From assembly GCF_019396345.1 (NCBI RefSeq), contig NZ_JAHKRM010000006.1:372001-436000 (forward strand): a stretch of 64,000 nucleotides of DNA, written 5' to 3'. The translations under genes were made by a program, and so were the position numbers. Below are positions 1 to 64,000 of the stretch, piece after piece. Numbering within the stretch: position 1 is the first letter of the stretch; each line of letters starts with the position of its first letter. The notes under the pieces were generated by a model. That model ran no database searches, was not told where the DNA came from, and saw only the letters and a program-made list of their open reading frames with translations. The stretch is from Nonomuraea guangzhouensis. GTDB lineage: Bacteria; Actinomycetota; Actinomycetes; Streptosporangiales; Streptosporangiaceae.

Positions 1-1
1 G

Positions 2-508
2 GTCTTCGCCGACGAGGGCAACAAGGAGGCCCGTGACCTGCTCGCCGAGGTGTACACCCGGCTCGGGCACGCCGCGGAGAACGGCACCTGGCGCAACCTC
101 TACCTGACGGGGGCGCTGGAGCTGAGCGAGGGCGTCGTGCCGGCCGCCACGGAGCGGGCCGCGCCCGGTCTGGTCGACGCGCTCGGGGTGGACCAGATCC
201 TCGACTCGATCGCCATCCGCGTCGACGGGCCGCGGGCCTGGAACGAGAGCCTGTCCATCGACTGGCACCTGACCGATCTGGGCGAGCGGTATCGGACCAC
301 GCTGTCGAACGGCGCGCTCATCCAGCGGGCCGACCCGCCTGACGGGCCGGTCGACCTGACGTTGCGGCTGACCAAAGCACAGCTGCTCGCCCTGCTGGCC
401 GGCCGGGGGGTCGAACGGGTCGAGCGGGAGGGCGACATCGGGGTCCTGCGGCGGCTGGTGGCCGTGCTCGACCACCCGATGCCCGACTTCGCCATCGTCA
501 CCGCCTAG
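2..508 (+). CDS. Alkyl/aryl-sulfatase, C-terminal fragment (5' end outside window)
   Basis: The reading frame is open from the first bases of the window, so the gene begins upstream. About 168 residues are visible. The start of the visible part (FADEGNKEARDLLAEVYTRL) and the following ENGTWRNLYLTGALEL match the dimerisation segment of BDS1/SdsA1-type alkylsulfatases, and the last ~110 residues look like their SCP2-like C-terminal domain that binds hydrophobic substrate. The family hydrolyses alkyl sulfates with a metallo-beta-lactamase-fold catalytic domain, which lies outside the window and cannot be checked. Its TAG stop overlaps the stop of the convergent permease gene by three bases. Confidence 0.8.
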   Translation, partial: VFADEGNKEARDLLAEVYTRLGHAAENGTWRNLYLTGALELSEGVVPAATERAAPGLVDALGVDQILDSIAIRVDGPRAWNESLSIDWHLTDLGERYRTTLSNGALIQRADPPDGPVDLTLRLTKAQLLALLAGRGVERVEREGDIGVLRRLVAVLDHPMPDFAIVTA

Positions 509-1911
509 CTTTTCTGGCGGGGCGCCAGAGTCGAGATCACGTAGTAGAGGATCCCGGCCAGCACCAGCGCGACCACCACGCCGATGTTGGCCGCCCCGAA
601 CGTGCCCGCCTTCAGCTGGTCGCTCATCAGGAAGCCCACCACGCGGGCGATGTTCGGGTCCAGGGAGGTGATGAGCCCGATGCCCACGATCGACGCCAGG
701 ACCAGCGAGATCACCCCGGGCCAGTTCAGGGCGGGCGCGCCGGGGCGCAGCAGCCGCTCGTCGTAGGACCGGCCGCCGGCGCGCCACCGCCACATGTCGA
801 CGAGGAAGACGGCCACCCAGGCGGCCATCACCACCCCGATGATCGCCAGGAACGCCTGGAAGGTCGCCAGGAAGCTGGCCGAGACGAACAGCAGGTAGTA
901 GCCGCCGAGCACCATCAGCGCGCCGTCGACGAGCACCGCGTAGTGCCGCTTGATCGGCACCCCCAGCGCCAGCATGGACAGCCCCGACGAGTAGATGTCC
1001 ATGATCGCCCCGGCCAGGAACCCACCGATGGCGGTCAGCAGGTACGGCAGCAGGAACCAGGTCGGCAGGGCGCTCGCCAGCGCCCCGACTGGATCCGCGC
1101 CCGCGGCCTCGGCCAGCTTGGCGTCACCGCCGGCCAGCAGCACGCCGAAGGCGAGCAGCACCATGGGCGGCACCGCCCCGCCCACCGCCGTCCACAGGGC
1201 CACCGACGACGGCTTGGAGTCGGCGGGCAGGTAGCGCGAGTAGTCGGCGCCGCAGTTGACCCAGCCCAGGCCGAGCAGCGTCATCGCGAAGATGACCGCG
1301 CCGACCCAGGCGCCGGGCCCGGCGGTGGTGTCCAGCGTGGTGCCGAGCCTCGGGGCCATCAGGATCATGTACACGACGGTCAGTACGACGAAGGCGTACG
1401 TCAGGTACCGCTGCACCGCCATGATCAACGCGTGGCCGTACACCCCGACCACGATCACGACCAGCGCGGCGACCGCGAAGCAGACCGCCACGGCGGTCGT
1501 GCCGGGAATGCCGGGCGCCACCCGGTTCAGGATCGCCGCGCCGCCCTGCGCCGACAGCGTGACGAGCACGATCTCCCAGCCGACGTTCGAGATGTAGGAC
1601 AGGACGGCCGGCAGCTTGTTGCCCTGGTAGCCGAAGGGGGCGCGGCCGAGCGTCATCGTCGGCACCCCCGACCGGGTGCCCGCGATCGCGACCAGCCCGA
1701 CCAGCCCGAACGACAGCGCGTAGCCGAGCGCCCCGGTGATGATCGCCGGGAAGACCCCCAGGCCCAGCCCGACGATGTAGACACCGAAGGCGACGCCGAA
1801 GAGGGAGAGGTTGGAGCCGGCCCACGGCCAGAACAGGTCCGAAGGCTTGCCATGCCGCTCGGCGGCCGGAACGGCGTTGATGCCGTTCTGCTCAACGGTC
1901 ATCGTGTCCAT
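505..1911 (-). CDS. NCS1-family cytosine/purine permease (CodB-like)
   Basis: This 468-residue, very hydrophobic protein has about 12 predicted membrane segments. The N-terminal region FWPWAGSNLSLFGVAFGVYI is the typical start of NCS1 nucleobase:cation symporters, followed by the glycine-rich stretch around GYQGNKLPAVLSYISNVGWE. The family imports cytosine, purines, hydantoins or thiamine-related compounds; the substrate cannot be told from sequence alone. A second in-frame ATG lies three codons downstream (MDTM), so the start is uncertain by 9 bases. The gene ends tail to tail with the alkylsulfatase gene. A 35-bp tandem repeat lies directly upstream. Confidence 0.85.
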   Translation of the reverse strand: MDTMTVEQNGINAVPAAERHGKPSDLFWPWAGSNLSLFGVAFGVYIVGLGLGVFPAIITGALGYALSFGLVGLVAIAGTRSGVPTMTLGRAPFGYQGNKLPAVLSYISNVGWEIVLVTLSAQGGAAILNRVAPGIPGTTAVAVCFAVAALVVIVVGVYGHALIMAVQRYLTYAFVVLTVVYMILMAPRLGTTLDTTAGPGAWVGAVIFAMTLLGLGWVNCGADYSRYLPADSKPSSVALWTAVGGAVPPMVLLAFGVLLAGGDAKLAEAAGADPVGALASALPTWFLLPYLLTAIGGFLAGAIMDIYSSGLSMLALGVPIKRHYAVLVDGALMVLGGYYLLFVSASFLATFQAFLAIIGVVMAAWVAVFLVDMWRWRAGGRSYDERLLRPGAPALNWPGVISLVLASIVGIGLITSLDPNIARVVGFLMSDQLKAGTFGAANIGVVVALVLAGILYYVISTLAPRQKS

Positions 1912-1938
1912 GATCGGACGTTACACCCGGCGACCTCG

Positions 1939-2066
1939 CCTGCCCCAGAGCGGATTCATTATCAGGCGAGCTCGCTTACCTCAGAGCGGATTCGGATCAG
2001 GCGAGCTCGCTTGTCCCCGAGCGGATTCCGGATCAGGCGAGCTCGCTTGCCCGGAGCGGAAGCCGG
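1939..2066. repeat. Four-copy ~35-bp tandem repeat
   Basis: GAGCGG recurs at 1948, 1984, 2019 and 2054, giving periods of 36, 35 and 35 bases. Each unit reads roughly GAGCGGATTCCGGATCAGGC followed by the palindrome GCGAGCTCGC in units 1-3; unit 4 is diverged. The array fills the gap between the start of the permease gene and the stop of the epimerase gene (both on the minus strand). The palindromes could form small hairpins; a terminator or attenuator role is possible but unproven. Confidence 0.85.
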
Positions 2067-2067
2067 A

Positions 2068-3057
2068 TCAGCCGGCCTGCTCCAGAAGGGTGGCCTCCAC
2101 CTTCGGGTCCAGGCCGACGGGCGGCCGGTCGGTACGCATGGGCGCCTGGCCGCCGATGCCCCGCAGCCAGTGCCACGTGTCGGCCACCGTATCCGCCACC
2201 GGCCGGAACCGCAGCCCCGCCGCCACCGCCTTCGACACGTCACCCCGGTGCAAGGTCTCGTAGTCGTCGCCCTGCAGCCAGACCGGCAGATCGGTCCACG
2301 GCTGCACACCGGCCGCCAGGATCGCCTCCGGCTCCACCCACCGCAGCTCGGCCCCGGACCCGGTCACGCGGACGCAGGTCTCCAGCAACTCCTCCATGGT
2401 GATGAACCCCGAGGGGCTCACCACGTTGTACGCCCCGCCGAGCCCGTTGCCGGCCGCCTCAAGACACCATTGGGCCAGGTCGCGTACGTCCACGTACTGC
2501 AGGGGCAGCCCGGCGGGCCCCGGCGCGAGCACCGGCCCACCCCGCGCGATCCTGCTCAACCACCACGGCAGCCGCCCGATGTTCTCGTAGGGCCCCAGAA
2601 TCAGCCCGGCCCGAGCGAGCAGCGCCCGCTCCCCGAACGCCGCCACCGCGGCCAGCTCGCCACCGGCCTTCAACTGCGCGTAACCCACCTCGGCGCCGTC
2701 ATCGGCGGACGCCGCCACCACCGGAGCGTCCTCCCCGGCACCGGCCGCCGTCGGATAGGTGTAGACGGACCGGCTGGACACGTAGACGTAGTGTCCCGCC
2801 CGCCCGGCCAGCAGCGCCGCCGCGTCGCGTACGGCGGACGGCGCCCACGACCAGGTGTCGACCACGACGTCCCACTCACCGGTGCCGAGCGCGGCCAGCC
2901 CGCCCGGCTCCGCCCGGTCGCCCCGCAGCGCCGTCACCCCGGGTTGCGGGGCATGCGTGCCCCGGTTGAACACGGTCACGTCCCAGCCGGAGGCGACCGC
3001 CTCGTCGACGAAGGCGCGCCCCACGAACTCCGTCCCGCCCAGCACCAGCAGCTTCAT
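2068..3057 (-). CDS. NAD(P)-dependent epimerase/dehydratase (extended SDR, reductase-like)
   Basis: A protein of 329 residues that opens MKLLVLGGTEFVGRAFVDEA, giving the glycine-rich Rossmann motif GGTxFxGR used by NAD-dependent epimerases. The body continues as an atypical extended SDR (HYVYVSSRSVYTYP near residue 100; GPYENIGRLPWWLSRIARGG near 170). The canonical YxxxK pair is not clear, as is common in this 'NAD-dependent epimerase' reductase group. The ATG at 3057 is preferred over a GTG two codons upstream because the Rossmann strand normally starts right at the N-terminus. Substrate unknown. Confidence 0.8.
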   Translation of the reverse strand: MKLLVLGGTEFVGRAFVDEAVASGWDVTVFNRGTHAPQPGVTALRGDRAEPGGLAALGTGEWDVVVDTWSWAPSAVRDAAALLAGRAGHYVYVSSRSVYTYPTAAGAGEDAPVVAASADDGAEVGYAQLKAGGELAAVAAFGERALLARAGLILGPYENIGRLPWWLSRIARGGPVLAPGPAGLPLQYVDVRDLAQWCLEAAGNGLGGAYNVVSPSGFITMEELLETCVRVTGSGAELRWVEPEAILAAGVQPWTDLPVWLQGDDYETLHRGDVSKAVAAGLRFRPVADTVADTWHWLRGIGGQAPMRTDRPPVGLDPKVEATLLEQAG

Positions 3058-3150
3058 GCCCACACCCTGCCGCCCCCCGCGGCCGCCCGGTAGCCATGCA
3101 CGCTGACAGCGGAATCGCCGAAAGCGAACCCTGTCACTCTCCGCAACTCC

Positions 3151-3163
3151 TTAGCGCCGCTAA
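3151..3163. promoter_or_regulatory. 13-bp palindrome, candidate operator upstream of the sensor kinase
   Basis: TTAGCGCCGCTAA is a perfect palindrome (6-bp arms around a central C) in the 193-bp gap between the divergent epimerase and sensor-kinase genes. An AT-rich stretch, TAGATATATC, follows directly and could hold a -10 element. No binding protein can be named. Confidence 0.35.
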
Positions 3164-3256
3164 AGTAGATATATCAGCAGGTAGGGCCCAATACCGGTTT
3201 AAACGTCACGAATGGGTAGGAGATTACACATAGTGACATAGGGAGCCTTTAAGCAG

Positions 3257-4645
3257 GTGAAACAGATCTTTCCTCGCTCAATCCGGGCGCGTCTTACGGT
3301 GCTGGCGAGTCTGATCGCGGCGGTGGTGCTCACCTCGACGGCCGTCATCACCCTTGCCACGCTGCCCGGCAGCCTCCGCGGCGCTGTGCAGAACCGGGTG
3401 GAGCTGGACGTACGGCGGGTCGCGAGTGACGCCCGGACGACCCAGCTGCGCAGCATGCTGCCCACCTCACCCCGCGTCCACCTCCTTCAGGTGGTCTCCC
3501 GCGAGGGAACCGTCCTGGCGGCCAGCCACAACCTGCGGGGCAAGCCCCCCATCACCCACCTCAAGCTGGCCAAGCCGGAAACGATCTACACCACCGAAGC
3601 CCGGCTCAGCGGCGACCCCGAGGTCATAGAGTCCGATGCCAAGTACCTGGTCATGGCCATGGAGTCGCAGACGCCGTACGGCCTGGTGACGGTGTACGGC
3701 GCGGCGTCGCTGGCCGATGTCGACCGGGCGCTGGGGTGGCTCTATGCCGTGATCTTCCTCGGCATCCCCCTGGTGCTGGTCATCGTCGGGAGCATCACCT
3801 GGACCGTGGTCGGCCAGGCGCTGAGCCCGGTCGAGCGCATCCGGGCCGAACTGGCCGAGATCACCGGGCACGACCTGAGCCGCCGGGTTCCCGTACCCGA
3901 CAACGGGGACGAGATCACCCAGCTGGCCGCGACCACCAACCACACCCTCGAACGCCTGGAACGTTCCGTCGAGACGCAACGCCGCTTCGTGGCCGACGCC
4001 TCACACGAGCTCCGCAGCCCCATCACCGCGCTGCGTACCCAGTTGGAGGTCGCCACCGCCTACCCGGACGACACGGACTGGCCGTCGACGGGCGCCAGGG
4101 CCCTGATGTCCGCCGATCGCCTGACCGACATCATCGACGAGCTCCTGATGCTGGCCCGGCTGGACGCGGGCGCGGTCACCGACCGGCACGTCGTCGACGC
4201 CTGCCGCCTGGCGGAGGAACAGGAGCGGCGCCGCGCGGGAGGCGCCGTCAGCATCGTGACCGACGCGCCGGGCACGGCACCCGTCTTCGGCTCTCCCATC
4301 CAGCTTGACCGGCTGCTGACCAACCTGCTCGACAACGCCACCCGGCACGCGAGCGCCAGGATCGACCTTCAGGTGGCAGTGGACGAATGGGACAAGACCG
4401 TCGTCATCAAGGTCACGGACGACGGGCCGGGCATCGCGCCGGAGTACCGGGACTGCGTCTTCGAGCGCTTCACCCGCCTGCCCGAAGCCCGGGTCAAGGA
4501 CAAGGACGGCAGCGGCCTCGGCCTGGCCCTGTCGCGGGAGATCGCCCTGGCGCACCAGGGGAGCCTGACGATCAGCGACCACTTCCCCGGCGCCCAGTTC
4601 GTCACCCGCCTTCCGCTGTACGTGGAAGGCTATTCACCGGTGTGA
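3257..4645 (+). CDS. Sensor histidine kinase, orphan
   Basis: The 462-residue protein has a membrane segment at about residues 12-35, an extracytoplasmic sensor region to ~155, a second membrane segment at ~160-185, HAMP to ~235, then HisKA with the phospho-accepting histidine in DASHELRSPI (His250). The ATPase domain shows the N box LLTNLLDNATRHA (~353-365), DDGPGIAP (~388) and GSGLGLALS (~418). It is a transmembrane autokinase of the EnvZ/MprB class. It starts at GTG. No response regulator gene adjoins it: neighbours are an epimerase and a dehydrogenase on the other strand. Its last 44 bases overlap the 3' end of the dehydrogenase gene. Confidence 0.9.
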   Translation: MKQIFPRSIRARLTVLASLIAAVVLTSTAVITLATLPGSLRGAVQNRVELDVRRVASDARTTQLRSMLPTSPRVHLLQVVSREGTVLAASHNLRGKPPITHLKLAKPETIYTTEARLSGDPEVIESDAKYLVMAMESQTPYGLVTVYGAASLADVDRALGWLYAVIFLGIPLVLVIVGSITWTVVGQALSPVERIRAELAEITGHDLSRRVPVPDNGDEITQLAATTNHTLERLERSVETQRRFVADASHELRSPITALRTQLEVATAYPDDTDWPSTGARALMSADRLTDIIDELLMLARLDAGAVTDRHVVDACRLAEEQERRRAGGAVSIVTDAPGTAPVFGSPIQLDRLLTNLLDNATRHASARIDLQVAVDEWDKTVVIKVTDDGPGIAPEYRDCVFERFTRLPEARVKDKDGSGLGLALSREIALAHQGSLTISDHFPGAQFVTRLPLYVEGYSPV

Positions 4646-5582
4646 GCGGTTCGCGCCCGTCCAGGACGGCCGCCACGTTCGACACCGACAGACCGCACAT
4701 GCGCTCGCGGGTCGCCGTGCCCGCGCTGCCGATGTGCGGGGTCAGCACGGTGTTGCCGAGCTCGACCAGCGCCGGGTTCACCGCCGGCTCGCCCTCGAAC
4801 ACGTCGAGGGCCGCCGCCCCGATCGTCCCCGACCGCAGCGCCGCCACCAGTGCCTCCTCGTCCACGATGCCGCCACGAGCGGTGTTGACCAGGATCGCGG
4901 TGCGCTTCATGCGGCGCAGGGCATCGGCGTCGATGAGATGACGGGTGGCCGGGGTGAGCGGGCAGTGCAGAGTGACCACATCGGCACGTTCCAGCAGCTC
5001 GGGCAGCTCGACGAACTCGACGCCCCGCCGCTCCTCGTCCGGCAGCGGCGAGGAGGTGGGCGTGGCCAGGATCTCCATGTCGAAGGCGCGGGCGCGGCGG
5101 GCGACGGCCCGCCCGATGCGGCCGTAGCCGACGACGCCGAGCGTCGTCCCGGCGCTGAGGTCCAGGCCGAGCAGCATGCGCGGCCCCCAGATCCATGGTG
5201 TACGGTCCCGCAGCAGCCGATCGCCGTCGAGCACACGGCGCGCGGCGGCCAGGATCAGCGCCATCGTCAGGTCGGCGGTGGCGCCGTCGAGCACACCCGG
5301 GGTGTTGGTGACCTGGATCCCGCGCTCGGTGGCCGCCGCCACGTCAATGTTGTCGTAGCCGACCGCGGTGTTGGCGACGATCCGCAGCGCCGGGCCCGCC
5401 GCGTCGAGGAACTCCGCGTCGATGCGCTCGGTGAGCGTGCACACGACCGCCTCCGCGCCCGCGGCCCGGCTCAGGAGCGTGGCCCGGTCGGGCGGATCCT
5501 CCTCGCCGGCCACCACGGGATGGCCGAGCGAGCGTACGAGCTCCATGGCGGCGTCGGTCAAGGCGCGGGTCACGTAGATCAT
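4602..5582 (-). CDS. D-isomer specific 2-hydroxyacid dehydrogenase (glyoxylate/hydroxypyruvate reductase-like)
   Basis: A 326-residue NAD(P)-dependent reductase. The nucleotide-binding motif is GYGRIGRA (~residues 152-159). The catalytic triad of the family is present: Arg236 in NTARGG, Glu265 in FEGEP and His283 in LTPHIGSAG. These enzymes interconvert 2-keto and D-2-hydroxy acids in the cytoplasm. The ATG at 5582 is chosen because GGGAGGAG lies just upstream; a start nine codons earlier would bury this site. The gene converges on, and overlaps by 44 bp, the sensor-kinase gene. Confidence 0.88.
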   Translation of the reverse strand: MIYVTRALTDAAMELVRSLGHPVVAGEEDPPDRATLLSRAAGAEAVVCTLTERIDAEFLDAAGPALRIVANTAVGYDNIDVAAATERGIQVTNTPGVLDGATADLTMALILAAARRVLDGDRLLRDRTPWIWGPRMLLGLDLSAGTTLGVVGYGRIGRAVARRARAFDMEILATPTSSPLPDEERRGVEFVELPELLERADVVTLHCPLTPATRHLIDADALRRMKRTAILVNTARGGIVDEEALVAALRSGTIGAAALDVFEGEPAVNPALVELGNTVLTPHIGSAGTATRERMCGLSVSNVAAVLDGREPLTPVNSLPRTAEGG

Positions 5583-5754
5583 CGACTCTCCTCCCTCAGG
5601 ACGGCCCACGATAGAGGGTCGGTCGGGCGGCCGTGGGGCGGTGCACGGCGCGCCCTGTTTCGACCTGCTGCTCCGCGAGATCTCGGCCTATCCGTGAGGT
5701 GGGGCTGGTCGCGGGCGGCTCCGAGACCTGGAGGCGGGCGCGAGGCGAAAGCAG

Positions 5755-5792
5755 TGAAGGGCCCGCTTCGGAAACCGGAAGCGAGCCCTTCA
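5755..5792 (-). terminator. Strong hairpin terminator downstream of the 5'-nucleotidase gene
   Basis: TGAAGGGCCCGCTTCGG and CCGGAAGCGAGCCCTTCA form a stem of about 17 bp with one mismatch and an AAA loop region. It starts 10 bases after the stop codon of the nucleotidase gene. T-rich bases lie on both sides, so it could work in both directions. The remaining 5610-5753 shows no gene. Confidence 0.75.
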
Positions 5793-5802
5793 GATTGTTT
5801 CG

Positions 5803-7587
5803 CTAGGGAGTGACGGTGATGCGGTTCGTCGCGGGCGGAGCGATCGGGTTGTCGCGGCCCAGCTGGTCGACGAAGGCGTCGATGTCCAGCGGCCCGCTCC
5901 AGAGGTCCGTACCGTCCTTGAAGCCCAGGAAGGCGTCACCGCCGCCGACCAGGAAGTTGTTCGCCGCGACCCGGATCGTCTGCGTGTCCGTCACCGCGAC
6001 GCCGTCGATCTTCATGTTCGAGACCTTGGCACCCCACGCCGCACCGCTGCTGTAGGTGTAGGTGAAGTTCGCCGACGGCTGGAGGATCTTGGTGAACGGC
6101 TGGGCGTTCGGCCCACCGGTGAACTGCTGCTCCAGGACCGTCTTGAGCTGCGCGCCGGTCAGCGTCACGACCTGCATCAGGTTGTTGAACGGCTGCACGG
6201 TGAACGCCTCGCCATAGGTGACCACGCCGTCGCCCTCACCAGCCGAGGAGCCGGCGTACGTGAGCGAGGCTCGGACGCCACCCGGGTTCATCAGGGCGAT
6301 CTGCGCGTTGCCGCCCGTCTTGGTGGCGGCCAGCTGGCCGTCGGCGATGAGGTCGCCGAGCGGGGACTCGCCGCTGGGAGCGGCGGTGTTGGGGATGTCC
6401 GCGGTGATCCGGCCGACGGCCTTGTTGGCGACCGGGGCCACCCGATCCTTCCAAGTCTTCACGAACGCCGAAATTTCGGGATCTGGGGTGACTGTGCGGG
6501 TCACGATGTGGTTGTCCGCAACCACCGAGGCGCGGTCGATGTCCCGCGTCCTGACGTTCACGTTGAGGTCGACCTGCGTGATGACGCGGCCGAACGAGCC
6601 GCCCTGGGAGTACACGCGGTCCTGGCCGGCCGGGTCCTTGACCTTGCACAGGTACGCCTGGTGCGAGTGGCCGCTGAGAATCACGTCGATCTCGGGGTCG
6701 ACCTGCGTGGCGATGCGGTTGCCCGCGCCGGGGACGGCGCTGCACGCGTCCGGCGACTGGCCCGCGGTCACCTGGTCGCCCTCGTGCACCAGCACGACCT
6801 GGGCCTTGACGCCCACCAGCTTGAGCAGCTTGGACGCCAGGTTCGCGGCCTTGACCTCGTCCACGAACTTGAGGTCCTTGATGCCCTCGGCCGTGACGAT
6901 GTTCGGGGTGGTCTGGGTGACCAGGCCGATGAAGCCGATCGGCACGCCGTTCATCCACTTGATGCTGACCGGCGGCAGGGCGGGCACGCCCCAGTCGCTC
7001 ATCAGCTTCTTGGCCTGCGCCTGCTGCGCGCCCAGTGCCGCGAGCGCGTCGGTCTTCTCGTTCGGGTTCTTGAACAGGACGTTCGCACCTACGTAGTCGT
7101 ACTGGGCGCCCTTCCACGGACCGGCGGGCGAGCACCCGTCCACCGGGTGGCAGCCGCCCTTCATGATCCGGCGCAGCTCCGTGTAACCCTCGTCGAACTC
7201 GTGGTTGCCGACCGCGGCCACCTTGAGCCCGAGCTTGCCCATGAACTCGACGGACGGCTCGTCATGGTAGGCCGCCGAGATCAGCGGGCTGGCGCCGATC
7301 AGGTCGCCCTGGGCCACCGCGATCGTGTTCTTGTCGGTGAGGGCCTTCATGTGCGTGGCGACGTACGCGGCGCCGCCCGCCTCGACGGTGGCGCCCGTCT
7401 CGTCGACCATCCGGCCGGAGGAGCCGGTCGGGGGTTCGAGGTTGCCGTGGAAGTCGTTGAGCGCGAGCAGCCGGACCGGAACGGTCTTCGGCGCCTTGCT
7501 CGCGTCCGCGGGGGCGGTCGCCGCGGCGAACCCGCCCGCGGCGACGGCTCCGGCCAGGACGAGCCGGAGGAGGGAACGTGGGGTCAT
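5803..7587 (-). CDS. Secreted bifunctional UDP-sugar hydrolase/5'-nucleotidase family phosphoesterase
   Basis: A 594-residue protein with an N-terminal signal peptide (MTPRSLLRLVLAGAVAAGGF then an Ala-rich stretch to about residue 29). The metallophosphatase domain shows LALNDFHGN (~residue 42), VGNHEFDEGY and GHSHQAY, which bind the two metal ions. The C-terminal 5'-nucleotidase domain shows NPGGVRASLTY, the substrate-base pocket region. The family strips phosphate from extracellular nucleotides. A strong terminator follows. The nearby PhoU-like/PiT pair makes a phosphate-scavenging role plausible. Confidence 0.92.
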   Translation of the reverse strand: MTPRSLLRLVLAGAVAAGGFAAATAPADASKAPKTVPVRLLALNDFHGNLEPPTGSSGRMVDETGATVEAGGAAYVATHMKALTDKNTIAVAQGDLIGASPLISAAYHDEPSVEFMGKLGLKVAAVGNHEFDEGYTELRRIMKGGCHPVDGCSPAGPWKGAQYDYVGANVLFKNPNEKTDALAALGAQQAQAKKLMSDWGVPALPPVSIKWMNGVPIGFIGLVTQTTPNIVTAEGIKDLKFVDEVKAANLASKLLKLVGVKAQVVLVHEGDQVTAGQSPDACSAVPGAGNRIATQVDPEIDVILSGHSHQAYLCKVKDPAGQDRVYSQGGSFGRVITQVDLNVNVRTRDIDRASVVADNHIVTRTVTPDPEISAFVKTWKDRVAPVANKAVGRITADIPNTAAPSGESPLGDLIADGQLAATKTGGNAQIALMNPGGVRASLTYAGSSAGEGDGVVTYGEAFTVQPFNNLMQVVTLTGAQLKTVLEQQFTGGPNAQPFTKILQPSANFTYTYSSGAAWGAKVSNMKIDGVAVTDTQTIRVAANNFLVGGGDAFLGFKDGTDLWSGPLDIDAFVDQLGRDNPIAPPATNRITVTP

Positions 7588-7695
7588 GGCCTAAGACGTT
7601 ACGGCCGGAAGCCATGCAGCCAATGTCGCAAAGGTAACGATTCATCGGCCGACCACATGGCGGTATTTGCCAGCCGTACGCCTAGAGTTCGTGCT

Positions 7696-8661
7696 GTGAC
7701 TGCGCACGTGGAGACCAGACAACGACTTGATGACCGCGAAATCACCCAGGTGCTCGGCGTGGTGGAAGCGGCGACGAAGGCCGACGGCGTCCGCCCGCTC
7801 AACGAGCATGTCATGCTCCACCTGCGCTACGGCGGCGATCCGCAGGCCCGATCGCTGCTGATGTACGACGACGAGACGTTGGTGGGCTATGCCCACATAG
7901 ACCCCACTGACGAGGTCGAGGGCCCCAGCGGCGAACTGGCCATCCACCCCGCCCACCGCCGGCAGGGGCACGGCACACGGCTGCTGCGGGCCGTACTCGA
8001 GATGTCGGGCGGCCGCCTGCGCCTGTGGGCGCACGGCGACCATGAGGGCGCGGGCGCGCTGGCGGCGTCGGCGGGGTTCGAGCGCGTGCGCTCGCTCTGG
8101 CAGATGCGGCGGTCGCTGTCCACGCCGCTGCCTTCTTTCGACCTGCCCGATGGGGTACGGCTGCGTGCCTTCGTACCAGGTCAGGATGAGGAGGCGTGGC
8201 TCAAGGTCAACGCCGCGGCCTTCGCCCACCACCCCGAACAGGGCGCCTGGACGGCGAACGACCTGCGCCAGCGCGAGCAGGAGCCCTGGTTCGACCCGGA
8301 GGGCTTCTTCCTGGCCTTCCGCGGCGAGCGGCTCGCCGGCTTCCACTGGACCAAGATCCACGGCTCGTCCGAGCACGGCCACGAGCCGATCGGCGAGGTG
8401 TACGTCGTCGGCGTCGACCCCTCACAGCAGGGCACCGGCCTGGGCAAGGCGCTCACATTGGCGGGCCTGGACCATCTACGCGCGCGCGGCCTCGCCCAGG
8501 CGATGCTCTACGTGGACGAGGCCAACACGGCGGCGATCCGCCTGTACGAGTCCCTGGGCTTCGACCGCTGGGACGTCGACGTGATGTATGCCGCTACTCA
8601 ACCACCCAGTGCAGGGCGAAATAGGACACCGCAGCCACCAGAGCCGCAGCCGGAATCGTAA
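7696..8661 (+). CDS. mshD: Mycothiol synthase, twin GNAT acetyltransferase
   Basis: A protein of ~321 residues built of two GNAT domains. The N-terminal half has IHPAHRRQGHGTRLL (acetyl-CoA loop, ~residue 85); the C-terminal half has VVGVDPSQQGTGLGKALT (~240) and YVDEANTAAIRLYESLGF near the end. This is the layout of MshD, which acetylates Cys-GlcN-Ins in the last step of mycothiol synthesis, a thiol found only in actinobacteria. The GTG at 7696 gives VTAHVETRQRL; the frame is open far upstream but only shadow sequence lies there. Its 3' end overlaps the convergent PiT gene by 68 bp. Confidence 0.9.
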   Translation: MTAHVETRQRLDDREITQVLGVVEAATKADGVRPLNEHVMLHLRYGGDPQARSLLMYDDETLVGYAHIDPTDEVEGPSGELAIHPAHRRQGHGTRLLRAVLEMSGGRLRLWAHGDHEGAGALAASAGFERVRSLWQMRRSLSTPLPSFDLPDGVRLRAFVPGQDEEAWLKVNAAAFAHHPEQGAWTANDLRQREQEPWFDPEGFFLAFRGERLAGFHWTKIHGSSEHGHEPIGEVYVVGVDPSQQGTGLGKALTLAGLDHLRARGLAQAMLYVDEANTAAIRLYESLGFDRWDVDVMYAATQPPSAGRNRTPQPPEPQPES

Positions 8662-9598
8662 GGATCCACCCGGTCACGATGTTGCCCGCGACGCCCCAGC
8701 GCACGGCCGAGAGCCGCTTGGTGGCGCCGACACCCATGATCGCCGAGGTGATCGTGTGCGTCGTGGAGATGGGCGCCCCGAACCCGATCGCCGCCGTGTA
8801 CAGGACCACTGCCGCCGCGGACTCGGCGGCGAAGCCCTGTGGCGGGTCGAGCGCGATGATCCGGCGGCCCAGCGTACGCATGATGCGCCAGCCGCCGGAG
8901 TACGTACCAAGCGAAATCGCCCCCGCCGACGCGAGGATGACCCACTGCGGGATCTCCGACCCCGGACTGATGTACCCGCCGACGACGAGGGCCAGGAAGA
9001 TGACGCCCATCGTCTTCTGCGCGTCCTGCAGACCGTGGCCGAGCGCCATCGCCGCGGCCGAGACGGTCTGCGCGTAGCGGAAGCCGCGGTTGGTCTTGCC
9101 GGGCTGGCTGTTGCGGAAGATCCAATATATCGCGATCATGATCGCGCCGGCCAGCGTGAACCCGAGCAGCGGTGACAGCACCATCGGGACAACCACTTTT
9201 TCCAGCACGCCGTCCCAGTGCACAGAGCTGGCCGACGCGAGTGCCGCGCCGACCAGACCGCCGATGAGGGCGTGGCTGGAGGAAGAGGGCAGGCCGAAGT
9301 ACCAGGTGATCAGGTTCCAGCAGATGGCGCCGATGAGCGCCGAGGCCACGATGACCAGGCCGTGCGAGCCGTCCGGCGCGTCGATGATGCCCTTGCCGAC
9401 GGTCGCGGCGACCTGGGTGCCGAGGTGGGCGCCGATGAAGTTCATCGCGGCGGCCATGAACAGCGCGGCCCTGGGAGTGAGCGCGCGGGTCGAGACCGAG
9501 GTCGCGATGGCGTTCGCCGCGTCGTGGAACCCGTTGGTGTAGTCGAAGGCCAGTGCGATGACGACCACGCCGATGACGAGGGCGAGCGAAAGGTCCAC
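8594..9598 (-). CDS. pit: Low-affinity inorganic phosphate transporter, PiT family
   Basis: A 334-residue membrane protein with ~10 hydrophobic segments. The PiT signature is near the start (FDYTNGFHDAANAIATSVST, ~residues 19-38) and repeats in the second half around GFGAPISTTHTITSAIMGVG. The family couples metal-phosphate uptake to a cation gradient. It starts at GTG only 5 bases after the stop of the DUF47 gene, so the two form an operon, an arrangement repeated across actinobacteria. The gene's 3' end overlaps mshD. Confidence 0.93.
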   Translation of the reverse strand: MDLSLALVIGVVVIALAFDYTNGFHDAANAIATSVSTRALTPRAALFMAAAMNFIGAHLGTQVAATVGKGIIDAPDGSHGLVIVASALIGAICWNLITWYFGLPSSSSHALIGGLVGAALASASSVHWDGVLEKVVVPMVLSPLLGFTLAGAIMIAIYWIFRNSQPGKTNRGFRYAQTVSAAAMALGHGLQDAQKTMGVIFLALVVGGYISPGSEIPQWVILASAGAISLGTYSGGWRIMRTLGRRIIALDPPQGFAAESAAAVVLYTAAIGFGAPISTTHTITSAIMGVGATKRLSAVRWGVAGNIVTGWILTIPAAALVAAVSYFALHWVVE

Positions 9599-9603
9599 AG
9601 AGC

Positions 9604-10221
9604 TTAGCTTTCCTTGACCGCGATCGACTCGACCGTGTTGGCGACGTGCTCGAAGGCGTCGGCCGCCTCCTCCAGCGCGTCGACGACCTCCTTCATCTTC
9701 ATGACCGTGAGCGCGTCGTACTCGCCGCTGAACAGCTTGGCCAGCAGCCTTCTGTAGACCTGGTCGCCCTGGTTCTCCAGCCGGTTGACCTCGATCCAGT
9801 ACTCGTTGAGGTTCTTCATCGACCGCAGCCGCGGCATGGCCTCGGCGGTCAGCTCCGCGGCCCGCTCCAGGACTTCCACCTGGCGGACGACGTCCTTGGG
9901 GAGGTGGTCGATCTGGTACAGAACGATGAGGTCGGACGCCGCTTCCATGGCGTCCATCACGTCGTCGAGGTTCGAGGCGAGGCGGTAGATGTCCTCGCGG
10001 TCGAACGGGGTGATGAAGCTCTCATTGAGCCGGTTCATGATCGCATGGGTGCGTTCGTCACCGGCGTGCTCGCAAGCGCGCATCTTTTCGGCCAGGGTTT
10101 CCCTGTCCGATCCGTCGCTGATGATCTCGACCAGAAGGCGGGATGCGGTGACCAGGTTGTTCGCGGAGTCGGCGAACAGGTCGTAGTAGCTGTCCTCACG
10201 TGGCGTGAGACGCAGGCGCAC
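9604..10221 (-). CDS. DUF47/PhoU-like phosphate transport regulator
   Basis: A 205-residue helical protein starting VRLRLTPREDSYYDLFADSA, the hallmark N-terminus of DUF47 (PhoU_div) proteins, with acidic-helix motifs such as HAGDERTHAI and NLDDVMDAMEAASD. DUF47 proteins pair with PiT and are thought to control phosphate flux. The GTG at 10221 is chosen because GGAG lies 6 bases upstream and family members start at this point. The frame is open ~490 bases further upstream but that part is low-complexity proline-rich sequence. A competing out-of-frame ATG with a strong ribosome site lies at 10292. Confidence 0.88.
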   Translation of the reverse strand: MRLRLTPREDSYYDLFADSANNLVTASRLLVEIISDGSDRETLAEKMRACEHAGDERTHAIMNRLNESFITPFDREDIYRLASNLDDVMDAMEAASDLIVLYQIDHLPKDVVRQVEVLERAAELTAEAMPRLRSMKNLNEYWIEVNRLENQGDQVYRRLLAKLFSGEYDALTVMKMKEVVDALEEAADAFEHVANTVESIAVKES

Positions 10222-10935
10222 GTCGTTCTCCAGATGTGCGGGGATGGTCCGTGGTAGAGAGTACGGGTTACCAGGTGAAATGCGAACTTCATGTCCCCTT
10301 CTCCTAGTGGCTACCCTCCGTTTGGTCTGCGACACCGGGCCTGCCGGTAGTTTGATCGCCCTTTTTCCCGCGGCGAGGTGGGGGGATGCTTGACCGGGGG
10401 TTTCGGTCGTGGCTTGTCCAGTCCATCTTGGTGACATTTCCGGACCACCGCTAGACCGGGGGTGTGTGTTGGGCGTGTCTTGGGGGGTGGGGTGGGTTCT
10501 TTGGACGGGGTTGGGTGGGGGCTGCGTGTGGGTTGGGCCTACTTCAGGGCTTCTCTGGGCGGGTCCGTGGTGGGTGCCCGCAGAGCGCTCCTTGCGGGTG
10601 CCTCTAGCGTCGGGAGCGGCTCCAAACCCGTCTGAGGCAGCTCCCCAACCCGTCCGATGCTGCTCCAGCCCCGTCAGTAGCGCCCCCCAGGCCCGCCAGC
10701 TGTCCCCAGGCATCCCCCGGGAGCTTCTGGAGGGCGTCTTGTGGGAAACAGCTTTTGGACGGCCGTCCTCGAGACACCGTCGTCCAGCAGCGCATCACCA
10801 GGAGGCGCATTACGGGAAGCGAACGCGGACAAGATCGCGCCTCGCGCCTCGACCTTTCACCGGCAACAAGCGTGAGCAACCGCCTTCACAAGACCGGACC
10901 GCCCAGTCCAGCCGAGCCCTCAACCATGGGCGGCG
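10222..10935. other. 714-bp gap with low-complexity and short degenerate repeats; possible leader ORF
   Basis: No convincing gene fills this stretch. The plus strand from ~10440 to 10570 is strongly G/T-rich with many GGGG and GGTGGGG runs. At 10612-10680 a ~22-bp degenerate unit (GGCAGCTCCAAACCCGTC-like) occurs three times in tandem. On the minus strand AGGAGAAGGGGAC precedes an ATG at 10292 that opens an 85-codon frame (to 10035) overlapping the DUF47 start out of frame. It resembles nothing I know and may be a translated leader or an accident. The promoter of the DUF47-pit operon must lie in or near this gap. Confidence 0.45.
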
Positions 10936-11511
10936 TCAGATCTTGGTCCGGTGAAAGTTCCGAAAAGATCGAGACGGCGTCGGCCCCCGCTGCCCCTGAT
11001 ACCGCGACCCGTACTTCGGCGACCCATACGGATGCTCAGCCGGAGAACTCAACCGGAACACACACAACTGCCCGATCTTCATCCCCGGCCACAGCTTGAT
11101 CGGCAACGTGGCCACATTGGACAGCTCCAACGTCACATGCCCACTGAACCCCGGATCGATGAACCCGGCAGTCGAGTGAGTCAACAGCCCAAGCCGCCCC
11201 AGCGAACTCTTCCCCTCCAACCGCGACGCCAGATGATCAGGCAAGCTGATCACCTCGTACGACGAGGCCAGTACGAACTCCCCGGGATGCAGAATGAACG
11301 GATCATCCCCCTCGGGCTCCACCATCCGCGTCAGATCCGGCTGCTCTATGGCCGGATCGATGTGCGGATACCGATGATTCTCGAACACCCGGAAGAACCG
11401 ATCGAGCCGGACGTCGATGCTGGACGGTTGAATCATGTCCCGATCGAACGGATCGAGGGCAAGCCGCCCCGAGTCGATCTCGGCCAGGATGTCGCGGTCA
11501 GATAGCAGCAC
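10936..11511 (-). CDS. dcd: dCTP deaminase
   Basis: A 191-residue protein, the usual actinobacterial length. It reads [15 protein letters not shown] at the start, has the active-site segment [18 protein letters not shown] (~residues 110-127) with the catalytic Glu in [17 protein letters not shown], and ends in a basic tail. The enzyme converts dCTP to dUTP; some actinobacterial members are bifunctional and release dUMP directly. The GTG at 11511 is preferred over an upstream start because the family begins at this LLSDRD strand. It sits just left of the tRNA-Gly gene and marks the conserved flank of the island. Confidence 0.92.
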
Positions 11512-11609
11512 GCAGAGCAACCTACCGCGTGCCGGCGTGAAACTTGGGGGCACGGCTGGCTGATGTGGGCCGAGTTTCCGCTAGAGTGGTGGTCGCGGTT
11601 GCGGCCGAT

Positions 11610-11683
11610 GCGGGTGTAGTTCAATGGCAGAACATCAGCTTCCCAAGCTGACAGCGCGGGTTCGATTCCCGTCACCCGCTCCA
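11610..11683 (+). tRNA. tRNA-Gly(CCC), intact, integration target
   Basis: A full cloverleaf can be folded by hand. The acceptor stem pairs GCGGGTG with CACCCGC, the D stem GTTC with GAAC, the anticodon stem TCAGC with GCTGA around the loop TTCCCAA (anticodon CCC), and the T stem GCGGG with CCCGT around TTCGATT. The discriminator is T and CCA (11681-11683) is encoded. This is the only complete copy; the 3' half from the anticodon loop onward recurs ten times, whole or damaged, over the next 27 kb. Confidence 0.95.
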
Positions 11684-11812
11684 CAGAAAGCTCAGCCAGG
11701 GCCTGGCGCTGGCCGGTTGCTTCGACCTTCCTCATCTCTCTTCATGTCGCTGCGGTATCGCGGTCGCTAGCGCAGGTGCGAGCTGGCAGTATCGAGATGG
11801 AGGGGAGACATA

Positions 11813-12043
11813 ATGAACTTCGATCGGATCACTGTCGAGCCCGACAAGCTCGAAGGCAAACCGACCATCCGGGGGCTGCGCATCACCGTAGAGACGGTGG
11901 TTCGGCTCGTCGCGGCCGGGTGGACCTTCGATGAGATCTTGTCGGACTACCCCGACCTCGAACGCGAGGACATCAAGCAGGGGCTGGAGTACGCAGCGGC
12001 TGCCACGAACGTCCACTTCTACCGCCTCCGAGAGCCGGCGTGA
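11813..12043 (+). CDS. DUF433 antitoxin-like protein
   Basis: A 76-residue protein whose core (GKPTIRGLRITVETVVRLVA, then GWTFDEILSDYPDLEREDIK) is the DUF433 helix-turn-helix fold typical of VapB-like antitoxins. GGAGGGGAGACATA precedes the ATG, a strong ribosome site. Its TGA stop overlaps the GTG start of the next gene by four bases, so the two are translationally coupled. The pair is the only cargo of the first att-bounded unit right after the tRNA-Gly gene. Confidence 0.8.
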   Translation: MNFDRITVEPDKLEGKPTIRGLRITVETVVRLVAAGWTFDEILSDYPDLEREDIKQGLEYAAAATNVHFYRLREPA

Positions 12044-12408
12044 ACTTCCTGATCGATGAGAACCTTTCACCGCGTGTCGCTGAACCGCTATCGAAGGCCG
12101 GTCACGATGCGGTGCACGTGCGCGACCTCCAAGCGACGAGTGCGCCGGATTCCACGATCATGGCTCTTGCCATGGCGAACAACCGGGTCATCGTTTCGGC
12201 GGATACGGACTTCGGCGCGCTTTTGGCTCAGGCCCGTACGACTGAACCCTCGATCATGCTCGTACGAGAGATCCTTGAGCTTCGACCGCCAGAGCTGGTG
12301 AATATCATCCTTAACCACCTTGATGTCCTCGAACCTCACCTGTCGACGGGTGCGATCGTGGCCTTCGCCCCTGCGGGCATCAGAGTGCGAGCGCTCCCGC
12401 TCCGTTAA
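12040..12408 (+). CDS. DUF5615 PIN-like toxin
   Basis: A 122-residue protein with the DUF5615 PIN-like pattern: acidic residues in FLIDENLSP at the N-terminus, HVRDL near residue 28, and VIVSADTDFGAL (~residues 51-62) where PIN nucleases bind metal. Partners of DUF433 proteins with this fold are predicted RNA-cleaving toxins. The GTGA overlap with the antitoxin gene indicates coupling. Toxicity is inferred from family pairing only. Confidence 0.78.
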   Translation: MNFLIDENLSPRVAEPLSKAGHDAVHVRDLQATSAPDSTIMALAMANNRVIVSADTDFGALLAQARTTEPSIMLVREILELRPPELVNIILNHLDVLEPHLSTGAIVAFAPAGIRVRALPLR

Positions 12409-12426
12409 ACAGAGAACTCGGCCGTC

Positions 12427-12574
12427 GTGCCACTAGCGTGCCATTAAGGGCGGTAACGAGGGGTCAACCACGGTCACTCACGACCGGCCTCAGCCGCAGG
12501 TCATTGCACCTACGAGGCAAGATCCCTGCAATTCCCAAGCTGACAGCGCGGGTTCGATTCCCGTCACCCGCTCC
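12427..12574 (+). repeat. att-like junction 1 (arm plus 43-bp tRNA-Gly 3' half)
   Basis: The arm starts with GTGCC at 12427 and again at 12438, 11 bp apart, and contains GGTCACTCACGACC, an inverted repeat. 105 bases after the first GTGCC the core begins at 12532 with TTCCCAAGCTGACAGC and runs through the T arm and acceptor sequence to CTCC (12574). The core matches the tRNA-Gly 3' half exactly. I read it as an attachment site with integrase arm-type sites. Confidence 0.85.
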
Positions 12575-12606
12575 GGTGTTCGTGTAACAGTGTTCAGTCC
12601 CATCGC

Positions 12607-13056
12607 TCAGCGGTGATCACTGAGGGCTTGCGTCTTAAGAAGTTCGGTATCGACGACGCCATCAAGCGCCCGGTGGAGTTTTGCGTCGGTGGTCAGCAGC
12701 GGAATCTCTTGATCGAGAGCAAGCTGTGCGAAGACAGCGTCATACATGCCCAACGTCAACCGCACCGCCAGGGCGGTGGCCCCCTCCAACCGGTCGGCGT
12801 CCACGGGATGAACCCGGACACCGAGCTCGTCAATGATCCGAACGGCCGCAATGAATTCATCTGCGGACAGCCGACCCGCGAGCAGACCCTTCTTGCGCAG
12901 CACTCCGGCAACCTCAATCCGCGCGAAGTCCGCCGTCTCCAGTCTTACCCGGCCGTGCAGGAAGTCGTCCCGGATCTGGCGGGCGTGCTCGTGGCCAGGT
13001 TGATCGACGAACCACCGTAGGAACACACCAGTGTCCACGACGTACGCGTCAGCCAC
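12607..13056 (-). CDS. PIN-domain toxin (VapC-like)
   Basis: A 149-residue PIN protein. The four acidic positions are visible: Asp in VVDTGVFLRW (~residue 8), Glu in ARIEVAGVL (~48), Asp in GMYDAVFAQLAL (~104) and Asp in LLTTDAKLH (~123). VapC toxins are Mg-dependent ribonucleases that cut tRNA or rRNA. The start is GTG at 13056, overlapping the upstream antitoxin stop by 8 bases. With its antitoxin it is the only cargo between att junctions 1 and 2. Confidence 0.85.
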   Translation of the reverse strand: MADAYVVDTGVFLRWFVDQPGHEHARQIRDDFLHGRVRLETADFARIEVAGVLRKKGLLAGRLSADEFIAAVRIIDELGVRVHPVDADRLEGATALAVRLTLGMYDAVFAQLALDQEIPLLTTDAKLHRALDGVVDTELLKTQALSDHR

Positions 13057-13261
13057 GTGCGCCTTCCCGGAGACGGTCCAGTTCCTCGTCGACTCCCGTC
13101 ACACCGCGCATCCGCTCCTGAACCCGCTCCATAATGGCCAGCGCTCGCTCACGCCGACCAGCCGTCTCGAGGTTCTCGCGGACAAGTGCGAGAACCGGCT
13201 GGACACGGTCATCCGGAAGCCGATCGACTAGAGCATGCAACTCTTCACGCATCGCGCTCAT
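13049..13261 (-). CDS. Small antitoxin-like protein paired with the PIN toxin
   Basis: A 70-residue charged helical protein (MREELHALVDRLPDDRVQPV near the start, then an Arg/Glu-rich coil). The opening resembles antitoxins of the EELHxLVDxLPDDE type found upstream of VapC genes. A second in-frame ATG lies three codons in (13252). No DNA-binding fold is obvious from sequence alone; its role is inferred from position and coupling. Confidence 0.65.
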   Translation of the reverse strand: MSAMREELHALVDRLPDDRVQPVLALVRENLETAGRRERALAIMERVQERMRGVTGVDEELDRLREGARG

Positions 13262-13331
13262 GCTCGGAGTCTACGCCCCGCCAGGTTCGTCTCCCTGGCC
13301 ATTTGTGCAGGGGTAGGCAGACCCGGTGGCC

Positions 13332-13494
13332 GTGCCCGTTGTGTGCCCGTTCTCAGAGCGATCTACGGAGGCTCAGGGGATCCACGGTCACTTGACCGGC
13401 ATGCGCCCAGGTCAGTATTTCTCCAGCTCAGCCCTGTGTAATCTTGAAAGAGTTCTCAAGCGGACAGCGCGGGTTCGATTCCCGTGCCGGCTCT
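13332..13494 (+). repeat. att-like junction 2 (long-arm type, diverged core)
   Basis: GTGCC occurs at 13332 and 13343 (11 bp apart), and the core begins at 13453, 121 bases later, so this is the long-arm class. The core reads TTCTCAAGCGGACAGC and then GCGGGTTCGATTCCCGTG, but the acceptor part is GCCGGCTCT instead of ACCCGCTCC. The T-arm match is perfect; the anticodon-stem and acceptor parts are changed, so this copy has decayed or recombined with another tRNA end. Confidence 0.75.
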
Positions 13495-13554
13495 GACCTG
13501 GCGATCCCTTGATCGCGGGTTGAGGCTTCTGATCGTTTGGGCGCATCTTGGGGC

Positions 13555-14007
13555 CCCGCCTGGACGACGGCGAAGGGGATGACGAGATGGTCTTCCTACC
13601 GAGCAGGAGTTCACTCTCCTGCGCGCTTGTGCCAAGCCTGACGTCCGCGACATGCTCACGGTGCTCGTCGGGACGGGCATGCGTTACGCCGAGCTCGCCG
13701 CCCTTCAGGTGCGTGACATCGAGCCGTTCGCCAAGCCGGTGCCGACCTTGCGCGTGCGGCGAGCGTGGAAGCGCCAGGCGGACAACACCTTCAGGCTGGG
13801 CCGCCCAAGACCAAGCAGTCAAGGCGGACCATCGCCTGTCCCCGATGGTCACGGACGCGATCCTGCCGAAGCCGCGGGCTCAGCAAGCGCTCCCGTATCC
13901 ACGATCTCCGCCATGCCCGCGTCGCCTGGCTGATCTCCGACAACATCCCGATGGCTGTCATCCAGCGGCGGATGGGGCACAAGTCGATCACCACGACCAT
14001 CTGTTGA
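13555..14007 (+). pseudogene. Tyrosine-recombinase (phage integrase) remnant
   Basis: Three frames together give a degraded integrase: MVFL at 13587, then after a one-base loss TEQEFTLLRACAKPDVRDML and VGTGMRYAELAALQVRDIEP (the first catalytic Arg region), then after another shift GPPKTKQSRRTI, and finally IHDLRHARVAWLISDN and MGHKSITTTIC with the HxxR box. The C-terminal catalytic Tyr is missing and part of the middle is deleted. It lies directly after att junction 2 and is the only recombinase trace in the island. It cannot be functional. Confidence 0.85.
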
Positions 14008-14112
14008 GGCGCCGACCGCTGAGCGCCGAAGGGCCAGACCTTCATCGGCAAAGCGCCGCGTCGAGCAAGTCACCTACAGCTTCTGTGTTCGTGGCGCAGC
14101 TGAAGGGCAGGC

Positions 14113-16818
14113 TCAGACCAGGTCGAGGCGGGCGAGTTCGGTGCGGGTGGTGACGCCGAGCTTGGGGAAGGCGCGGTACAAATGGTGGCTGACGGTCCTG
14201 GGGCTGAGAAACAGCTGGGCGGCGATCTTCCTGTTGGTTGCGCCCGTGGCGGCAAGCCGTACCACCTGGAGTTCCTGGGGAGAGAGCAGAGCGATCAGGT
14301 CGGGGGCGCCCGGCGCGACTGTCTCCCCGGCCGCGCGCAGCTCGGCGCGGGCGCGCTCGGCCCAGGGAGCGGCGTCGACGCGGTCGAAAGTCTCCAGGGC
14401 GGCGCGCAGCCGGGTGCGAGATTCGTTTCTTCTGCGGGCGCGGCGCAGCCACTCGCCGTGCAGCAGGTCGGTGCGGGCCCGCTCGTAGGGCCGATTCGCC
14501 TCGGCGTGTGAGCGTGCGGCCTGTTCCCAATGCTGTTGCGCCTCCTCCTCGTCGTGGGCGAGGAGGGCACGGCAGCGGTGCAGTACGGCGTCGGCCCACG
14601 GGTGGCGGGCGGCCGTGGCCCAGGACTCGAAGCGGGTGAGCGGTTCCGCGGCGCGGTCGGGCAGGCCGAGCCGTACGGCGGCCTCGATCTGGTCGGGCGC
14701 GAAGTAGATGGGCATGATCTGGTGCCGGAGCGGTCCCAGGGCGGCGGCCTCGAAGCGTTCGAGCGCGGCCTCGAAGCGGCCCTGGCCGAGGTCCAGCAGG
14801 CCGAGCGCCCACTCGGCCCAGCCGACGATCGTCGCCACCGGGTGGGCTTCGTGGTGCGCGATCGTACGTTCGGCCAGCTCACGGCAGTCCTGTTCGCGGC
14901 CCTGGACGGCGGCAACCATGGCCATGGCGCTCTCGAAGTGCGCGATGCGGTGCGTCTGCCCGATGTCGGTGGCAAGCTGGCGCCCTTCGGTGGCGGTCGC
15001 GATGGCGTCGCGGAACCGGCCGAGGTACATCTGGTGGATCGCCAGCACCACCTGGCCCAGCGACAGCAGCCCGGCCATGCCCTCGGCCCGGCATTCCTCG
15101 ATCACCGACTGTGCGATGGCGAGCCCGTTGTCGAAGTCGCCCGAGATTCCGGCCAGCGAGCAGACGCTGATCCTCAGCGCCGTCATGCCGGTGGGGACCG
15201 CCACGGCCACGGCGATGAGTTCGCGGAACGGTGGGAGCGCCCGGTCCAGGTCGCCGGCCAGGAAGTCGGCCATCGCGCGGGCCGCCCGGACGAACCCGTC
15301 CATCCCGTCCTCCGGCGTCAGCGGCAGCTCGGCGAGCCGCGCCGCGGCCTCGGCGACGGCCGCGGGATCGCTGAGGTACCAGGCGTTGCGGACCGCGTCG
15401 AGCAGGATGAGCGCCGCCTCCTTCCGGTCCACGTCGGCGATGGAGGCGGCGCCGTCGAGGAGGATCCGGTGCGCGTCGTGCACATTGCCCCGGTCGAAGG
15501 CGATCCGGCCGCGCAGTCCTGCCAGCCTGGCGAGGGTGAGCGGGTCGTCACCGAGTCGCCGCACCTGGTCGGCCAGGATTTGAGCGTGTTCCAGGGCTCC
15601 GGCCTCGGCGGCGGCCTCTGCGGCCAGGGCCAGCCGTCGGGCACGTTCGGCCAACGTGGGGGTGAGCCGGGCGGCGCGCTCCAGTGCGGCGGCGGCCGCG
15701 GCGTGGCCCGCGCGTTCGCGAGCACGGTCGGCCGCCTGTTCGAGCGCGGCGGCGATGGGCTCGTCGCGTCCGGTCACGGCGGCCGCCAGGTGCCAGGCGC
15801 GGCGGTCGGCGTCCTGGTCGTCGTTGAGTGCCCCGGCCAGTGCGTGGTGCACGGTCACGCGTTCGCCGTAGGCCGCCCGCCGTGCCGCCGCCGTACGCAT
15901 CAGTGGGTGGCCGAAGGACAGGCGCCCGCCCGCGGTGGACAGGAACCCGGCGCGCTCGGCCGGGCCGAGGGCGCCGGCGCCTACTCCCAGCTTCCCCGCG
16001 GCGCGGACGACGACGTCGAGATCGCCGGCGTCGTCGAGGGCCGCGACCAGCAACATCGTCTGAGTGTCCGGCGGCAGTACGGCGATCCGCGCCTCGTACG
16101 CCTCCTGGATGCGGCGCGGCAGCGGCAGTGGCTCCTGGACGTCCGGCAGCGCGTCGGGCACCCGTGGCAACTCGATCAGCGCGAGGGGGTTCCCGCCGCT
16201 TGTGGCGAGGATCCTTTCCCGTACGGCCGGGCCGAGCCCTGGCGTGTGCTCGCGCAGCAGGTCGGAGGCGGCCTGCCGGTCGAGACCGTTGAGCCGCAAC
16301 TCGGGCACCCCGGGCGCGTGGAAGGTGTCCCTAGCCGCGAACAGCAGGGCGATCCCCTCCGAGTGAAGCCGTCTGGCCGTAAACAGCAGTGCCTCGGCCG
16401 AGGATCTGTCCATCCATTGGGCGTCGTCGACCAGGACGAGCAGCGGGCCGTCCTCGGCCAGTTCGGTGAGCAGCGACAGGGCGGCCAGGCCGATGAGGAA
16501 CCGGTCCGGCGGGGCGGTGGCGAGGCCGAACGCGCCCTCCAGCGCCCTGGTCTGCGGCGCCGGCAGAGCGCCGATGCGGTCGAGGGTCGGGCGCAGCAGC
16601 AGGTGGAGTGCCGCGAAGGGCAGCTCGGCCTCGGTCTCGATGCCGGTGCCGTGCAGCCGCTGCAGTCCCTCCGCCAGTTGATCGGCGTGGCCGAGGAGCG
16701 CGGACTTGCCGATCCCGGGCTCGCCCCGGATGACCAGGCTCGCGCTCCGGCCGTCCTTGGCCTCCGCGATCAGAGCCTCGATCTGCGCCTGTTCCCGCTT
16801 TCGCCCCAGCAGCACCAT
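14113..16818 (-). CDS. LAL-type LuxR family transcriptional regulator with AAA ATPase
   Basis: A 901-residue protein of the large ATP-binding LuxR (LAL) class. The Walker A motif GEPGIGKSAL is at ~residues 32-41 and Walker B LLVLVDDAQWMD at ~125. A long helical TPR-like middle follows, and the C-terminal ~65 residues are a LuxR helix-turn-helix (LSPQELQVVRLAATGATNRK, then LSPRTVSHHLYRAFPKLGV). Such proteins activate pathway genes in response to ATP and ligands. The adjacent small membrane-protein operon on the other strand, 109 bp away, is a possible target. Confidence 0.92.
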   Translation of the reverse strand: MVLLGRKREQAQIEALIAEAKDGRSASLVIRGEPGIGKSALLGHADQLAEGLQRLHGTGIETEAELPFAALHLLLRPTLDRIGALPAPQTRALEGAFGLATAPPDRFLIGLAALSLLTELAEDGPLLVLVDDAQWMDRSSAEALLFTARRLHSEGIALLFAARDTFHAPGVPELRLNGLDRQAASDLLREHTPGLGPAVRERILATSGGNPLALIELPRVPDALPDVQEPLPLPRRIQEAYEARIAVLPPDTQTMLLVAALDDAGDLDVVVRAAGKLGVGAGALGPAERAGFLSTAGGRLSFGHPLMRTAAARRAAYGERVTVHHALAGALNDDQDADRRAWHLAAAVTGRDEPIAAALEQAADRARERAGHAAAAAALERAARLTPTLAERARRLALAAEAAAEAGALEHAQILADQVRRLGDDPLTLARLAGLRGRIAFDRGNVHDAHRILLDGAASIADVDRKEAALILLDAVRNAWYLSDPAAVAEAAARLAELPLTPEDGMDGFVRAARAMADFLAGDLDRALPPFRELIAVAVAVPTGMTALRISVCSLAGISGDFDNGLAIAQSVIEECRAEGMAGLLSLGQVVLAIHQMYLGRFRDAIATATEGRQLATDIGQTHRIAHFESAMAMVAAVQGREQDCRELAERTIAHHEAHPVATIVGWAEWALGLLDLGQGRFEAALERFEAAALGPLRHQIMPIYFAPDQIEAAVRLGLPDRAAEPLTRFESWATAARHPWADAVLHRCRALLAHDEEEAQQHWEQAARSHAEANRPYERARTDLLHGEWLRRARRRNESRTRLRAALETFDRVDAAPWAERARAELRAAGETVAPGAPDLIALLSPQELQVVRLAATGATNRKIAAQLFLSPRTVSHHLYRAFPKLGVTTRTELARLDLV

Positions 16819-16927
16819 CGGAATCTACCGTCATCGCGGGATTACCAGTCAATCGTCCGATGCCGGACGTACGCCCTCCCTCCGTACCGTCGTACATGAT
16901 CCCCGACGGCGACGTAAGGAGAAACGC

Positions 16928-17029
16928 ATGTCCTTATTGATCTTTCTGCTGCTGTTCGTCGCCCTGTGCGGCTGGCTCGACCACTGGGCCACTCGCACCC
17001 CCGATCCCGGCAGCAAGGAAGGACACTGA
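16928..17029 (+). CDS. 33-residue single-span membrane peptide
   Basis: MSLLIFLLLFVALCGWLDHW is nearly all hydrophobic, followed by a short polar tail ending GSKEGH. AAGGAG lies 7 bases before the ATG, an excellent ribosome site. The TGA stop abuts the ATG of the next gene with no gap, so it is the first gene of an operon with the downstream membrane protein. No family recognised; it may be a small subunit or partner of that protein. Confidence 0.65.
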   Translation: MSLLIFLLLFVALCGWLDHWATRTPDPGSKEGH

Positions 17030-17593
17030 ATGTTCATCGGACACTTCGGCCTGGCCGCGGCGGTCAAGGCAGCCCAGCCGCGCGTCCCGCTGTGGTCGCT
17101 CATGCTCGCCACGCAGTTCCTCGACGTCGTCTTCGTCGTCCTTTACCTGGCGGGCGGAATCGAGTCCTTCCAGGCCGTCGCCCCGGGAACGTACGGCGAG
17201 GCGCTGATCAATGCGCAATACACTCACTCCCTGCTGGGCTCGTTGCTGCTGTCGGCCCTGTACGGCGGCTTCGGCGCATGGCGGTGGGGCCGCCGGGCCG
17301 GGACTGTGCTCGGCCTGATGGTCTTCAGCCATTGGGTGCTCGACCTGCTCGTCCACCGCGCCGACCTGCCCCTGCTGCCCGGCAACGCCGGCGACCTGCC
17401 GCTGCTTGGCCTCGGCCTGTGGCAGACCCCGTGGGCCACCGCCGTCATCGAGGCCGTTCTCCTGGTGGCCGGCGCCATCTTCTACTTCCGTTCAGTACGG
17501 CAACGCGCCTCGATCACCTGGCGCGCGATCGTCTCCGGCGGTGTCATGGCCCTGCTGCTCGTCCTGGGCCTGGCCGTTGACATCCTCAGCTAG
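17030..17593 (+). CDS. Multi-span membrane protein of unknown function
   Basis: 187 residues with about five hydrophobic segments (around residues 20-45, 65-85, 90-110, 130-150 and 165-185). Conserved-looking polar residues sit in FIGHFGLAAAVK, QYTHSLLGS and FSHWVLDLLVHRAD. The spaced His/Asp residues recall membrane-bound metal-dependent hydrolases, but I cannot assign the family. It is co-transcribed with the 33-residue peptide and followed 13 bases later by a hydrolase gene. Confidence 0.75.
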   Translation: MFIGHFGLAAAVKAAQPRVPLWSLMLATQFLDVVFVVLYLAGGIESFQAVAPGTYGEALINAQYTHSLLGSLLLSALYGGFGAWRWGRRAGTVLGLMVFSHWVLDLLVHRADLPLLPGNAGDLPLLGLGLWQTPWATAVIEAVLLVAGAIFYFRSVRQRASITWRAIVSGGVMALLLVLGLAVDILS

Positions 17594-17606
17594 GCAGGGC
17601 ATCGAA

Positions 17607-18389
17607 TTGTTCATCGACGTGCCAGGGGGCCGCCTGGCCTATGACTCCGCCGGCGAAGGGCCGCTCCTCGTGTGCGTACCCGGTCTGGGCGACACCCGGG
17701 ACGCCTACCGGTCGCTGCGCCCGGTGCTGGTGGCGGCGGGATACCGGGTGGTGACGATGGACCTGCGAGGCCACGGGGAGTCGTCGGCGGGCTGGGACGA
17801 CTACTCCCAGTCCGCGGTAGGGGCCGACATCGTGGCCCTCCTGGAGCACCTGGACGCGCCCGCCGTCGTCCTGCTCGGCAACTCCTACGCCGGAGGTGGC
17901 ATCATCCGCGCGGCCGCCGACGCCCCCGAGCGGGTCGCCGGGATCGTGCCCATCGACGGATTCATCCGGGCCATCCCGCTCAACCTCGCCGTCCGTGCGC
18001 TCATCAGGCTGATCGCCTCGTCCCCGCGGCTGTGGAGCGTCTACTACACCACGGCCCATCCGACCGCCAAGCCCGCCGACCTGGCCGAACACCGCGCCAA
18101 ACTGGTGGCCATGCTGCGCGACCCGCAGCGGCGCGAGGCGATGCGGCGCATGCTGCTCAACCGCGCTCCGGAAGCCGAACAGGTCATCGCGCAGGTCCGC
18201 TGCCCGGCGCTGGTCCTCATGGGAGCCAAGGATCCCGACTTCCCCGACCCGGCGGCGGAGGCGCGGACGCAGGCGTCGCTGCTGCGCGGGCAGGCCGTGG
18301 TGATCGACGACGCCGGCCACTACCCGATGTCGGAGTTCCCCGAGCGGACAGCAGAGGCCCTGCTGCCCTTCCTGAAGAACGTTTTCTAA
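17607..18389 (+). CDS. Alpha/beta hydrolase
   Basis: About 260 residues with the alpha/beta-hydrolase layout: oxyanion region near VCVPGLGDTRDAYRSL, nucleophile Ser in LLGNSYAGGG (~residue 93), acid Asp in MGAKDPDFPD and His in DDAGHYPMSEFPE near the C-terminus. The start is uncertain: TTG at 17607 (after AGGCAGGGC) or GTG at 17619, both in frame; the long open frame further upstream is a shadow of the membrane-protein gene. Substrate unknown. The stop overlaps that of a convergent regulator remnant. Confidence 0.8.
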   Translation: MFIDVPGGRLAYDSAGEGPLLVCVPGLGDTRDAYRSLRPVLVAAGYRVVTMDLRGHGESSAGWDDYSQSAVGADIVALLEHLDAPAVVLLGNSYAGGGIIRAAADAPERVAGIVPIDGFIRAIPLNLAVRALIRLIASSPRLWSVYYTTAHPTAKPADLAEHRAKLVAMLRDPQRREAMRRMLLNRAPEAEQVIAQVRCPALVLMGAKDPDFPDPAAEARTQASLLRGQAVVIDDAGHYPMSEFPERTAEALLPFLKNVF

Positions 18390-19033
18390 CGCCGGCCGGT
18401 CCAGGTGGCCAGGAGCTGGAGCGCGGTGTGGGAGGCCGACCCTTCGTCGGCGGTGTGTACCACCAGGGCTAGTCCGGAGTCGTCCGGCAGGCGCAGGGTC
18501 TCGTAGGCCAGCTCGAGCTCGCCGACCAGAGGATGCCGGTACAGGTAGCGCCCGTGTCGTTTGTCCTTCACCTGGTGCTCCGCCCACAGCTGACGGAACT
18601 CCGCGCTGGCGGCGGACAGCTCTTCGATCAGGGCCGCAGTGGACGGGTCGGCGGGTCGGTGACCGGCGTCCAGCCGCAGGAAGCCGACCAGATCGCGGGC
18701 CCGTGCCGGCCAATCGGCGTAGAGCCGGCGCACGCCCTCGTCCAGGAAGTTCAGCCGGGCCAGGTTGCGCCGCTCGGGTGGCAGCGCCCCGAAGTCGATG
18801 ATCAGCGCGGCGGCCAACGGGTTCCAGGCCAGCACGGTGGTGTTGCGGTCGACCAGGTAGGCGGGCACGTCGTGGATCGATGACAGCAGGCGGTAGATGC
18901 CTGAGCGCGGAGGCCGACGGTCGGCGGCGTCGGGTGCGGTGGCAGGGTCCGGTCGGGCCAAGCGGTGCAGATGGCCGCGTTCGGCGGCGTCCAGCCGCAG
19001 AGCGCGGACGACCGCGTCCAGGAACTTCCGCGG
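18386..19033 (-). pseudogene. MmyB-type XRE regulator, N-terminally truncated
   Basis: The C-terminal ligand-binding domain of MmyB-like regulators is intact (PAYLVDRNTTVLAWNPLAAA, then ARLNFLDEGVRRLYADWPAR). The frame remains homologous upstream of the ATG at 18961, reading LDAVVRALRLDAAERGHLHR, which is the end of the usual helix-turn-helix domain. At about 19033 homology stops and an aldo/keto-reductase fragment begins on the other strand. The DNA-binding domain is therefore lost. Translation from 18961 could still give a 191-residue ligand-binding stub. Confidence 0.75.
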
Positions 19034-19094
19034 AAAAGTGCAGGCTGTGGCCCCACCGGCGAGTCTCTGGAGTACGCCGGTGGCGGGTTTGGAG

Positions 19095-19686
19095 CAGTGT
19101 CACCCAATGCCACGCCGCTGGAGGAGTACTGGCAGGTCATGGCCAATTTGAAGGCCGAGGAAAGGTCCGGGCGATCGGGCTGTCCAATCACACACCCGAC
19201 CTGCTTGAGGCCGCCGAACGGATCGCCCACGTCGATGTCATCCAACCACCGTTCTCCGCGATCAACCGCTCCGCTGCCGCGGAGATCGCCTGGGCCCGCG
19301 CCCACGGCACCGGTGTGATCGTCTACTCACCGCTCCAGTCGGGGCTTCTCACCGGCGCCTTCTCCGCCGAACGAGTGGCGAACCTGCCCGCCGACGACTG
19401 GCGCGCGGCCCACGACGACTTCACCACCGGTCTAGCCGCCAACCTCCAGCTCGCCGACGCGCTGCGCCCCATCGCCGAACGCCATGGCAGCACCTTGGCC
19501 GAGGTCGCCATCGCCTGGGCACTGGCCTGGCCCGGCGTTACCGGTGCCATCGTCGGCGCCCGCAAGCCGGAGCAGGTCGGCGGATGGATCGGAGCGGGCG
19601 CCGTGCGCCTGACCCCGGCAGACCTCGAGGAGGTCGCCGCCGCGATCACCGCGTCAGGCGCCGGTACCGGCGCCGCCCGGCCGTAA
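19095..19686 (+). pseudogene. Aldo/keto reductase, C-terminal two-thirds with a frameshift
   Basis: The fragment starts around ATPLEEYWQVMANLKAE in one frame and continues, after a shift near 19160, as GKVRAIGLSNHTPDLLEAAE in another. It then runs cleanly to the end through VIVYSPLQSGLLTGAF and LAWPGVTGAIVGARKPEQVG, the NADPH-binding C-terminal motifs of the family. The N-terminus with the catalytic Tyr/Lys is missing, cut at the junction with the MmyB remnant. Not functional. Confidence 0.8.
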
Positions 19687-19718
19687 CGGCCTGCCATCAC
19701 GCAAGGAGAGCGAAGGAC

Positions 19719-20015
19719 ATGTCCCTCATTCATCTCACCGAATGCCTGGCCGCGCCGGGGCAGGAAGATCGGCTCCGCACCGCTCTGGAGGCGATGATCG
19801 AACCGTCCCTGGACGAACCCGGCTGCCTGGCCTATTGCATCTACACCGACCCCAACCGCCCCGCCAGCATGGTGGCAATCGAGGAATGGACCGGCCCCCA
19901 GGCCCTCGCGGAGCATTACAGCTCACCGCATTTCCGTCACGCCAAGCAGGTTCTGGAGCTGGTCCTGGCCGAGCCGATGACTCTGCGCAGGCTGGTGACC
20001 GCCCCCACTAGTTGA
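19719..20015 (+). CDS. Antibiotic biosynthesis monooxygenase (ABM) family protein
   Basis: A 98-residue ferredoxin-like protein of the YgiN/ABM type: HLTECLAAPGQEDRLRTALE, then EPGCLAYCIYTDPNRPASMV and EEWTGPQALAEHYSSPHF, where the last His is conserved in the family. Members are cofactor-free quinol monooxygenases or detoxifying oxygenases. The ATG at 19719 follows AAGGAGAG. It is an intact gene among several remnants and could be co-transcribed with the former reductase upstream. Confidence 0.85.
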   Translation: MSLIHLTECLAAPGQEDRLRTALEAMIEPSLDEPGCLAYCIYTDPNRPASMVAIEEWTGPQALAEHYSSPHFRHAKQVLELVLAEPMTLRRLVTAPTS

Positions 20016-20019
20016 TGTG

Positions 20020-20660
20020 GGAGGTCTCCGATGTTGATTGGAGTAGCGCGATGGCCTGGCGGGCCCGATCTTCCTCGCTCCGGTTGTGCAGTCGGATGGC
20101 CTGGCCGGGGTCGCCCAGGGTCGCGGCGATCCCGGCCGGGCTGTTGAGCGCCTTGGTTGCCGATTGCCCGTGACAGTTCCAGCGCCTGGCGATGCAGGTC
20201 GGCCGCGCGCGTACTGGCCGAGTCGCTCGTGGGCGATGCCGAGGTAGTCCAGCGTCACGGCCTCGCCGAACCGGTCGCCGAGATCACGGAAGAGCTCAAA
20301 GGCGCGCAGGCTCGCCTCCACGGCCTGCTCGTGGTCGCCGCCGTCCGGATAAACCCCGCCCAAGCCGACCAGTGTCCGCGCTTGACCTCGCAGGTCTTCG
20401 GACGTACGGCATGCGGCCAGAGCTCGATCGAAGTGCTCACGGGCGACGTCATGGCTGCCCTGCACCCGATGCACCCAGCCGAGGTCGGTCAGTCGGTTCG
20501 GTCCTCGCGGATAGGGCGGCCCGCAGCGCCTTGCCGTACAGAACGAGAGCGTTGTCGTGGTAAGCGCTGTCGGGGTAGAGCACGTGCATGGCGGCCGACG
20601 CCGTGGCCAGCTGGTGGCCGAGCAGCCGGGTCAACGCCGCGTGGGCGACGGTCTTACCGG
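20020..20660 (-). pseudogene. TPR-region remnant of an AfsR/SARP-type regulator
   Basis: Two shifted frames carry the C-terminal TPR region of SARP/AfsR regulators: LTRLLGHQLATASAAMHVLY with SAYHDNALVLYGKALRAAL upstream, then VHRVQGSHDVAREHFDRALA, TLVGLGGVYPDGGDHEQAVE and DYLGIAHERLGQYA. Further frameshifts scramble the last 100 bases. The BTAD and NB-ARC parts are missing. The gene is dead; the intact protein at 53.8 kb shows what the full architecture looks like. Confidence 0.7.
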
Positions 20661-20699
20661 GCCGGCCGGCAGCAGCCCTGCCGTACGGTCGCAGGGTTC

Positions 20700-20878
20700 G
20701 TCGCGGGGCGGCGGCATCTCGTGGTTCGGCCGCGCGCACGGCTGGGCCGCCGACTCGGCGCGCCTTCGAGATCGTCGACGCCGACGGCGAGGTGGTGCGG
20801 GTCACCGGCGAGTCCGACAGCGAGCTGTTCTGGGCGCTGCGCGGCGGCGATCTCGGGACCGACGTGGACGCGGGCTGA
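20700..20878 (+). pseudogene. FAD-linked oxidoreductase (berberine-bridge type) remnant
   Basis: Two frames give SSRGGGISWFGRAHGWAADS and then RAFEIVDADGEVVRVTGESD with SELFWALRGGDLG. These match the FAD-binding PCMH domain of BBE-like oxidases, in which the last part normally reads LRGGGGNFG. Only about 60 residues remain. Both ends are lost to neighbouring debris. Confidence 0.75.
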
Positions 20879-20909
20879 GACGGACCTACCCGGTGTGCTG
20901 GCGACGCCT

Positions 20910-21437
20910 TCAACGACGGCCTGGCACCGCGATGCTTGCGAGTGCGTCGACAGCTTCCTGGAACTGGCGGCGCCATCGTGAGGCGAGCATCGGCTTGGTC
21001 AGTCCGATGACTGTGCCGTTGAAGACCTCGGTGTTGCCGATTCGGGTTCCTCCTCCAGTTCGCGCGGTGAAGGTCCACAAATGGCAGGACCGTACACCGT
21101 TGGCGTCACCAGTCCAGGAGGCGCGACGGGCGGGCTCGGCGATGCCGACGGTGACATGGTCGGTGGTGGTCCCGGCGGGAAAACCGAGGCGAAGGGTCTG
21201 GTCGAAGGTCGCACCCACTGCGAATCCGGGCGCTCCGGTCCACTCGGTGGCCTGGTGCAACGGCGACCAGGACGGCCAGTTGCTCAGGTCGCTCCAGAGC
21301 GTCCAGACGTCGTGCGGGTCGGCTGGGCTGTCGGTTGTTGCGGCGACGATAAGCGTCTTCCAGTCGGGCCGGGTTACGCCGATCCCGTCTAGGCAGAACT
21401 GGACATCCTGGTGGGTGGCTAGGTTCTGACTCGCCAT
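20910..21437 (-). CDS. SRPBCC-family protein (polyketide cyclase/START-like)
   Basis: About 175 residues with the SRPBCC pattern: TDSPADPHDVWTLWSDLSNW (first strand/helix), TGAPGFAVGATFDQTLRLGF in the middle and a C-terminal helix ASRWRRQFQEAVDALASIAV. The fold binds hydrophobic ligands. The ATG at 21437 is chosen over a TTG two codons earlier because GAGGAG lies 8 bases upstream. It is divergent from the XRE-cupin regulator, with a shared palindrome between them, so that regulator probably controls it. Confidence 0.8.
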   Translation of the reverse strand: MASQNLATHQDVQFCLDGIGVTRPDWKTLIVAATTDSPADPHDVWTLWSDLSNWPSWSPLHQATEWTGAPGFAVGATFDQTLRLGFPAGTTTDHVTVGIAEPARRASWTGDANGVRSCHLWTFTARTGGGTRIGNTEVFNGTVIGLTKPMLASRWRRQFQEAVDALASIAVPGRR

Positions 21438-21459
21438 GTTCAACTCTCCTCGGGTACAT

Positions 21460-21477
21460 TATCCTGGATTACGGATA
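21460..21477. promoter_or_regulatory. Candidate operator between SRPBCC and XRE-cupin genes
   Basis: TATCC at 21460-21464 and GGATA at 21473-21477 form an inverted repeat separated by 8 bases in the 61-bp divergent gap. An AT-rich stretch follows (ATATAAAATC), suitable for a promoter. Autoregulation by the adjacent XRE protein is the likely use. Confidence 0.45.
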
Positions 21478-21498
21478 TAAAATCTTGGACATGGAGGC

Positions 21499-22104
21499 GT
21501 GGAGTTGTCAACAGATCCAGCAGAGGCGGTCAGTGCGACGTTGGCGGCGAATCTGCGGGCGGGAAGAAGAGAGCGCGGATGGCGCTTGGAAGACCTCGCC
21601 TCTCGCAGCGGTGTCAGCCGCGGCATGCTCCAGCAGATCGAAACGGGTCAGACCAATCCTTCTATCGCGACGGTCGCCCGTATCTGCTCCACACTCGGGA
21701 TCACCATCGGACAGCTCGTCGAGCCGCCGGAAGACCTCGGCCGCGTGACGCCCGCCGCTGACATCGACGTTCGGCGAGCTGGACGCGCCAGCGAGGCGAG
21801 GCTGCTCATCAACGATGGGCAAGCGCCTTTTGTCGAGCTATGGGACTTCGTCATCGCGCCGAACGACGAGATCAGCTCGCATGCCCATCCCGTCGGCACT
21901 CGCGAGTTGATCCACCTGCATCAGGGAGAACTGGTGGTGGAAGTCGGCGGGGCCACGTTCCACGTCGCGGAAGGCGGGTCCATACGCATCCGAGGCGACC
22001 GAGCCCATCTGTACCGAAACCCGACCGCTGAGACGCTCCGACTCACCATGACCGTGGTCTACTCCGGCAACCAGGACCCGCGCTACGCCCGGCCCGCCAC
22101 CTGA
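21499..22104 (+). CDS. XRE-family regulator with C-terminal cupin domain
   Basis: A 201-residue protein. Residues ~15-70 form a helix-turn-helix (LAANLRAGRRERGWRLEDLA, then SRGMLQQIETGQTNPSIATV). Residues ~105-190 form a cupin barrel (HAHPVGTRELIHLHQGELVV). This is the PuuR/SutR-like class that senses small metabolites through the cupin. The start is GTG. It is divergent from the SRPBCC gene. Confidence 0.9.
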   Translation: MELSTDPAEAVSATLAANLRAGRRERGWRLEDLASRSGVSRGMLQQIETGQTNPSIATVARICSTLGITIGQLVEPPEDLGRVTPAADIDVRRAGRASEARLLINDGQAPFVELWDFVIAPNDEISSHAHPVGTRELIHLHQGELVVEVGGATFHVAEGGSIRIRGDRAHLYRNPTAETLRLTMTVVYSGNQDPRYARPAT

Positions 22105-22251
22105 CTGCGTCCCGCATGCTGATGTGCTAGCGGCACCGTGGAGGCAGCTCGTTGCATGCGCTGGTTTCCAACGTCCGACACACCCGGACATGTGATGGCG
22201 CTCCCAGATGCCGGTGCCGGCCTTCCTGCCCTTCACCCATATAGGCGGGGA

Positions 22252-22803
22252 TCACATGCACGGTTCCTCCTTTTCTCCGATGGTGCTCACCGCGATCTCT
22301 GCCTCATCTTGCGGTGAGACCTCGAAGTAACCGTCATAGAACGGTTCGGCGAAGTCGCGGGCAATCGACTCCGCGAGCCACGACGCGAAGGTGATGTCCT
22401 GAGGGAAGAGCGCGTGATCCAAGCAACACAGATTGGGGTTCCATCCCCACATCGTGCCCTCGGGATCGCGGCAATCCAGCAGTGACGCGATTGCACACCC
22501 CCAGTCCAACAACTGGATCATGCCCGCGCATCGTCCGTAGGACTCGGTTCGAAACGCCAAAGCCGATTCAGTTATGTCCGCGAAGATGTCGCTTTTCCAG
22601 AAGTCATACCCCCGTACACCGATGATGCCGCCGCGAGGACCGAAACCTCCGTTCCCCACCTCCAGATACAACCGCCGTAGCAGCGAAGGAAGCGGGTAAC
22701 CGATGGCCTCTTCAGCCTCAGCGACCGCCTCGGTCGAGGCCACCGGTAGTACATCAGGCCCAAGGTCTGACCGTATCGCTTCCAAGATCTCATCTTCGGT
22801 CAT
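22252..22803 (-). CDS. SMI1/KNR4 (SUKH) family protein
   Basis: A 183-residue acidic protein with the SUKH opening pattern: STEAVAEAEEAIGYPLPSLL, then RLYLEVGNGGFGPRGGIIGV, followed by WGCAIASLLDC and a central WGWNP. SUKH proteins are widespread as immunity proteins against contact-dependent nuclease toxins. No toxin gene lies beside it. It sits immediately before att junction 3 as the last gene of its unit. The ATG at 22803 follows GCGGAG. Confidence 0.82.
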   Translation of the reverse strand: MTEDEILEAIRSDLGPDVLPVASTEAVAEAEEAIGYPLPSLLRRLYLEVGNGGFGPRGGIIGVRGYDFWKSDIFADITESALAFRTESYGRCAGMIQLLDWGCAIASLLDCRDPEGTMWGWNPNLCCLDHALFPQDITFASWLAESIARDFAEPFYDGYFEVSPQDEAEIAVSTIGEKEEPCM

Positions 22804-22919
22804 GATCTGCACTCCGCGTGCGGGGACCGCTGGAGGAAGCGCCAGAAGTCTTCTACGTCCATAAGGCTGCATGCTGTCAGCTTCGACCGATAATGCCACA
22901 ACACAGAGGCATCGACCGC

Positions 22920-23082
22920 GTGCCAGATCCGTGCCAGAACGAGCGGCGATCAGCGGTGAATCACGGAGACTCAGGGTCACTCGACCAGTCTCGACCTGCA
23001 CCTCCGTTTTGCAGCTCAGCAGGGCAAGATCCCTGCAATTCCCAAGCTGACAGCGCGGGTTCGATTCCCGTCACCCGCTCCA
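22920..23082 (+). repeat. att-like junction 3 (hybrid arm, perfect core)
   Basis: GTGCC at 22920 and 22931 (11 bp apart); the core runs 23039-23082, starting 119 bases after the first GTGCC. The core equals the tRNA-Gly 3' half including CCA. The left part of the arm (GAGCGGCGATCAGCGG) resembles the long-arm class, while the right part (GGCAAGATCCCTGCAATTCC) equals the short-arm class, so this junction is a recombinant of the two. The rest of 22804-23154 has no gene. Confidence 0.85.
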
Positions 23083-23154
23083 CAACGAAGGCTCAGTTCA
23101 GAGCTGGCATGGTCGAAGCTCTGAACTACTTGGCTGCGGACCGGCGCACCTTTC

Positions 23155-23487
23155 TCAGGCGACTTTCCAGGTTCGGTCGCCGAGCGTTGCTACGAGATCC
23201 AAATGGCCCCCGAGTGCAGCGATGTACTCTCGCACGACGTCGATGCCGGATACCTCGCCATGTTCAATCTTGGAGATGCGAGCTTGGCTGACTCCCAAGA
23301 TGTCGGCGAGTTCAGCCTGAGTGACACCGGCGGCCTGACGGATCTCGGCGAGCTGGAATCCGCGGACATACGCTTCGCGGCGTTCACGCGCGACGGCTTC
23401 CCCAGCAGCGCGTTCCGTCTCGTCTCGCGGGTCGAGGGCTGCCGCCTTGGCCTTGACATCCGACCACTTGCTGTACCGAGTGCTCAT
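23155..23487 (-). CDS. HigA-like XRE antitoxin
   Basis: A 110-residue protein with an N-terminal linker and a C-terminal Cro/C1 helix-turn-helix (LAEIRQAAGVTQAELADILG, then VSQARISKIEHGEVSGIDVV). It overlaps the upstream toxin gene by four bases (ATGA), so toxin comes first, the order typical of higBA. Antitoxins of this type bind both toxin and promoter. Confidence 0.88.
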   Translation of the reverse strand: MSTRYSKWSDVKAKAAALDPRDETERAAGEAVARERREAYVRGFQLAEIRQAAGVTQAELADILGVSQARISKIEHGEVSGIDVVREYIAALGGHLDLVATLGDRTWKVA

Positions 23488-23864
23488 CGCTCCTCCTGCT
23501 CTTCTTGCTTGAGCGTGATCAAGTGCTGGGCAAATCGTTCATCAGCCAGTGGTATCGCCTCCCGATACCAGCGGTTCCAGTTGCCGGCCTTATCGCCGGC
23601 CACCAGAAAGATCGCTTCCCGTGCCGGATCGAAGCAGAACAGCATCCGGATCTCACTCGTCCCCGATGAGGGCGGACGTAGTTCCTTCATGTTGTGGTAC
23701 TGGCTGCCCTGTACCCGGTCGACCAGAGGACGGCGCGCCGTTGGGCCTTCCTCCGCGAGCTGATCGATCGCGTCCTTGATCAGGTCTGCAGTCTCCGGAT
23801 CGGTTGCGCATATGGTCAGATACCATGCCTCGACCTCCGGATGAAGGCTGACCTCCCAGCTCAT
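23484..23864 (-). CDS. HigB/RelE-type toxin
   Basis: A 126-residue protein of the phage-derived Gp49/HigB class: EVSLHPEVEAWYLTI, DPETADLIKDAIDQLAEEGP, GSQYHNMKELRPPSSGTSEI and RMLFCFDPAREAIFLVAGDK. Such toxins cleave ribosome-bound mRNA. On the minus strand a good TATAAT box lies just upstream of the ATG (plus-strand 23871-23876). The operon is the sole cargo between att junctions 3 and 4. Confidence 0.88.
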   Translation of the reverse strand: MSWEVSLHPEVEAWYLTICATDPETADLIKDAIDQLAEEGPTARRPLVDRVQGSQYHNMKELRPPSSGTSEIRMLFCFDPAREAIFLVAGDKAGNWNRWYREAIPLADERFAQHLITLKQEEQEER

Positions 23865-24004
23865 GCAGCTATTATAACCATCTAGTCATATTCTCCATAT
23901 CAGCATCCTGCTTCTCCTTCGGGCGGGTCGACGGTGGACGGGATGATCAGGCGGACGGCGTGCGCGCGTCGCGCGGGAAACACCAGGGTCGCGGGCTGAT
24001 CGCC

Positions 24005-24139
24005 GTGCCATTAGTGTGCCATTAAGGGTGGTAACGAGGGGTCAACCATGGTCCCTCACGACCGGCCTCAGACCCAGGTCAACGTCCCTACGAGGCAAGA
24101 TCTCTGCAATTCCCAAGCCGATTCCCGTCACCCGCTCCA
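24005..24139 (+). repeat. att-like junction 4 (short-arm type, 14-bp deletion in core)
   Basis: GTGCC at 24005 and 24016 (11 bp apart); the core starts at 24110, 105 bases on. It reads TTCCCAAGCC joined directly to GATTCCCGTCACCCGCTCCA, so the variable loop and 5' T stem are deleted. Sequence homology to junction 5 extends a further ~87 bp upstream (from 23918). The gap 23865-24582 otherwise holds only this site, a 42-bp repeat and two hairpins. Confidence 0.85.
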
Positions 24140-24175
24140 CAAGCAAGGCCTTCTCCAATAGGCGCTTCGCGCTCA
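24134..24175. repeat. 42-bp direct repeat, copy A
   Basis: It begins with the last bases of the tRNA-like core (GCTCCACAAGCAAGGCC) and continues through TTCTCCAATAGGCGCTTCGC to GCTCA. An identical 42-bp copy lies at 37117-37158 in the same orientation. It may be the right-hand flank of an att site that was carried along with an element. Confidence 0.9.
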
Positions 24176-24280
24176 AGAGCTCAGACAGTGTTCGGTGCGG
24201 GCGCGGCTCCCACACCCCGCCAACTGCGTCGCCTTCGCCGTGGGGGGCGCTTCGCGCCGATCAAGCTCAGACTGTGTCTA

Positions 24281-24328
24281 TTGGGGCTCCCGCCCCAAAC
24301 CCCAAGTCGAGGGGCTGCCGCCCCTCGA
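24281..24328. other. Two adjacent perfect GC hairpins
   Basis: TTGGGGC-TCCC-GCCCCAA (24281-24298) has a 7-bp stem, and TCGAGGGGC-TGCC-GCCCCTCGA (24307-24328) has a 9-bp stem; both have 4-base loops. They lie in a gene-free stretch. Upstream, GGGGGGCGCTTCGCGCC adds a weaker third. They could be REP-like elements or factor-independent terminators without a U tract. Confidence 0.7.
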
Positions 24329-24582
24329 ACTCCCCGACCGCTTGGCCATCTGGGGTGGCTACCTCGTTGCCCCGAGCCGAATCCGGGTGGCCTGTCGTCG
24401 AGTACTGTCCACCACCTGAACACGATCGCGCCCCGCAACCGATCACAAGAAATGAACCAGAACCCAGTGGGGAGCTCCACCTTCACCCCTGACCCTTGGC
24501 CCGCTTCCCTGCCCGGTGGGACGACGACGGGACGATCAGGCAGGGGTTACGTGAGTGACATGGCGGGAGTTACTGTCGCCTC

Positions 24583-24951
24583 ATGGAGTCTCGATCACCG
24601 TTGATCACGCATATCTCATGGGGGAGGATGGTGGTCGACGGCTTGGGTGAGGGCAAGGACTTCAAGCTTTATCCCGGTGGCGGAAGGCCCTGGGACTGGA
24701 GCGAGACCGGCACGAGGCACAAGCCCGGTATCCAACCCTCGGACGTTCAGGAGCTCCTCGACAGAGGCAGTGAAGTGATCGTTCTTTCCCGAGGTATGCA
24801 CCTGGTCTTGGAGACCTGCCCTGAGACCCTGGATCTCTTGAAGGCCCAGGGTATCGAGGTGTATGTCGAGGAGACCACCGTGGCTGTCCACCGTTACAAC
24901 AGGCTGGCTGAGTCCGTTCCTGTTGGAGGCCTGTTCCACTCCACCTGTTGA
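24583..24951 (+). CDS. Mth938-like domain protein
   Basis: A 122-residue protein with the pattern of the Mth938/NDUFAF3 fold: ISWGRMVVDGLGEGKDFKLY, a PGG...WDW segment, then VIVLSRGMHLVLETCPETLD, AQGIEVYVEETTVAVHRYNR and the C-terminal HSTC that matches the family's conserved H-x-T-C end. Function is unknown across the family; the human homologue assists complex I assembly. The stop overlaps the next start as TGATG. Confidence 0.78.
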   Translation: MESRSPLITHISWGRMVVDGLGEGKDFKLYPGGGRPWDWSETGTRHKPGIQPSDVQELLDRGSEVIVLSRGMHLVLETCPETLDLLKAQGIEVYVEETTVAVHRYNRLAESVPVGGLFHSTC

Positions 24952-25262
24952 TGGCGTGCGGGCATTCGTCGGTGAGTGATCCATGGGACGCCATTGATGA
25001 TCAGATCCTCGAAGCGCGCATCATCCAGGCCCTGATGGTGATTCGAGATCACTCCGGCAGCACGCTCCACGAAGCCATCGACAGGTTCAGGGAGCGCTAC
25101 GACTATCTCCGCGAGACTCGTTCAGACGTCTTCACCACGCCCACGGGAAGCATGGGCGCGGCTTCTACTCCTGAGTGGTTCTACGGGCGACAAGTGGCCC
25201 CACCTACGCGTGGACGGTGGCCCCATCCTGTGATCGGAGAAGTACGTTCCGCTGAGTTTTGA
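24951..25262 (+). CDS. Hypothetical protein coupled to the Mth938-like gene
   Basis: 103 residues. The ATG at 24951 shares its A with the TGA of the preceding gene (TGATG), a sign of translational coupling; a GTG at 24972 is a possible alternative start. The core DPWDAIDDQILEARIIQALM and STLHEAIDRFRERYDYLRET recalls small helical domains related to the ribosomal L7/L12 C-terminus, a weak likeness only. The last ~25 residues run into a repeat sequence (25192-25208), so the original C-terminus may have been replaced. Confidence 0.55.
   Translation: MACGHSSVSDPWDAIDDQILEARIIQALMVIRDHSGSTLHEAIDRFRERYDYLRETRSDVFTTPTGSMGAASTPEWFYGRQVAPPTRGRWPHPVIGEVRSAEF
25192..25208 (+). repeat. 17-bp inverted repeat, left copy
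   Basis: AAGTGGCCCCACCTACG here is present as its exact reverse complement at 26184-26200. The two copies face each other across ~975 bp that hold the DinB-like gene. The spacing resembles terminal repeats of a small insertion or non-autonomous element, although no transposase is present. Confidence 0.75.
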
Positions 25263-25326
25263 CGCTTGATGTGCTCCGGGGCCTTCTACCTGCATGTCCG
25301 AAGCTCGATCGCCGATTACCGAAAAG

Positions 25327-25890
25327 TCATATTCGGCGCGGTACGGCTCCGTCCTGCCAGAGGTAGAGGTCGCGCAGCAGAGAAATCTCGGCGCCGTGAT
25401 GGATCAGCTCCTTGTTGACGTGCTGGACGATGACCTCCATGGGAAGCCGCTCGGGACCCACCGCGGGCGGATTCTCCAGGTCGGCGTCCGAGAGTTCGCG
25501 GACCCCCGCGTTCCATCTCCCGTACATCTCATCGAGCTGTTTCAGCGCCTCGTCAGCGGTCCCCGCGTAGGCGAATGTCTGGGAGTCGATGTCCTGGCCG
25601 CCGAAGTGCCATCCGACCCGATAGCCCAGGCACGAGACGATGATGTGCGCCAGCCGCCAGGCAATCGTGGTCACCGGCGCCGGCACCGGGTCAGGGGACG
25701 CGGAGTCCATCGTCCACTCCCCTGAACCTGCCGACATCGGTGCGGCCGACGTGCCACGTGGGCGGATGCTCCAGCAGTCGCGCACCGGCTCCCAGAAGTA
25801 CTCCTCATCGGCAAGACCGTCCAGCCGCGGCCGCAGGTTCTTGCGCCAGTACCAGTCCAACTGCTCCGCGAGCCGCTCGCTTCTTGTCAT
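25327..25890 (-). CDS. DinB-family protein
   Basis: A 187-residue four-helix protein. The N-terminal helix RSERLAEQLDWYWRKNLRPR is followed by LADEEYFWEPVRDCWSIRPR, a frequent DinB opening, then TTIAWRLAHIIVSCLGYRVG with a metal-ligand His, and VIVQHVNKELIHHGAEISLL with the further histidines. DinB/YfiT proteins are metal-dependent thiol transferases or damage-inducible proteins; in actinobacteria many use mycothiol. It lies between 17-bp inverted repeats. Confidence 0.85.
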   Translation of the reverse strand: MTRSERLAEQLDWYWRKNLRPRLDGLADEEYFWEPVRDCWSIRPRGTSAAPMSAGSGEWTMDSASPDPVPAPVTTIAWRLAHIIVSCLGYRVGWHFGGQDIDSQTFAYAGTADEALKQLDEMYGRWNAGVRELSDADLENPPAVGPERLPMEVIVQHVNKELIHHGAEISLLRDLYLWQDGAVPRRI

Positions 25891-26183
25891 TTCCGCACAC
25901 TACCGGCCACGGAGATCTAGCTGCGAGCCTCGCGGACGCCGTCGCCGGCCGTGGGCCGCGAGAACGTACCGCACCGGGAGATGATGCTGGGGGATGATGC
26001 GCCTTCGGGCCGCGCCGCCGCGAGTACCCCGAGCGAGCGCCATGCCAGAGCCTCCGACCTGCATGTTCGAAGATGGCGAAGACAGATGATCCCGAGACCA
26101 GCGACCCTGGAACACGATAGGTGAGGCCAAATCTCGTCCTTGATCAAGGCAGTCAAGATTGCTAACTGGGGCCGACGCTCGCC

Positions 26184-26200
26184 CGTAGGTGGGGCCACTT
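26184..26200 (-). repeat. 17-bp inverted repeat, right copy
   Basis: CGTAGGTGGGGCCACTT is the exact reverse complement of 25192-25208. The surrounding 25891-26555 contains no supportable gene; besides this copy it holds a solitary integrase-arm-like segment and a 30-bp palindrome. Confidence 0.75.
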
Positions 26201-26312
26201 CTCACCCTGAAACCACCTGAGGTCGACGCCCGTTGCGGTCCCCCGTCTGTCCGCGGCGTTCATCGAAGACCGAACGGCATTCCTGACCTGCATTGAGCCG
26301 TGTCTTCCACTC

Positions 26313-26370
26313 GTGCCCGTTCGCAGAGCGATCAGCGGGGACTCGCGGGGACGCGCGGCTCCTCGACTGG
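26313..26370 (+). repeat. Solitary arm segment without tRNA core
   Basis: GTGCCCGTTCGCAGAGCGAT followed by CAGCGGGGACTCGCGG matches the left part of the long-arm att class (compare 13343 and 28424). Where the rest of the arm and the core should follow, there is instead a 30-bp palindrome. It looks like a broken att junction. Confidence 0.7.
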
Positions 26371-26400
26371 CAGGGGTCACGTCCGTGGACGTGACCCCTG
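26371..26400. other. 30-bp near-perfect palindrome
   Basis: CAGGGGTCACGTCC and GGACGTGACCCCTG are exact reverse complements separated by GT, giving a 14-bp stem with a 2-base centre. It starts right where the solitary arm segment loses homology. It may be a protein-binding site, a cruciform, or a recombination scar. No T tract follows, so a simple terminator is less likely. Confidence 0.8.
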
Positions 26401-26555
26401 TGACAACAACGGCCACGAACGAAGGCAGATCAACTCAGCCTTCGGAACCGACGTTCTACGCAACGGGAGCCGTACGACCCTGTGAATGATCGTGCTCATA
26501 AGAAGCGGTCACCATGCGTTGATCTTCCTCCTGAAGCCTAACCTGTGTCCTGCGT

Positions 26556-27206
26556 CTAAACGGAGAACGGGTACGCATCGTTGACTACCAGTTCCGTCAC
26601 CTTGAGCAGGCGGCGGTGGTAGTCATAGGCGTCGTGGAAGGAGGAGGGGTAGCCCAGGTGATGCAGATGCCATCGGAGTTTGCGCAGGCACCTGAGGAGA
26701 GTGGCTTTGTGGCCTGAGCCGGTCGTGCCGTTGTTGCGTAGGTAGGTCGATACGCAGTCGGCGAGAGTGGCGTTCAGTTCGACGAGGTCGTCCCTCACCG
26801 AGGTCGGTACGTCAGGGAATGGGACGGGCACATGCCGGCCCCACAGGATCCCGATCTCTCGAAACATCACCCGATGGCCTTCCGGCCCGGGCCATCTCCA
26901 TCCATGCAGGTATCGCACTTCGGACGCCAACGGACTACGGCGATGCCTTGACTTTTCGAGGCGGCGCCGGTCGGCGAAGGCGTCGATCTCCGCCAGCCAA
27001 GCATTCCGGCTGAGTTCCAGCATGTCCAGCGCTCGGATCAGAGCCAACTCATCGCGTCGAAGGTTTCCTGCCGTGGCCAGGTATGAGCAGGTCGCATTGA
27101 AGCCGATCGGGTGGTAGCGGCTGACTGCGCACCTCAGCGCGCGGAAGCGTCCTCCGTAAGGAAGATCACGATCGCGAACGCGTCTGGCGTATGTCCCGAA
27201 TCCCAC
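26556..27206 (-). CDS. Hypothetical protein of unknown family
   Basis: A 216-residue basic, Arg/His/Trp-rich protein starting at GTG (VGFGTYARRVRDRDLPYGGR). Segments such as YHPIGFNATCSYLATAG and LHHLGYPSSFHDAYDYHRRL look like a compact conserved fold, not a random frame. I cannot name a domain; there is no signal peptide, membrane span or known catalytic motif. It is the last gene before att junction 5. Confidence 0.6.
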   Translation of the reverse strand: MGFGTYARRVRDRDLPYGGRFRALRCAVSRYHPIGFNATCSYLATAGNLRRDELALIRALDMLELSRNAWLAEIDAFADRRRLEKSRHRRSPLASEVRYLHGWRWPGPEGHRVMFREIGILWGRHVPVPFPDVPTSVRDDLVELNATLADCVSTYLRNNGTTGSGHKATLLRCLRKLRWHLHHLGYPSSFHDAYDYHRRLLKVTELVVNDAYPFSV

Positions 27207-27332
27207 GGCACCATCATGTCTTCCCCGAGGCCTGGCACGCTTACCCTTCGGGCAGGTCGACGGCAGACGGGATGATCAGCTGGGCAGGATGCGCGCGTCG
27301 CACGAGAAACACCAGGTCGCGGGCTGATCGCC

Positions 27333-27480
27333 GGGCCATTAGCGGGCCATTGACAGGGGTGACGAGGGATCGATCACGGTCACTCAGGACCGGCTTTCTG
27401 CCCAGCTCAGCGCCTCATCAGGCCGTGATTGATGCAGTTCCCAAGCTGACAGCGCGGGTTCGATTCCCGTCACCCGCTCT
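27333..27480 (+). repeat. att-like junction 5 (short-arm type)
   Basis: GGGCC at 27333 and 27344 takes the place of the 11-bp-spaced GTGCC pair; the core 27438-27480 starts exactly 105 bases on, as in junctions 1 and 4. The core matches the tRNA-Gly 3' half except for the final base before CA (CTCT for CTCC). Homology to junction 4 extends upstream to 27247. The remainder of 27207-27672 has no gene. Confidence 0.85.
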
Positions 27481-27672
27481 AGGAGAGACCGGCTCGCCGC
27501 CCCCTTCGGAGGGTCGGCTTCGGAGGGTTCTTGTGCTGGTCGGGAGACGCTCCCCAAGCCTCTCGCCTTATGAGGTTCTCAGGGCGCGGTGTGCCCATTC
27601 ATCACCATCGGCAACGGTAAGCCCTCGGCATCTAGACAGCCGAGGCTGAAAGATCGGCGCTAGCATGCGGCG

Positions 27673-28236
27673 ATGGACTGGGGCGCCTTCGAGAAGGCAT
27701 GGCATGACAGCGGATGCCGCATCCTGAGTGACCTCGCAGCGGCGTGTCCAGGCGAGCGACTGTACGGCGCGGCCTTCCATCTCTTCTATATGGACGGCGT
27801 CAAGATCCTCCCGCCCGCCCTAGCCGCCAACATCGAGGCAGCGGTGCACGAGGACTATGAGTACTCGACACGGTTCACCCCGCCGGAGTGGCGGTGGGAC
27901 GTCCTGGACGCGACGAGCGATGCGATGTCGCCGTGGTATCTCAGTCTCACTGAGGAGTATCTGGCACCCGCTGCCACCGAGACCGAACGGGATGCGGCGA
28001 TGAACGCGCTCGAGGCGGCGCACGACACCGCGATGGCCAACGTCTGCAAAGCGATCACCACGACAGCGCGCCGGGGCGACATCCACGGGTCGCTTCCGCC
28101 TGGGTTCGTCGTCGTCATCCTCGAAGGGCAACGCGGGGATGAGGAGGCCGGTCTGATCCGGAAGAGCGTCGACCCGCAGCTGCTGCCGACAGTCCCTGAG
28201 CTGGCCGAGTACCTGCGGCAACTCGAGGAGACTTGA
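27673..28236 (+). CDS. DUF4303 domain protein
   Basis: A 187-residue acidic protein: FEKAWHDSGCRILSDLAAAC, GERLYGAAFHLFYMDGVKIL, and YSTRFTPPEWRWDVLDATSD are typical of DUF4303, a family found among immunity proteins of polymorphic toxin systems and as orphans. It is the only gene between junctions 5 and 6. No toxin partner is nearby. Confidence 0.75.
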   Translation: MDWGAFEKAWHDSGCRILSDLAAACPGERLYGAAFHLFYMDGVKILPPALAANIEAAVHEDYEYSTRFTPPEWRWDVLDATSDAMSPWYLSLTEEYLAPAATETERDAAMNALEAAHDTAMANVCKAITTTARRGDIHGSLPPGFVVVILEGQRGDEEAGLIRKSVDPQLLPTVPELAEYLRQLEET

Positions 28237-28423
28237 GCCCCCCCAGCCAGCTCAGCGTCCCTCAGTTCAGTCGCGATTACCCAGCTCTCCAAGACAGGTC
28301 TCTTGCCGATCCTGTAAAACAGAGCGCCCGCAAAAGAGCAGCCCTTGTACGTGAAGGACCTCTAGCGCGAGCTGATTTGAACGGCGTCAGAGACGCGTGG
28401 GGGACCTACCGATCAGAAGGTGC

Positions 28424-28576
28424 GTGCCCGTTCGGACGGCGATCAGCAGGGAGTCACGGGGACTCAGCGGCACTCAACCCATGTCTGCCCAGGTCAGCGC
28501 TTCTCCAGCTCAGTCCGCATGATCTTGAAAGAGTCCCAAGCTGACAGCGCGGGTTCGATTCCCGTCACCCGCTCCA
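28424..28576 (+). repeat. att-like junction 6 (long-arm type, perfect core)
   Basis: One clear GTGCC at 28424 is followed by CGTTCGGACGGCGATCAGC, the long-arm signature; the first GTGCC of the pair is degenerate (GGTGCG just upstream). The core 28534-28576 starts 110 bases after the second GTGCC position and equals the tRNA-Gly 3' half. The short gap 28237-28423 has no gene. Confidence 0.85.
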
Positions 28577-28610
28577 AGCACGAAAAGCACTGTCCGGCAT
28601 GCCGGATCGC

Positions 28611-29237
28611 CTACTGCTCGAACCAGGCCACCAAGCGGACAGCATCGTCTCCGTGAATGTGCGCGAGCGTACGCATGACTGTCCATACCCCGTGCCAGAG
28701 GCTGTCGGGCGGGACGGCGAGGCGGCGCGTGGCACGCTCAACACGGAAGACAGTGTCTCTGTCCTTCCATTCGGTGCCTTCATCCCACAGCACGGCAACC
28801 TGATAAGGGTCGACCGTCAAGGTATCCACACCACTTACCCGAGCAAATCTGCGGCTCCATACCGAGCGGTAAACGAGCTCTAGGCTCTGATCGGGAAGCT
28901 GCCGGTACTGGGCCACGTTGGTCGGGTGAAGCGCGGGTTCATCCCAGTCGATCGCGGTGACCTCATCCCAGTTCAACCACGTGACACCGAAGGCAGCTTC
29001 TCCCCATTCCGCCAAACCCGCTTTGGCGATCTCCGACGCATCCTGGGGGAGCCCGCGATCGGCCGCTATCGGTCGCCAGTGGCCTGAGCGGCGAATCCCG
29101 AAGAGGCACTCGAAGGCTTCGTAGTCTCTGCCCACCAACATCTTCAGCGAGATAGCAGCAACCCAAGCGGTCTCGCCGACATCGAGTCCGGGAGTCCATG
29201 TACGGCACTCGATGAATCCGTGGATGTCGGTTCCCAT
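28611..29237 (-). CDS. Hypothetical protein (MGTDIHGF-type)
   Basis: A 208-residue Trp-rich soluble protein that begins MGTDIHGFIECRTWTPGLDV and contains YEAFECLFGIRRSGHWRPIA. Proteins opening MGTDIHG recur in bacteria and phages, but I know no function. The Trp-rich middle may bind a carbohydrate or nucleotide, which is speculation. It is the sole gene between junctions 6 and 7. The ATG at 29237 is chosen because homologues begin there. Confidence 0.65.
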   Translation of the reverse strand: MGTDIHGFIECRTWTPGLDVGETAWVAAISLKMLVGRDYEAFECLFGIRRSGHWRPIAADRGLPQDASEIAKAGLAEWGEAAFGVTWLNWDEVTAIDWDEPALHPTNVAQYRQLPDQSLELVYRSVWSRRFARVSGVDTLTVDPYQVAVLWDEGTEWKDRDTVFRVERATRRLAVPPDSLWHGVWTVMRTLAHIHGDDAVRLVAWFEQ

Positions 29238-29355
29238 GCCGAGATCTTCTTGTCCGCGCAGAGGCGCTGTCCAACCCTTTGTGATCACGAGGCGGTAGGT
29301 GGATGAGGTAGATGCTCGAGCAGAGCGAGCGGAGTGCGCGCGGGCCGGCCAGGCC

Positions 29356-29491
29356 GTGCCCGCTGCGTGCCCGTTCGGACGGCGATCAGCGGGCAGTCGC
29401 GGGGACTCACGGTCACTCGACCGGCATCGTCCCAGGTCCGCGTTTCCCTGGTCAGACGCTGTGATCATGAAAGACTTTCCAAGCTGACAGC
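29356..29491 (+). repeat. att-like junction 7 (long-arm type, truncated core)
   Basis: GTGCC at 29356 and 29367 (11 bp apart), then CGTTCGGACGGCGATCAGCG. The core starts at 29476, 120 bases on, but only TTTCCAAGCTGACAGC remains; the T arm and acceptor part are gone. The rest of 29238-29705 shows no gene. Confidence 0.8.
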
Positions 29492-29705
29492 TTGCCTGGC
29501 CGATCACTATTGCCAGGCTCAGCAGACCATCCGGTTGGGCGAAATCGAATGCTCGCGTGAGGGCAAGGAACTCGGCACTGCCCTTCGATGTACGACGGCC
29601 GATCTTCAGAAGTCAGTCGACGGCCGGAGTTCGCGCCCAGAGAATGGGAAGACATAGACGCCACGAGCCTGCGGAGCTTGTCAGCTCAAGTCCTTCTGCA
29701 CAGGG

Positions 29706-30671
29706 TCATGCCGTCGATTGGCTGGGCGTGTAGACCAGGTCGACCCATTCCCGCTTGGCTTTCGCCGTAAAGCTCGCCAGGACACGGGTGATCTTGCCGT
29801 TCAGGTCAATCACTACTACCCGGGAGCCATCGTTGTCACTAGCCTCGACGGACAGGTGCTGATCGTCCCACCATCCGATCGCCGGCCCGCCCTCGTTGAC
29901 GCGCTTAACGAGCTTGCCCGTTTTGAAGTCCCACAGGCAGAAGTGGTTCTCGGTATACACGCACAGCGTGAGGATTCGCCTGCCCGAGGGCGAGAACGAA
30001 TCCGTGCCGTGCATGATGCCGATCTTGCGTAGCGTGCGGAGCGTGCGCCCGTCCTGCCGGTACACACGGACGCCTGCGTACAGGTCCGAGATGCCGGCGA
30101 CCAGATATTTGCCGTCCGGAGTCCACTGGAAAGTCGCATGTTCGTGGACGCTGCGGACGGTTACGGCCTTCGAGGTGCCGGCGACGGGGTCAACGATGAC
30201 GAAGCCGACCGTTTCGATCTCGTCTTTTTGGATGCTGAGGACGAGTCTGCGACCATCACGTGCCCAAATGGGGCTGGTGGCGTTCAGCGGTTTCCGTACC
30301 GTACGAATGCGCTTGGACCTGCCCTCGCTATCGAAGATCACAACGGAGTTGTATGTCCCGGGAGAGGAGTAGGGCACGCCCGCGACGTTTCCACCTTTCG
30401 GCGCCGGTTGCAGCTCGCCATACCCTTTCTTCGCCACGAAGGTATTCCCATCGGATGAGCGGAGATAGGCGGCACGGCGTGATGACGACACCTCCTTGCT
30501 GAAGGCCGTCATCCTCCACGGATCACCGTCCTGCTCATGTAATACGACGCCAGCGTTGGGCACGTCGATGTCGACGCCGATGCGTTGCTGAGCGGATGCG
30601 GGAGTGGTGGCGAGCATGGACAGAAGCAGGCTCACGGATAGCACACCACGTAACAGGAGAGCGTTGATCAC
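29706..30671 (-). CDS. Secreted TolB/WD40-like beta-propeller protein
   Basis: A 321-residue protein with a signal peptide (INALLLRGVLSVSLLLSMLA, cleavage likely after SAQ). The body has propeller-blade repeats: TSPIWARDGRRLVLSIQKDE, TFQWTPDGKYLVAGISDLYA, TDSFSPSGRRILTLCVYTEN and IGWWDDQHLSVEASDNDGSR, each with the SPDG-type turn of TolB repeats. Likely extracytoplasmic; partner unknown. Confidence 0.8.
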   Translation of the reverse strand: MINALLLRGVLSVSLLLSMLATTPASAQQRIGVDIDVPNAGVVLHEQDGDPWRMTAFSKEVSSSRRAAYLRSSDGNTFVAKKGYGELQPAPKGGNVAGVPYSSPGTYNSVVIFDSEGRSKRIRTVRKPLNATSPIWARDGRRLVLSIQKDEIETVGFVIVDPVAGTSKAVTVRSVHEHATFQWTPDGKYLVAGISDLYAGVRVYRQDGRTLRTLRKIGIMHGTDSFSPSGRRILTLCVYTENHFCLWDFKTGKLVKRVNEGGPAIGWWDDQHLSVEASDNDGSRVVVIDLNGKITRVLASFTAKAKREWVDLVYTPSQSTA

Positions 30672-30784
30672 GATGGCAGCATAGAGAAAGGTCGTGGTCT
30701 GCGAAGGCGTCCACGTTAGGATCGCGCTGTCTTGACAACGTGATCTATCGCGCTCTTATAGAGATGGGGGAAGTTCACCACAGC

Positions 30785-31282
30785 ATGACCAGCCACATGG
30801 AACGCCCGCTGCTCTTCCTCGATGTCGACGGGCCGCTTCTCCCATTCGGTGAGGCCCCGCAACGCGAACCGTTGGCTACCACACCCGACTCACACTTGGC
30901 GCGGCTCACCTCCGAAGTGGGGCGTCGGCTGGCGGCGCTGCCCTGCGAACTCGTCTGGGCCACCACCTGGGAAGACGAGGCGAACGCCGAGATAGCACCC
31001 CGAATCGGGCTGCCGTGCCTGCCAGTCGTGAACTGGCCGGACCCATCCGACGGGGATGAACGTGAGAACCAATGGTTCGGGCTTCACTGGAAGACCCGGA
31101 CCCTGGTGAACTGGGCGGCCGGACGCGCGTTCGCCTGGGTCGACGACGAGATCACCGACGCCGATCGGGACTGGGTCTCCACGCACCATGGCGGCCGGGC
31201 ACTCCTCCACCACGTGGAGTCATTCCGGGGACTCGCCGACGAAGATTTCGCAGCCCTCGATCAATGGCTTCGAGCTCTGTGA
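30785..31282 (+). CDS. HAD-domain protein (HAD_SAK type)
   Basis: About 165 residues. RPLLFLDVDGPLLPFGEAP at the start is the first HAD motif (DxDG), LVWATTWEDEANAEIAP is motif II and FAWVDDEITDADRDWV supplies the acidic motif near the C-terminus. This layout is that of the HAD domain of the 'Swiss Army Knife' RNA-repair family, which is often encoded as a stand-alone phosphatase. In-frame ATGs also occur upstream (30764), so the start is uncertain. Confidence 0.8.
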   Translation: MTSHMERPLLFLDVDGPLLPFGEAPQREPLATTPDSHLARLTSEVGRRLAALPCELVWATTWEDEANAEIAPRIGLPCLPVVNWPDPSDGDERENQWFGLHWKTRTLVNWAAGRAFAWVDDEITDADRDWVSTHHGGRALLHHVESFRGLADEDFAALDQWLRAL

Positions 31283-31310
31283 ATCACCCACAATCCATAG
31301 GATTTAACAA

Positions 31311-31466
31311 TTACTCCCACAGCCCTCGTTCGGCTACCAACTGCTCCAGCTCCTCATCGGACAGACCCTCGACAGGGGCCTGCATGTGGTCCCGAGTAGC
31401 GGCTTGGGCCACGATCAGATTGGGCTCCCGGAAGTAGGCCTCACCTCGGGCGGACTTGGCGTGAAC
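31311..31466 (-). pseudogene. Short C-terminal fragment downstream of the WD40 gene
   Basis: A frame with good amino-acid character, GEAYFREPNLIVAQAATRDH followed by LSDEELEQLVAERGLWE, lies just after the WD40 stop. It has no plausible start of its own. It may be the tail of a gene whose front was lost, or a chance frame. Reported because the composition is protein-like. Confidence 0.3.
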
Positions 31467-31468
31467 AC

Positions 31469-32554
31469 CTAGCGGGACTCGTTGCTTTTGATCTCCGGAA
31501 GGTCCCAGAGACGGACGGTGTGGTCTCGGCCGGCGGTGATGACGGCGGGGTGGGCATTCAGTTCGGTGAACCGGACGGCGAACACCTCGCTGGGGGCGTC
31601 GCGTTCCTCCCTCCGGTGCGCGGTGTTCGGCTCTGCCAGCAGGCGCCGATCCGCGATGTCCCACAGGCAGAGCGTGCCGTCCTCGCCGCCGGTCGCCGCG
31701 ACCACGCGACCGTCCACGACACCGGCATCGAGGCACTCGACATTGCCTCCCGGCACGGTGATCGGCTCGGCCCAGACCGGGTCGTCGGCGTCGCTCACAT
31801 CGCACACCGCAATGACCCGTTCTCCGGCCGCGACCAGGAACGCCTGGTCTTGACTGGTGGCCAGCGCGAAATGGTTAAAGCCGTCATCGATGTCGTCGGG
31901 CACGTCGAGTTCGACGATGGGTTCGTCTTCGTCGAAGTCCCACACGGTGATGCCGCCCTGCACGCCGTTGGCCGCGATGACCGACCGTCCCCACAGTGTT
32001 CCGGCTGCGATGCCCCCTGCGCATTCCAGTTCGTCGGTCAGCCAGAAGAGACCTTCTTCGCCGTCATCGTTCCCGGGCTCGTGCGCGTCGAGGTCGTCGG
32101 TCTCGGGCTTGCCGTTCTTCGCCGGGCTCTGCACCTCCATGCCCGGGGCGGCAAAGCCGAGAACGAAGAGGGTCTGTCCGCTGAGTGTCACCGCGCGAGC
32201 CGAGCTCACGCTTGTGGGTTCGGCACCGTCTAGTACCGCGCCGGTTTCCAGGTCCCATTGCGCGAAACCCTGGTGGTCACCGCCGCCGCCGACCACGATC
32301 CGGCCGTTGACCACCGCGGCTCCGAGCGCGGTGAGATCGGTGTAATCAATGTCCGAGTCTCCTTCATCAAGCCACGGATTATCGAGTTGGTACTCGGTCC
32401 ACTCATCGGTCGTCGGATCCCACGTGCAGGCGCGTCGGCTGACATCGTGCGTGCACACCACCAAAGGGCGTTCAGCCATGACGACGAGGTCGAAATCCAG
32501 GACGGCGCTTTCGGAGGGCACCTGGCTGGTCAGGACGGGTCGGAGTGCAGGCAT
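31469..32554 (-). CDS. WD40-repeat protein
   Basis: A 361-residue acidic protein with several WD-type blades: QGFAQWDLETGAVLDG, QGGITVWDFDEDEPIVELDV, GGEDGTLCLWDIADRRLLAE and ITAGRDHTVRLWDLPE at the C-terminus. No signal peptide, so probably cytoplasmic. WD40 propellers are scaffolds; in actinobacterial accessory regions they often pair with kinases or proteases, none of which is seen here. It is the last gene before junction 8. Confidence 0.85.
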   Translation of the reverse strand: MPALRPVLTSQVPSESAVLDFDLVVMAERPLVVCTHDVSRRACTWDPTTDEWTEYQLDNPWLDEGDSDIDYTDLTALGAAVVNGRIVVGGGGDHQGFAQWDLETGAVLDGAEPTSVSSARAVTLSGQTLFVLGFAAPGMEVQSPAKNGKPETDDLDAHEPGNDDGEEGLFWLTDELECAGGIAAGTLWGRSVIAANGVQGGITVWDFDEDEPIVELDVPDDIDDGFNHFALATSQDQAFLVAAGERVIAVCDVSDADDPVWAEPITVPGGNVECLDAGVVDGRVVAATGGEDGTLCLWDIADRRLLAEPNTAHRREERDAPSEVFAVRFTELNAHPAVITAGRDHTVRLWDLPEIKSNESR

Positions 32555-32691
32555 GGACGGATCTTAGGCGCGGAGCCCGACAATGATCAGCAAAATACCC
32601 GGTTGTGACAGGGGATCCTTCGCAGGATGAACGACTCTGCGCTGTCGTTGTCGAGCCTCAGCGAGGAGAGCACTTCACCAGCTTGATCGTC

Positions 32692-32829
32692 GTGCCATCA
32701 AAGGCGGTGGCGAGGGGTCAACCACGGTCACTCATGACCGTCCTCAGCCGCAGCTCAACGCCTCTACGAGCCAAGATCCCTGCAATTCCCAAGCTGACAG
32801 CACGGGTTCGATTCCCGTCACCCGCTCCA
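32692..32829 (+). repeat. att-like junction 8 (short-arm type)
   Basis: One GTGCC at 32692 survives; the core 32786-32829 starts 94 bases on, exactly the distance from the second GTGCC to the core in junctions 1 and 4. The arm keeps GGGGTCAACCACGGTCACTC. The core differs from the tRNA-Gly 3' half by one base (GCACGGG for GCGCGGG) and includes CCA. The remainder of 32555-32924 has no gene. Confidence 0.85.
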
Positions 32830-32924
32830 CTTATGAAGGCCCAGCTCAGGATGTGAATCCAGATTGTGGATCTTCGTCAGCTTCTGAAATAACCCTCTGG
32901 GCCAAGAGGCCTTCGGGCGCTTGC

Positions 32925-33143
32925 TCATTCGGACCGGCGCCGCCTGGTGCGATAGTGCTCGGCACGCTCCGCCGCCATGCGTTCCCGTCGCTTCTGAGTC
33001 AGGATCTCTTGGGGACTCGGCACCCGCCGCTGCTCATGTCTGATCGCCAGGCGGATCGCCCAATAAAGAAAGAAGAACACCAGCACCGCCGGAACGACCC
33101 ATGTCACCAGCAAGTACAGAATCTCGGCTAACCCGCTCGCCAT
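32925..33143 (-). CDS. Small single-span membrane protein
   Basis: A 72-residue protein: MASGLAEILYLLVTWVVPAV opens a strong membrane segment (~residues 6-32), followed by a very basic cytoplasmic tail ending YRTRRRRSE. The ATG at 33143 has GGAGG five bases upstream, which decides the start; the open frame further upstream belongs to transposase debris. Function unknown. Confidence 0.7.
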   Translation of the reverse strand: MASGLAEILYLLVTWVVPAVLVFFFLYWAIRLAIRHEQRRVPSPQEILTQKRRERMAAERAEHYRTRRRRSE

Positions 33144-33149
33144 CTGATC

Positions 33150-33374
33150 CTCCGTATAGGGGAAACCAGCATGCCTGATCTTGCAGACTGCGTCCATCGA
33201 TGACTTCGCGAGTTGGTCCGCTCGCTGCTGCGCCGGCCGTAGCCAGCCCGGCACAGGGGGTCGGCCTCGGCCGACATCAACGCTTCGGCCATGGTCTTGA
33301 CCATGGATCGCAACATCTCCGGGTCATCTGCCCCCCAGCCACTCACCGGGCGTCACACTGTTGTCTGCGGCCAT
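33150..33374 (-). pseudogene. IS256-family transposase, N-terminal remnant
   Basis: Reading from an ATG at 33374 gives MAADNSVTPGEWL, then after a shift ADDPEMLRSMVKTMAEALMS and AEADPLCRAGYGRRSSERTN. This is the N-terminus of IS256/Mutator transposases, which usually reads EADALCGAxYGERSxERxNxRNGYR. Beyond this point the frame is scrambled and the catalytic DDE region is absent. It is a 225-bp scar beside junction 8. Confidence 0.75.
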
Positions 33375-33653
33375 CGCCTTGTTCTCCTTCGATCTTGAAC
33401 TGCGCACTCGAAGGATCACGCGATGGCCGTCCCCATTTCACGGTGCCACACCCGCCACCAGGCCAAACTCGTACACCACTCCCCGTGGACGCAGCCGAAC
33501 TAACTTGCACTCGCCGTCCGGGTACCTAGGACATCCGATCGCAGCGCAGGCGCAGCGGGGGCATCGCCATGCGGCCGCTGGGCCGCATCAGACAACGCGC
33601 CGACTCGTCGGCGGGCCGCTGCGAGCGCGTCCCCGCTTGTATACGATCACATT

Positions 33654-33896
33654 ATGTTCGCCCCCCGAAGAACGCGGATTTTTCTGGCGACACTCGCGGC
33701 CTCGACCGGTGGCGCTTTCCTCGGCGTCCTTGGCGAAAAGGTCTTTATCCAGGGCATGCCTCTTTCGGATGCTTCCAGCGCTGCGCTGAACTCGTGGGTG
33801 ATATTCCCGGGGTTCTTTCTCGGGTTGATAGGCGCCCGCCGCAGCCTGCAGAGGGCAGCGAAGGAAACACATAAGCAGGAAGCAGCTCCGGGATGA
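33654..33896 (+). CDS. Small membrane protein, hypothetical
   Basis: 80 residues with two hydrophobic segments (FLATLAASTGGAFLGVLG and WVIFPGFFLGLIGA) and charged ends. No clear ribosome site precedes the ATG, and AT-rich TATACGATCACATT directly upstream could act as a promoter for a leaderless or near-leaderless message. Function unknown; reality moderately supported. Confidence 0.45.
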   Translation: MFAPRRTRIFLATLAASTGGAFLGVLGEKVFIQGMPLSDASSAALNSWVIFPGFFLGLIGARRSLQRAAKETHKQEAAPG

Positions 33897-33981
33897 TCGC
33901 TAAGGCGAGTGGGCTGTGCCGGTCTGTCACTGGCTGAGGTAGGGCGGGAGGGGTACGCGCGCAGTTCGTGGGGTGATCGTC

Positions 33982-34119
33982 GTGCCAGAACGGACGGCAA
34001 GTCAAGGTCGATAAGGGTCACGCACGGTCGCGCGGCCATACCTGACCAGGGCCCCCGTTTTCCCAGCTCAGAGTGGGAAGATCAGTAAAAGGCAGGTTCG
34101 ATTCCCGTCACCCGCTCCA
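33982..34119 (+). repeat. att-like junction 9 (arm diverged, core 5' part lost)
   Basis: GTGCC at 33982 begins a diverged arm that keeps CGGACGGCAAGTC and GGGTCACGCACGGTC. The core is present only from the T loop on: GGTTCGATTCCCGTCACCCG then CTCCA (34095-34119). The anticodon-stem half is replaced by unrelated bases. The following ~80 bases to 34199 hold nothing else. Confidence 0.75.
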
Positions 34120-34199
34120 ATGACGAAAGCCCAAACAGACCGGTGGATTCGGCATCTGGGCTTCGATCTTGCAGGGAGGTCTTCGTGGGATCGCTTCGA

Positions 34200-35054
34200 T
34201 CAACGACGGAACAGGACGTCGAGTTCGCTGAAGCCCAGTGAGCCGTCCAGCGCCGTAAGACCTCCCGTGCCGAGCAGTTCCGCAGCGGCTCTCCGAGTCG
34301 CGGTGTAGGCGGCCTGGGCCAGCCCGGTGCCCAGGCTGATTCTGCGTACCCCGGCCTGCGCGAGCTCGGTGACGCTCGGTCCACCGGCGATGGCCATCGC
34401 GTTGACCGGCAGCGGCGACTCGGCACAGAGAGTGTTCAGCACGTCCAGATCGAGCAGGCCGGGAACGAAGATGCCGTCGGCTCCCGCCTCGGCGTAGGCC
34501 GCCGTGCGCGCCAGCACCTCGTCCAGTCGGCCATCCGGTGCACCGATCCCGAACAAGAAGACGTCGGTGCGGGCGTTGATGAACAGTTCCGGCAGGCCCG
34601 CCCCGGCTGCGGCGTCCCTGGCGGCGCGCAGCCTGGCGCGCTGCTCGGCGACGTCGAACAGAGGACCGCCGACGGCCGTGGAGTCCTCCAGATTGACGCC
34701 CACCGCGCCGGCATCGACCACCGCCCGCACGGTCGCGGCGACATCCGCCGGTGCCGGTCCGTACCCTCCCTCCACGTCGACCGTCACCGGCAAGTCGACG
34801 GAGTTCACGATGCGCCTGGCGGCTTCCACCATCTCGCCGCGGCTGAGCCGCTGCCCGTCCCCGCGGCCCAGCGACCACGAGACGCCACCGCTGGTCGTGG
34901 CAATCGCCGCGGCGCCGGCCGCGGCGATGACGGTCGCACTGGCGGCGTCCCACGCGTTGGGCAGCACCAGCACGGACTCGGTGCTCAGGGTACGGAACAG
35001 CCGGGCCTTCCGCTGAGTCGCGGCATCGATGGAGGGGGAGAGGTCAACAGACAC
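34200..35054 (-). CDS. Isocitrate lyase/PEP mutase family protein
   Basis: A 284-residue TIM-barrel protein. VLVLPNAWDAASATVIAAAG, TTSGGVSWSLGRGDGQRLSR, TVDVEGGYGPAPADVAATVR and VGVNLEDSTA hold the PEPM/ICL signature; FINARTDVFLFG supplies the later active-site segment. Family members cleave or form C-C or P-C bonds of oxo acids, such as methylisocitrate lyase and phosphonomutases; the exact substrate is unclear. The GTG at 35054 is taken as start. A divergent ArsR-like regulator follows 121 bp away and may control it. Confidence 0.85.
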   Translation of the reverse strand: MSVDLSPSIDAATQRKARLFRTLSTESVLVLPNAWDAASATVIAAAGAAAIATTSGGVSWSLGRGDGQRLSRGEMVEAARRIVNSVDLPVTVDVEGGYGPAPADVAATVRAVVDAGAVGVNLEDSTAVGGPLFDVAEQRARLRAARDAAAGAGLPELFINARTDVFLFGIGAPDGRLDEVLARTAAYAEAGADGIFVPGLLDLDVLNTLCAESPLPVNAMAIAGGPSVTELAQAGVRRISLGTGLAQAAYTATRRAAAELLGTGGLTALDGSLGFSELDVLFRR

Positions 35055-35175
35055 GTGAATGACCGCCTTTCGGGTTGTTCTGCTTCTCGGTACCTGCTCC
35101 CGGGATGCTGCTGGGCAGAAGGCCGAGGGTCCACTGATTAAGCTCGGACCGAATCGTGGAAGTAGTGGAGGTAGC

Positions 35176-36165
35176 GTGAAGGCGCGGCTGACCTTTTCGG
35201 TGAACGATCTGGCCGAGACCCGGTTCGCCGTCTCGCCCATGTGGGAAGTCGTCACCAGTTTCAGAGCGCTTTCCGCCGCTGTGGTGCCGCACCCGCACCG
35301 CTGGTGGGCCGACCAGGTACGCCCTCGGCTCGCAGCCGCGGGCCTCGATCGCGGCTGGCTGGCCGACATGATCCCGCCCATCGGCCACCTCCCCGACTTT
35401 CTCAACCCGGCACTGGCGACCTCATCTCCCGGCCTTTCCGACGAGTTGGCCGCCATCGAGGCCACCGACCCCGAGCAGGTGCGCCGGGACCTCGATCAAC
35501 TGGCCGCCGAGCGCGAAGGCCGATTGTCTCCCCGGCTGCGGAGTCTTCACCGAACCCCTCGGACCTGCCTGCCTCGGATCGTCGCGGAGATCGAGGCCTA
35601 CTGGGGGCTGGCGATAGCGCCCTACTGGGCCAGGATCCGCTCGGTGCTGGAGGCGGACGTCTTCCACCGGGGTCGCCAGGTGGCCGAGCAAGGTACGGCG
35701 CAGGCGCTGGACGAGCTGCACCACACGGTGCGTTGGGCCAACGGCAGCCTCCACCTGGTACAGCGGCACTGCGCCATCACCAGGATCGAGACCGGAGCCG
35801 GGCTGCTCCTGGTACCGTCGGTCTTCGCCTGGCCGCGGGTGCTGACCCGGTCCGTCGTGTCCGAACCACCTCAGCTGGCCTACCCGGCACGCGGAATCGG
35901 CACCTTGTGGGAGCGCCGTACACATGCGCGCATGGAAGCCCTCGCCGCCGTGATCGGCCGAACCCGGGCGTTGATCCTGACCGAGCTGGACGCGCCCGCC
36001 TCAACCACCGAACTCGCCCAACGCTCGGGCCTTTCCGCAGCGGGGGTGTCCCAGCACCTCACCGCACTGCGGGCCGCCGGTCTGACCAGCACCCACCGAG
36101 CGGGCCGTTCGGTGCTCTACGCCCGTACCGGCCTCGCCGATGCCCTGCTCACCGCACAGACGTGA
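35176..36165 (+). CDS. ArsR-like winged-helix regulator with N-terminal DUF5937-type domain
   Basis: 329 residues. The long N-terminal region (FSVNDLAETRFAVSPMWEVV, LPRIVAEIEAYWGLAIAPYW) is typical of the DUF5937 regulators, and the last ~80 residues form an ArsR winged helix (ASTTELAQRSGLSAAGVSQH, then LTSTHRAGRSVLYARTGLAD). The GTG at 35176 follows GTGGAGGTAGC. Likely a repressor for itself and the divergent lyase. Confidence 0.85.
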   Translation: MKARLTFSVNDLAETRFAVSPMWEVVTSFRALSAAVVPHPHRWWADQVRPRLAAAGLDRGWLADMIPPIGHLPDFLNPALATSSPGLSDELAAIEATDPEQVRRDLDQLAAEREGRLSPRLRSLHRTPRTCLPRIVAEIEAYWGLAIAPYWARIRSVLEADVFHRGRQVAEQGTAQALDELHHTVRWANGSLHLVQRHCAITRIETGAGLLLVPSVFAWPRVLTRSVVSEPPQLAYPARGIGTLWERRTHARMEALAAVIGRTRALILTELDAPASTTELAQRSGLSAAGVSQHLTALRAAGLTSTHRAGRSVLYARTGLADALLTAQT

Positions 36166-36274
36166 AAGCCTGCTCGGCGACGGTGCCGCGGGCGATCGGC
36201 GATCCACGTCCATGCGGCCGACGTGCCATGTCAGGCCGGTGGTGCCAGGCGTTTTCACGCCAGTCTCGGGTACG

Positions 36275-36496
36275 TCATCCGCCCGCGGCGTCCTCGACTT
36301 CCCAGCGCAGCAGGTCGCCCGGCTGGCACTGGAGCACCTCGCAGAGCGCATTGAGCGTCGTGAAGCGCACCGCCTTGGCGCGGCCGTTCTTGAGTACGGC
36401 CAGGTTGGCGGGCGTGATCCCTATGCGTTCCGCGAGGTCTCCCACGGACATCTTCCGCTTGGCCAGCATCACGTCGATGTCGACGACGATCGGCAT
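36275..36496 (-). CDS. Small XRE regulator (YozG-like)
   Basis: A 73-residue protein that is just a Cro/C1 helix-turn-helix: MPIVVDIDVMLAKRKMSVGD, then LAERIGITPANLAVLKNGRA and LCEVLQCQPGDLLRWE. It overlaps the DUF2975 gene as ATGA and is therefore coupled to it, an association known from many Gram-positive genomes. Confidence 0.9.
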   Translation of the reverse strand: MPIVVDIDVMLAKRKMSVGDLAERIGITPANLAVLKNGRAKAVRFTTLNALCEVLQCQPGDLLRWEVEDAAGG

Positions 36497-36987
36497 CAGA
36501 TCATCTCGTCCAGCTCGGCCTGCATCTGCGTCGCTTCGACGTCGCGCGCGACGGCCTGGGCGAGCAGCATCCGCAGCACGAGCACGATGAGCGCGACCCC
36601 CAGGATGCCCAGGCCGATCCCGGCCATGATGACGGTGACGCCCGGGTCGTCCCGCTGGCCCGGCGCATTGATGGCCGTGACCGCGAACCACAGGAGGGCT
36701 GCCGCCACGATCGCGCCGATCACGGCGTCCACGTACCGGAAGGCGGCGTGGGAGAACACGGTTCCGCGTCGCACCATCGTCACCAGCCGCCATACGCTGA
36801 CCAGGGCGACCTGGACCGACAGCATGCCCAGGATCGTGATCAGGCGCAGCGGGGTCAGCGGGAGCGACCCGTCCTCTGGATCGTTCCCGCTGACCAACAC
36901 CCACACCATCGATGCCTGTACGAACACGGTGCCGGCGAACACCACCACGAGCACGGCGCGCAACGCACGCACTGTCAGCTTTCCCAT
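36496..36987 (-). CDS. DUF2975 membrane protein
   Basis: A 163-residue protein with four hydrophobic segments (around residues 8-32, 44-66, 84-107 and 118-142) and a short acidic C-terminal tail. The gene is coupled by ATGA overlap to the small XRE regulator. DUF2975/XRE pairs are thought to form membrane-signal modules in which the membrane protein controls the regulator; unproven. Confidence 0.82.
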   Translation of the reverse strand: MGKLTVRALRAVLVVVFAGTVFVQASMVWVLVSGNDPEDGSLPLTPLRLITILGMLSVQVALVSVWRLVTMVRRGTVFSHAAFRYVDAVIGAIVAAALLWFAVTAINAPGQRDDPGVTVIMAGIGLGILGVALIVLVLRMLLAQAVARDVEATQMQAELDEMI

Positions 36988-37116
36988 GGCCTACCCTTCC
37001 ATCGAGTTGCGATGGAAATCTATCGAATGTCGATAAGTGAAGCAAGGGCTGGGGTGGAGGCCGGTCGGCGCGGGACGCCGTCGCCCCCTCCCATGGCGTG
37101 GCGTTCGCGCGAACGG

Positions 37117-37158
37117 GCTCCACAAGCAAGGCCTTCTCCAATAGGCGCTTCGCGCTCA
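37117..37158. repeat. 42-bp direct repeat, copy B
   Basis: Identical to 24134-24175 over all 42 bases and in the same orientation. It begins with GCTCCAC, the last bases of the tRNA-like core, but the T arm is missing here, so it is a remnant of a junction whose core was lost. Confidence 0.9.
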
Positions 37159-37233
37159 GGACGGGTGGCCGTTCCGCTCGCGTCACCGAAGCTCCCTTCC
37201 TCGTGGGGCCTCACCGGCCTAAAATGATGATCA

Positions 37234-37247
37234 AATTTCATGAAATT
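37234..37247. promoter_or_regulatory. 14-bp perfect palindrome, candidate operator
   Basis: AATTTCATGAAATT is perfectly palindromic and lies 27 bases before the methyltransferase start. A further half site, CGTGAAATG, follows directly. The position suits a MarR/TetR-type repressor site, but no such regulator adjoins the gene. Confidence 0.5.
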
Positions 37248-37273
37248 CGTGAAATGAAAGTGATGTCGCTGCC

Positions 37274-38089
37274 GTGAAGGACACTGAACTCGTCGGAGTG
37301 CAGAAGACCCTCAGCCCCGTTCTCAGGGCCAAAGCGCTGGACAACCGACTGCCGGACCCGATCCTCGGCGACGAATACGCCGAACAGGCGATGCGCCGCC
37401 TCGACCCCGACTACGACAAACGCAGATTCGGCACCAGCCAGTTAGGCCTCGTCGCCGTGGTGCGTACCAAGGCCCACGATGACTGGGCCCGGAGCTTCCT
37501 CGCCGACCACGCCGACGCGGTGGTGTTGCACCTGGGCTGCGGCCTCGACGCCCGGGTGTACCGGATCGACCCGCCCGCCACCGTCGACTGGTACGACCTG
37601 GACTACCCGTCCGTCATCGAACTGCGGCGACATTTCCTTCCGCCGCGCGAGCACTACACCCTGATCGACTCCAGCGTCACCGACCTGACCTGGCTGGAAC
37701 GCATCCCGCGTGGCCGGCCGGTGCTGATGATCGCCGAGGGACTGGTGCCCTACCTGACCGAGACCGCAGTCCGGCAGCTGCTGACCAGCGTCGTCGACGC
37801 TTTCCCCACCGGCCAAATACAGTTCGACACGGTGCCGGTCTGGGCGTGGCGAACCTCCAAATGGGACCCCACGCTGCGCAAATACGACGCCCAGTTCCAC
37901 TGCGGCTTCAACAACCCGGCCGCGCTGGCCGATTGGCACCCGCGGCTCGAATACGTCGACGAGGCGCCGATGAACGACTCACCGGTGCTGATGGCCAAGG
38001 CGCCCGCGAACGTGCGCCGCATGTACCGCCTCTTGAACCTGCTGCCGGGCATGAAACGGTCCACCCGCATCGTGCGGTTCCGGTTCTAA
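37274..38089 (+). CDS. Class I SAM-dependent methyltransferase, LCM/TcmP family
   Basis: A 271-residue protein. The SAM site is VVLHLGCGLDARVYRIDPPA (~residues 83-102), with YDLDYPSVIELRR for the ribose-binding acid, and VLMIAEGLVPYLTE in the middle, as in leucine-carboxyl methyltransferase-like and TcmP-like O-methyltransferases. The start is GTG. A perfect palindrome lies upstream. It is the last intact gene of the att-bounded region. Confidence 0.88.
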   Translation: MKDTELVGVQKTLSPVLRAKALDNRLPDPILGDEYAEQAMRRLDPDYDKRRFGTSQLGLVAVVRTKAHDDWARSFLADHADAVVLHLGCGLDARVYRIDPPATVDWYDLDYPSVIELRRHFLPPREHYTLIDSSVTDLTWLERIPRGRPVLMIAEGLVPYLTETAVRQLLTSVVDAFPTGQIQFDTVPVWAWRTSKWDPTLRKYDAQFHCGFNNPAALADWHPRLEYVDEAPMNDSPVLMAKAPANVRRMYRLLNLLPGMKRSTRIVRFRF

Positions 38090-38330
38090 CGCGCTGACGG
38101 GCTCTGATGCGTCTGGGCAAGGCTGGGTGGCACCATCCGCCGGCCTCTGGTCGCGCCGCCGTCCCCATACAGGATCCTCTTTGCCATCGTCGATCAACAT
38201 GAGTCTCTGATCAAGGGGCGCTCTCTCCGGCTATGCCCTCATCGCCTCCGCCCGACGGGTGCGTTGCCCTGCGGTTCTGCCATGAGCGCTGGTGATCTGC
38301 CCACAGGAGCCAGTACACCAATCGCCCGAT

Positions 38331-38470
38331 CGCCACAGGGGCGGCCTATGTTCCGCCGTGGTCGGGGTCGATCACGGTCACTTACGACCGGCCCGACGCC
38401 CAGATCAGCGCCCTCACGCGCCGCCATCCTTGCGATTCCCAAGCCGACAACGCGGGTGCACTCCGATCGA
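38331..38470 (+). repeat. att-like junction 10 (short-arm type, strongly decayed)
   Basis: CACGGTCACTTACGACCGG begins 61-62 bases before TTCCCAAGCCGACAACGCGG, the same spacing as in junction 1. The GTGCC pair and the acceptor part of the core have decayed (GCACTCCGATCGACCGCTC). This is the last copy I can recognise and probably marks the distal end of the array. The rest of 38090-38540 has no gene. Confidence 0.7.
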
Positions 38471-38540
38471 CCGCTCGGCTCTCAAAGCGGCGCTCCCGGC
38501 GATTGATGGCTCTATCAGCGACTATGCGAACCTCTATGCC

Positions 38541-39158
38541 ATGCACATCAGATCCGGTACCAAAGACGACGCCGAGCAGATCGCAGAGCTTCACACCCGT
38601 AGCTGGCTGACGGCCTATGCCGAGATCATGCCCCCCAGCTACTTGAATGAGTCGCTGCTCAAGGAGCGCAACGTCATGTGGAGCACCCGGCTCGCCACCG
38701 TCGCCTCGGAACCGGATCACACCCGCTGCCTGCTCGTTGCCGTCGATGGCGACGCCCTCCTGGGTTTCGCCTATCTCGCCGTCGGAGCCGATGAACGCAT
38801 CTTGCTCGACAACCTGCATGTCCAGCCCGAGCGAAAGCAGTCCGGCATCGGCCGCCAACTCGTGTACCACTCCTTTGGCTGGGCCGCCGAGCGACACCCT
38901 GGCAAGACGGTCTATCTGGAGGTGCTGCGCGACAACACCGCCGCGATCACCTTCTACCGGCGTCTCGACGGCCGTTCCACCAAAGAGTTCATGGAACGCT
39001 TCCCCACAGGGTTCGAACTACCTGTCGTCGAGTACGCATGGGATCCTGACGCCGTCCGAATCCTTGCCGGCAATCTTTCCACTACCGATCGGAACTGGGA
39101 CACAGTGGTCGCCCGTATCGGGTCGGCTGCGGAGAAGGCCGTCAGGCCGGGACCGTGA
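38541..39158 (+). CDS. GNAT-family N-acetyltransferase
   Basis: A 205-residue protein. MHIRSGTKDDAEQIAELHTR opens the fold, LLDNLHVQPERKQSGIGRQL is the acetyl-CoA pyrophosphate loop (Q/RxxGxG/A) and LEVLRDNTAAITFYRRLDGR is the C-terminal motif. Acceptor unknown. The stop overlaps that of the convergent aldehyde dehydrogenase by 17 bases. Confidence 0.88.
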   Translation: MHIRSGTKDDAEQIAELHTRSWLTAYAEIMPPSYLNESLLKERNVMWSTRLATVASEPDHTRCLLVAVDGDALLGFAYLAVGADERILLDNLHVQPERKQSGIGRQLVYHSFGWAAERHPGKTVYLEVLRDNTAAITFYRRLDGRSTKEFMERFPTGFELPVVEYAWDPDAVRILAGNLSTTDRNWDTVVARIGSAAEKAVRPGP

Positions 39159-40590
39159 TCGTCTTGTGCTCGACGTACTCGGTCAGGCCGACGGCCCCGT
39201 ACTCGCGCCCGGTGCCGCTCGTCTTGTAGCCGCCGAACGGGCCGTCGAAGCCGATGGGCGCGCTGTTGACGGTGAAGGTGCCGGTCCGGATCCGGCGGGC
39301 GATCTCCAGGCCGTGCTCTACGTTCGCCGTCCACACGCCGCCGCTGAGGCCGTACTCGGAGTCGTTGGCGATACGTACGGCGTCGTCCTCGTCCTCGAAG
39401 GGGATCACCACCAGGACGGGACCGAAGATCTCCTCGCGCGCGATCCGCATGCTGTTGTCGACGTCGGCGAACAGGGTCGGCTTGACGTAGTTGCCCTGCT
39501 CCAGCCCGGCCGGCGATTCGGGTCCTCCGGTGACCAGCCGGGCGCCTTCCTCGATGCCGAGCCGGATGTAGGACCGTACGCGCTCCTGCTGTTCGGCGCG
39601 GACCAGCGGACCGATGAAGGTGTCCTCCTCGGACGGATCGCCGACTTTCAGCCCGTCGAGGAGGTCCTTGAGGGCGGTCACCACCTCGTCGTACCGGCTC
39701 CGCGGCGCCAGCACCCGGGTCTGTGCGATGCACGCCTCTCCGTTGTTCGCCAGCGAGGAGAATCGCAACGCGGGCACAGCCTCGTTCAGGTCCGCGTCGG
39801 GCAGAATGATCGCCGCGGACTTGCCGCCCAGCTCCAGGCTGACCCGCTTGAGCTGCCGGCCCGCGACGGCCGCGATGGAGCGGCCCGCGCCGGTCGAACC
39901 GGTGAAGGCCACTTTGTCGACGCCGGGATGCTCGACCAGGTACTCGCTGGTCCCCCTGTCGGCCGGCAGGATGCTGACCACGCCCTCAGGCAGCCCCGAC
40001 TCGTCGAAGAGGTCGGCCAGCAGCATCATGCTCAGGGAGTTCTCCGGTGCGGCCTTCAGGACCACGGTGTTGCCCGCGAGCAGCGCCGGGATCATCTTCG
40101 CCAGCGCCGCCGAGAACGGCGAGTTCCACGGTATGACGGCGGCCACGACTCCGATGGCCTCGCGGCGTACGACGCTGCGGAAGGCGGCGTCAGGGACGGA
40201 GGAGTCGAGCGTCTCCTCCCAGCCGAACTCGCGGGCGGCCTTGAGGTAGCCGAGCGCCTGCCGCGTCAGGCCGCCCTGGCCCGCCCGGTTGAACCACAGC
40301 GGATTGCCGCGCTCGCTGGTGATCAGCCTCGCGACTTCCTCGGCACGCGCCTCGCGCAGCTTGGTGAGACCTACGATCAGGTCCTGGCGCTGCTCCGGGG
40401 TCGTCTGCCGCCAGGGTCCCTCATCGAAGGCCGTCCGTGCCGCCGCGACCGCGCGGTCGACGTCGGCCGGCTGGGCCTGGACGGACCGGCCGACGAGCGA
40501 CTGGTCGTGGGGGGAACGGATGTCGAGCGGGGTGGTGTCGCTCGGGTCGGTCCAGAGACCGCCGATGTAGAGCTTGTCGCGCACGATCAT
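39142..40590 (-). CDS. NAD(P)-dependent aldehyde dehydrogenase
   Basis: A 482-residue ALDH. Landmarks: VVAAVIPWNSPFSAALAKMI (~residue 142), FTGSTGAGRSIAAVAGRQL for the cofactor loop, LELGGKSAAIILPDADLN with the general-base Glu, NNGEACIAQTRVL with the catalytic Cys, and EIFGPVLVVIPFEDEDDAVR. It oxidises aldehydes to acids; substrate unknown. It starts 62 bases downstream of the decayed SDR gene and was probably in its operon. Confidence 0.93.
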   Translation of the reverse strand: MIVRDKLYIGGLWTDPSDTTPLDIRSPHDQSLVGRSVQAQPADVDRAVAAARTAFDEGPWRQTTPEQRQDLIVGLTKLREARAEEVARLITSERGNPLWFNRAGQGGLTRQALGYLKAAREFGWEETLDSSVPDAAFRSVVRREAIGVVAAVIPWNSPFSAALAKMIPALLAGNTVVLKAAPENSLSMMLLADLFDESGLPEGVVSILPADRGTSEYLVEHPGVDKVAFTGSTGAGRSIAAVAGRQLKRVSLELGGKSAAIILPDADLNEAVPALRFSSLANNGEACIAQTRVLAPRSRYDEVVTALKDLLDGLKVGDPSEEDTFIGPLVRAEQQERVRSYIRLGIEEGARLVTGGPESPAGLEQGNYVKPTLFADVDNSMRIAREEIFGPVLVVIPFEDEDDAVRIANDSEYGLSGGVWTANVEHGLEIARRIRTGTFTVNSAPIGFDGPFGGYKTSGTGREYGAVGLTEYVEHKTITVPA

Positions 40591-40639
40591 GATGCTGTCT
40601 TCCTTCTCTCTGTTCTGTCGGGTGGGGGCTGTAGCCCGG

Positions 40640-41373
40640 TCATGGGCGGACCATGCGGGCGACCTCTGTGCTGGTGAAGTCGGGCAGCCCGTCGTGGTCC
40701 GTGGACAGGCTCAGGTCGCGCCAGGCGGCGTCCTCGGTCGCTCGTGCCGCCGCGATCCGCGGTGCCAGCCACACCGCGTCCGAGCCGAGCAGCAGCCGGG
40801 CCGGCGGGTTGGGCTCGGCGGTCAGGCGCAGGACGGCTTCGGCGATCTTCGCCGGGTCACCGCGCTGCACGTCCGGGTTGCGCTGGTACGTCCGGGCGAA
40901 GCGCCCGACGGTCGGCTCGTACTCCACCTGCCAGCCCTTGGCCGGAAGCGGCCGCTGCGCCCTCGCTGTCCGGATACCTCCCGGCTCCAGGACGGTCGCG
41001 TGGATCCCGATCGGAGCGAGCTCGCGGGCGAGGATCTCAAAGAAGCCACCGACCGCCCAGGCCGTTGTCTGGTACGCGGCCAGCCCAGGCTGCGCCCGCC
41101 GTCCCCCGATCGTGGAAATCTGGATGAAGTGTCCAGAGCGGCGCGGACGAATTGTCATACCGCCCGATCGACGGTGGGGCCGTCGGTCAGGTCGAGCTCT
41201 GTGGTGAGCAGGCGTCCAGCGGAATCGCCGGTGAGCGCGGTTGCCTTCAGCTCGGAGAGTCCGTCGGCGTCGATGTCGGCGGCCAGGACGTCATGCCCGG
41301 CCGCCAAGGCGGTGCCGGCCAGGTGCCGTCCGAGACCTCCGGCGGCACCGGCGATGAACCATGTCTTCCTCAC
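40640..41373 (-). pseudogene. Short-chain dehydrogenase/reductase with internal deletion
   Basis: The N-terminal part has TWFIAGAAGGLGRHLAGTAL with the GxxxGxG cofactor motif and runs to a stop near 41155. The rest continues in another frame as SGHFIQISTIGGRRAQPGLA and YQTTAWAVGGFFEILARELA. Roughly 60 residues holding the NNAG motif are missing between them. The YxxxK motif reads YQTTA, so the catalytic Lys is also lost. The downstream frame alone could make a 172-residue stub, but enzyme activity is excluded. Confidence 0.8.
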
Positions 41374-41394
41374 GTCATAAACGCTACGTCAGTG

Positions 41395-41418
41395 TGACAG
41401 TTAGCGCAACAAGCGTCA
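41395..41418. promoter_or_regulatory. Imperfect inverted repeat, possible TetR operator
   Basis: TGACAGTTAGCG and CAACAAGCGTCA are partly reverse-complementary (about 7 of 12 positions) in the divergent gap between the SDR remnant and the TetR gene. The position fits an autoregulatory site; the match is weak. Confidence 0.3.
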
Positions 41419-41501
41419 TGCTAGTGTGTCTCTACAGAAGGTGGGCGGCCGACTTCCGCCTTCTCCGTAGCATCCTGGAACAACGGAAGGTGCTCGCCGC
41501 C

Positions 41502-42041
41502 ATGAGAGCCGACGCAGCCCGCAACCTGGACGCAGTCCTGCAGACGGGGGCACGGCTGCTCGCCCAAGACCCGGCGACGACCATGGCCGCGATCGCCACG
41601 GAGGCCGGAGTCGACCGGCGCACGGTCTATCGCCGGTTCGCGAACAGGGAAGCGCTTCTGTCCGCTGTCTACAAGGCGAAGCTCGACGCCTCCGAGGCGG
41701 TCCTGGACGCGGCACGCCTGACGGAAGCGCCGGTCGCGATCGCGCTGCACGGATACGTCGAGTTGATCATCCCGGTCAGTCGGCGCTGGCCGTTGGATAT
41801 TCGGCGGATGATGAAGGAAGACCCTGAGGCCGAACAGCGGGCCGAGGCGCAGCGTGGGCGGCTGGAGGCGTTTCTCCGGCGGGCGGCTGACGAGGGGTTG
41901 ATCCGGCGGGACCTGCCCCCCGGGTGGGCGATGGCACTGCTGGGCAGCATGGTCGACAACATGGCCCACGTATTCATCGACATCGAACCAGGTCCGGCCG
42001 CCGACCTCGTGGTGACCTCGTTCCTTCACGGCACCGGATAA
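41502..42041 (+). CDS. TetR/AcrR-family regulator
   Basis: About 179 residues. The N-terminal helix-turn-helix reads LAQDPATTMAAIATEAGVDR then RTVYRRFANREALLSAVYKA, and the C-terminal ligand-binding part is helical (GWAMALLGSMVDNMAHVFID). The ATG at 41502 is preferred, with GGAAGG upstream; a GTG four codons earlier is possible. Divergent from the SDR/ALDH genes, which it probably represses. Confidence 0.88.
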   Translation: MRADAARNLDAVLQTGARLLAQDPATTMAAIATEAGVDRRTVYRRFANREALLSAVYKAKLDASEAVLDAARLTEAPVAIALHGYVELIIPVSRRWPLDIRRMMKEDPEAEQRAEAQRGRLEAFLRRAADEGLIRRDLPPGWAMALLGSMVDNMAHVFIDIEPGPAADLVVTSFLHGTG

Positions 42042-42425
42042 AGGCACTTGGTCGCCGAGCGCGATAGCTTTCATGAATGAGCGAAGGGCCGCCGAAAAGG
42101 AATGCCGTCATCATTCCTGGAGGAATGTACGGACACGTCACATCGCTCCGCGACCACACGAAATTCTCGTAGCGCCAATTCCACGAGGTCGCTCGGCACG
42201 AGAACAGCTCCTTCTTGGGGCGTGCGCAGGCCGCCAATCCCTGCCCTTTTGGGCTGGGGGTAGTTCCTCCCGAGAGAGTAGTTGGCCGGGGTCATCAACG
42301 ATCAGATGTGATCGGGTCCGGGTAAGGTAGGTGCATGCTTTGACGCCTGCCCGGTGATCGGGCGCCTCCTTTATCTCCTTCGTTCGTCGCAGATCGACCC
42401 TGGCCCCACGAAGGAGATGCCTTTC
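42042..42425. other. 384-bp gap with a triple GGAATG motif
   Basis: No gene is seen. GGAATG (42099), CATTCC (42112) and GGAATG (42122) alternate in orientation, giving two overlapping inverted repeats; the second is a 6-bp stem with loop TGGA. AAGGAGATGCCTTTC at the right edge is the ribosome site of the next gene. Confidence 0.5.
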
Positions 42426-43352
42426 ATGAACACGTCGACCTCCATCGGCGTTCCCGACCTGTTTGCCGCGTCTTATGGCGCGAACGGTGCCGAGGCGCGC
42501 GCTTGGCTCGCCGATTTGCCGCGCCTCGGCGGCGAGTTCCTGGACCGCTGGCGGCTGCGGCCGGACGGTCCGGCCGCGTACGGCATGGCCTCGCTGGTCC
42601 TGCCCGTACTTCAGTCCGACCGGACACCCGCCGTCCTCAAGCTTCAGCAGCTCCGGGAGGAGACCGCCGGCACCGCCGCCGGGCTGCGGGCGTGGCAAGG
42701 CGACGGCATTGTGCGCCTGCTCGACTATGACCAGCAAAGCGGCACGCAGTTGCTGGAACGCCTGGACGCGGCCCGGCCGCTGTCGGCGGTGGCCGACGCT
42801 GATGCGGCCATGCAGATCCTGGCCGAGCTGATGGCCCGCTTGACCTCGGTTCCTGCCCCAAGGGATCTGCGACGGTTGTCTGACATCGCCGTGGCCATGC
42901 TCGAGCAGGTCTCGCAGGCCGTGTCGGCGCTGCGTGACCCGGGCGAGCAGCGGCTGGTGCGCACCTGCGCGTCCGCTGTGGCCGAGTTGGCCGGCGAGTC
43001 TGGCGATCGCCTGTTGCATTGGGATCTGCACTACGACAACGTCCTGGCCGGGGAACGCGAACCCTGGCTGGCCATCGACCCTGAACCGCTGGCCGGCGAT
43101 CCGGGGTTCGAGCTGCTACCGGCACTGGACAACCGGTGGGAGGAGGTGGCGGCCAGCGGTGATGTGGCGCGCGCGGTGCTGCGCCGCTTCGACCTGCTGA
43201 CCGAGGTCCTCGGTCTCGACCGGAGGCGGGCAGTCGGCTGGAGTCTCGGCCGCGTGCTGCAGAACGCACTGTGGGACATCGAGGACGGCAAGGCCACGCT
43301 CGAACCTGCCCAGGTCGCCATCGCTATGGCACTGCTGCGTCGGCGAGAATGA
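42426..43352 (+). CDS. APH(6)-like aminoglycoside/small-molecule kinase
   Basis: A 308-residue protein. WLADLPRLGGEFLDRWRLRP, SLVLPVLQSDRTPAVLKLQQ (nucleotide-binding Lys) and GDRLLHWDLHYDNVLAGERE (catalytic loop HxDxxxxN) followed by AIDPEPLAGDPGFELLP (metal-binding Asp) match the streptomycin 6-kinase/hydroxyurea kinase family. AAGGAG lies 9 bases before the ATG at 42426. It could confer resistance to streptomycin-type drugs, but many homologues have other substrates. Confidence 0.85.
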   Translation: MNTSTSIGVPDLFAASYGANGAEARAWLADLPRLGGEFLDRWRLRPDGPAAYGMASLVLPVLQSDRTPAVLKLQQLREETAGTAAGLRAWQGDGIVRLLDYDQQSGTQLLERLDAARPLSAVADADAAMQILAELMARLTSVPAPRDLRRLSDIAVAMLEQVSQAVSALRDPGEQRLVRTCASAVAELAGESGDRLLHWDLHYDNVLAGEREPWLAIDPEPLAGDPGFELLPALDNRWEEVAASGDVARAVLRRFDLLTEVLGLDRRRAVGWSLGRVLQNALWDIEDGKATLEPAQVAIAMALLRRRE

Positions 43353-43675
43353 AGACGGGGACAGCTTGCCAGCCCTGCGTCATGTGCCTTTCCCCAAGAT
43401 CCCGGTTGCGTCGAGCGCTGCCGTCGCCGCCAATGGCAACTGCTGCGCGGCGAGCTGGAGCAGGCGGCCAGGGAGGCATTGTCTTTGGGGAGTTGTACGG
43501 CGGCCGCTATCCACACGCCGACGTTGCGCCGGTGCCTGGGATCAGCGCGTACCTGAGAGAGGCCGTCCGAGCGATGTGCCACGAGTGAGAGCAGCTGGTC
43601 GTCAGTGGCAAACCCACGGCGGCCAGAACCGAAAACACGTTGCAGGAGAAGACTGAGACGCGGAACGCTTCCGGC
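43353..43675. other. 323-bp gap without a supportable gene
   Basis: Several short frames are open, one of which ends ISAYLREAVRAMCHE, but none has a start, a ribosome site or a recognisable domain. It may be the remnant of a gene. No repeat or strong hairpin is seen. Confidence 0.4.
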
Positions 43676-44578
43676 GTGAAGATGCACGACAACCAGCTGG
43701 CAGTGTCACCGGAGACCGTACGCACCTTGGTGGATGAGCAGTTCCCTGAGTGGCGGAGCCTTCCCATCACAGGCATCGCTTCCCATGGGACGGTCAACGC
43801 CATCTTTCGCATCGGCGACCGCTTCGCGGCTCGGTTCCCTCTGCAGGCCGGGCACCTCGACGTGACGCGGCGCTGGCTGGAGTCCGAAGCGGAAGCAGCC
43901 CGCGAGCTGGCGGGTCGTACGCGGTTCAGCACGCCCGAGCCGGTCGCGCTCGGCGAACCCGGCGCGGGATACCCACTTCCGTGGTCGGTGCAGACCTGGC
44001 TGCCCGGCGTCGTGGCCACCGATGAGGACCCGGGCGAATCTGTCGCGTTCGCCCACGACCTGGCCGATCTCATCAATGACCTGCGCACCATCGACACGCG
44101 TGGCCGTACGTTCGCCGGCAACGGCCGGGGAGGCGACCTTCAATCCCACGACGCATGGATGGAGACCTGTTTCCAGCACAGCGAACAGCTCCTGGACGTT
44201 CGGCGTCTTCGCCAGATGTGGAAACATCTTCGAAGTCTGCCGCGCGAAGACGCCGACATGATGACCCACAGTGATCTCATCCCCGGCAACGTGCTTGTGT
44301 CCGCTGGGCGGCTGGCCGGGATTCTCGACGTCGGCGGCTTCGGACCGGCCGACCCTGCGCTGGATCTCGTGAGTGCCTGGCATCTGCTCGAGGCCGGGCC
44401 GCGGCAGGTCCTCCGCCTGGACCTCGAGTGCGACGACCTCGAATGGGAGCGAGGCAAGGCGTGGGCGTTCGTGCAGGCGATGGGGCTCGTCTGGTACTAC
44501 CTCGAAACCAACCCGGTCATGAGCCGGATGGGACGATGCACCCTGGAACGCATCCAGGCCGACGAATCGCCCGCTTGA
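43676..44578 (+). CDS. Aminoglycoside phosphotransferase family kinase
   Basis: A 300-residue APH-fold protein. SHGTVNAIFRIGDRFAARFP supplies the nucleotide-binding strands, MMTHSDLIPGNVLVSAGRLA the catalytic loop (HxDxxxxN) and GILDVGGFGPADPALDLVSA the metal-binding Asp. The GTG at 43676 (VKMHDNQ) is preferred because related kinases begin K-M-H; an ATG two codons later is possible. The substrate may be an antibiotic or a metabolite. Confidence 0.82.
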   Translation: MKMHDNQLAVSPETVRTLVDEQFPEWRSLPITGIASHGTVNAIFRIGDRFAARFPLQAGHLDVTRRWLESEAEAARELAGRTRFSTPEPVALGEPGAGYPLPWSVQTWLPGVVATDEDPGESVAFAHDLADLINDLRTIDTRGRTFAGNGRGGDLQSHDAWMETCFQHSEQLLDVRRLRQMWKHLRSLPREDADMMTHSDLIPGNVLVSAGRLAGILDVGGFGPADPALDLVSAWHLLEAGPRQVLRLDLECDDLEWERGKAWAFVQAMGLVWYYLETNPVMSRMGRCTLERIQADESPA

Positions 44579-44608
44579 GCTTGAACGATCCTGATTGGCG
44601 CGCCCGTG

Positions 44609-45034
44609 TCAAAGCCGCGGCACGCGAGGGCGGGTTCCCAGCTGCTGAGAGATGCGCAGTAGGTAGCCGTCCGGGTCCTGCACCGCGAACTGCCGCACGC
44701 CCACGGCGTCGACGGCGCGGTCGTACCAGCGATCTTCCAACGGCAGCCACATCTCGTAGCCGGCGGCGAGCAGCGTGGTGTGAATCTGGTCCACGTCATC
44801 CACTTCGACGGTGAGGTTGATCCCACGGCCGTAGGGATGGTCCAGTTCCGCGCGCGGGTAGAGACGGTCCTGGCTCCACGGCTGCTCCAGCATCAGGTCC
44901 GCTCCACCGCCGCGTTCCAGGTAAGCAAATCGTTCCTGGGGACGTTCGTAGCGGATCGTGAAGCCCAGCAGGCGGTAGAAGGCCAGGCTGGCGTGGATGT
45001 CGGAGCAGATCAGTTCAGGAACGAGTCGCGACAT
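44609..45034 (-). CDS. VOC-family bleomycin-resistance-like protein
   Basis: A 141-residue vicinal-oxygen-chelate protein with paired beta-alpha-beta units: ELICSDIHASLAFYRLLGFT, YLERGGGADLMLEQPWSQDR and GINLTVEVDDVDQIHTTLLA, ending RQFAVQDPDGYLLRISQ. The layout with a long acidic loop is that of bleomycin-binding proteins. It lies beside two APH-type kinase genes. Confidence 0.85.
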   Translation of the reverse strand: MSRLVPELICSDIHASLAFYRLLGFTIRYERPQERFAYLERGGGADLMLEQPWSQDRLYPRAELDHPYGRGINLTVEVDDVDQIHTTLLAAGYEMWLPLEDRWYDRAVDAVGVRQFAVQDPDGYLLRISQQLGTRPRVPRL

Positions 45035-45089
45035 TTCATCACTCCTCTCGAGGGAAGTTGGCGTTCCCGCCGTTCGGGAATGGAGGAAG

Positions 45090-45551
45090 TCAACCCATCA
45101 GGAGGCTGGTGAGCGGAGATCGTACATCGGCCGGGTACAGGTTCACCTGCTCGAACTCGCCTGCGGTTACCCATCGGAGCTCGAAGCTGTTGTCCGGCCC
45201 ATGTGCCGCGGCCTCTTCACCTGAGAGCACAGGGACGCCGCTCACCCCAGTGACCAGAAAATAGAAGGCGGGACGTCCGTTATGCGCGCTCGTCCACAGC
45301 AACCGATCGATCTCTCCCGTCAGGGTGGTCTCTTCTCGCAGCTCACGGAGCGCCGCGACCTCTGCTGATTCACCAGCTTCGACATGCCCGCCGGGCAGGA
45401 CGGCGTAGTCATGTCCGGGACATTGAGGACCTTGCCACTCGGCGGCCTCACACATGACGCAGCCCACGCCGGGGCTATGCCGCAGGAACCGCTTGATGAT
45501 CAAGACTCGGTCGCCGTCAACGACAATGGCAGCGGCTCGGGGGATCGGCAT
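45090..45551 (-). CDS. Nudix hydrolase
   Basis: A 153-residue protein with a nearly canonical Nudix box from GGHVEAGESAEVAAL to RELREETTL; the final Gly of the consensus is Thr. A Cys-rich segment, VGCVMCEAAEWQGPQCPGHD, precedes it and may bind metal, an unusual insertion. It hydrolyses a nucleoside diphosphate linked to an unknown group. Confidence 0.88.
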   Translation of the reverse strand: MPIPRAAAIVVDGDRVLIIKRFLRHSPGVGCVMCEAAEWQGPQCPGHDYAVLPGGHVEAGESAEVAALRELREETTLTGEIDRLLWTSAHNGRPAFYFLVTGVSGVPVLSGEEAAAHGPDNSFELRWVTAGEFEQVNLYPADVRSPLTSLLMG

Positions 45552-45576
45552 GAGCTAGATCATAAGTCGGGTTCGG

Positions 45577-46584
45577 TTAACGAGTTCCGTCACTGCGGTC
45601 CGCCGTATACCGGCCATGTGCGGCTGGAGGGCGGAGGCGCCGCCTGCCCAGTGCGACCGGTCGGTGTTCACGCCGAGTCGGCCGGCCGACTCGGGCCTGT
45701 AGTGCGCGCAACGACTCGGCCACCACCTCCGGGCACTCCTCGTGCAGAAGGTGACCCGCCGACGGGACCACTCGGACCGTGAGGTCGTCGGCGTACCGCT
45801 CGCCGCCCGGCAGCAGGTCCGGCGGTATCACCGGGTCCTGCGCGCCGCCCAGGATCACCGTGGGCACGGCCAGCCGGAGGCGGCGGTGCGTGCCGAGGAG
45901 CAGGGCCGGAATGTCGCGCAGCACGTACTGCCAGAACATCGACTGTCCCGCGTGCGCCGACACGGCGGTCGCGGCGGCGAACTCGTCGAGGTCGACGGTA
46001 CGCCACGACGACGGATCCGCGACGCCGTACCTCAGCAGGAACCGCGCGAACCCCGGCCGGCGCCGCAGTATCCACCGGCCCAGCACCGGATACTCGACCA
46101 CCGCGGTGAACCACATCCGCCACAGGTTCCGCAGCACGGACAGGTGCCGCGGCCATGGATGGACCATGTTCAGCGCCAGGTACGCGCCGACCCGCTCAGG
46201 GGCGCGCAAGCACAGCCGGAAGCCGACCTGCGCGCCCCAGTCGTGCGCGACCAGGACAACCCGGTCGAGGCCCAGTTCGTCCAGCAGGGCCAGCACGTCA
46301 CGGCCCAGTCCTTCGATGTCGTAGCCGCGCCTGGTCTGCTGCGACCAGCCGAAGCCCCGCAGGTCCACGCAGATCAGCCGGTGGCCGGGGAGCAGCGGTA
46401 CGAGTTTGCGCCACGCGAACCAGTGCTGCGGGAAGCCGTGCAGCAGGAGCACGGGGTCACCGCCGCCGGACTCGTCCCCGAACTCGGCGACATGCAGCCG
46501 CACGCCGCGAACCTCCACCCACCGGTGCCGAACCCCGGCAGTCCCGGCCATCTGCGGCATCGGCCGCTCAGTTCGCAGCTCCAT
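45577..46584 (-). CDS. Alpha/beta hydrolase (epoxide hydrolase-like)
   Basis: About 335 residues. HGFPQHWFAWRKL gives the HGxP oxyanion motif, VVLVAHDWGAQVGFRL has the nucleophile Asp in the HDWG elbow typical of epoxide hydrolases and dehalogenases, and VPSAGHLLHEECPE holds the catalytic His. The ATG at 46584 follows GAGAGG; the open frame above it has no good ribosome site. The C-terminal ~35 residues are Arg-rich and may be extra. Confidence 0.87.
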   Translation of the reverse strand: MELRTERPMPQMAGTAGVRHRWVEVRGVRLHVAEFGDESGGGDPVLLLHGFPQHWFAWRKLVPLLPGHRLICVDLRGFGWSQQTRRGYDIEGLGRDVLALLDELGLDRVVLVAHDWGAQVGFRLCLRAPERVGAYLALNMVHPWPRHLSVLRNLWRMWFTAVVEYPVLGRWILRRRPGFARFLLRYGVADPSSWRTVDLDEFAAATAVSAHAGQSMFWQYVLRDIPALLLGTHRRLRLAVPTVILGGAQDPVIPPDLLPGGERYADDLTVRVVPSAGHLLHEECPEVVAESLRALQARVGRPTRREHRPVALGRRRLRPPAAHGRYTADRSDGTR

Positions 46585-46785
46585 GACGGCACCTCTCTTC
46601 TCGCGCAGGCAGGCTTGGCCGCCCGCATCCATCCATCGAGAGGCGGGCCGACGCGCGGAGGTTCCCCCGGGCAGATGTGTTCCATGTCACCGGAACCTTC
46701 CGCGCCCTCGCCCCCTCCTCCAGCCGGACACCCGTAACGCCGTCGTGGAGGTCGCGTTGAACCTGGACCCTGGAAGACCCGTGCC

Positions 46786-47343
46786 ATGCCCACCCAGGCT
46801 GTAATGGTGCGCATGCCCGCGCCCGAGACCAGTCACCAGTCCGGGCCGGCTGCGCGTACCCGCGCGCTCGTGCGGGCCGCGCAGCGCGATGACGCGCTGG
46901 CCATGCAGGAATTGCTGGCCCTCCTCAGCCCGTACGTGGGGCGGCTCGCGGGTCCGATCGCCCTCGAAGACGGCCCCGACGCCACCCAGGAGGCACTCAT
47001 CGTCATCTTCACCAGCCTGAAGCAGCTCAGGGAACCGGACGCGCTGTTCGGCTGGGCACGGGCCATCACGGTTCGCGAAGCCGTACGGATCGCCCGTAAG
47101 GCCGGTCGGGCACGGCCCGCCGAGCTCAAGGACATGCCCGCGCCCGGCGATCCGCAGCTGTCCGCCGACATCCGTGACGTGTTGGACCGGCTCTCGCCTG
47201 AGCACCGTGCCGTGCTGACCCTGCGCGAGCTGGAGGGCCTCGACGAGCGGGCCGTCGGCGAACTGCTCGCCGTACCGCCGGGCACCGTCAAGTCCAGACT
47301 GTTCCGCGCCCGGCGCAGCTTCAGGAAGGAGTGGGATCGATGA
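46786..47343 (+). CDS. Sigma-70 family (ECF-like) RNA polymerase sigma factor
   Basis: 185 residues. Region 2 covers GPIALEDGPDATQEALIVIF and LFGWARAITVREAVRIARK. Region 4 is VLDRLSPEHRAVLTLRELEG, then AVGELLAVPPGTVKSRLFRA. The stop overlaps the next start as ATGA, coupling it to an SRPBCC-like gene rather than an obvious anti-sigma factor. An in-frame ATG at codon 7 is an alternative start. Confidence 0.87.
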   Translation: MPTQAVMVRMPAPETSHQSGPAARTRALVRAAQRDDALAMQELLALLSPYVGRLAGPIALEDGPDATQEALIVIFTSLKQLREPDALFGWARAITVREAVRIARKAGRARPAELKDMPAPGDPQLSADIRDVLDRLSPEHRAVLTLRELEGLDERAVGELLAVPPGTVKSRLFRARRSFRKEWDR

Positions 47344-47804
47344 CCTGGCCCATCGCCGAGATCGACGACGTCGCGCGGCTGCGGGTCCTCGCCGCCGCCC
47401 AGCCCAGCGCCGTGTTCGCGGACGGGCTCGTCGACGCCCCCTTCGAAACCGTGTGGGCGGTAGCCGCCGACTTGGAGCGGGAGCTGCCCGTCCTGTTGCC
47501 GGACGTGCGCTCCCTGCGGCTGACGGCGGCCGACGGGGAGCGGCTGCGCGCCCGGGCGCGGGGGTACGGCGGGCTGCGCGCGCAGTTCGACATAGTGCTG
47601 AGGCCGGGCTGGTGCGTGATGCAGAGCAGGTTCCTGCTGGGTGGCATGGCGGCCGTCCGCGTGGGAGACCGGACCAGATTCGCCTTCCTTGGTGGCTTCC
47701 GGTTCCCTGGTGTCCGGTTGCTGCGCCCGGTCCTGACCCCGGTCGGCCGCGCCTACGCTCCGATGGTCCTCCGCAGGCTGCGCGACCGACTGGGGACGAG
47801 CTGA
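47340..47804 (+). CDS. SRPBCC-like protein coupled to the sigma factor
   Basis: A 154-residue protein: FADGLVDAPFETVWAVAADL starts the SRPBCC fold, followed by RSLRLTAADGERLRARARGY strands. There are no membrane spans. Because it overlaps the sigma gene by 4 bases it may modulate it, a role not established for this fold. Confidence 0.7.
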   Translation: MTWPIAEIDDVARLRVLAAAQPSAVFADGLVDAPFETVWAVAADLERELPVLLPDVRSLRLTAADGERLRARARGYGGLRAQFDIVLRPGWCVMQSRFLLGGMAAVRVGDRTRFAFLGGFRFPGVRLLRPVLTPVGRAYAPMVLRRLRDRLGTS

Positions 47805-47869
47805 TCGGGCTTGCCCGTTGCGCCGCTTCGCTCGCCACTCCAGTGTGGTCGACGTCCTATGCTCCTCCT

Positions 47870-48532
47870 ATGCAAACCGGGCCCCTCATCGGTTCTGGCC
47901 GCACCGCGGACGTGTTCGCGATCAATGAGGCATGGGTCCTTCGCCGGTATCGGGACGGCCGAGATGCGTCGGCCGAGGCTTCGGTGATGTCGTACCTCTT
48001 CAATAAGGGCTATCCGGTCCCGCGCGTCGCCCCCAACGCCGGCAGCGAATTGACTATGGAACGGTTGCACGGCCAGACCATGGTTGAGGCGCTCCAACAA
48101 GGGACGATCACTCCACAAGAAGCGGGCGCGATCCTTGCGCGACTGCTGCATCGTCTCCACGCTCTCCCAGCGCGAATCTCGACCGATCCAGCGGATCGCG
48201 TTCTCCACCTCGACCTGCACCCGGACAACGTGATACTGACCGCCACTGAGCCAATGGTGATCGACTGGTGCAACACTACGGAGGGTGCCCCGGCACTGGA
48301 CTGGGGGATATCCGCGCTGATCCTGGCGGAGGTCGCAGTAAGCCTGCGGATGGAAGCACTCGTGGCTCGCACCATCCTGGTATCCCTGCTCAGTCACGTC
48401 GAGCAATCAATCGACCTCACAAGAGCTTTGGAAATACGTAGCGCCAACCCAACTCTGAGTCAGAGCGAAAAACGACTTCTCCAGGAAGCCGTGGCGCTGG
48501 TCAGATCCCTGCATCCGCCATCGGCCACGTGA
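47870..48532 (+). CDS. Phosphotransferase-family kinase (APH fold, short)
   Basis: A 220-residue protein with a kinase-like G-loop (IGSGRTADVFAINEAWVLRR), the catalytic loop HLDLHPDNVIL and the metal site VIDWCNTTEGAPALDWG. It is shorter than typical APH enzymes. Substrate unknown; third APH-fold gene within 6 kb. Confidence 0.82.
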   Translation: MQTGPLIGSGRTADVFAINEAWVLRRYRDGRDASAEASVMSYLFNKGYPVPRVAPNAGSELTMERLHGQTMVEALQQGTITPQEAGAILARLLHRLHALPARISTDPADRVLHLDLHPDNVILTATEPMVIDWCNTTEGAPALDWGISALILAEVAVSLRMEALVARTILVSLLSHVEQSIDLTRALEIRSANPTLSQSEKRLLQEAVALVRSLHPPSAT

Positions 48533-48629
48533 CGATCCGCGTGTCCGTACCAGAACGCCCCAGGCGCCGGTGAGCGGTGCCCAGGGGCGGTGCGAGACGG
48601 TACTGGCGGTCTCGGCCGAGTGCTCCTCG

Positions 48630-49103
48630 TTATCCGAACTGGCCGGGCTGGTAGTCGCCGGCGGGCTGCTGGATGATGACGTTCACTCGGTTGAAGGCGT
48701 TGATGAGGGCGATGAGGGACACCAGGGCGGCGAGCTGGTCCTCGTCGTAGTGCTTGGCGGCGTTCGCCCAGGCCTCGTCCGTGACGCCGCCGGCCGCGTC
48801 GGCGATGCGGGTGCCCTGCTCCGCCAACTCCAGGGCGGCGCGCTCGGCGTCGGTGAACACCGTGGCCTCCCGCCAGGCCGCGACCAGGTTGAGGCGTACC
48901 GAGGTCTCGCCGGCGTGCGCGGCGTCCTTGGTGTGCATGTCGGTGCAGAAGCCGCAGCCGTTGATCTGACTGGCGCGGATCTTCACCAGTTCCTGCGTCG
49001 CGGCGGGCAGGGTCGAGCCCGAGAGGACCTTGTCCGCCGAGATGATGTGCTTCAGGAACTTGCCTGCGGTCGCGTTGCCGAAGACGTTCAGACGTGCATC
49101 CAT
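48630..49103 (-). CDS. Carboxymuconolactone decarboxylase/AhpD-like protein
   Basis: A 157-residue helical protein with the AhpD signature: QELVKIRASQINGCGFCTDM followed by HTKDAAHAGE, holding the redox CxxC and the conserved His. Likely a thiol peroxidase or a homologue of unknown role. It is divergent from the sigma operon that follows and may be one of its targets. Confidence 0.9.
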   Translation of the reverse strand: MDARLNVFGNATAGKFLKHIISADKVLSGSTLPAATQELVKIRASQINGCGFCTDMHTKDAAHAGETSVRLNLVAAWREATVFTDAERAALELAEQGTRIADAAGGVTDEAWANAAKHYDEDQLAALVSLIALINAFNRVNVIIQQPAGDYQPGQFG

Positions 49104-49292
49104 GGTGGCTCCTCTGCCGTTTCCCGGTGGTTACACGTCTCAGACGGAACAGCTCGGCGAGACGTGACAGGAACGAATGTGACGTGCGTCTCCCTTCCCG
49201 CACAGCGGGCGAGCATCGTTCACGAGATTGTTTGGGAAGGATGGGGCGGCATCGGGCAAGAAGAGATGTTGGCCTGATCCGGGAGCCGTTGA

Positions 49293-49805
49293 GTGATCCT
49301 TGCCCCTGACACGTTCGAAGCGGTGTTCGATGCTCATTACGAGGAGATCCGCCGCTATATCGCCAGCCGGATCGGCCTGGACATGGCGGAGGACCTCGCG
49401 GCCGATACCTTCCTTATCGCGTTCCAGCAGCGCGAACTGTTCGATGCCTCGCTGGGTGGTATGCGGCCGTGGTTGTACGGCATCGCGACAAATCTCATCA
49501 ACCGGCACCGGCGCGCGGAGCTGCGCCGGTACCGCGCGCTGGCCAGGTCCGGGCCTCCGCCTGACGACGTGGGGCACGACGAGCGCGTGGTGGATCGGCT
49601 CGCAGCCGGGGTGGCGGTGGACCGGCTCGCCCAGGCGCTGGCGAAACTCTCGCCTGGCGAACGTGACGCGGTCCTGCTCGTGGCCTACGGAGCGCTGAGC
49701 TATCCCGAGGTGGCGGCCGCGCTGGGAGTCGCTGAGGGGACGGTCGCATCGCGGCTGAGCAGGGCCAGGACGAAGCTGCGCAACACGCTGGGGGTGGAGG
49801 TGTGA
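49293..49805 (+). CDS. ECF sigma factor
   Basis: 170 residues. Region 2: FDAHYEEIRRYIASRIGLDM, AEDLAADTFLIAFQQREL and MRPWLYGIATNLINRHRRAE. Region 4: ALAKLSPGERDAVLLVAYGA, then EVAAALGVAEGTVASRLSRA. The start is GTG. It overlaps the next gene by 4 bases (GTGATG), a sigma/CU044_5270 pair frequent in Streptosporangiaceae. Confidence 0.9.
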   Translation: MILAPDTFEAVFDAHYEEIRRYIASRIGLDMAEDLAADTFLIAFQQRELFDASLGGMRPWLYGIATNLINRHRRAELRRYRALARSGPPPDDVGHDERVVDRLAAGVAVDRLAQALAKLSPGERDAVLLVAYGALSYPEVAAALGVAEGTVASRLSRARTKLRNTLGVEV

Positions 49806-50917
49806 TGAGGGAGTTCCAGTTCATCGAAGAGGTGATGCCGGCTGTCCCACCTGCCTCGCCTGAGCAGATCGCCGCTGTACGAGCCCGTGTCATGAGCGCG
49901 GCGTCGAACTCCGGTGGCGCCTTGCGTTCGAGAACCTTGCCTTCGAGAGTCTTGCGTTCGAGAAGGGCGGGACGCGTTCGCCGACCGGTCGGCGCCCAGC
50001 GAATCACCCACGGCCTGATAGGTACGGTGCTGGCCGCGGTGGCCGTCGTCCTCGTGATCACGGTCGTGATGGTCGCGATGCCCCGGCCGAGTGAGCAGGC
50101 AGCCGTGACCTCCCCTAGGCAGGTGCTCGATGCGGCAGCCGACAGGCTCGCCGCCCAGCAGCCGGCCACGGGCCGCTACTGGTGGTTGAAAACCCAGGTA
50201 CTCATGCGGACCAAAGACGCCGAGGTCTCCATGGTCGAGATACGTGGCGACGACGTGTTGGTCATCGGACGTGACGGCCACCGGTACACCTGGTACGAAA
50301 CCGTGTCGACCAGACCCTACGGCTCGGCGGCGACGCGGGCGTGGAAACGGGCCGGATCGCACAAGCTATGCCCAGGGCGCGGTTGCGACTCCAACAACCG
50401 CTTCTATGCGAGCCGGTCGCTCGACCAAGCGCTGAAGCTCGCGAACGGCCACGACCTGACGCTCAAGGATCTCCTTGACCTGCCGAAGGAGGCCACCGCG
50501 TTGCGAACTCGGCTGCTGGCGGGCTACTCGCCCAACTCCGATCTGAGCCGGGAGCAGTGGCTGATGGAAGTGGGCATCAAGCTTGTCACGGAGACCCCGG
50601 CCACTCCTGGGACGCGTGCGGCGGGTTACCGGATGCTGGCCGCACTGCCAGGCGTAAGCGTGACGGAACGGGTAACTGACGTGATCGGCCGTCAAGGGGT
50701 GGTCCTGCAGCTTCCCACCCCGCAGGGTGTTGTCCAGACCCAGCTTGTCATCGACAAGGAGAGCGGAGAGCCGCTTGCCGTCCAGGGAGTAGGTCCCATG
50801 CCCGGCCTGCCCGAGGGCACAGCGGTTGATGTCAGGATCATCAAAATGGCGGGCTGGACCGATACGCGCCCTGTGGTGCCACCGGGCTGCCGCCCTGGAT
50901 GCGAAGGCACGTACTGA
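49802..50917 (+). CDS. CU044_5270-type membrane protein, putative anti-sigma partner
   Basis: A 371-residue protein with one membrane span at about residues 73-93 (LIGTVLAAVAVVLVITVVMV), a ~70-residue cytoplasmic N-terminus and a large extracytoplasmic part (DAAADRLAAQQPATGRYWWL...; QLVIDKESGEPLAVQ). This matches the actinobacterial CU044_5270 family, always next to ECF sigma genes. Bases 49921-49965 hold three 15-bp repeats coding LRSRT-LPSRV-LRSRR. Anti-sigma role inferred. Confidence 0.8.
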   Translation: MMREFQFIEEVMPAVPPASPEQIAAVRARVMSAASNSGGALRSRTLPSRVLRSRRAGRVRRPVGAQRITHGLIGTVLAAVAVVLVITVVMVAMPRPSEQAAVTSPRQVLDAAADRLAAQQPATGRYWWLKTQVLMRTKDAEVSMVEIRGDDVLVIGRDGHRYTWYETVSTRPYGSAATRAWKRAGSHKLCPGRGCDSNNRFYASRSLDQALKLANGHDLTLKDLLDLPKEATALRTRLLAGYSPNSDLSREQWLMEVGIKLVTETPATPGTRAAGYRMLAALPGVSVTERVTDVIGRQGVVLQLPTPQGVVQTQLVIDKESGEPLAVQGVGPMPGLPEGTAVDVRIIKMAGWTDTRPVVPPGCRPGCEGTY

Positions 50918-51089
50918 AGCGTTGCCGGTTTCCGAAGGTGGCACTCGCGAGCAGGCTTTCCTGGACGCGCCTGGCTCGCGCGCGGGATCTCACGGCGCCA
51001 CCTCATCCGCCGTGGCGGTTCCCGACGAATACTTCAAGGAAGCGCTCAACGGCTTGGGCGGAGTCGCGGTGCTCTTACCTGGAGGATGT

Positions 51090-51338
51090 GTGAAGGAAAG
51101 ACTGTGGAGGCTCGGCCTTGCCTTTGTGGCGGTGCTGGTCCTGGGGTTGGTCGCTCTGACGGTGGTGATCGCCGTACCTGAGTCACTGCCGTATGTGCTC
51201 GTCGCCGTGGTGACCATTCTCGTGGTGGGCTCCATTCTCTTCGACCGCTTGGCCCTGTCCGACCCGGAGCCCCCCGACCTGCCGCCGCGATCGGCTCACG
51301 ATGTGCAGATGGAACAACGTCGTCGCGATCCCTGGTGA
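51090..51338 (+). CDS. Small two-span membrane protein
   Basis: An 82-residue protein with two hydrophobic segments (LGLAFVAVLVLGLVALTVVI and LPYVLVAVVTILVVGSILFD) and a polar C-terminus. The GTG at 51090 follows GGAGGAT, which decides the start; the frame is open upstream but not gene-like. Function unknown. Confidence 0.65.
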   Translation: MKERLWRLGLAFVAVLVLGLVALTVVIAVPESLPYVLVAVVTILVVGSILFDRLALSDPEPPDLPPRSAHDVQMEQRRRDPW

Positions 51339-51508
51339 CGCGTAGCCCCGATGCTGCGTGGGCAGATTGGTGAGGGCGATGGCGGGCGCGCGGCCGCACC
51401 GCCCTCATTGCGACTTTGCCCACCAGAATCACTGACACAGTGCCTGCGATCGCCGACCAAATCACTGATCTTGACGCTGGACTACAGCGGTGCCAGCATC
51501 CGGTTACT

Positions 51509-51832
51509 ATGACCACCGATCCTTCAGTTGCCAACGGGCAGATCTATAAGCCCCTCGCCTCCGCTCTCACTTTGCTGAGCGTGGCATTTATGATCATGCC
51601 GGTTCGCCGCGTCGTGATCGAGGTAAGCGAGTTCGGCCTGCGGCAGCTTTTCGTTCCGGTGGTCATCCTGGTCGGGCTGCCCGTACTCGGAGCGCTGGTT
51701 GGATCCTTCTTGAGGTTTCGGGGTCCAGGCGGCAGATTCCTCGGAATCACGTTGGGGATCTTTGTTGCCAGTCTGCTTTTGCTGGTGCTACTCGCCTACT
51801 GGTGGATTTACTCCATCACCGCCGGCCTCTGA
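51509..51832 (+). CDS. Three-span membrane protein, hypothetical
   Basis: A 107-residue protein with hydrophobic segments around residues 18-34, 45-66 and 80-103. The ATG at 51509 lacks a ribosome site, so the message may be leaderless. No family recognised. Confidence 0.6.
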   Translation: MTTDPSVANGQIYKPLASALTLLSVAFMIMPVRRVVIEVSEFGLRQLFVPVVILVGLPVLGALVGSFLRFRGPGGRFLGITLGIFVASLLLLVLLAYWWIYSITAGL

Positions 51833-51957
51833 TCCGGTTCCATTGCGATCCGACGCAGTCCTCACGATCGCCAGAGGCGGCTGATCTCAGCTCGTGGTCG
51901 GGGTCGGTCGTCCACGGCGTGTCGTGCCGCATCGCGCCTCCGATTAGCATGATCACC

Positions 51958-52344
51958 ATGCATCGCAGTCGTGTCTACGCCCTCCTGATCGACACCCCCA
52001 CGCAGGAGGCCGAGGCGGCGGCCGCCTTCTGGGCCGCGGCGCTGGGGGCCACGGCTCGCACGTTGCCTTCCGAGGAGCAGTTCATCACCCTGCACGGCGC
52101 CTTGCCCGAGCCCGGCCCGCTCGTGGCCGTGCAGTCGGTCGACGACGCGCCCCGCTTCCACGTGGACATCGAGACCGACGACGTCGAGGCGGAGACCCGG
52201 CGCCTGCTCGCCCTGGGCGCGAGTGAGGTGGCGCGGTGGCAGGAATGCCGCACTCTGCGCGTCCCCGGCGGGCATCTCATGTGCGTGCTGCCTGTGGAGA
52301 GTGACCGCGAGGTGTTCGAGTCCGAGGCCAAGACCTGGCCCTGA
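51958..52344 (+). CDS. VOC/glyoxalase-like family protein
   Basis: A 128-residue protein: EAEAAAAFWAAALGATARTL, HVDIETDDVEAETRRLLALG and CRTLRVPGGHLMCVLPV are typical of the glyoxalase-like domain group with a conserved central FHVDIETDD strand. Substrate unknown. The ATG at 51958 is preferred because the domain begins right after it. Confidence 0.85.
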   Translation: MHRSRVYALLIDTPTQEAEAAAAFWAAALGATARTLPSEEQFITLHGALPEPGPLVAVQSVDDAPRFHVDIETDDVEAETRRLLALGASEVARWQECRTLRVPGGHLMCVLPVESDREVFESEAKTWP

Positions 52345-52422
52345 GCCTCCCGCTGGTGGACCAGGCGGGCGGGGGCCGGAGTGGTGGCGTATCGCTTGTC
52401 TCTCAGCTGCCACAATTTGGAC

Positions 52423-52710
52423 ATGTTCGTTGTCACAGTGACCTACACAGCAGCACTGGATGAAGTGGATCAGTGGCGGCCGGCCCACGGCGACTGGCTG
52501 AACGATCTCATTTCACGGCGGCTGTTTCTCGTTGCCGGGCGCCGGGTTCCCTTGACCGGCGGCGTCTATTTCGCCTCGGAGATGCCCGCCGAAGAGCTCG
52601 ACTCCATTCTCGCCACCGATCCATATGTCCTCAGGGGCGTCGCCACACACAGCGTCGTGGAGTTCACGCCCTTGCTGGTCGCAACCGGCCTGGAGAGTCT
52701 CAAGGGTTAG
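52423..52710 (+). CDS. YciI-family protein
   Basis: A 95-residue ferredoxin-like protein: MFVVTVTYTAALDEVDQWRP, AHGDWLNDLISRRLFLVAGR and a conserved His/Asp pair (RPAHGDWL). YciI-like proteins are small putative enzymes related to muconolactone isomerases. The ATG at 52423 starts the first strand. Confidence 0.85.
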   Translation: MFVVTVTYTAALDEVDQWRPAHGDWLNDLISRRLFLVAGRRVPLTGGVYFASEMPAEELDSILATDPYVLRGVATHSVVEFTPLLVATGLESLKG

Positions 52711-52752
52711 AGGAGATCGTGGCCTCGTTCCCTGATGATCGTGTCGGTGATG

Positions 52753-52869
52753 GCGCTGAACGCCAAGACCCTGGCGGACACCGTCGAGGATCTGTCGGAG
52801 CTGTTCCGGGCTGACGAGGTCGAACCGGTGGCCTGGTACGGCGTTGGGCTCTTCGCAGCCGAGGCTTGA
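52753..52869 (+). pseudogene. Methyltransferase C-terminal remnant
   Basis: About 38 residues, TVEDLSELFRADEVEPVAWY then GVGLFAAEA, match the C-terminal end of SAM-dependent methyltransferases of the kind that ends VAWYGVRLFTD. Everything upstream is lost. It lies between the YciI gene and an intact, different methyltransferase. Confidence 0.5.
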
Positions 52870-52928
52870 TTTCCTGCCGCTGAATAATCGAGTGGCCCAC
52901 GGGCCCCAACCCTCATTACCGTGACCAG

Positions 52929-53696
52929 GTGCTGAGCTATGACGTGCTCGTCGAGCAAGCCATCCAGGCATCCGTCCGTGGCTGGGACTTCAGCTGGCTG
53001 CGCGGCCGAGTGAGCGGTGGAGATCCGTCGTGGGCGTACACCGAGCGGGCCCTGTCGCTGCTTCCAACGGCGCAGCGCGTGCTTGACCTGGATACCGGCG
53101 GTGGTGAGGTCCTGGCCTCCTTGTCTCCACTTCCGCGTGCCACGGTCGCCATGGAGGCATGGCGACCCAACATCGCCATAGCCCGCGAGCGGCTGAGGCC
53201 GTTGAGGGTGCCGGTGCTGGGCGGGAGCGCCGAGCACATTCCCGTACGCGAGGCCACCTTCGACCTCGTGCTCAACAGGCACGGTGCGCTGAACGCGGCC
53301 GAAGTCGCCCGAGTTCTCGTTCCTCATGGCCGGCTGCTCACGCAGCAAGTCGGCAGCCGTAATGGCTTGGACCTGAACGTCGCCCTGGGTGCTCCGCCCC
53401 CGACCGATCCGGAGAGCTGGACATTGGCCGTCGCGGTCGACCGCCTCCGCCACTGCGGGCTGCACGTGCTGGACGCGCGCGAGGAGATGGTCGAGTACGT
53501 CTTTCACGACATCGGTGCGGTCGTCTTCCAGTTACGTGCCGTTCCTTGGCAAGTTCGCGACTTCGATCGCGACCGCTATGACCGGTCGTTACGTGCTCTC
53601 CATGAGCGCATCTGTTCCGAGGGTGCTTTCACTGCTCGCGATCACCGCTTCCTCATCGAAGCCGAACTGCCCAGTCGCCTCCTTCCGTCTTCCTAA
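52929..53696 (+). CDS. Class I SAM-dependent methyltransferase
   Basis: A 255-residue protein. VLDLDTGGGEVLASLSPLPR is the SAM-binding motif I (~residues 58-77), PVLGGSAEHIPVREATFDLV motif II/III, and ARVLVPHGRLLTQQVG the post-motif strand. The start is GTG. Methyl acceptor unknown. Confidence 0.87.
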   Translation: MLSYDVLVEQAIQASVRGWDFSWLRGRVSGGDPSWAYTERALSLLPTAQRVLDLDTGGGEVLASLSPLPRATVAMEAWRPNIAIARERLRPLRVPVLGGSAEHIPVREATFDLVLNRHGALNAAEVARVLVPHGRLLTQQVGSRNGLDLNVALGAPPPTDPESWTLAVAVDRLRHCGLHVLDAREEMVEYVFHDIGAVVFQLRAVPWQVRDFDRDRYDRSLRALHERICSEGAFTARDHRFLIEAELPSRLLPSS

Positions 53697-53764
53697 GCCG
53701 CCCATCAGCGCGATCTTCCCTCGCTAGCATCGGTCGAAGTAACGGAGGGACGTGAAGGGGACAC

Positions 53765-56700
53765 ATGGAGTCGGAAGCACGGTTCACGCTTCTCGGACCG
53801 GTGTCGGTCCACGGGCCTGACGGGCCGATCGCGCTGGGCTCGCCGAAGCAGCGGACCGTGCTGGCCGCGCTCCTGCTCAACGCGGACCACACGGTGTCGG
53901 ACGACCGGCTCGTCGCTCTGGTCTGGGGCGAGCGGGCGCCGCGCACGGCTGTCGCGCGCTTGCAGGTGTACGTACACGAGCTGCGGGCGCTGGTCGGCAA
54001 GGAGCGCATCAGCCGCGTCGGCGCCGGCTACCGCATCCACACCGGCGCGGACGAGGTCGACCTGCGGCTGTTCGAGCGCTACAGAACAGCCGCGCGCGCC
54101 GACGCCGAGGAGGGGCGGCCCGCCGACGCCGTGGCGCGGCTGCGTGCAGGGGCGGGACTGTGGTGCGGGCCCGCGCTGGCGGGGACCAGCGCCACGCTCA
54201 TCGACCAGGAACGCCCGGGCCTCGAGGACCGGCGGATCTGCGCCCTGGAGGAGTTGTACGACGCGGAGCTGGCGTCCGGGCGGCACGCCGAGATTCTCGG
54301 CGAACTTCACGCCGCGGTGGTCGAACACCCACTGCGCGAGCAGCTACTGGGACAGCTCATGCTGGCACTGCACCGGTGCGAACGTCGCGCCGAAGCGCTG
54401 GCCGTGTACCGGGACGCGAGACAGCGGCTGGTCGACGAACTGGGCATTGAGCCCGGCCGGCCCCTGCGCGAGTTGCACCAGCGGCTCTTGGAGGATGAAA
54501 CGGACCTCCCGCGGGCACAGCCGCCGCAGCGCGGACCGTTGGCACCCCTTGTCGCGCGGCCGGCCGAGTTACCCAGGGACGTGCCCGGGTTCGCCGCTCG
54601 CGAGGCGGAGCTGGCGTGGCTGGATGAGTGCCTGGGCGGCGGCGACGGTGTGTGCGTGCTGAGCGGCACCGCGGGCATGGGCAAGACGGCCCTCGCGTTG
54701 CACTGGGCACACCGGGCCAAGGAGCGCTTTCTCGACGGCCAGCTCTACATCGACCTTCGCGGTTATGATCCGGACCACGAGCCGCTGACCACGACAGCCG
54801 CGCTGACCCGGCTGCTGGTCTCGCTCGGCGTCGATCCCGAACGGGTGCCGGGCGGGTTCGAGACCCAGCTCGGTGTCTACCGCTCGCTGCTGGCGGGGCA
54901 CTCGTTCCTGCTGGTCCTGGACAACGCCCGCTCGGCGGCCCAGATCGAGCAGCTCCTGCCCCCGACCGGCGTGACGCTCGTGACCAGCAGGCACCGGCTC
55001 GGCGAACTGGTGGCGTACGCGGGTGTCAGGCAGCACTCGCTCGGCCCGCTCATCGACGAGGACGGCCGGGCGCTGCTGGACGGCGTACTCGGGCCGGCGG
55101 ACGACCCGGCCGAGTCGGACGCGCGCGGTGAGCTGGTCCGTGTGTGCGGCGGGCTGCCGCTCGCGCTGCGCATCGCCGCCGCGAACGCCGCCACCCGGCC
55201 CGAGGGCGGCACCACGGCGGTCGCGGCGGAGCTGGCCGCCGGCAGTCTGCTGGCAGGACTGACCGTGGACGGTACCGAGCACAACGCCATCACCATCGCC
55301 TTCTCCGCCTCCTACCGCGTGCTCGCCCCCGTCGAGCAGCGGGTCTTCCGTCTGCTCGGACTCGTGCCCGGCCCGGATGTCACCGTGGCGGCCGCGGCGG
55401 CGGTCACCGGCCTGTCTCCGGACACGGCGCGTGCCTCGCTCAAGAGCCTGGCCGCGGCACACCTGCTCGAACATCACCTCACCGATCGCTACCGCTTCCA
55501 TGACCTCGTCCGGCTCTACGCCGTGGCGGAGGCCGGGCGCGACCCCGAATGTGAGTCGGCATGGCACCGCCTGTTCGACCACTACCTGGAACTGGGCGCC
55601 ACCATCGCCGCCCAGTGCGCGCCCGGCGAGTTCCTGCTCCCCGGTCCCCAGCCGCACACGGACGCCCATGTTCCCGAGGCGGCCGACGTCATCAATCTGA
55701 TGGCCGCGCTGACGCACGCGATCGAGCGCGAGCCCGGCCCGGGGGTCTGGCGTCTGGCCGACATGGTTCGCGCCATCTGTGCCCGTACCGGGCGCATCGG
55801 TGAGTGGATGGAGATCGCGCCGACCCTGCTGGCGGCCGCCTCCGCCCACGATGTGCCGGCCGTGACCGCCATGCTGCACACCGGCATGGGCGAAGGCCTC
55901 TTTCGGATCGGCCGCCGTGAGGAGGCCGTCGGGCACCTGGAACAGGCCGTCCGCATCGCCCGCGACAGCGGCGAGCGCAAGGGCGAGGCGGCGGCCCGGA
56001 TGGGGCTGAGCTTCGCGCACGCGTGGACCGGCCGCCTCACCGAAGCCATGGCCGACAACGTACGAGCCACGCAGCTCTTCGGCGAGCTCGGCTCGGTGCC
56101 CGGGCACATCCTGGCCCTCAACGCGCTCGGCAACCAGTACCACCAGCTGGGCCGGCTCATCCTGGCCGAGGAACACTGCAGGCAGGCGCTCACGTTGAGC
56201 CGGCGCCACAATCTGTCCCACGCCGAAGGAGCCAGCCTGCGGGAGCTGGGTGCCGTACTCCTCGACCAGGGCTGGTACGGCGAAGCGGAGACCTGCCTTC
56301 GGCAGTCGGTCGCCCTGATCGTCTCGATAGGCGGCCACGGCGCGGCCACGTCGCAGATCTGGATCAGCCGGCTGCACTGGGAGAACGGCCGGTGGGCGCA
56401 GTCGCGGGACGAGGCGCTGCGCGCGCTCGACGTATGCCACAGCCAGGGCGACCGGCTGGTGGAGGCGGCGGCGCTGGTCGCCCTTGCCGATGCAGGAATC
56501 CGCCTCGGCCTGACGACAGAGGCCTCTGACAGTCTCGACCTGGCCGAAGAGCTCATCAACGCAGGTGGCCTGCCGTGGCATCGGGCGTACGGGCTGCTCG
56601 CCCGTGCCCGGCTGCACGACGCCCGGGGCGACCACGACGGCGCCCTCCGCCACGCGCTGCGGGGCTATGCCATCGCGTCCGAGAGCGAGTACCGGCTGCC

Positions 56701-56860
56701 GGAGCTGGCCGCCCTGACGGAACTGGCCGGGCTGGAACAGCGGCGCGGCAACCGCGAGGCGGCGGCGCGCAAGGCCGACCAGGCCTTGCGACTGTGCCGG
56801 CAGATCGGACACGCACCATGTGCGGAGAAGCTTGCGCCGCTGCTGGTGGACGCGCTGTAA
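53765..56860 (+). CDS. SARP/AfsR-type regulator (BTAD, NB-ARC, TPR)
   Basis: A 1031-residue protein. Residues ~8-100 form the OmpR-like winged helix (FTLLGPVSVHGPDGPIALGS). Residues ~105-250 form the BTAD (LEELYDAELASGRHAEILGE). A NB-ARC ATPase follows with Walker A GTAGMGKTALAL (~300) and GGLPLALRIAAANAA. The last ~400 residues are TPRs. AfsR-type proteins activate secondary-metabolite or stress genes. Next to it are two small secreted proteins, possible targets. ATG follows AAGGGGACAC. Confidence 0.93.
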   Translation: MESEARFTLLGPVSVHGPDGPIALGSPKQRTVLAALLLNADHTVSDDRLVALVWGERAPRTAVARLQVYVHELRALVGKERISRVGAGYRIHTGADEVDLRLFERYRTAARADAEEGRPADAVARLRAGAGLWCGPALAGTSATLIDQERPGLEDRRICALEELYDAELASGRHAEILGELHAAVVEHPLREQLLGQLMLALHRCERRAEALAVYRDARQRLVDELGIEPGRPLRELHQRLLEDETDLPRAQPPQRGPLAPLVARPAELPRDVPGFAAREAELAWLDECLGGGDGVCVLSGTAGMGKTALALHWAHRAKERFLDGQLYIDLRGYDPDHEPLTTTAALTRLLVSLGVDPERVPGGFETQLGVYRSLLAGHSFLLVLDNARSAAQIEQLLPPTGVTLVTSRHRLGELVAYAGVRQHSLGPLIDEDGRALLDGVLGPADDPAESDARGELVRVCGGLPLALRIAAANAATRPEGGTTAVAAELAAGSLLAGLTVDGTEHNAITIAFSASYRVLAPVEQRVFRLLGLVPGPDVTVAAAAAVTGLSPDTARASLKSLAAAHLLEHHLTDRYRFHDLVRLYAVAEAGRDPECESAWHRLFDHYLELGATIAAQCAPGEFLLPGPQPHTDAHVPEAADVINLMAALTHAIEREPGPGVWRLADMVRAICARTGRIGEWMEIAPTLLAAASAHDVPAVTAMLHTGMGEGLFRIGRREEAVGHLEQAVRIARDSGERKGEAAARMGLSFAHAWTGRLTEAMADNVRATQLFGELGSVPGHILALNALGNQYHQLGRLILAEEHCRQALTLSRRHNLSHAEGASLRELGAVLLDQGWYGEAETCLRQSVALIVSIGGHGAATSQIWISRLHWENGRWAQSRDEALRALDVCHSQGDRLVEAAALVALADAGIRLGLTTEASDSLDLAEELINAGGLPWHRAYGLLARARLHDARGDHDGALRHALRGYAIASESEYRLPELAALTELAGLEQRRGNREAAARKADQALRLCRQIGHAPCAEKLAPLLVDAL

Positions 56861-56881
56861 GGACCTACAGGCGACTGCGGG

Positions 56882-57118
56882 TTACTTCAGGACCCAGAGC
56901 GCCCAGAACGGGCTGTCCCATTCGCATTCCCAGTATTCCTGGTCCCCGGAATACTTGAAGCCCGCCTTCTGACACTGCGCGTAGGTCTTGTGGACACTCT
57001 TGATGTGGCCGGCCTTGGTCGTCACCACGTCCGCGCTCGCGGAGGGCGCGGTGCCGAGCGTCGCGGTCATCGTCAGGGCGGCCGCTGCGACCACCGCACT
57101 CATGATCTTGTTCTTCAT
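56882..57118 (-). CDS. Small secreted Cys-containing protein
   Basis: A 78-residue protein with a clear signal peptide (NKIMSAVVAAAALTMTATLG, cleavage after ASA), leaving ~48 residues with two cysteines (AQCQKAG and YWECEWD) that could form a disulphide, and an aromatic end WDSPFWALWVL. No family recognised. It converges on the SARP gene and diverges from the next small secreted protein. Confidence 0.7.
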   Translation of the reverse strand: MKNKIMSAVVAAAALTMTATLGTAPSASADVVTTKAGHIKSVHKTYAQCQKAGFKYSGDQEYWECEWDSPFWALWVLK

Positions 57119-57298
57119 GGAGAAAAGTGTCGCAGCCAGGGCTTCCGTATCTCTTCTCCTTCGCTCGCCCATCAGTGCGGAGCCGGAACCGGAACGGAAG
57201 AGGAACGGAAGGGCGGTCTCGTAGCATCCTCCGAATCCGCCCGCCGGCCGGGGCCCATTTCGGCCGATGCGGCGGAAACAAACGGAGGTACACACAGG

Positions 57299-57532
57299 AT
57301 GAAGATCGGAACACGGCGCATCGCCAAGGGGCTGGCGATCACGCTGGCGACGGCAACCGCGGGCATCGTCCTCGCGTCGGGCCCGGCCAACGCATGGCCG
57401 AAGATCGTCTTGACCTATCCCTACACTTCCGCAGGGGCCAGGAAGTGCTCGATCGACCTCAAGACCGCGCCATCGGGCTACTTCTGCGGCCGGATTTACA
57501 ACCCCAACCGCTGGGCTCTCATGACCTACTAG
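57299..57532 (+). CDS. Small secreted Cys-containing protein, second of a divergent pair
   Basis: A 77-residue protein with a signal peptide (KGLAITLATATAGIVLASGP, cleavage after ANA) and a ~45-residue mature part with two cysteines (ARKCSIDL and GYFCGRIY). ACGGAGG lies 9 bases before the ATG. It shares no obvious sequence with its divergent neighbour except size and design. Possible bacteriocin, inhibitor or structural surface peptide; unproven. Confidence 0.7.
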   Translation: MKIGTRRIAKGLAITLATATAGIVLASGPANAWPKIVLTYPYTSAGARKCSIDLKTAPSGYFCGRIYNPNRWALMTY

Positions 57533-57670
57533 GGGGCGGTCGTGTAACCACGGGGTGTTCGCAATCCCTCTTTCTCTCTCTGATCGTGTCTTTCCATCGG
57601 GGGCAGGGAGAGGAAGAGGGGCGGTCTCGCCAGGCTGCCGCGAATTCTCTGTTCAGCTACCCTTTGGGCC

Positions 57671-58282
57671 GTGAATCAGAACGGTAGCGTCGAAGACCCC
57701 GAGCAGGCTCTGACCCGGCTCGGGGGAGATTCCTCCCGCGTGACCTTGCGCCGCCTCACCATCGACGATCAAGACGAGTTCATCGAGTTGGTGCGTGCCA
57801 GCGCCGACCTGCACCATCCGTATATGTCCTTGCCCAGCACACCGCAGGAGTTCCGCGACTTCCTCGGGAAGTTCGAGGATCCTCTGTCCGCTGAAGGCCT
57901 ACTGGTCTGTATGCGTGACACCGGTGCCGCCGCGGGCAACATCAACATCAACAGCATCATCCGGGGGCGGTTCCAGTCCGCCGCACTGGGCTATGCGGCC
58001 TTCGCCCCCGCCGCCGGCCGAGGGTACATGTCGGAGGGACTCGGCCTGGTGCTGCGCTACGCGTTCGAGCACTTGCGCCTTCACCGGCTGGAAGCCCAGA
58101 TCCAGCCCGACAACCACGCTTCTCTGAAACTGGTTCAGCGCCACGGGTTCCGCTCCGAGGGTTACGCGCCCGACTTGCTGTTCATCGATGGCGCCTGGCG
58201 GGACCACGAGCGGTGGGTCATCACCAACAGCATGGCCGGCATGGTTCCGAGCGCGCCACATCCAAGCCAGCCTGTCCGTTGA
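57671..58282 (+). CDS. GNAT-family acetyltransferase (RimJ/RimL-like)
   Basis: A 203-residue protein: TLRRLTIDDQDEFIELVRAS at the front, GNININSIIRGRFQSAALGY for the central sheet, and GRGYMSEGLGLVLRYAFEHL then RLEAQIQPDNHASLKLVQRH, as in ribosomal-protein-alanine acetyltransferases. The start is GTG at 57671. Confidence 0.88.
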   Translation: MNQNGSVEDPEQALTRLGGDSSRVTLRRLTIDDQDEFIELVRASADLHHPYMSLPSTPQEFRDFLGKFEDPLSAEGLLVCMRDTGAAAGNININSIIRGRFQSAALGYAAFAPAAGRGYMSEGLGLVLRYAFEHLRLHRLEAQIQPDNHASLKLVQRHGFRSEGYAPDLLFIDGAWRDHERWVITNSMAGMVPSAPHPSQPVR

Positions 58283-58284
58283 AG

Positions 58285-58839
58285 TCAGAATGAGCCTCTG
58301 TCGCTGATGAGCTTCGAATACAGATACATGTCCCGACGCTCACCCCCCACCTCCTGCCAACTACGCAAGAGCCCCTCGCGAACGAACCCCGCCCGCTCGG
58401 CGGCCCTCCACGACGGCGCGTTCCACGGCTCCACATGTAACTGCAGCCGGGGAATCCTCAGCCGTTCCAGGCCCCAGGACGAGATCGCCCGCAAGGCCGT
58501 GCCCGCGACCCCCTGGCCCCGGGCCGACTTCGCGACCCAGTAACCCAGCGACGCCCGGCCAAGAGCGCCCGGCCACAACCCGATCTGGCCCACGGCTCGG
58601 TCGTCGCCGGCGTTCGCGATCGCGAAGGAGTAGCCGACTCCGTCGGCGGCCTTGCTCCACTGGCGCCGGATGAAGGCGGAGCCCTCCGCGTCCGAGTAAT
58701 TCGGCGGCACTCCGGTGATCAGAGGGATGTAGGCGTCTTCGGAAGCCTCGCGCACCACCGCGACATCATCCAGCCGCCATGGGCGAAGCAGGAATTTCTC
58801 GCCGGCCGGGAGTTCGGGAACGACGAGCGGGTGGTCCAT
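58285..58839 (-). CDS. GNAT-family acetyltransferase
   Basis: A 184-residue protein: KFLLRPWRLDDVAVVREASE, LGYWVAKSARGQGVAGTALR (acetyl-CoA loop) and RLQLHVEPWNAPSWRAAERA. A RimJ/RimL-type paralogue of its convergent neighbour, whose stop lies 2 bases away, but not a recent duplicate. Acceptor unknown. Confidence 0.88.
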   Translation of the reverse strand: MDHPLVVPELPAGEKFLLRPWRLDDVAVVREASEDAYIPLITGVPPNYSDAEGSAFIRRQWSKAADGVGYSFAIANAGDDRAVGQIGLWPGALGRASLGYWVAKSARGQGVAGTALRAISSWGLERLRIPRLQLHVEPWNAPSWRAAERAGFVREGLLRSWQEVGGERRDMYLYSKLISDRGSF

Positions 58840-58912
58840 TCCCGCATCATGTCACCAGAGTTGATTTCCCGGCTCCCGGGGCGGAATGGCGGGTGCCGAA
58901 TAGACTGCGGCG

Positions 58913-59596
58913 ATGACCGCGTACCGGATCCTGGCGGTGGACGACGATCAGGCCATCCTGCGCTCGCTCCGACGTGGCCTGCGGCTGGAGGGCTTCGCCG
59001 TGGATACCGCCGAAACGGGGCGGCAGGCGCTGGAGCGGGTGGATGACCGGCCCGATGCGATCATCCTCGACGTGTCTATGCCGGAAATGTCGGGCATTGA
59101 GGTGTGCAGCCGGTTGCGTGGGGCTGGGTCGCAGGTGCCGGTGTTGATGTTGTCGGCCATGGATGAGGTGGCCGACCGTAAGGCCGGGCTGGCGGTGGGC
59201 GCCGACGACTATGTCGTCAAGCCGTTCGATCTGGGTGAGCTGGTGCTCCGCCTGCGCGCTCTGTTACGCCGTGCCGGATCTGCCCCGGGGGCGGTGGTGC
59301 GCGTCGGAGCGCTGGTCATCGAGCCTGAGGCGCGCCGGGTCACGATGCGCGGGCGTGCGGTGGAGGTGACGCGGCGGGAGTTCGACCTGCTGGAGGTGCT
59401 GGCGCGGAACGCGGGCATCGTGCTGTCCCGGTCGGTGCTGCTGGAGCGCGTCTGGGGCTATGACTTCGAGGTGACCGGCAACGCGGTGGACACGTTCGTC
59501 GGGTACCTACGGCGCAAGCTGGAAGCGGATGGCGAGCCGCGCATGCTGCACACGGTGCGCGGGGTGGGGTTCGTGCTGCGGGAAGCGCGGCCGTGA
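58913..59596 (+). CDS. OmpR-family response regulator
   Basis: A 227-residue protein. The receiver has the acidic pair in ILAVDDDQAI, the phosphorylation site in DAIILDVSMPEMSG (Asp ~53), LMLSAMDE and the conserved Lys in YVVKPFDLGE. The C-terminal ~100 residues are a winged helix (TRREFDLLEVLARNAGIVLS, then VDTFVGYLRRKLEADGEPRM). The layout is MprA/PrrA-like. It overlaps the kinase start by 4 bases (GTGA). Confidence 0.94.
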   Translation: MTAYRILAVDDDQAILRSLRRGLRLEGFAVDTAETGRQALERVDDRPDAIILDVSMPEMSGIEVCSRLRGAGSQVPVLMLSAMDEVADRKAGLAVGADDYVVKPFDLGELVLRLRALLRRAGSAPGAVVRVGALVIEPEARRVTMRGRAVEVTRREFDLLEVLARNAGIVLSRSVLLERVWGYDFEVTGNAVDTFVGYLRRKLEADGEPRMLHTVRGVGFVLREARP

Positions 59597-61038
59597 AGCT
59601 GTCCACCCGGTTCGCGCTCTGCCTCGCTGTCGCCGTTCCGCTGCTGGTCGCGCTGGCGGGGCTGGTCTTGCTCGGACTGGTCTCGCAGGACCTGCGCGCT
59701 GAGCGAGACGACCAGCTCACGGCGCGGCTGCGGGCGCTGACCCCGATGGCGGCGACGTTCGCGTGGCGGACCCGCGTGCTGCCCGCCATCCCGCCCGACC
59801 TCCTTCAGCAGCGGCTGGTCACGGCCGCCAGCGCGGGCGGGGTCTGCGTCGTGGAGAAGGGGGAGAAACTGCTGGTCATCGGGAAGGTTCCGGGTACCCT
59901 GCCGGTCGGCGCCGGGCCTGCCGACCATGTCGAGGGGGAGCGGAGCTGGCGGTTCGTGGCCGCCGACGTGGGGCGGCGGGGGACCGCGCGGCTGATCCTC
60001 TTCGAGCCGGCGGAGCGCCTCAGCGACCAGATCGCGTTGCTCGGCAAGCGGCTGGTGTCCGTCACGCTGGTCGCGGCCGGGGTGGGCGCGGTGGCCGGGT
60101 TGCTGCTGGGCAGGTTCGCGGTACGTCCGCTGTCGCTGCTGGGCAGCCAGGCACGTACGATCGGCAGCCGGCAACGGCCGCCACTCACGATCGACCCGCC
60201 GGCTCGTACGGGGCCGCTCGATACGGAGCCACGCCTGGCGACCACGGCAGGTGTCGCCGAGATCGACGAGCTGGCCCGCCTCCTGAACGATCTCCTGGAC
60301 CGGCGCGACGCGGCCGTGACCCGTACCGGCGAGGCCCTGGAGACCGCCCGCGCCTTCGCGGCCACCGCCGCGCACGAGCTCCGCACCCCGCTCACCAGCA
60401 TGGGCACCAACCTCACCCTCCTGGACCACCCCGAGCTGGGCCCCGCGGACCGTACCGAGATCATCGCCGACCTAGCCGCCGAACACGGCCGCATCCAGCG
60501 CCTCATCACGATGCTCCGCCGGCTCGCGCGCGGCGAACTGCTCGCCCCCGACGCCTTCGCGGACACCGACCTGAGCGAGATCGTCAACGACGCGGTCAAG
60601 GACGCGCGGCACCGTCACCCGCACGCCACGATCAAGGCCTGTCTGGCGGACGGCGTGCGCGTACGCGGCTGGGCGGAGGGGCTGCGCATGGTCGCCGACA
60701 ACCTGCTCGACAACGCCGCCATCCACGGCGCCGACGGGTCCGGCCGGTCGGCGATCAGCGTGACCCTGGACGTGGGGGAGGAGGTCGTCCTCGCCGTTCA
60801 GGACGCGGGCTCGGGGGTGGTGCCGCAGGACCGCGATGCGATGTTCGCCCGTTTCCGCCGCCGCGCCGACAGCCCGGGCTCCGGGCTCGGCCTCACGCTG
60901 GTGCGGCAGCAGGCGACGCTCCACGGCGGCACCGCAACGCTGAGCGCCTCCCTTGACGGTCCGGGAACGCGCGCCGAAGTACGTCTTCCCCTGACCGGCC
61001 GGCAAGCGCCGGGAGCCGCGCGGTCCTGGCTGGAATAG
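59593..61038 (+). CDS. Sensor histidine kinase, partner of the adjacent response regulator
   Basis: A 481-residue protein: membrane spans near residues 8-30 and 155-178, a ~125-residue sensor region, HAMP, HisKA with the phospho-His in ATAAHELRTPLTS (~residue 262), N box MVADNLLDNAAIHG, DAGSGVVP and SGLGLTLVRQQ. The start is GTG inside the regulator stop, so expression is coupled. A secreted protein gene follows in the same direction 42 bp later and may be its target. Confidence 0.93.
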   Translation: MKLSTRFALCLAVAVPLLVALAGLVLLGLVSQDLRAERDDQLTARLRALTPMAATFAWRTRVLPAIPPDLLQQRLVTAASAGGVCVVEKGEKLLVIGKVPGTLPVGAGPADHVEGERSWRFVAADVGRRGTARLILFEPAERLSDQIALLGKRLVSVTLVAAGVGAVAGLLLGRFAVRPLSLLGSQARTIGSRQRPPLTIDPPARTGPLDTEPRLATTAGVAEIDELARLLNDLLDRRDAAVTRTGEALETARAFAATAAHELRTPLTSMGTNLTLLDHPELGPADRTEIIADLAAEHGRIQRLITMLRRLARGELLAPDAFADTDLSEIVNDAVKDARHRHPHATIKACLADGVRVRGWAEGLRMVADNLLDNAAIHGADGSGRSAISVTLDVGEEVVLAVQDAGSGVVPQDRDAMFARFRRRADSPGSGLGLTLVRQQATLHGGTATLSASLDGPGTRAEVRLPLTGRQAPGAARSWLE

Positions 61039-61079
61039 CCCGCCCGCCTGCCAGAGATCTGCCAAGAAGCGTTGTCACC

Positions 61080-62318
61080 ATGTCTCGCATGATCACGCCA
61101 AGACTGGGTGCCGCCCTCATGGCCGCCGCCACCCTCCTCGTCACGTCTCCGCAGCACGCCGCGGCAGCCACCCCGCCGGTGACACCCGACTGCGCATGGG
61201 AGGTCAAGGTCTCCGCCGACACGCGCAACGTCTTCTACCCCGACTCCGCCGCCACGTACTGGGTGCTGCCGTTCACCGTGCAGGAGGGGTTACGGATCAC
61301 GCTGGCCGGTCAGTACCCCGACAGCCGGTACGCCTCGATCCAGGTGTACAAGGAGGGCGGCGGCCTGTTCGAGACGAACGGCGTCCCCTCGTCGCTCACC
61401 GACCACCGCATCCAGCCGGACACGGGCAACGTCAACCCCTGGCAACAGCAGGCGTCCCCCGGCGGCCACTTCACGCTCACGGTGGCAGCCGACGCGGCTC
61501 CTGGGCAGGTCAACACGCTGCCGCTGGCCCCGTCCGGCACCCCGGAAGGGGCCAAGGGGAACATCGTCTACCGCGTCTACCTCCCCGCCGACGGGGACTT
61601 CAGCCAGGTGCGACTCCCCGCCGTCACCTTCGAGCGCGACGGCGTCACGCAGCCCGTGCCCACCTGCGACGATCCGCAGCCCACGACCAGCTCTGTCGCA
61701 CCACCGGCGAAAAGCATGGCCGCGGCCGCGCCCGCGTTCGCCCGCGCGGACCTCGCCGACCGTCCGACCGGCGGCTTCCCGAACGGAGACTCCGCCTACC
61801 TCTACGCCGACGTCACCCCACCCGTCGGCCGCCAGGTCGTCGTCATCCGCGGCAAGGCCCCGCACAACGCCCAGGGCTCGCACCCGGCCCCCTGGCCGGC
61901 CGCCGGCAAGGACGTGCGCTACTGGTCGATGTGTACGAACCTGACCCTGCCCCCGTACCAGGTCGTGGTGAACCCGCTGCCCGACGGCACGTCCGACTAC
62001 GGATGCCGCGCCGACGACCACACCGGGCTCGACTCCGACGGCCGCTACAGCTACGTGGTCGGCGCGGAGTCGCAGCGGCAGGCGATCGAGCAGGTGCCCG
62101 GGGTGACGTTCCTGCCGTTCTCGACCGCCCGGCCCGCGGCGACGCATCGGATCATCCTCCGCAACATGGTGGTGGACGCCGGCTTCGCCGAGGCCGTGCA
62201 GAACGTGCCGGAGGACGGCGATCCCGCCTCCGCCGCGGCCGTCATGGGCGAGTACTACCCGGTCACGAAGGTCTGCTCACTGGCCGCGCTCACCTCGGAG
62301 GGACCCGCGGACTGCTGA
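61080..62318 (+). CDS. Secreted protein of unknown function
   Basis: A 412-residue protein with a signal peptide (MITPRLGAALMAAATLLVTS, cleavage near AAAA). The mature part has DCAWEVKVSADTRNVFYPDS, YWVLPFTVQEGLRITLAGQY and PDSRYASIQVY, a beta-rich opening, and ends RIILRNMVVDAGFAEAVQNV. Several Cys pairs occur. No catalytic motif recognised. It is probably co-regulated with the two-component system upstream. Confidence 0.8.
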   Translation: MSRMITPRLGAALMAAATLLVTSPQHAAAATPPVTPDCAWEVKVSADTRNVFYPDSAATYWVLPFTVQEGLRITLAGQYPDSRYASIQVYKEGGGLFETNGVPSSLTDHRIQPDTGNVNPWQQQASPGGHFTLTVAADAAPGQVNTLPLAPSGTPEGAKGNIVYRVYLPADGDFSQVRLPAVTFERDGVTQPVPTCDDPQPTTSSVAPPAKSMAAAAPAFARADLADRPTGGFPNGDSAYLYADVTPPVGRQVVVIRGKAPHNAQGSHPAPWPAAGKDVRYWSMCTNLTLPPYQVVVNPLPDGTSDYGCRADDHTGLDSDGRYSYVVGAESQRQAIEQVPGVTFLPFSTARPAATHRIILRNMVVDAGFAEAVQNVPEDGDPASAAAVMGEYYPVTKVCSLAALTSEGPADC

Positions 62319-62439
62319 GTCACGGGCGGACGATGTTATCGTGACGGCGCACGAGGTGCCGCGTCGGAACGCTTCGTGTGTCACGGCTGTGGCTCCCAGG
62401 GCGCGCTCAGGCTAGTTGCTGCAAACGCAGAGGAGCGCT

Positions 62440-63276
62440 GTGTCCACCTTGGTGATCGGAGCCCGCGGCAGCGTCGGGCGCCATGTCGTCGATCAACTGC
62501 TGGCCGCCGGGGAATCGGTGCGCGCGTCGGTGCGCGACCTGGCGTCGGCGGACCTGCCCGCAGAGGTGTCCGTTGTCGTCGCGGACCTCACCCGGCCCGA
62601 CACGCTGAAGGCCGCGTTGGACGGGGTCCGGAAGGTGTTCCTGTACGCGCCCGTCGGAGGCACCGGTGCTTTCATCGGTGCCGCTCGGGAGGCTGATCTC
62701 GAACGCATCGTGCTGCTGTCCTCGGGAAGCGTCTTGCTGCCGTACGCGGCGGGAAACGCGATAGCCGAAGAGCATCGGTCGGTCGAGCGGGCACTGGATG
62801 GTTCGGGTCTGCCCTGGACGCCGATCCGCCCGTTGGTTCTGGCGAACAACGCGCTGAACTGGGCCCACTCGATCCGCACCGAAGGCATCGTCCGGCTGGT
62901 CCATCCCGAGGCGGTGATGGCCCCCATCCATGAACGCGACATCGCCGCCGTCGCGGTCGCGGCCCTGGTGGGGGAGGCCGGTGAAGAAGCCGGCGCCTTG
63001 CTGACCGGTTCCGAGCTGCTGTCCCAGCGGCGTCAGGTCGAGTTGATCGGCGCGGCGATCGACAAGAACCTCCAGATCGAGGAGTTGTCGGAATCAGCGG
63101 CACGTGACCGTTTCGGTCAGTTCGAGAAGCCGTACATCGTCGACGCGATCCTCGAGTTCATCAAGGCGGCGGCGAACGGAGGATCACCGGCGACCGGAAC
63201 GGTGGAACAGGTGCTCAGGCGACCCGCCGTACCGTTCGCGCAGTGGGCACGAGAGCACGCTGCCGACTTCCGCTGA
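62440..63276 (+). CDS. NmrA-like NAD(P)-binding reductase
   Basis: A 278-residue protein starting VSTLVIGARGSVGRHVVDQL with the GxxGxxG motif of atypical SDRs. KVFLYAPVGGTGAFIGAARE and RIVLLSSGSVLLPYA follow, and the C-terminal half has EAVMAPIHERDIAAVAVAAL, typical of NmrA/YtfG-like proteins. The GTG at 62440 follows AGAGGAG. It may reduce quinones or act as a redox sensor. Confidence 0.87.
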   Translation: MSTLVIGARGSVGRHVVDQLLAAGESVRASVRDLASADLPAEVSVVVADLTRPDTLKAALDGVRKVFLYAPVGGTGAFIGAAREADLERIVLLSSGSVLLPYAAGNAIAEEHRSVERALDGSGLPWTPIRPLVLANNALNWAHSIRTEGIVRLVHPEAVMAPIHERDIAAVAVAALVGEAGEEAGALLTGSELLSQRRQVELIGAAIDKNLQIEELSESAARDRFGQFEKPYIVDAILEFIKAAANGGSPATGTVEQVLRRPAVPFAQWAREHAADFR

Positions 63277-63278
63277 CC

Positions 63279-63998
63279 CTAGGGCCTTCGCCGGCGCAGC
63301 ATGACCGCCAGCCGTGGCATGCCGATGAGCAACTCCGCGGTGAAGCGCCTGCGGGCGCGCCGGTCGGGCAGGGCGTGGAGCTCTCCGAGCCACTCCGCGA
63401 TCCAGCGAGCCCGGACAGCATGCGGAAGGATGATCGCCCCCGCGGTGATCACCCGGAGAAACGCCTGCGTTCCGGCGTCACCCGACACGTCGAGCCTCGC
63501 CTGTGCGAGACCTTCGAGTTCGCGGGCGATCTCGTTCATGCCCAGCCAGCCGGCGATCGGCACGAAGACGTCGAGGGTCTCACGCGCTTTCCGAAGTTGT
63601 TTCTCCGGCGGGAGGAATCGCATCGTCCGCTGGTTGTGCAGGCGATCGGCCAGCTTCAAGGTCAGCACCCGCTCGTCGGTGCCGGCCGCCCGACCTTCAG
63701 CCAGCAACGCCGGGTCATCGAGCGGCCGCAGGTCCGTCACCAGACGCACGATCGTCTCGCCGAACTCCGCCGCCAGCTCCGTCTCGGGACACGCGGTGTC
63801 TTCCAGGACGTCGTGAAGGAGCGCCGCGCAGAGCAACTCGTGGTCAGCGCCGAGCCCGGCCAGGATGGCGGCGACCGCGAGCGGGTGGGTGATGTACGGC
63901 TCCCCGCTCCTCCGTGTCTGGTCGCGGTGCCAATAGGCGGCCACCGTGTACGCACGCTCGACCAGCCGCGCCTGATCCGCTGTCAGGTAATCGGGCAA
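63279..63998 (-). CDS. HD-domain protein, RelA/SpoT hydrolase-like, stand-alone
   Basis: At least 239 residues. YWHRDQTRRSGEPYITHPLA and LCAALLHDVLEDTACPETEL are the signature of the (p)ppGpp hydrolase HD domain, and LKLADRLHNQRTMRFLPPEK completes it. The synthetase, TGS and ACT domains are absent, so it would be a small alarmone hydrolase or a related HD enzyme. The frame runs to the window edge; TTG at 63998 is the only visible start and the true one may lie outside. Confidence 0.85.
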   Translation of the reverse strand: MPDYLTADQARLVERAYTVAAYWHRDQTRRSGEPYITHPLAVAAILAGLGADHELLCAALLHDVLEDTACPETELAAEFGETIVRLVTDLRPLDDPALLAEGRAAGTDERVLTLKLADRLHNQRTMRFLPPEKQLRKARETLDVFVPIAGWLGMNEIARELEGLAQARLDVSGDAGTQAFLRVITAGAIILPHAVRARWIAEWLGELHALPDRRARRRFTAELLIGMPRLAVMLRRRRP

Positions 63999-64000
63999 GG

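Follow-up and report, generated by a model that had tools for sequence, protein, structure and literature searches.

Two identical 42-bp repeats in a tRNA-Gly(CCC) cassette region of Nonomuraea guangzhouensis probably belong to different structures

Integron arrays are made of small gene cassettes in tandem, with a recombination site in common. The array considered here resembles them in its tandem small cassettes and common site, and differs in its tRNA-based cores, in the arms on both sides of these and in an integrase of phage/AICE type. Actinomycete integrative and conjugative elements (AICEs) are described as being of the pSAM2 type (PMC3218068), and cis-mobilizable elements (CIMEs) as undergoing tandem accretion with ICEs (PMC5704250); the 42-kb XSAM1, located beside pSAM2, is presented as an actinomycete CIME (PMC4891641). 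One RNA gene is also targeted by many islands in Dehalococcoides, whose ssrA-specific islands include vcr islands of about 12 kb and carry an integration module in 16 of 31 cases, according to the cited part of that work (PMC3146451). In Streptomyces ambofaciens, where breaks had been induced, the repair scars contained inserts of 42 or 83 bp originating nearby, or of 30 bp originating elsewhere (PMC5869714).

The window analyzed was a stretch of 64,000 nucleotides of Nonomuraea guangzhouensis (contig NZ_JAHKRM010000006.1, positions 372,001 to 436,000). It contains an intact tRNA-Gly(CCC) gene followed by an array in which ten partial copies of the tRNA 3' end delimit cassettes, nine of the ten intervals measuring 0.9–4.4 kb; counts from the core-finding script carry errors, such as a spurious call at 18337 (three mismatches, inside an ORF) and the missed deleted core at 24110 (Table 1). 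Most intervals have core copies and shared arms at both ends, as in CIMEs, with some cores being degenerate. Among 40 ORFs of the window no integrase or transfer family was found apart from an integrase relic, and the AICE gene set (intact integrase, RepSA-type replication and FtsK/TraB-type transfer) was absent from the window ORFs tested. PADLOC gave one weak match for 10 ORFs of the island. The array is like the CIMEs and XSAM1 in its att-flanked elements without integration genes, placed in tandem at a tRNA (PMC5704250, PMC4891641), and unlike them, as far as the cited text describes XSAM1, in the size of the cassettes (mostly 0.9–4.4 kb, often one or two genes) and in having ten core copies in a single array (PMC4891641).

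Table 1. Positions of the features discussed, numbered from the first nucleotide of the window.
Feature	Position	Strand	Source or remark
tRNA-Gly(CCC), intact target gene	11610..11683	+	ARAGORN
First cassette, core to core; DUF433 and DUF5615 genes	11640..12574	+	Pfam
tRNA-Gly 3' copy (core), 43/44	12532..12574	+	
tRNA-Gly 3' copy, degenerate, 33/44	13453..13485	+	
Tyrosine integrase gene relic	13765..14007	+	PF00589, E 3.5e-8
SUKH (SMI1/KNR4) cassette, ending at its core; no left core observed	22185..23082		
tRNA-Gly 3' copy, 44/44	23039..23082	+	
Attachment core (tRNA-Gly 3' half), 30 nt, 14-bp internal deletion	24110..24139	+	
tRNA core end and putative displaced tRNA-Gly 3' flank; member of GC-rich hairpin-like dispersed repeat	24119..24383	+	
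Left 42-bp copy	24134..24175	+	Last 6 nt of tRNA-Gly 3' copy and first 36 nt of flank
tRNA-Gly 3' copy, 43/44 over 44 nt	27438..27479	+	
tRNA-Gly 3' copy, 43/44	28533..28576	+	
tRNA-Gly 3' copy, 5' part only	29476..29491	+	
tRNA-Gly 3' copy, 43/44	32786..32829	+	
tRNA-Gly 3' copy, 3' part only (core listed at 34076)	34096..34119	+	
DUF2975 membrane protein gene	36496..36987	-	Pfam PF11188
58-bp joint (GG, 42 bp, 14 nt) between regions non-adjacent in relatives	37115..37172		
Right 42-bp copy	37117..37158	+	
MarR-type regulator gene, first 14 nt, cut at joint	37173..37186	-	
LCM (leucine carboxyl methyltransferase-like) gene	37274..38089	+	Pfam PF04072
Right arm and degenerate core (26/44)	38364..38476	+	

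Comparable arrays recur at the same tRNA across Streptosporangiaceae, with AICE integrases adjoining in roughly half of the relatives; several cassettes in relatives have their left end in common with the AICE. One relative (Nonomuraea thailandensis, L040) carries the AICE genes in the order tRNA-Gly, int, RepSA and an FtsK-like gene, the likeness of our window to AICEs being limited to its integrase relic (PMC3218068). The first cassette was 92.6% identical over 938 bp, core to core, to a reversed locus of another strain (L041:15820-16757), and the SUKH cassette reached 87.6% over 902 bp and 86.8% over 906 bp in two relatives (L039 and L052, respectively). Cassette turnover is complete between strains with 95–97% identity in the chromosomal flank; the ssrA islands of Dehalococcoides, likewise targeting one RNA gene, are reported as a major source of strain differences (PMC3146451). 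We tentatively propose, at less than even confidence, that the tRNA-Gly(CCC) region could act in Streptosporangiaceae as an integron-like platform for gene capture. An AICE-type integrase by the tRNA, of the same or another strain, would insert and remove cassettes of one or two genes (toxin-antitoxin, PIN, SUKH and similar) at tRNA-derived sites, and the 42 bp at 37117 may be one of the fragments captured when breaks occur in this traffic. No account recognizable as this array appeared in titles and abstract openings dealing with tRNA-Gly arrays, AICE satellites, Streptomyces CIMEs or integron-like tRNA arrays. A tRNA site that gathers very small cassettes without integrases matters more than the 42 bp themselves, and the array may offer a tractable model for the capture and exchange of tiny satellite elements in large actinomycete genomes.

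The identical 42-bp direct repeats of the original prediction are real. The copies show 0/42 differences, and exact identity extends no further than the block, the 40-bp flanks matching at 14/40 positions on either side; the 42-mer occurs twice in the 13.7-Mb genome, and a 35-bp part of it was found at these two sites alone when up to three mismatches were allowed. With this tolerance, a 41-bp pattern gave no match in 100 dinucleotide shuffles of the window nor in a search of 53 other genomes of Nonomuraea. A relaxed pattern matched three sites in the own genome and two sites in one of 40 others. All other exact repeats of 42–46 bp in the window correspond to tRNA-Gly 3' copies, except one that comprises an arm together with a core. 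These genome-wide and 53-genome counts rule out the 42-mer as a common exact repeat; the suspicion that it might be common away from tRNA-Gly applies to its diverged relatives, since the 267-bp flank block was matched in 31 of 54 genomes of the genus. Both copies begin with GCTCCA, the last bases of the tRNA, as had been noted, whereas the tRNA-like core itself precedes only the left one.

The best interpretation of the left copy is the original 3' flank of tRNA-Gly(CCC), displaced 12.4 kb by cassettes, because the same sequence adjoins the 3' end of this tRNA in Nonomuraea sp. NEAU-A123. In this closest relative found, which shares 95–97% identity over about 11 kb on the other side of the tRNA, a homologue of 24119–24383 lies directly behind the gene (88% over 269 bp), and a relative of the block occupies the same place in a further genome (G015). 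Another member of the family (87% over 248 bp) sits on contig C47 of the own genome, away from any tRNA. The idea of a recent duplication finds support only in the 42 bp, given that the two copies are identical to each other and differ at 4/42 positions from the NEAU-A123 orthologue.

The right copy lies in a different context. It is a bare 42 bp, with neither core nor arm upstream of 37117, and makes up most of a 58-bp joint between the DUF2975 and LCM gene regions, which are non-adjacent in relatives. On the DUF2975 side, homology to G022 and to G020 stops at 37114, and that to NEAU-A123 at 37070; on the LCM side it starts at 37173/37174 in seven of the nine genomes compared, where it continues into a MarR-type gene (intact in G022, L194:3161-3643). 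In G022, 632 kb separate the two regions, and in NEAU-A123 the DUF2975 region is on another contig, within a tRNA-Ile island, with no LCM gene near the copy found. For the rest of the LCM/DUF2975 stretch, the genome contains no further near-identical copy. A match to G033 was not reproduced on closer comparison. No source was found for the right 14 nt and left GG, leaving 16 of the 58 bp without known origin, and no microhomology was evident when the joints were inspected by eye. Some caution applies to both edges: G022 and G020 diverge from each other just after 37114, where the palindrome GTTCGCGCGAAC ends, so the left homology edge may be a natural variable boundary instead of a break, and two of the nine genomes have a different gene upstream of LCM (homology beginning at 37265–37269), which indicates that the LCM neighborhood is variable anyway.

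We consider it somewhat probable that the two copies are parts of different things, a displaced tRNA flank on the left and the filler of a repair joint on the right. Integrase-dependent cassettes would have been inserted serially between the tRNA and its flank, and a 14-bp deletion would later have damaged the core preceding the left copy. Break repair, presumably by end joining, may then have linked the DUF2975-gene region to the LCM-gene region in an illegitimate joint, the MarR gene beside LCM being lost save for 14 nt; as filler, the joint would have retained a 42-bp piece of the tRNA-Gly flank close by, acquired either through copying or through capture of a fragment. The two contexts, the orthology of the left copy, the truncated MarR start and the 58-bp joint are observed, and the end joining, the direction of copying and the sequence of events are inferred from them. 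The joint resembles the scars of S. ambofaciens in that non-adjacent DNA is joined around a short insert, here 42 of 58 bp identical to 24134–24175 of the same genome; it differs from the cited scars in being deduced by comparison and not induced, and in its 16 sourceless base pairs (PMC5869714). The genome encodes Ku, which together with LigD makes up the end-joining machinery. The 42 bp at 37117 may serve as a naturally occurring case of a rearrangement joint with a short insert of local origin.

The main rival to a repair scar is an eroded cassette boundary, in which a former left end (core plus flank) at 37117 would have been reduced to 42 bp by two flanking deletions. We regard this as unlikely, yet it has points in its favor: the final 6 nt of the tRNA open the right block, cores elsewhere in the array show all stages of decay, and downstream of the block a degenerate arm and core are present. 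However, upstream of the block there is no remnant of a right arm or core, two independent deletions would have had to spare 42 identical bases, and in relatives the sequence on the LCM side belongs to the chromosome, beside the MarR gene, the bases inspected there containing no att sequence. The start of the right copy 6 nt inside the tRNA end is a feature that an eroded boundary would equally produce, and it counts against a repair scar.

The other explanations seem far less plausible. Independent membership of both copies in the dispersed repeat of the genus, with identity by chance or gene conversion, fits a common family often placed behind stop codons and tRNAs; it is highly improbable in view of the GCTCCA tRNA bases common to both copies, of 42 identical bp against 5/36 differences in the next-best member of the own genome, and of the abrupt end of the right copy, while better-matching members extend for 100–250 bp. 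A false join at the repeat during assembly deserves a little less credence still: the assembly consists of 127 contigs, with contamination estimated at 7%, but homology to NEAU-A123 and contig C47 runs without interruption through both sides of the left copy, so partners were not swapped between the copies. Least probable of all is the proposal of a 13-kb composite element, delimited by the repeats and moved as one. It agrees with their direct orientation and perfect identity, and with mobile-type cargo of low G+C (about 0.62–0.69) between them. We reject it because neither end has an intact site, the left core being damaged and the right copy coreless. Moreover, five core copies lie inside the block (27438, 28533, 29476, 32786, and 34076), no intact integrase or transposase occurs among the 40 ORFs tested (8.6–41.2 kb), the integrase relic being outside the block, and the two edges have unrelated histories. 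The comparison with a relative did not favor it either, as matches >100 bp showed the tRNA-Gly island of NEAU-A123 to be without the intervening cargo, except for arm sequences. The 42 bp themselves carry little weight, other than as a caution against taking each perfect direct repeat near att sites for the ends of an element.

A strong hairpin formed by the 42 bp was rejected, since folding of 24134–24180 (z -1.68), 37117–37163 (z -1.17), and 24134–24260 (z -0.72) was unremarkable as compared to shuffles. Folding energy gives no basis for the label "terminator-like", which is applied to the family because its sites follow tRNAs and stop codons.

The two identical 42-bp direct repeats lying 13 kb apart were rightly noted in the original prediction: both blocks were maximal, shuffles did not support chance as their source, and no further close copies were found elsewhere in the same genome (13.67 Mb, 127 contigs; window at G000:C84:372001-436000) or across 54 genomes of the genus. 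Its suggestion that they bound a 13-kb composite was not upheld. The left copy is best seen as a displaced tRNA flank and the right one, most likely, as a repair scar.

The core preceding the left copy lacked 14 bp. In Nonomuraea sp. NEAU-A123, the closest relative found, the homologue of 24119-24383 lay directly behind tRNA-Gly (88% over 269 bp); this block is therefore a native flank, now 12.4 kb off its tRNA. The phosphate-transporter gene adjoining the tRNA was 96% identical to its NEAU-A123 counterpart, other top matches being mostly from Nonomuraea. Contig C47 of the same genome carried the block as well (87% over 248 bp), and ARAGORN found no tRNA near it. A search with the 267-bp block matched 31 of the 54 genomes (E 1e-3 or better). 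Among the matches listed, some followed tRNA-Gly or a partial copy of it, and several followed the ends of genes that, from a reading of the sequence, are acyl-CoA-dehydrogenase-like. Folding energies of three stretches were unremarkable.

Left of the right copy lay a DUF2975 gene whose upstream region matched NEAU-A123 to 37070 and two other genomes to 37114. On the right, homology to the locus of the LCM gene started at 37173/37174 in seven of nine genomes compared, where the LCM-side sequence continued into a divergent gene, which in genome G022 belongs to the MarR family, and at 37265-37269 in the other two (L181 and L182). As homology ended at 37114 and started at 37173/37174, 58 bp (GG, the 42 bp and 14 nt) stand between regions that are distant in G022 (632 kb apart); the MarR gene was reduced to 14 nt. 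The arrangement resembles a break-repair joint containing filler DNA, and the genome encodes Ku. Repair scars of S. ambofaciens are comparable in their short, partly local inserts (42, 83 and 30 bp, two of the three from close by, according to PMC5869714). The case is weakened in two ways: G022 and genome G020 diverge from one another immediately past 37114, so that the left edge may represent a natural boundary, and no source is known for 16 bp of the joint. An eroded cassette boundary is a fair rival. Neither core nor arm was present upstream of 37117. The 1.8-kb stretch 36268-38089 had no second near-identical copy in its own genome, where it gave partial matches (69-78% over 110-280 bp) plus the left copy. 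In NEAU-A123 the DUF2975 region belonged to an island with tRNA-Ile upstream. This island (G070:C23:574580-578700, L117) also contained a right arm of tRNA-Gly type and the remnant of a core, followed by a second tRNA-like 3' end just ahead of the DUF2975 region.

In window 11610-38476, ten partial copies of the 3' half of tRNA-Gly were arranged in tandem, together with small cassettes and common arms, and no intact integrase accompanied this array; arrays occurred at the same site in many Streptosporangiaceae, which include Nonomuraea and Herbidospora. Five of the ten cores were identical at 43-44 of 44 positions, the remaining five being degenerate, cut or deleted.

Coordinates of the repeat pair and array features in the window
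Feature	Position	Interval from preceding tRNA or core (bp)
tRNA-Gly(CCC)	11610-11683	
Core	12532 (start)	892
Core	13453 (start)	921
Integrase relic	13765-14007	
Core	23039 (start)	9586
Core	24110 (start)	1071
Left 42-bp copy	24134-24175	
Core	27438 (start)	3328
Core	28533 (start)	1095
Core	29476 (start)	943
Core	32786 (start)	3310
Core	34076 (start)	1290
Right 42-bp copy	37117-37158	
Core	38436 (start)	4360

The arms around the cores are conserved: over 64 core sites from 31 loci, a list including at least one false core, an arm motif picked after inspection occurred 16 times in the bins lying 100-120 bp ahead of the core and 13 times in those 70-90 bp behind it (expectation, 0.05 per bin). 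Cores additional to that of the tRNA were present in 21 of the 31 loci and absent from ten, within the sequence covered, which in relatives extended 3-9 kb past the tRNA and in the window and NEAU-A123 further. On the opposite side of the tRNA, NEAU-A123 matched the window at 95-97% identity over 11 kb; up to window position 45590, where a match lay, its island shared no cargo match above 100 bp with the window other than arms and 137 bp of the first cassette. Between that cassette (11640-12574) and the second interval of L041 the match ran the full core-to-core length (92.6% over 938 bp). The SUKH cassette (22185-23082) matched L039 and L052 at 87-88%. The most fitting reading of the array is therefore a tandem series of decaying CIME-type elements that lack an integrase, are small and turn over fast; the array merits study in its own right. 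The SUKH cassette was free-standing in L052; in the window it is fused into the 9.6-kb interval because its left core is missing.

Pfam families in the 40 ORFs of 8.6-41.2 kb comprised DUF433, DUF5615, PIN, SMI1/KNR4, Gp49, DUF498, DinB, HAD_SAK_2, WD40 and others, with no integrase. An integrase-like ORF ended less than 200 bp from the tRNA in 15 of 31 relatives (tblastn). At the Nonomuraea thailandensis locus (L040) this ORF was int, with RepSA and an FtsK-type gene next in line, which makes up an AICE; some 5 kb of collinear sequence was common to L040 and L036, L037, L046, L050 and L060. In two relatives (L034 and L058), an integrase of another type started right behind tRNA-Gly and lay on the same strand as the tRNA; the relic in the window resembled this type.

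Elsewhere in the genome, two more tRNA-Gly 3' copies with arms lay 925 bp apart at G000:C1:605652-606619 (L027), with no tRNA found in the surrounding 19 kb; they represent either another small array or a cassette that was transplanted. At G000:C53:6110-6176 (L019, L030), right-arm sequence (78%) adjoined what by eye resembled the 3' half of another tRNA; no tRNA was called there by ARAGORN, and a related element with another target may be represented. Within the array, at 25170-26222, a DinB-like gene was flanked by inverted repeats of 56 nt, imperfect and separated by 941 nt.
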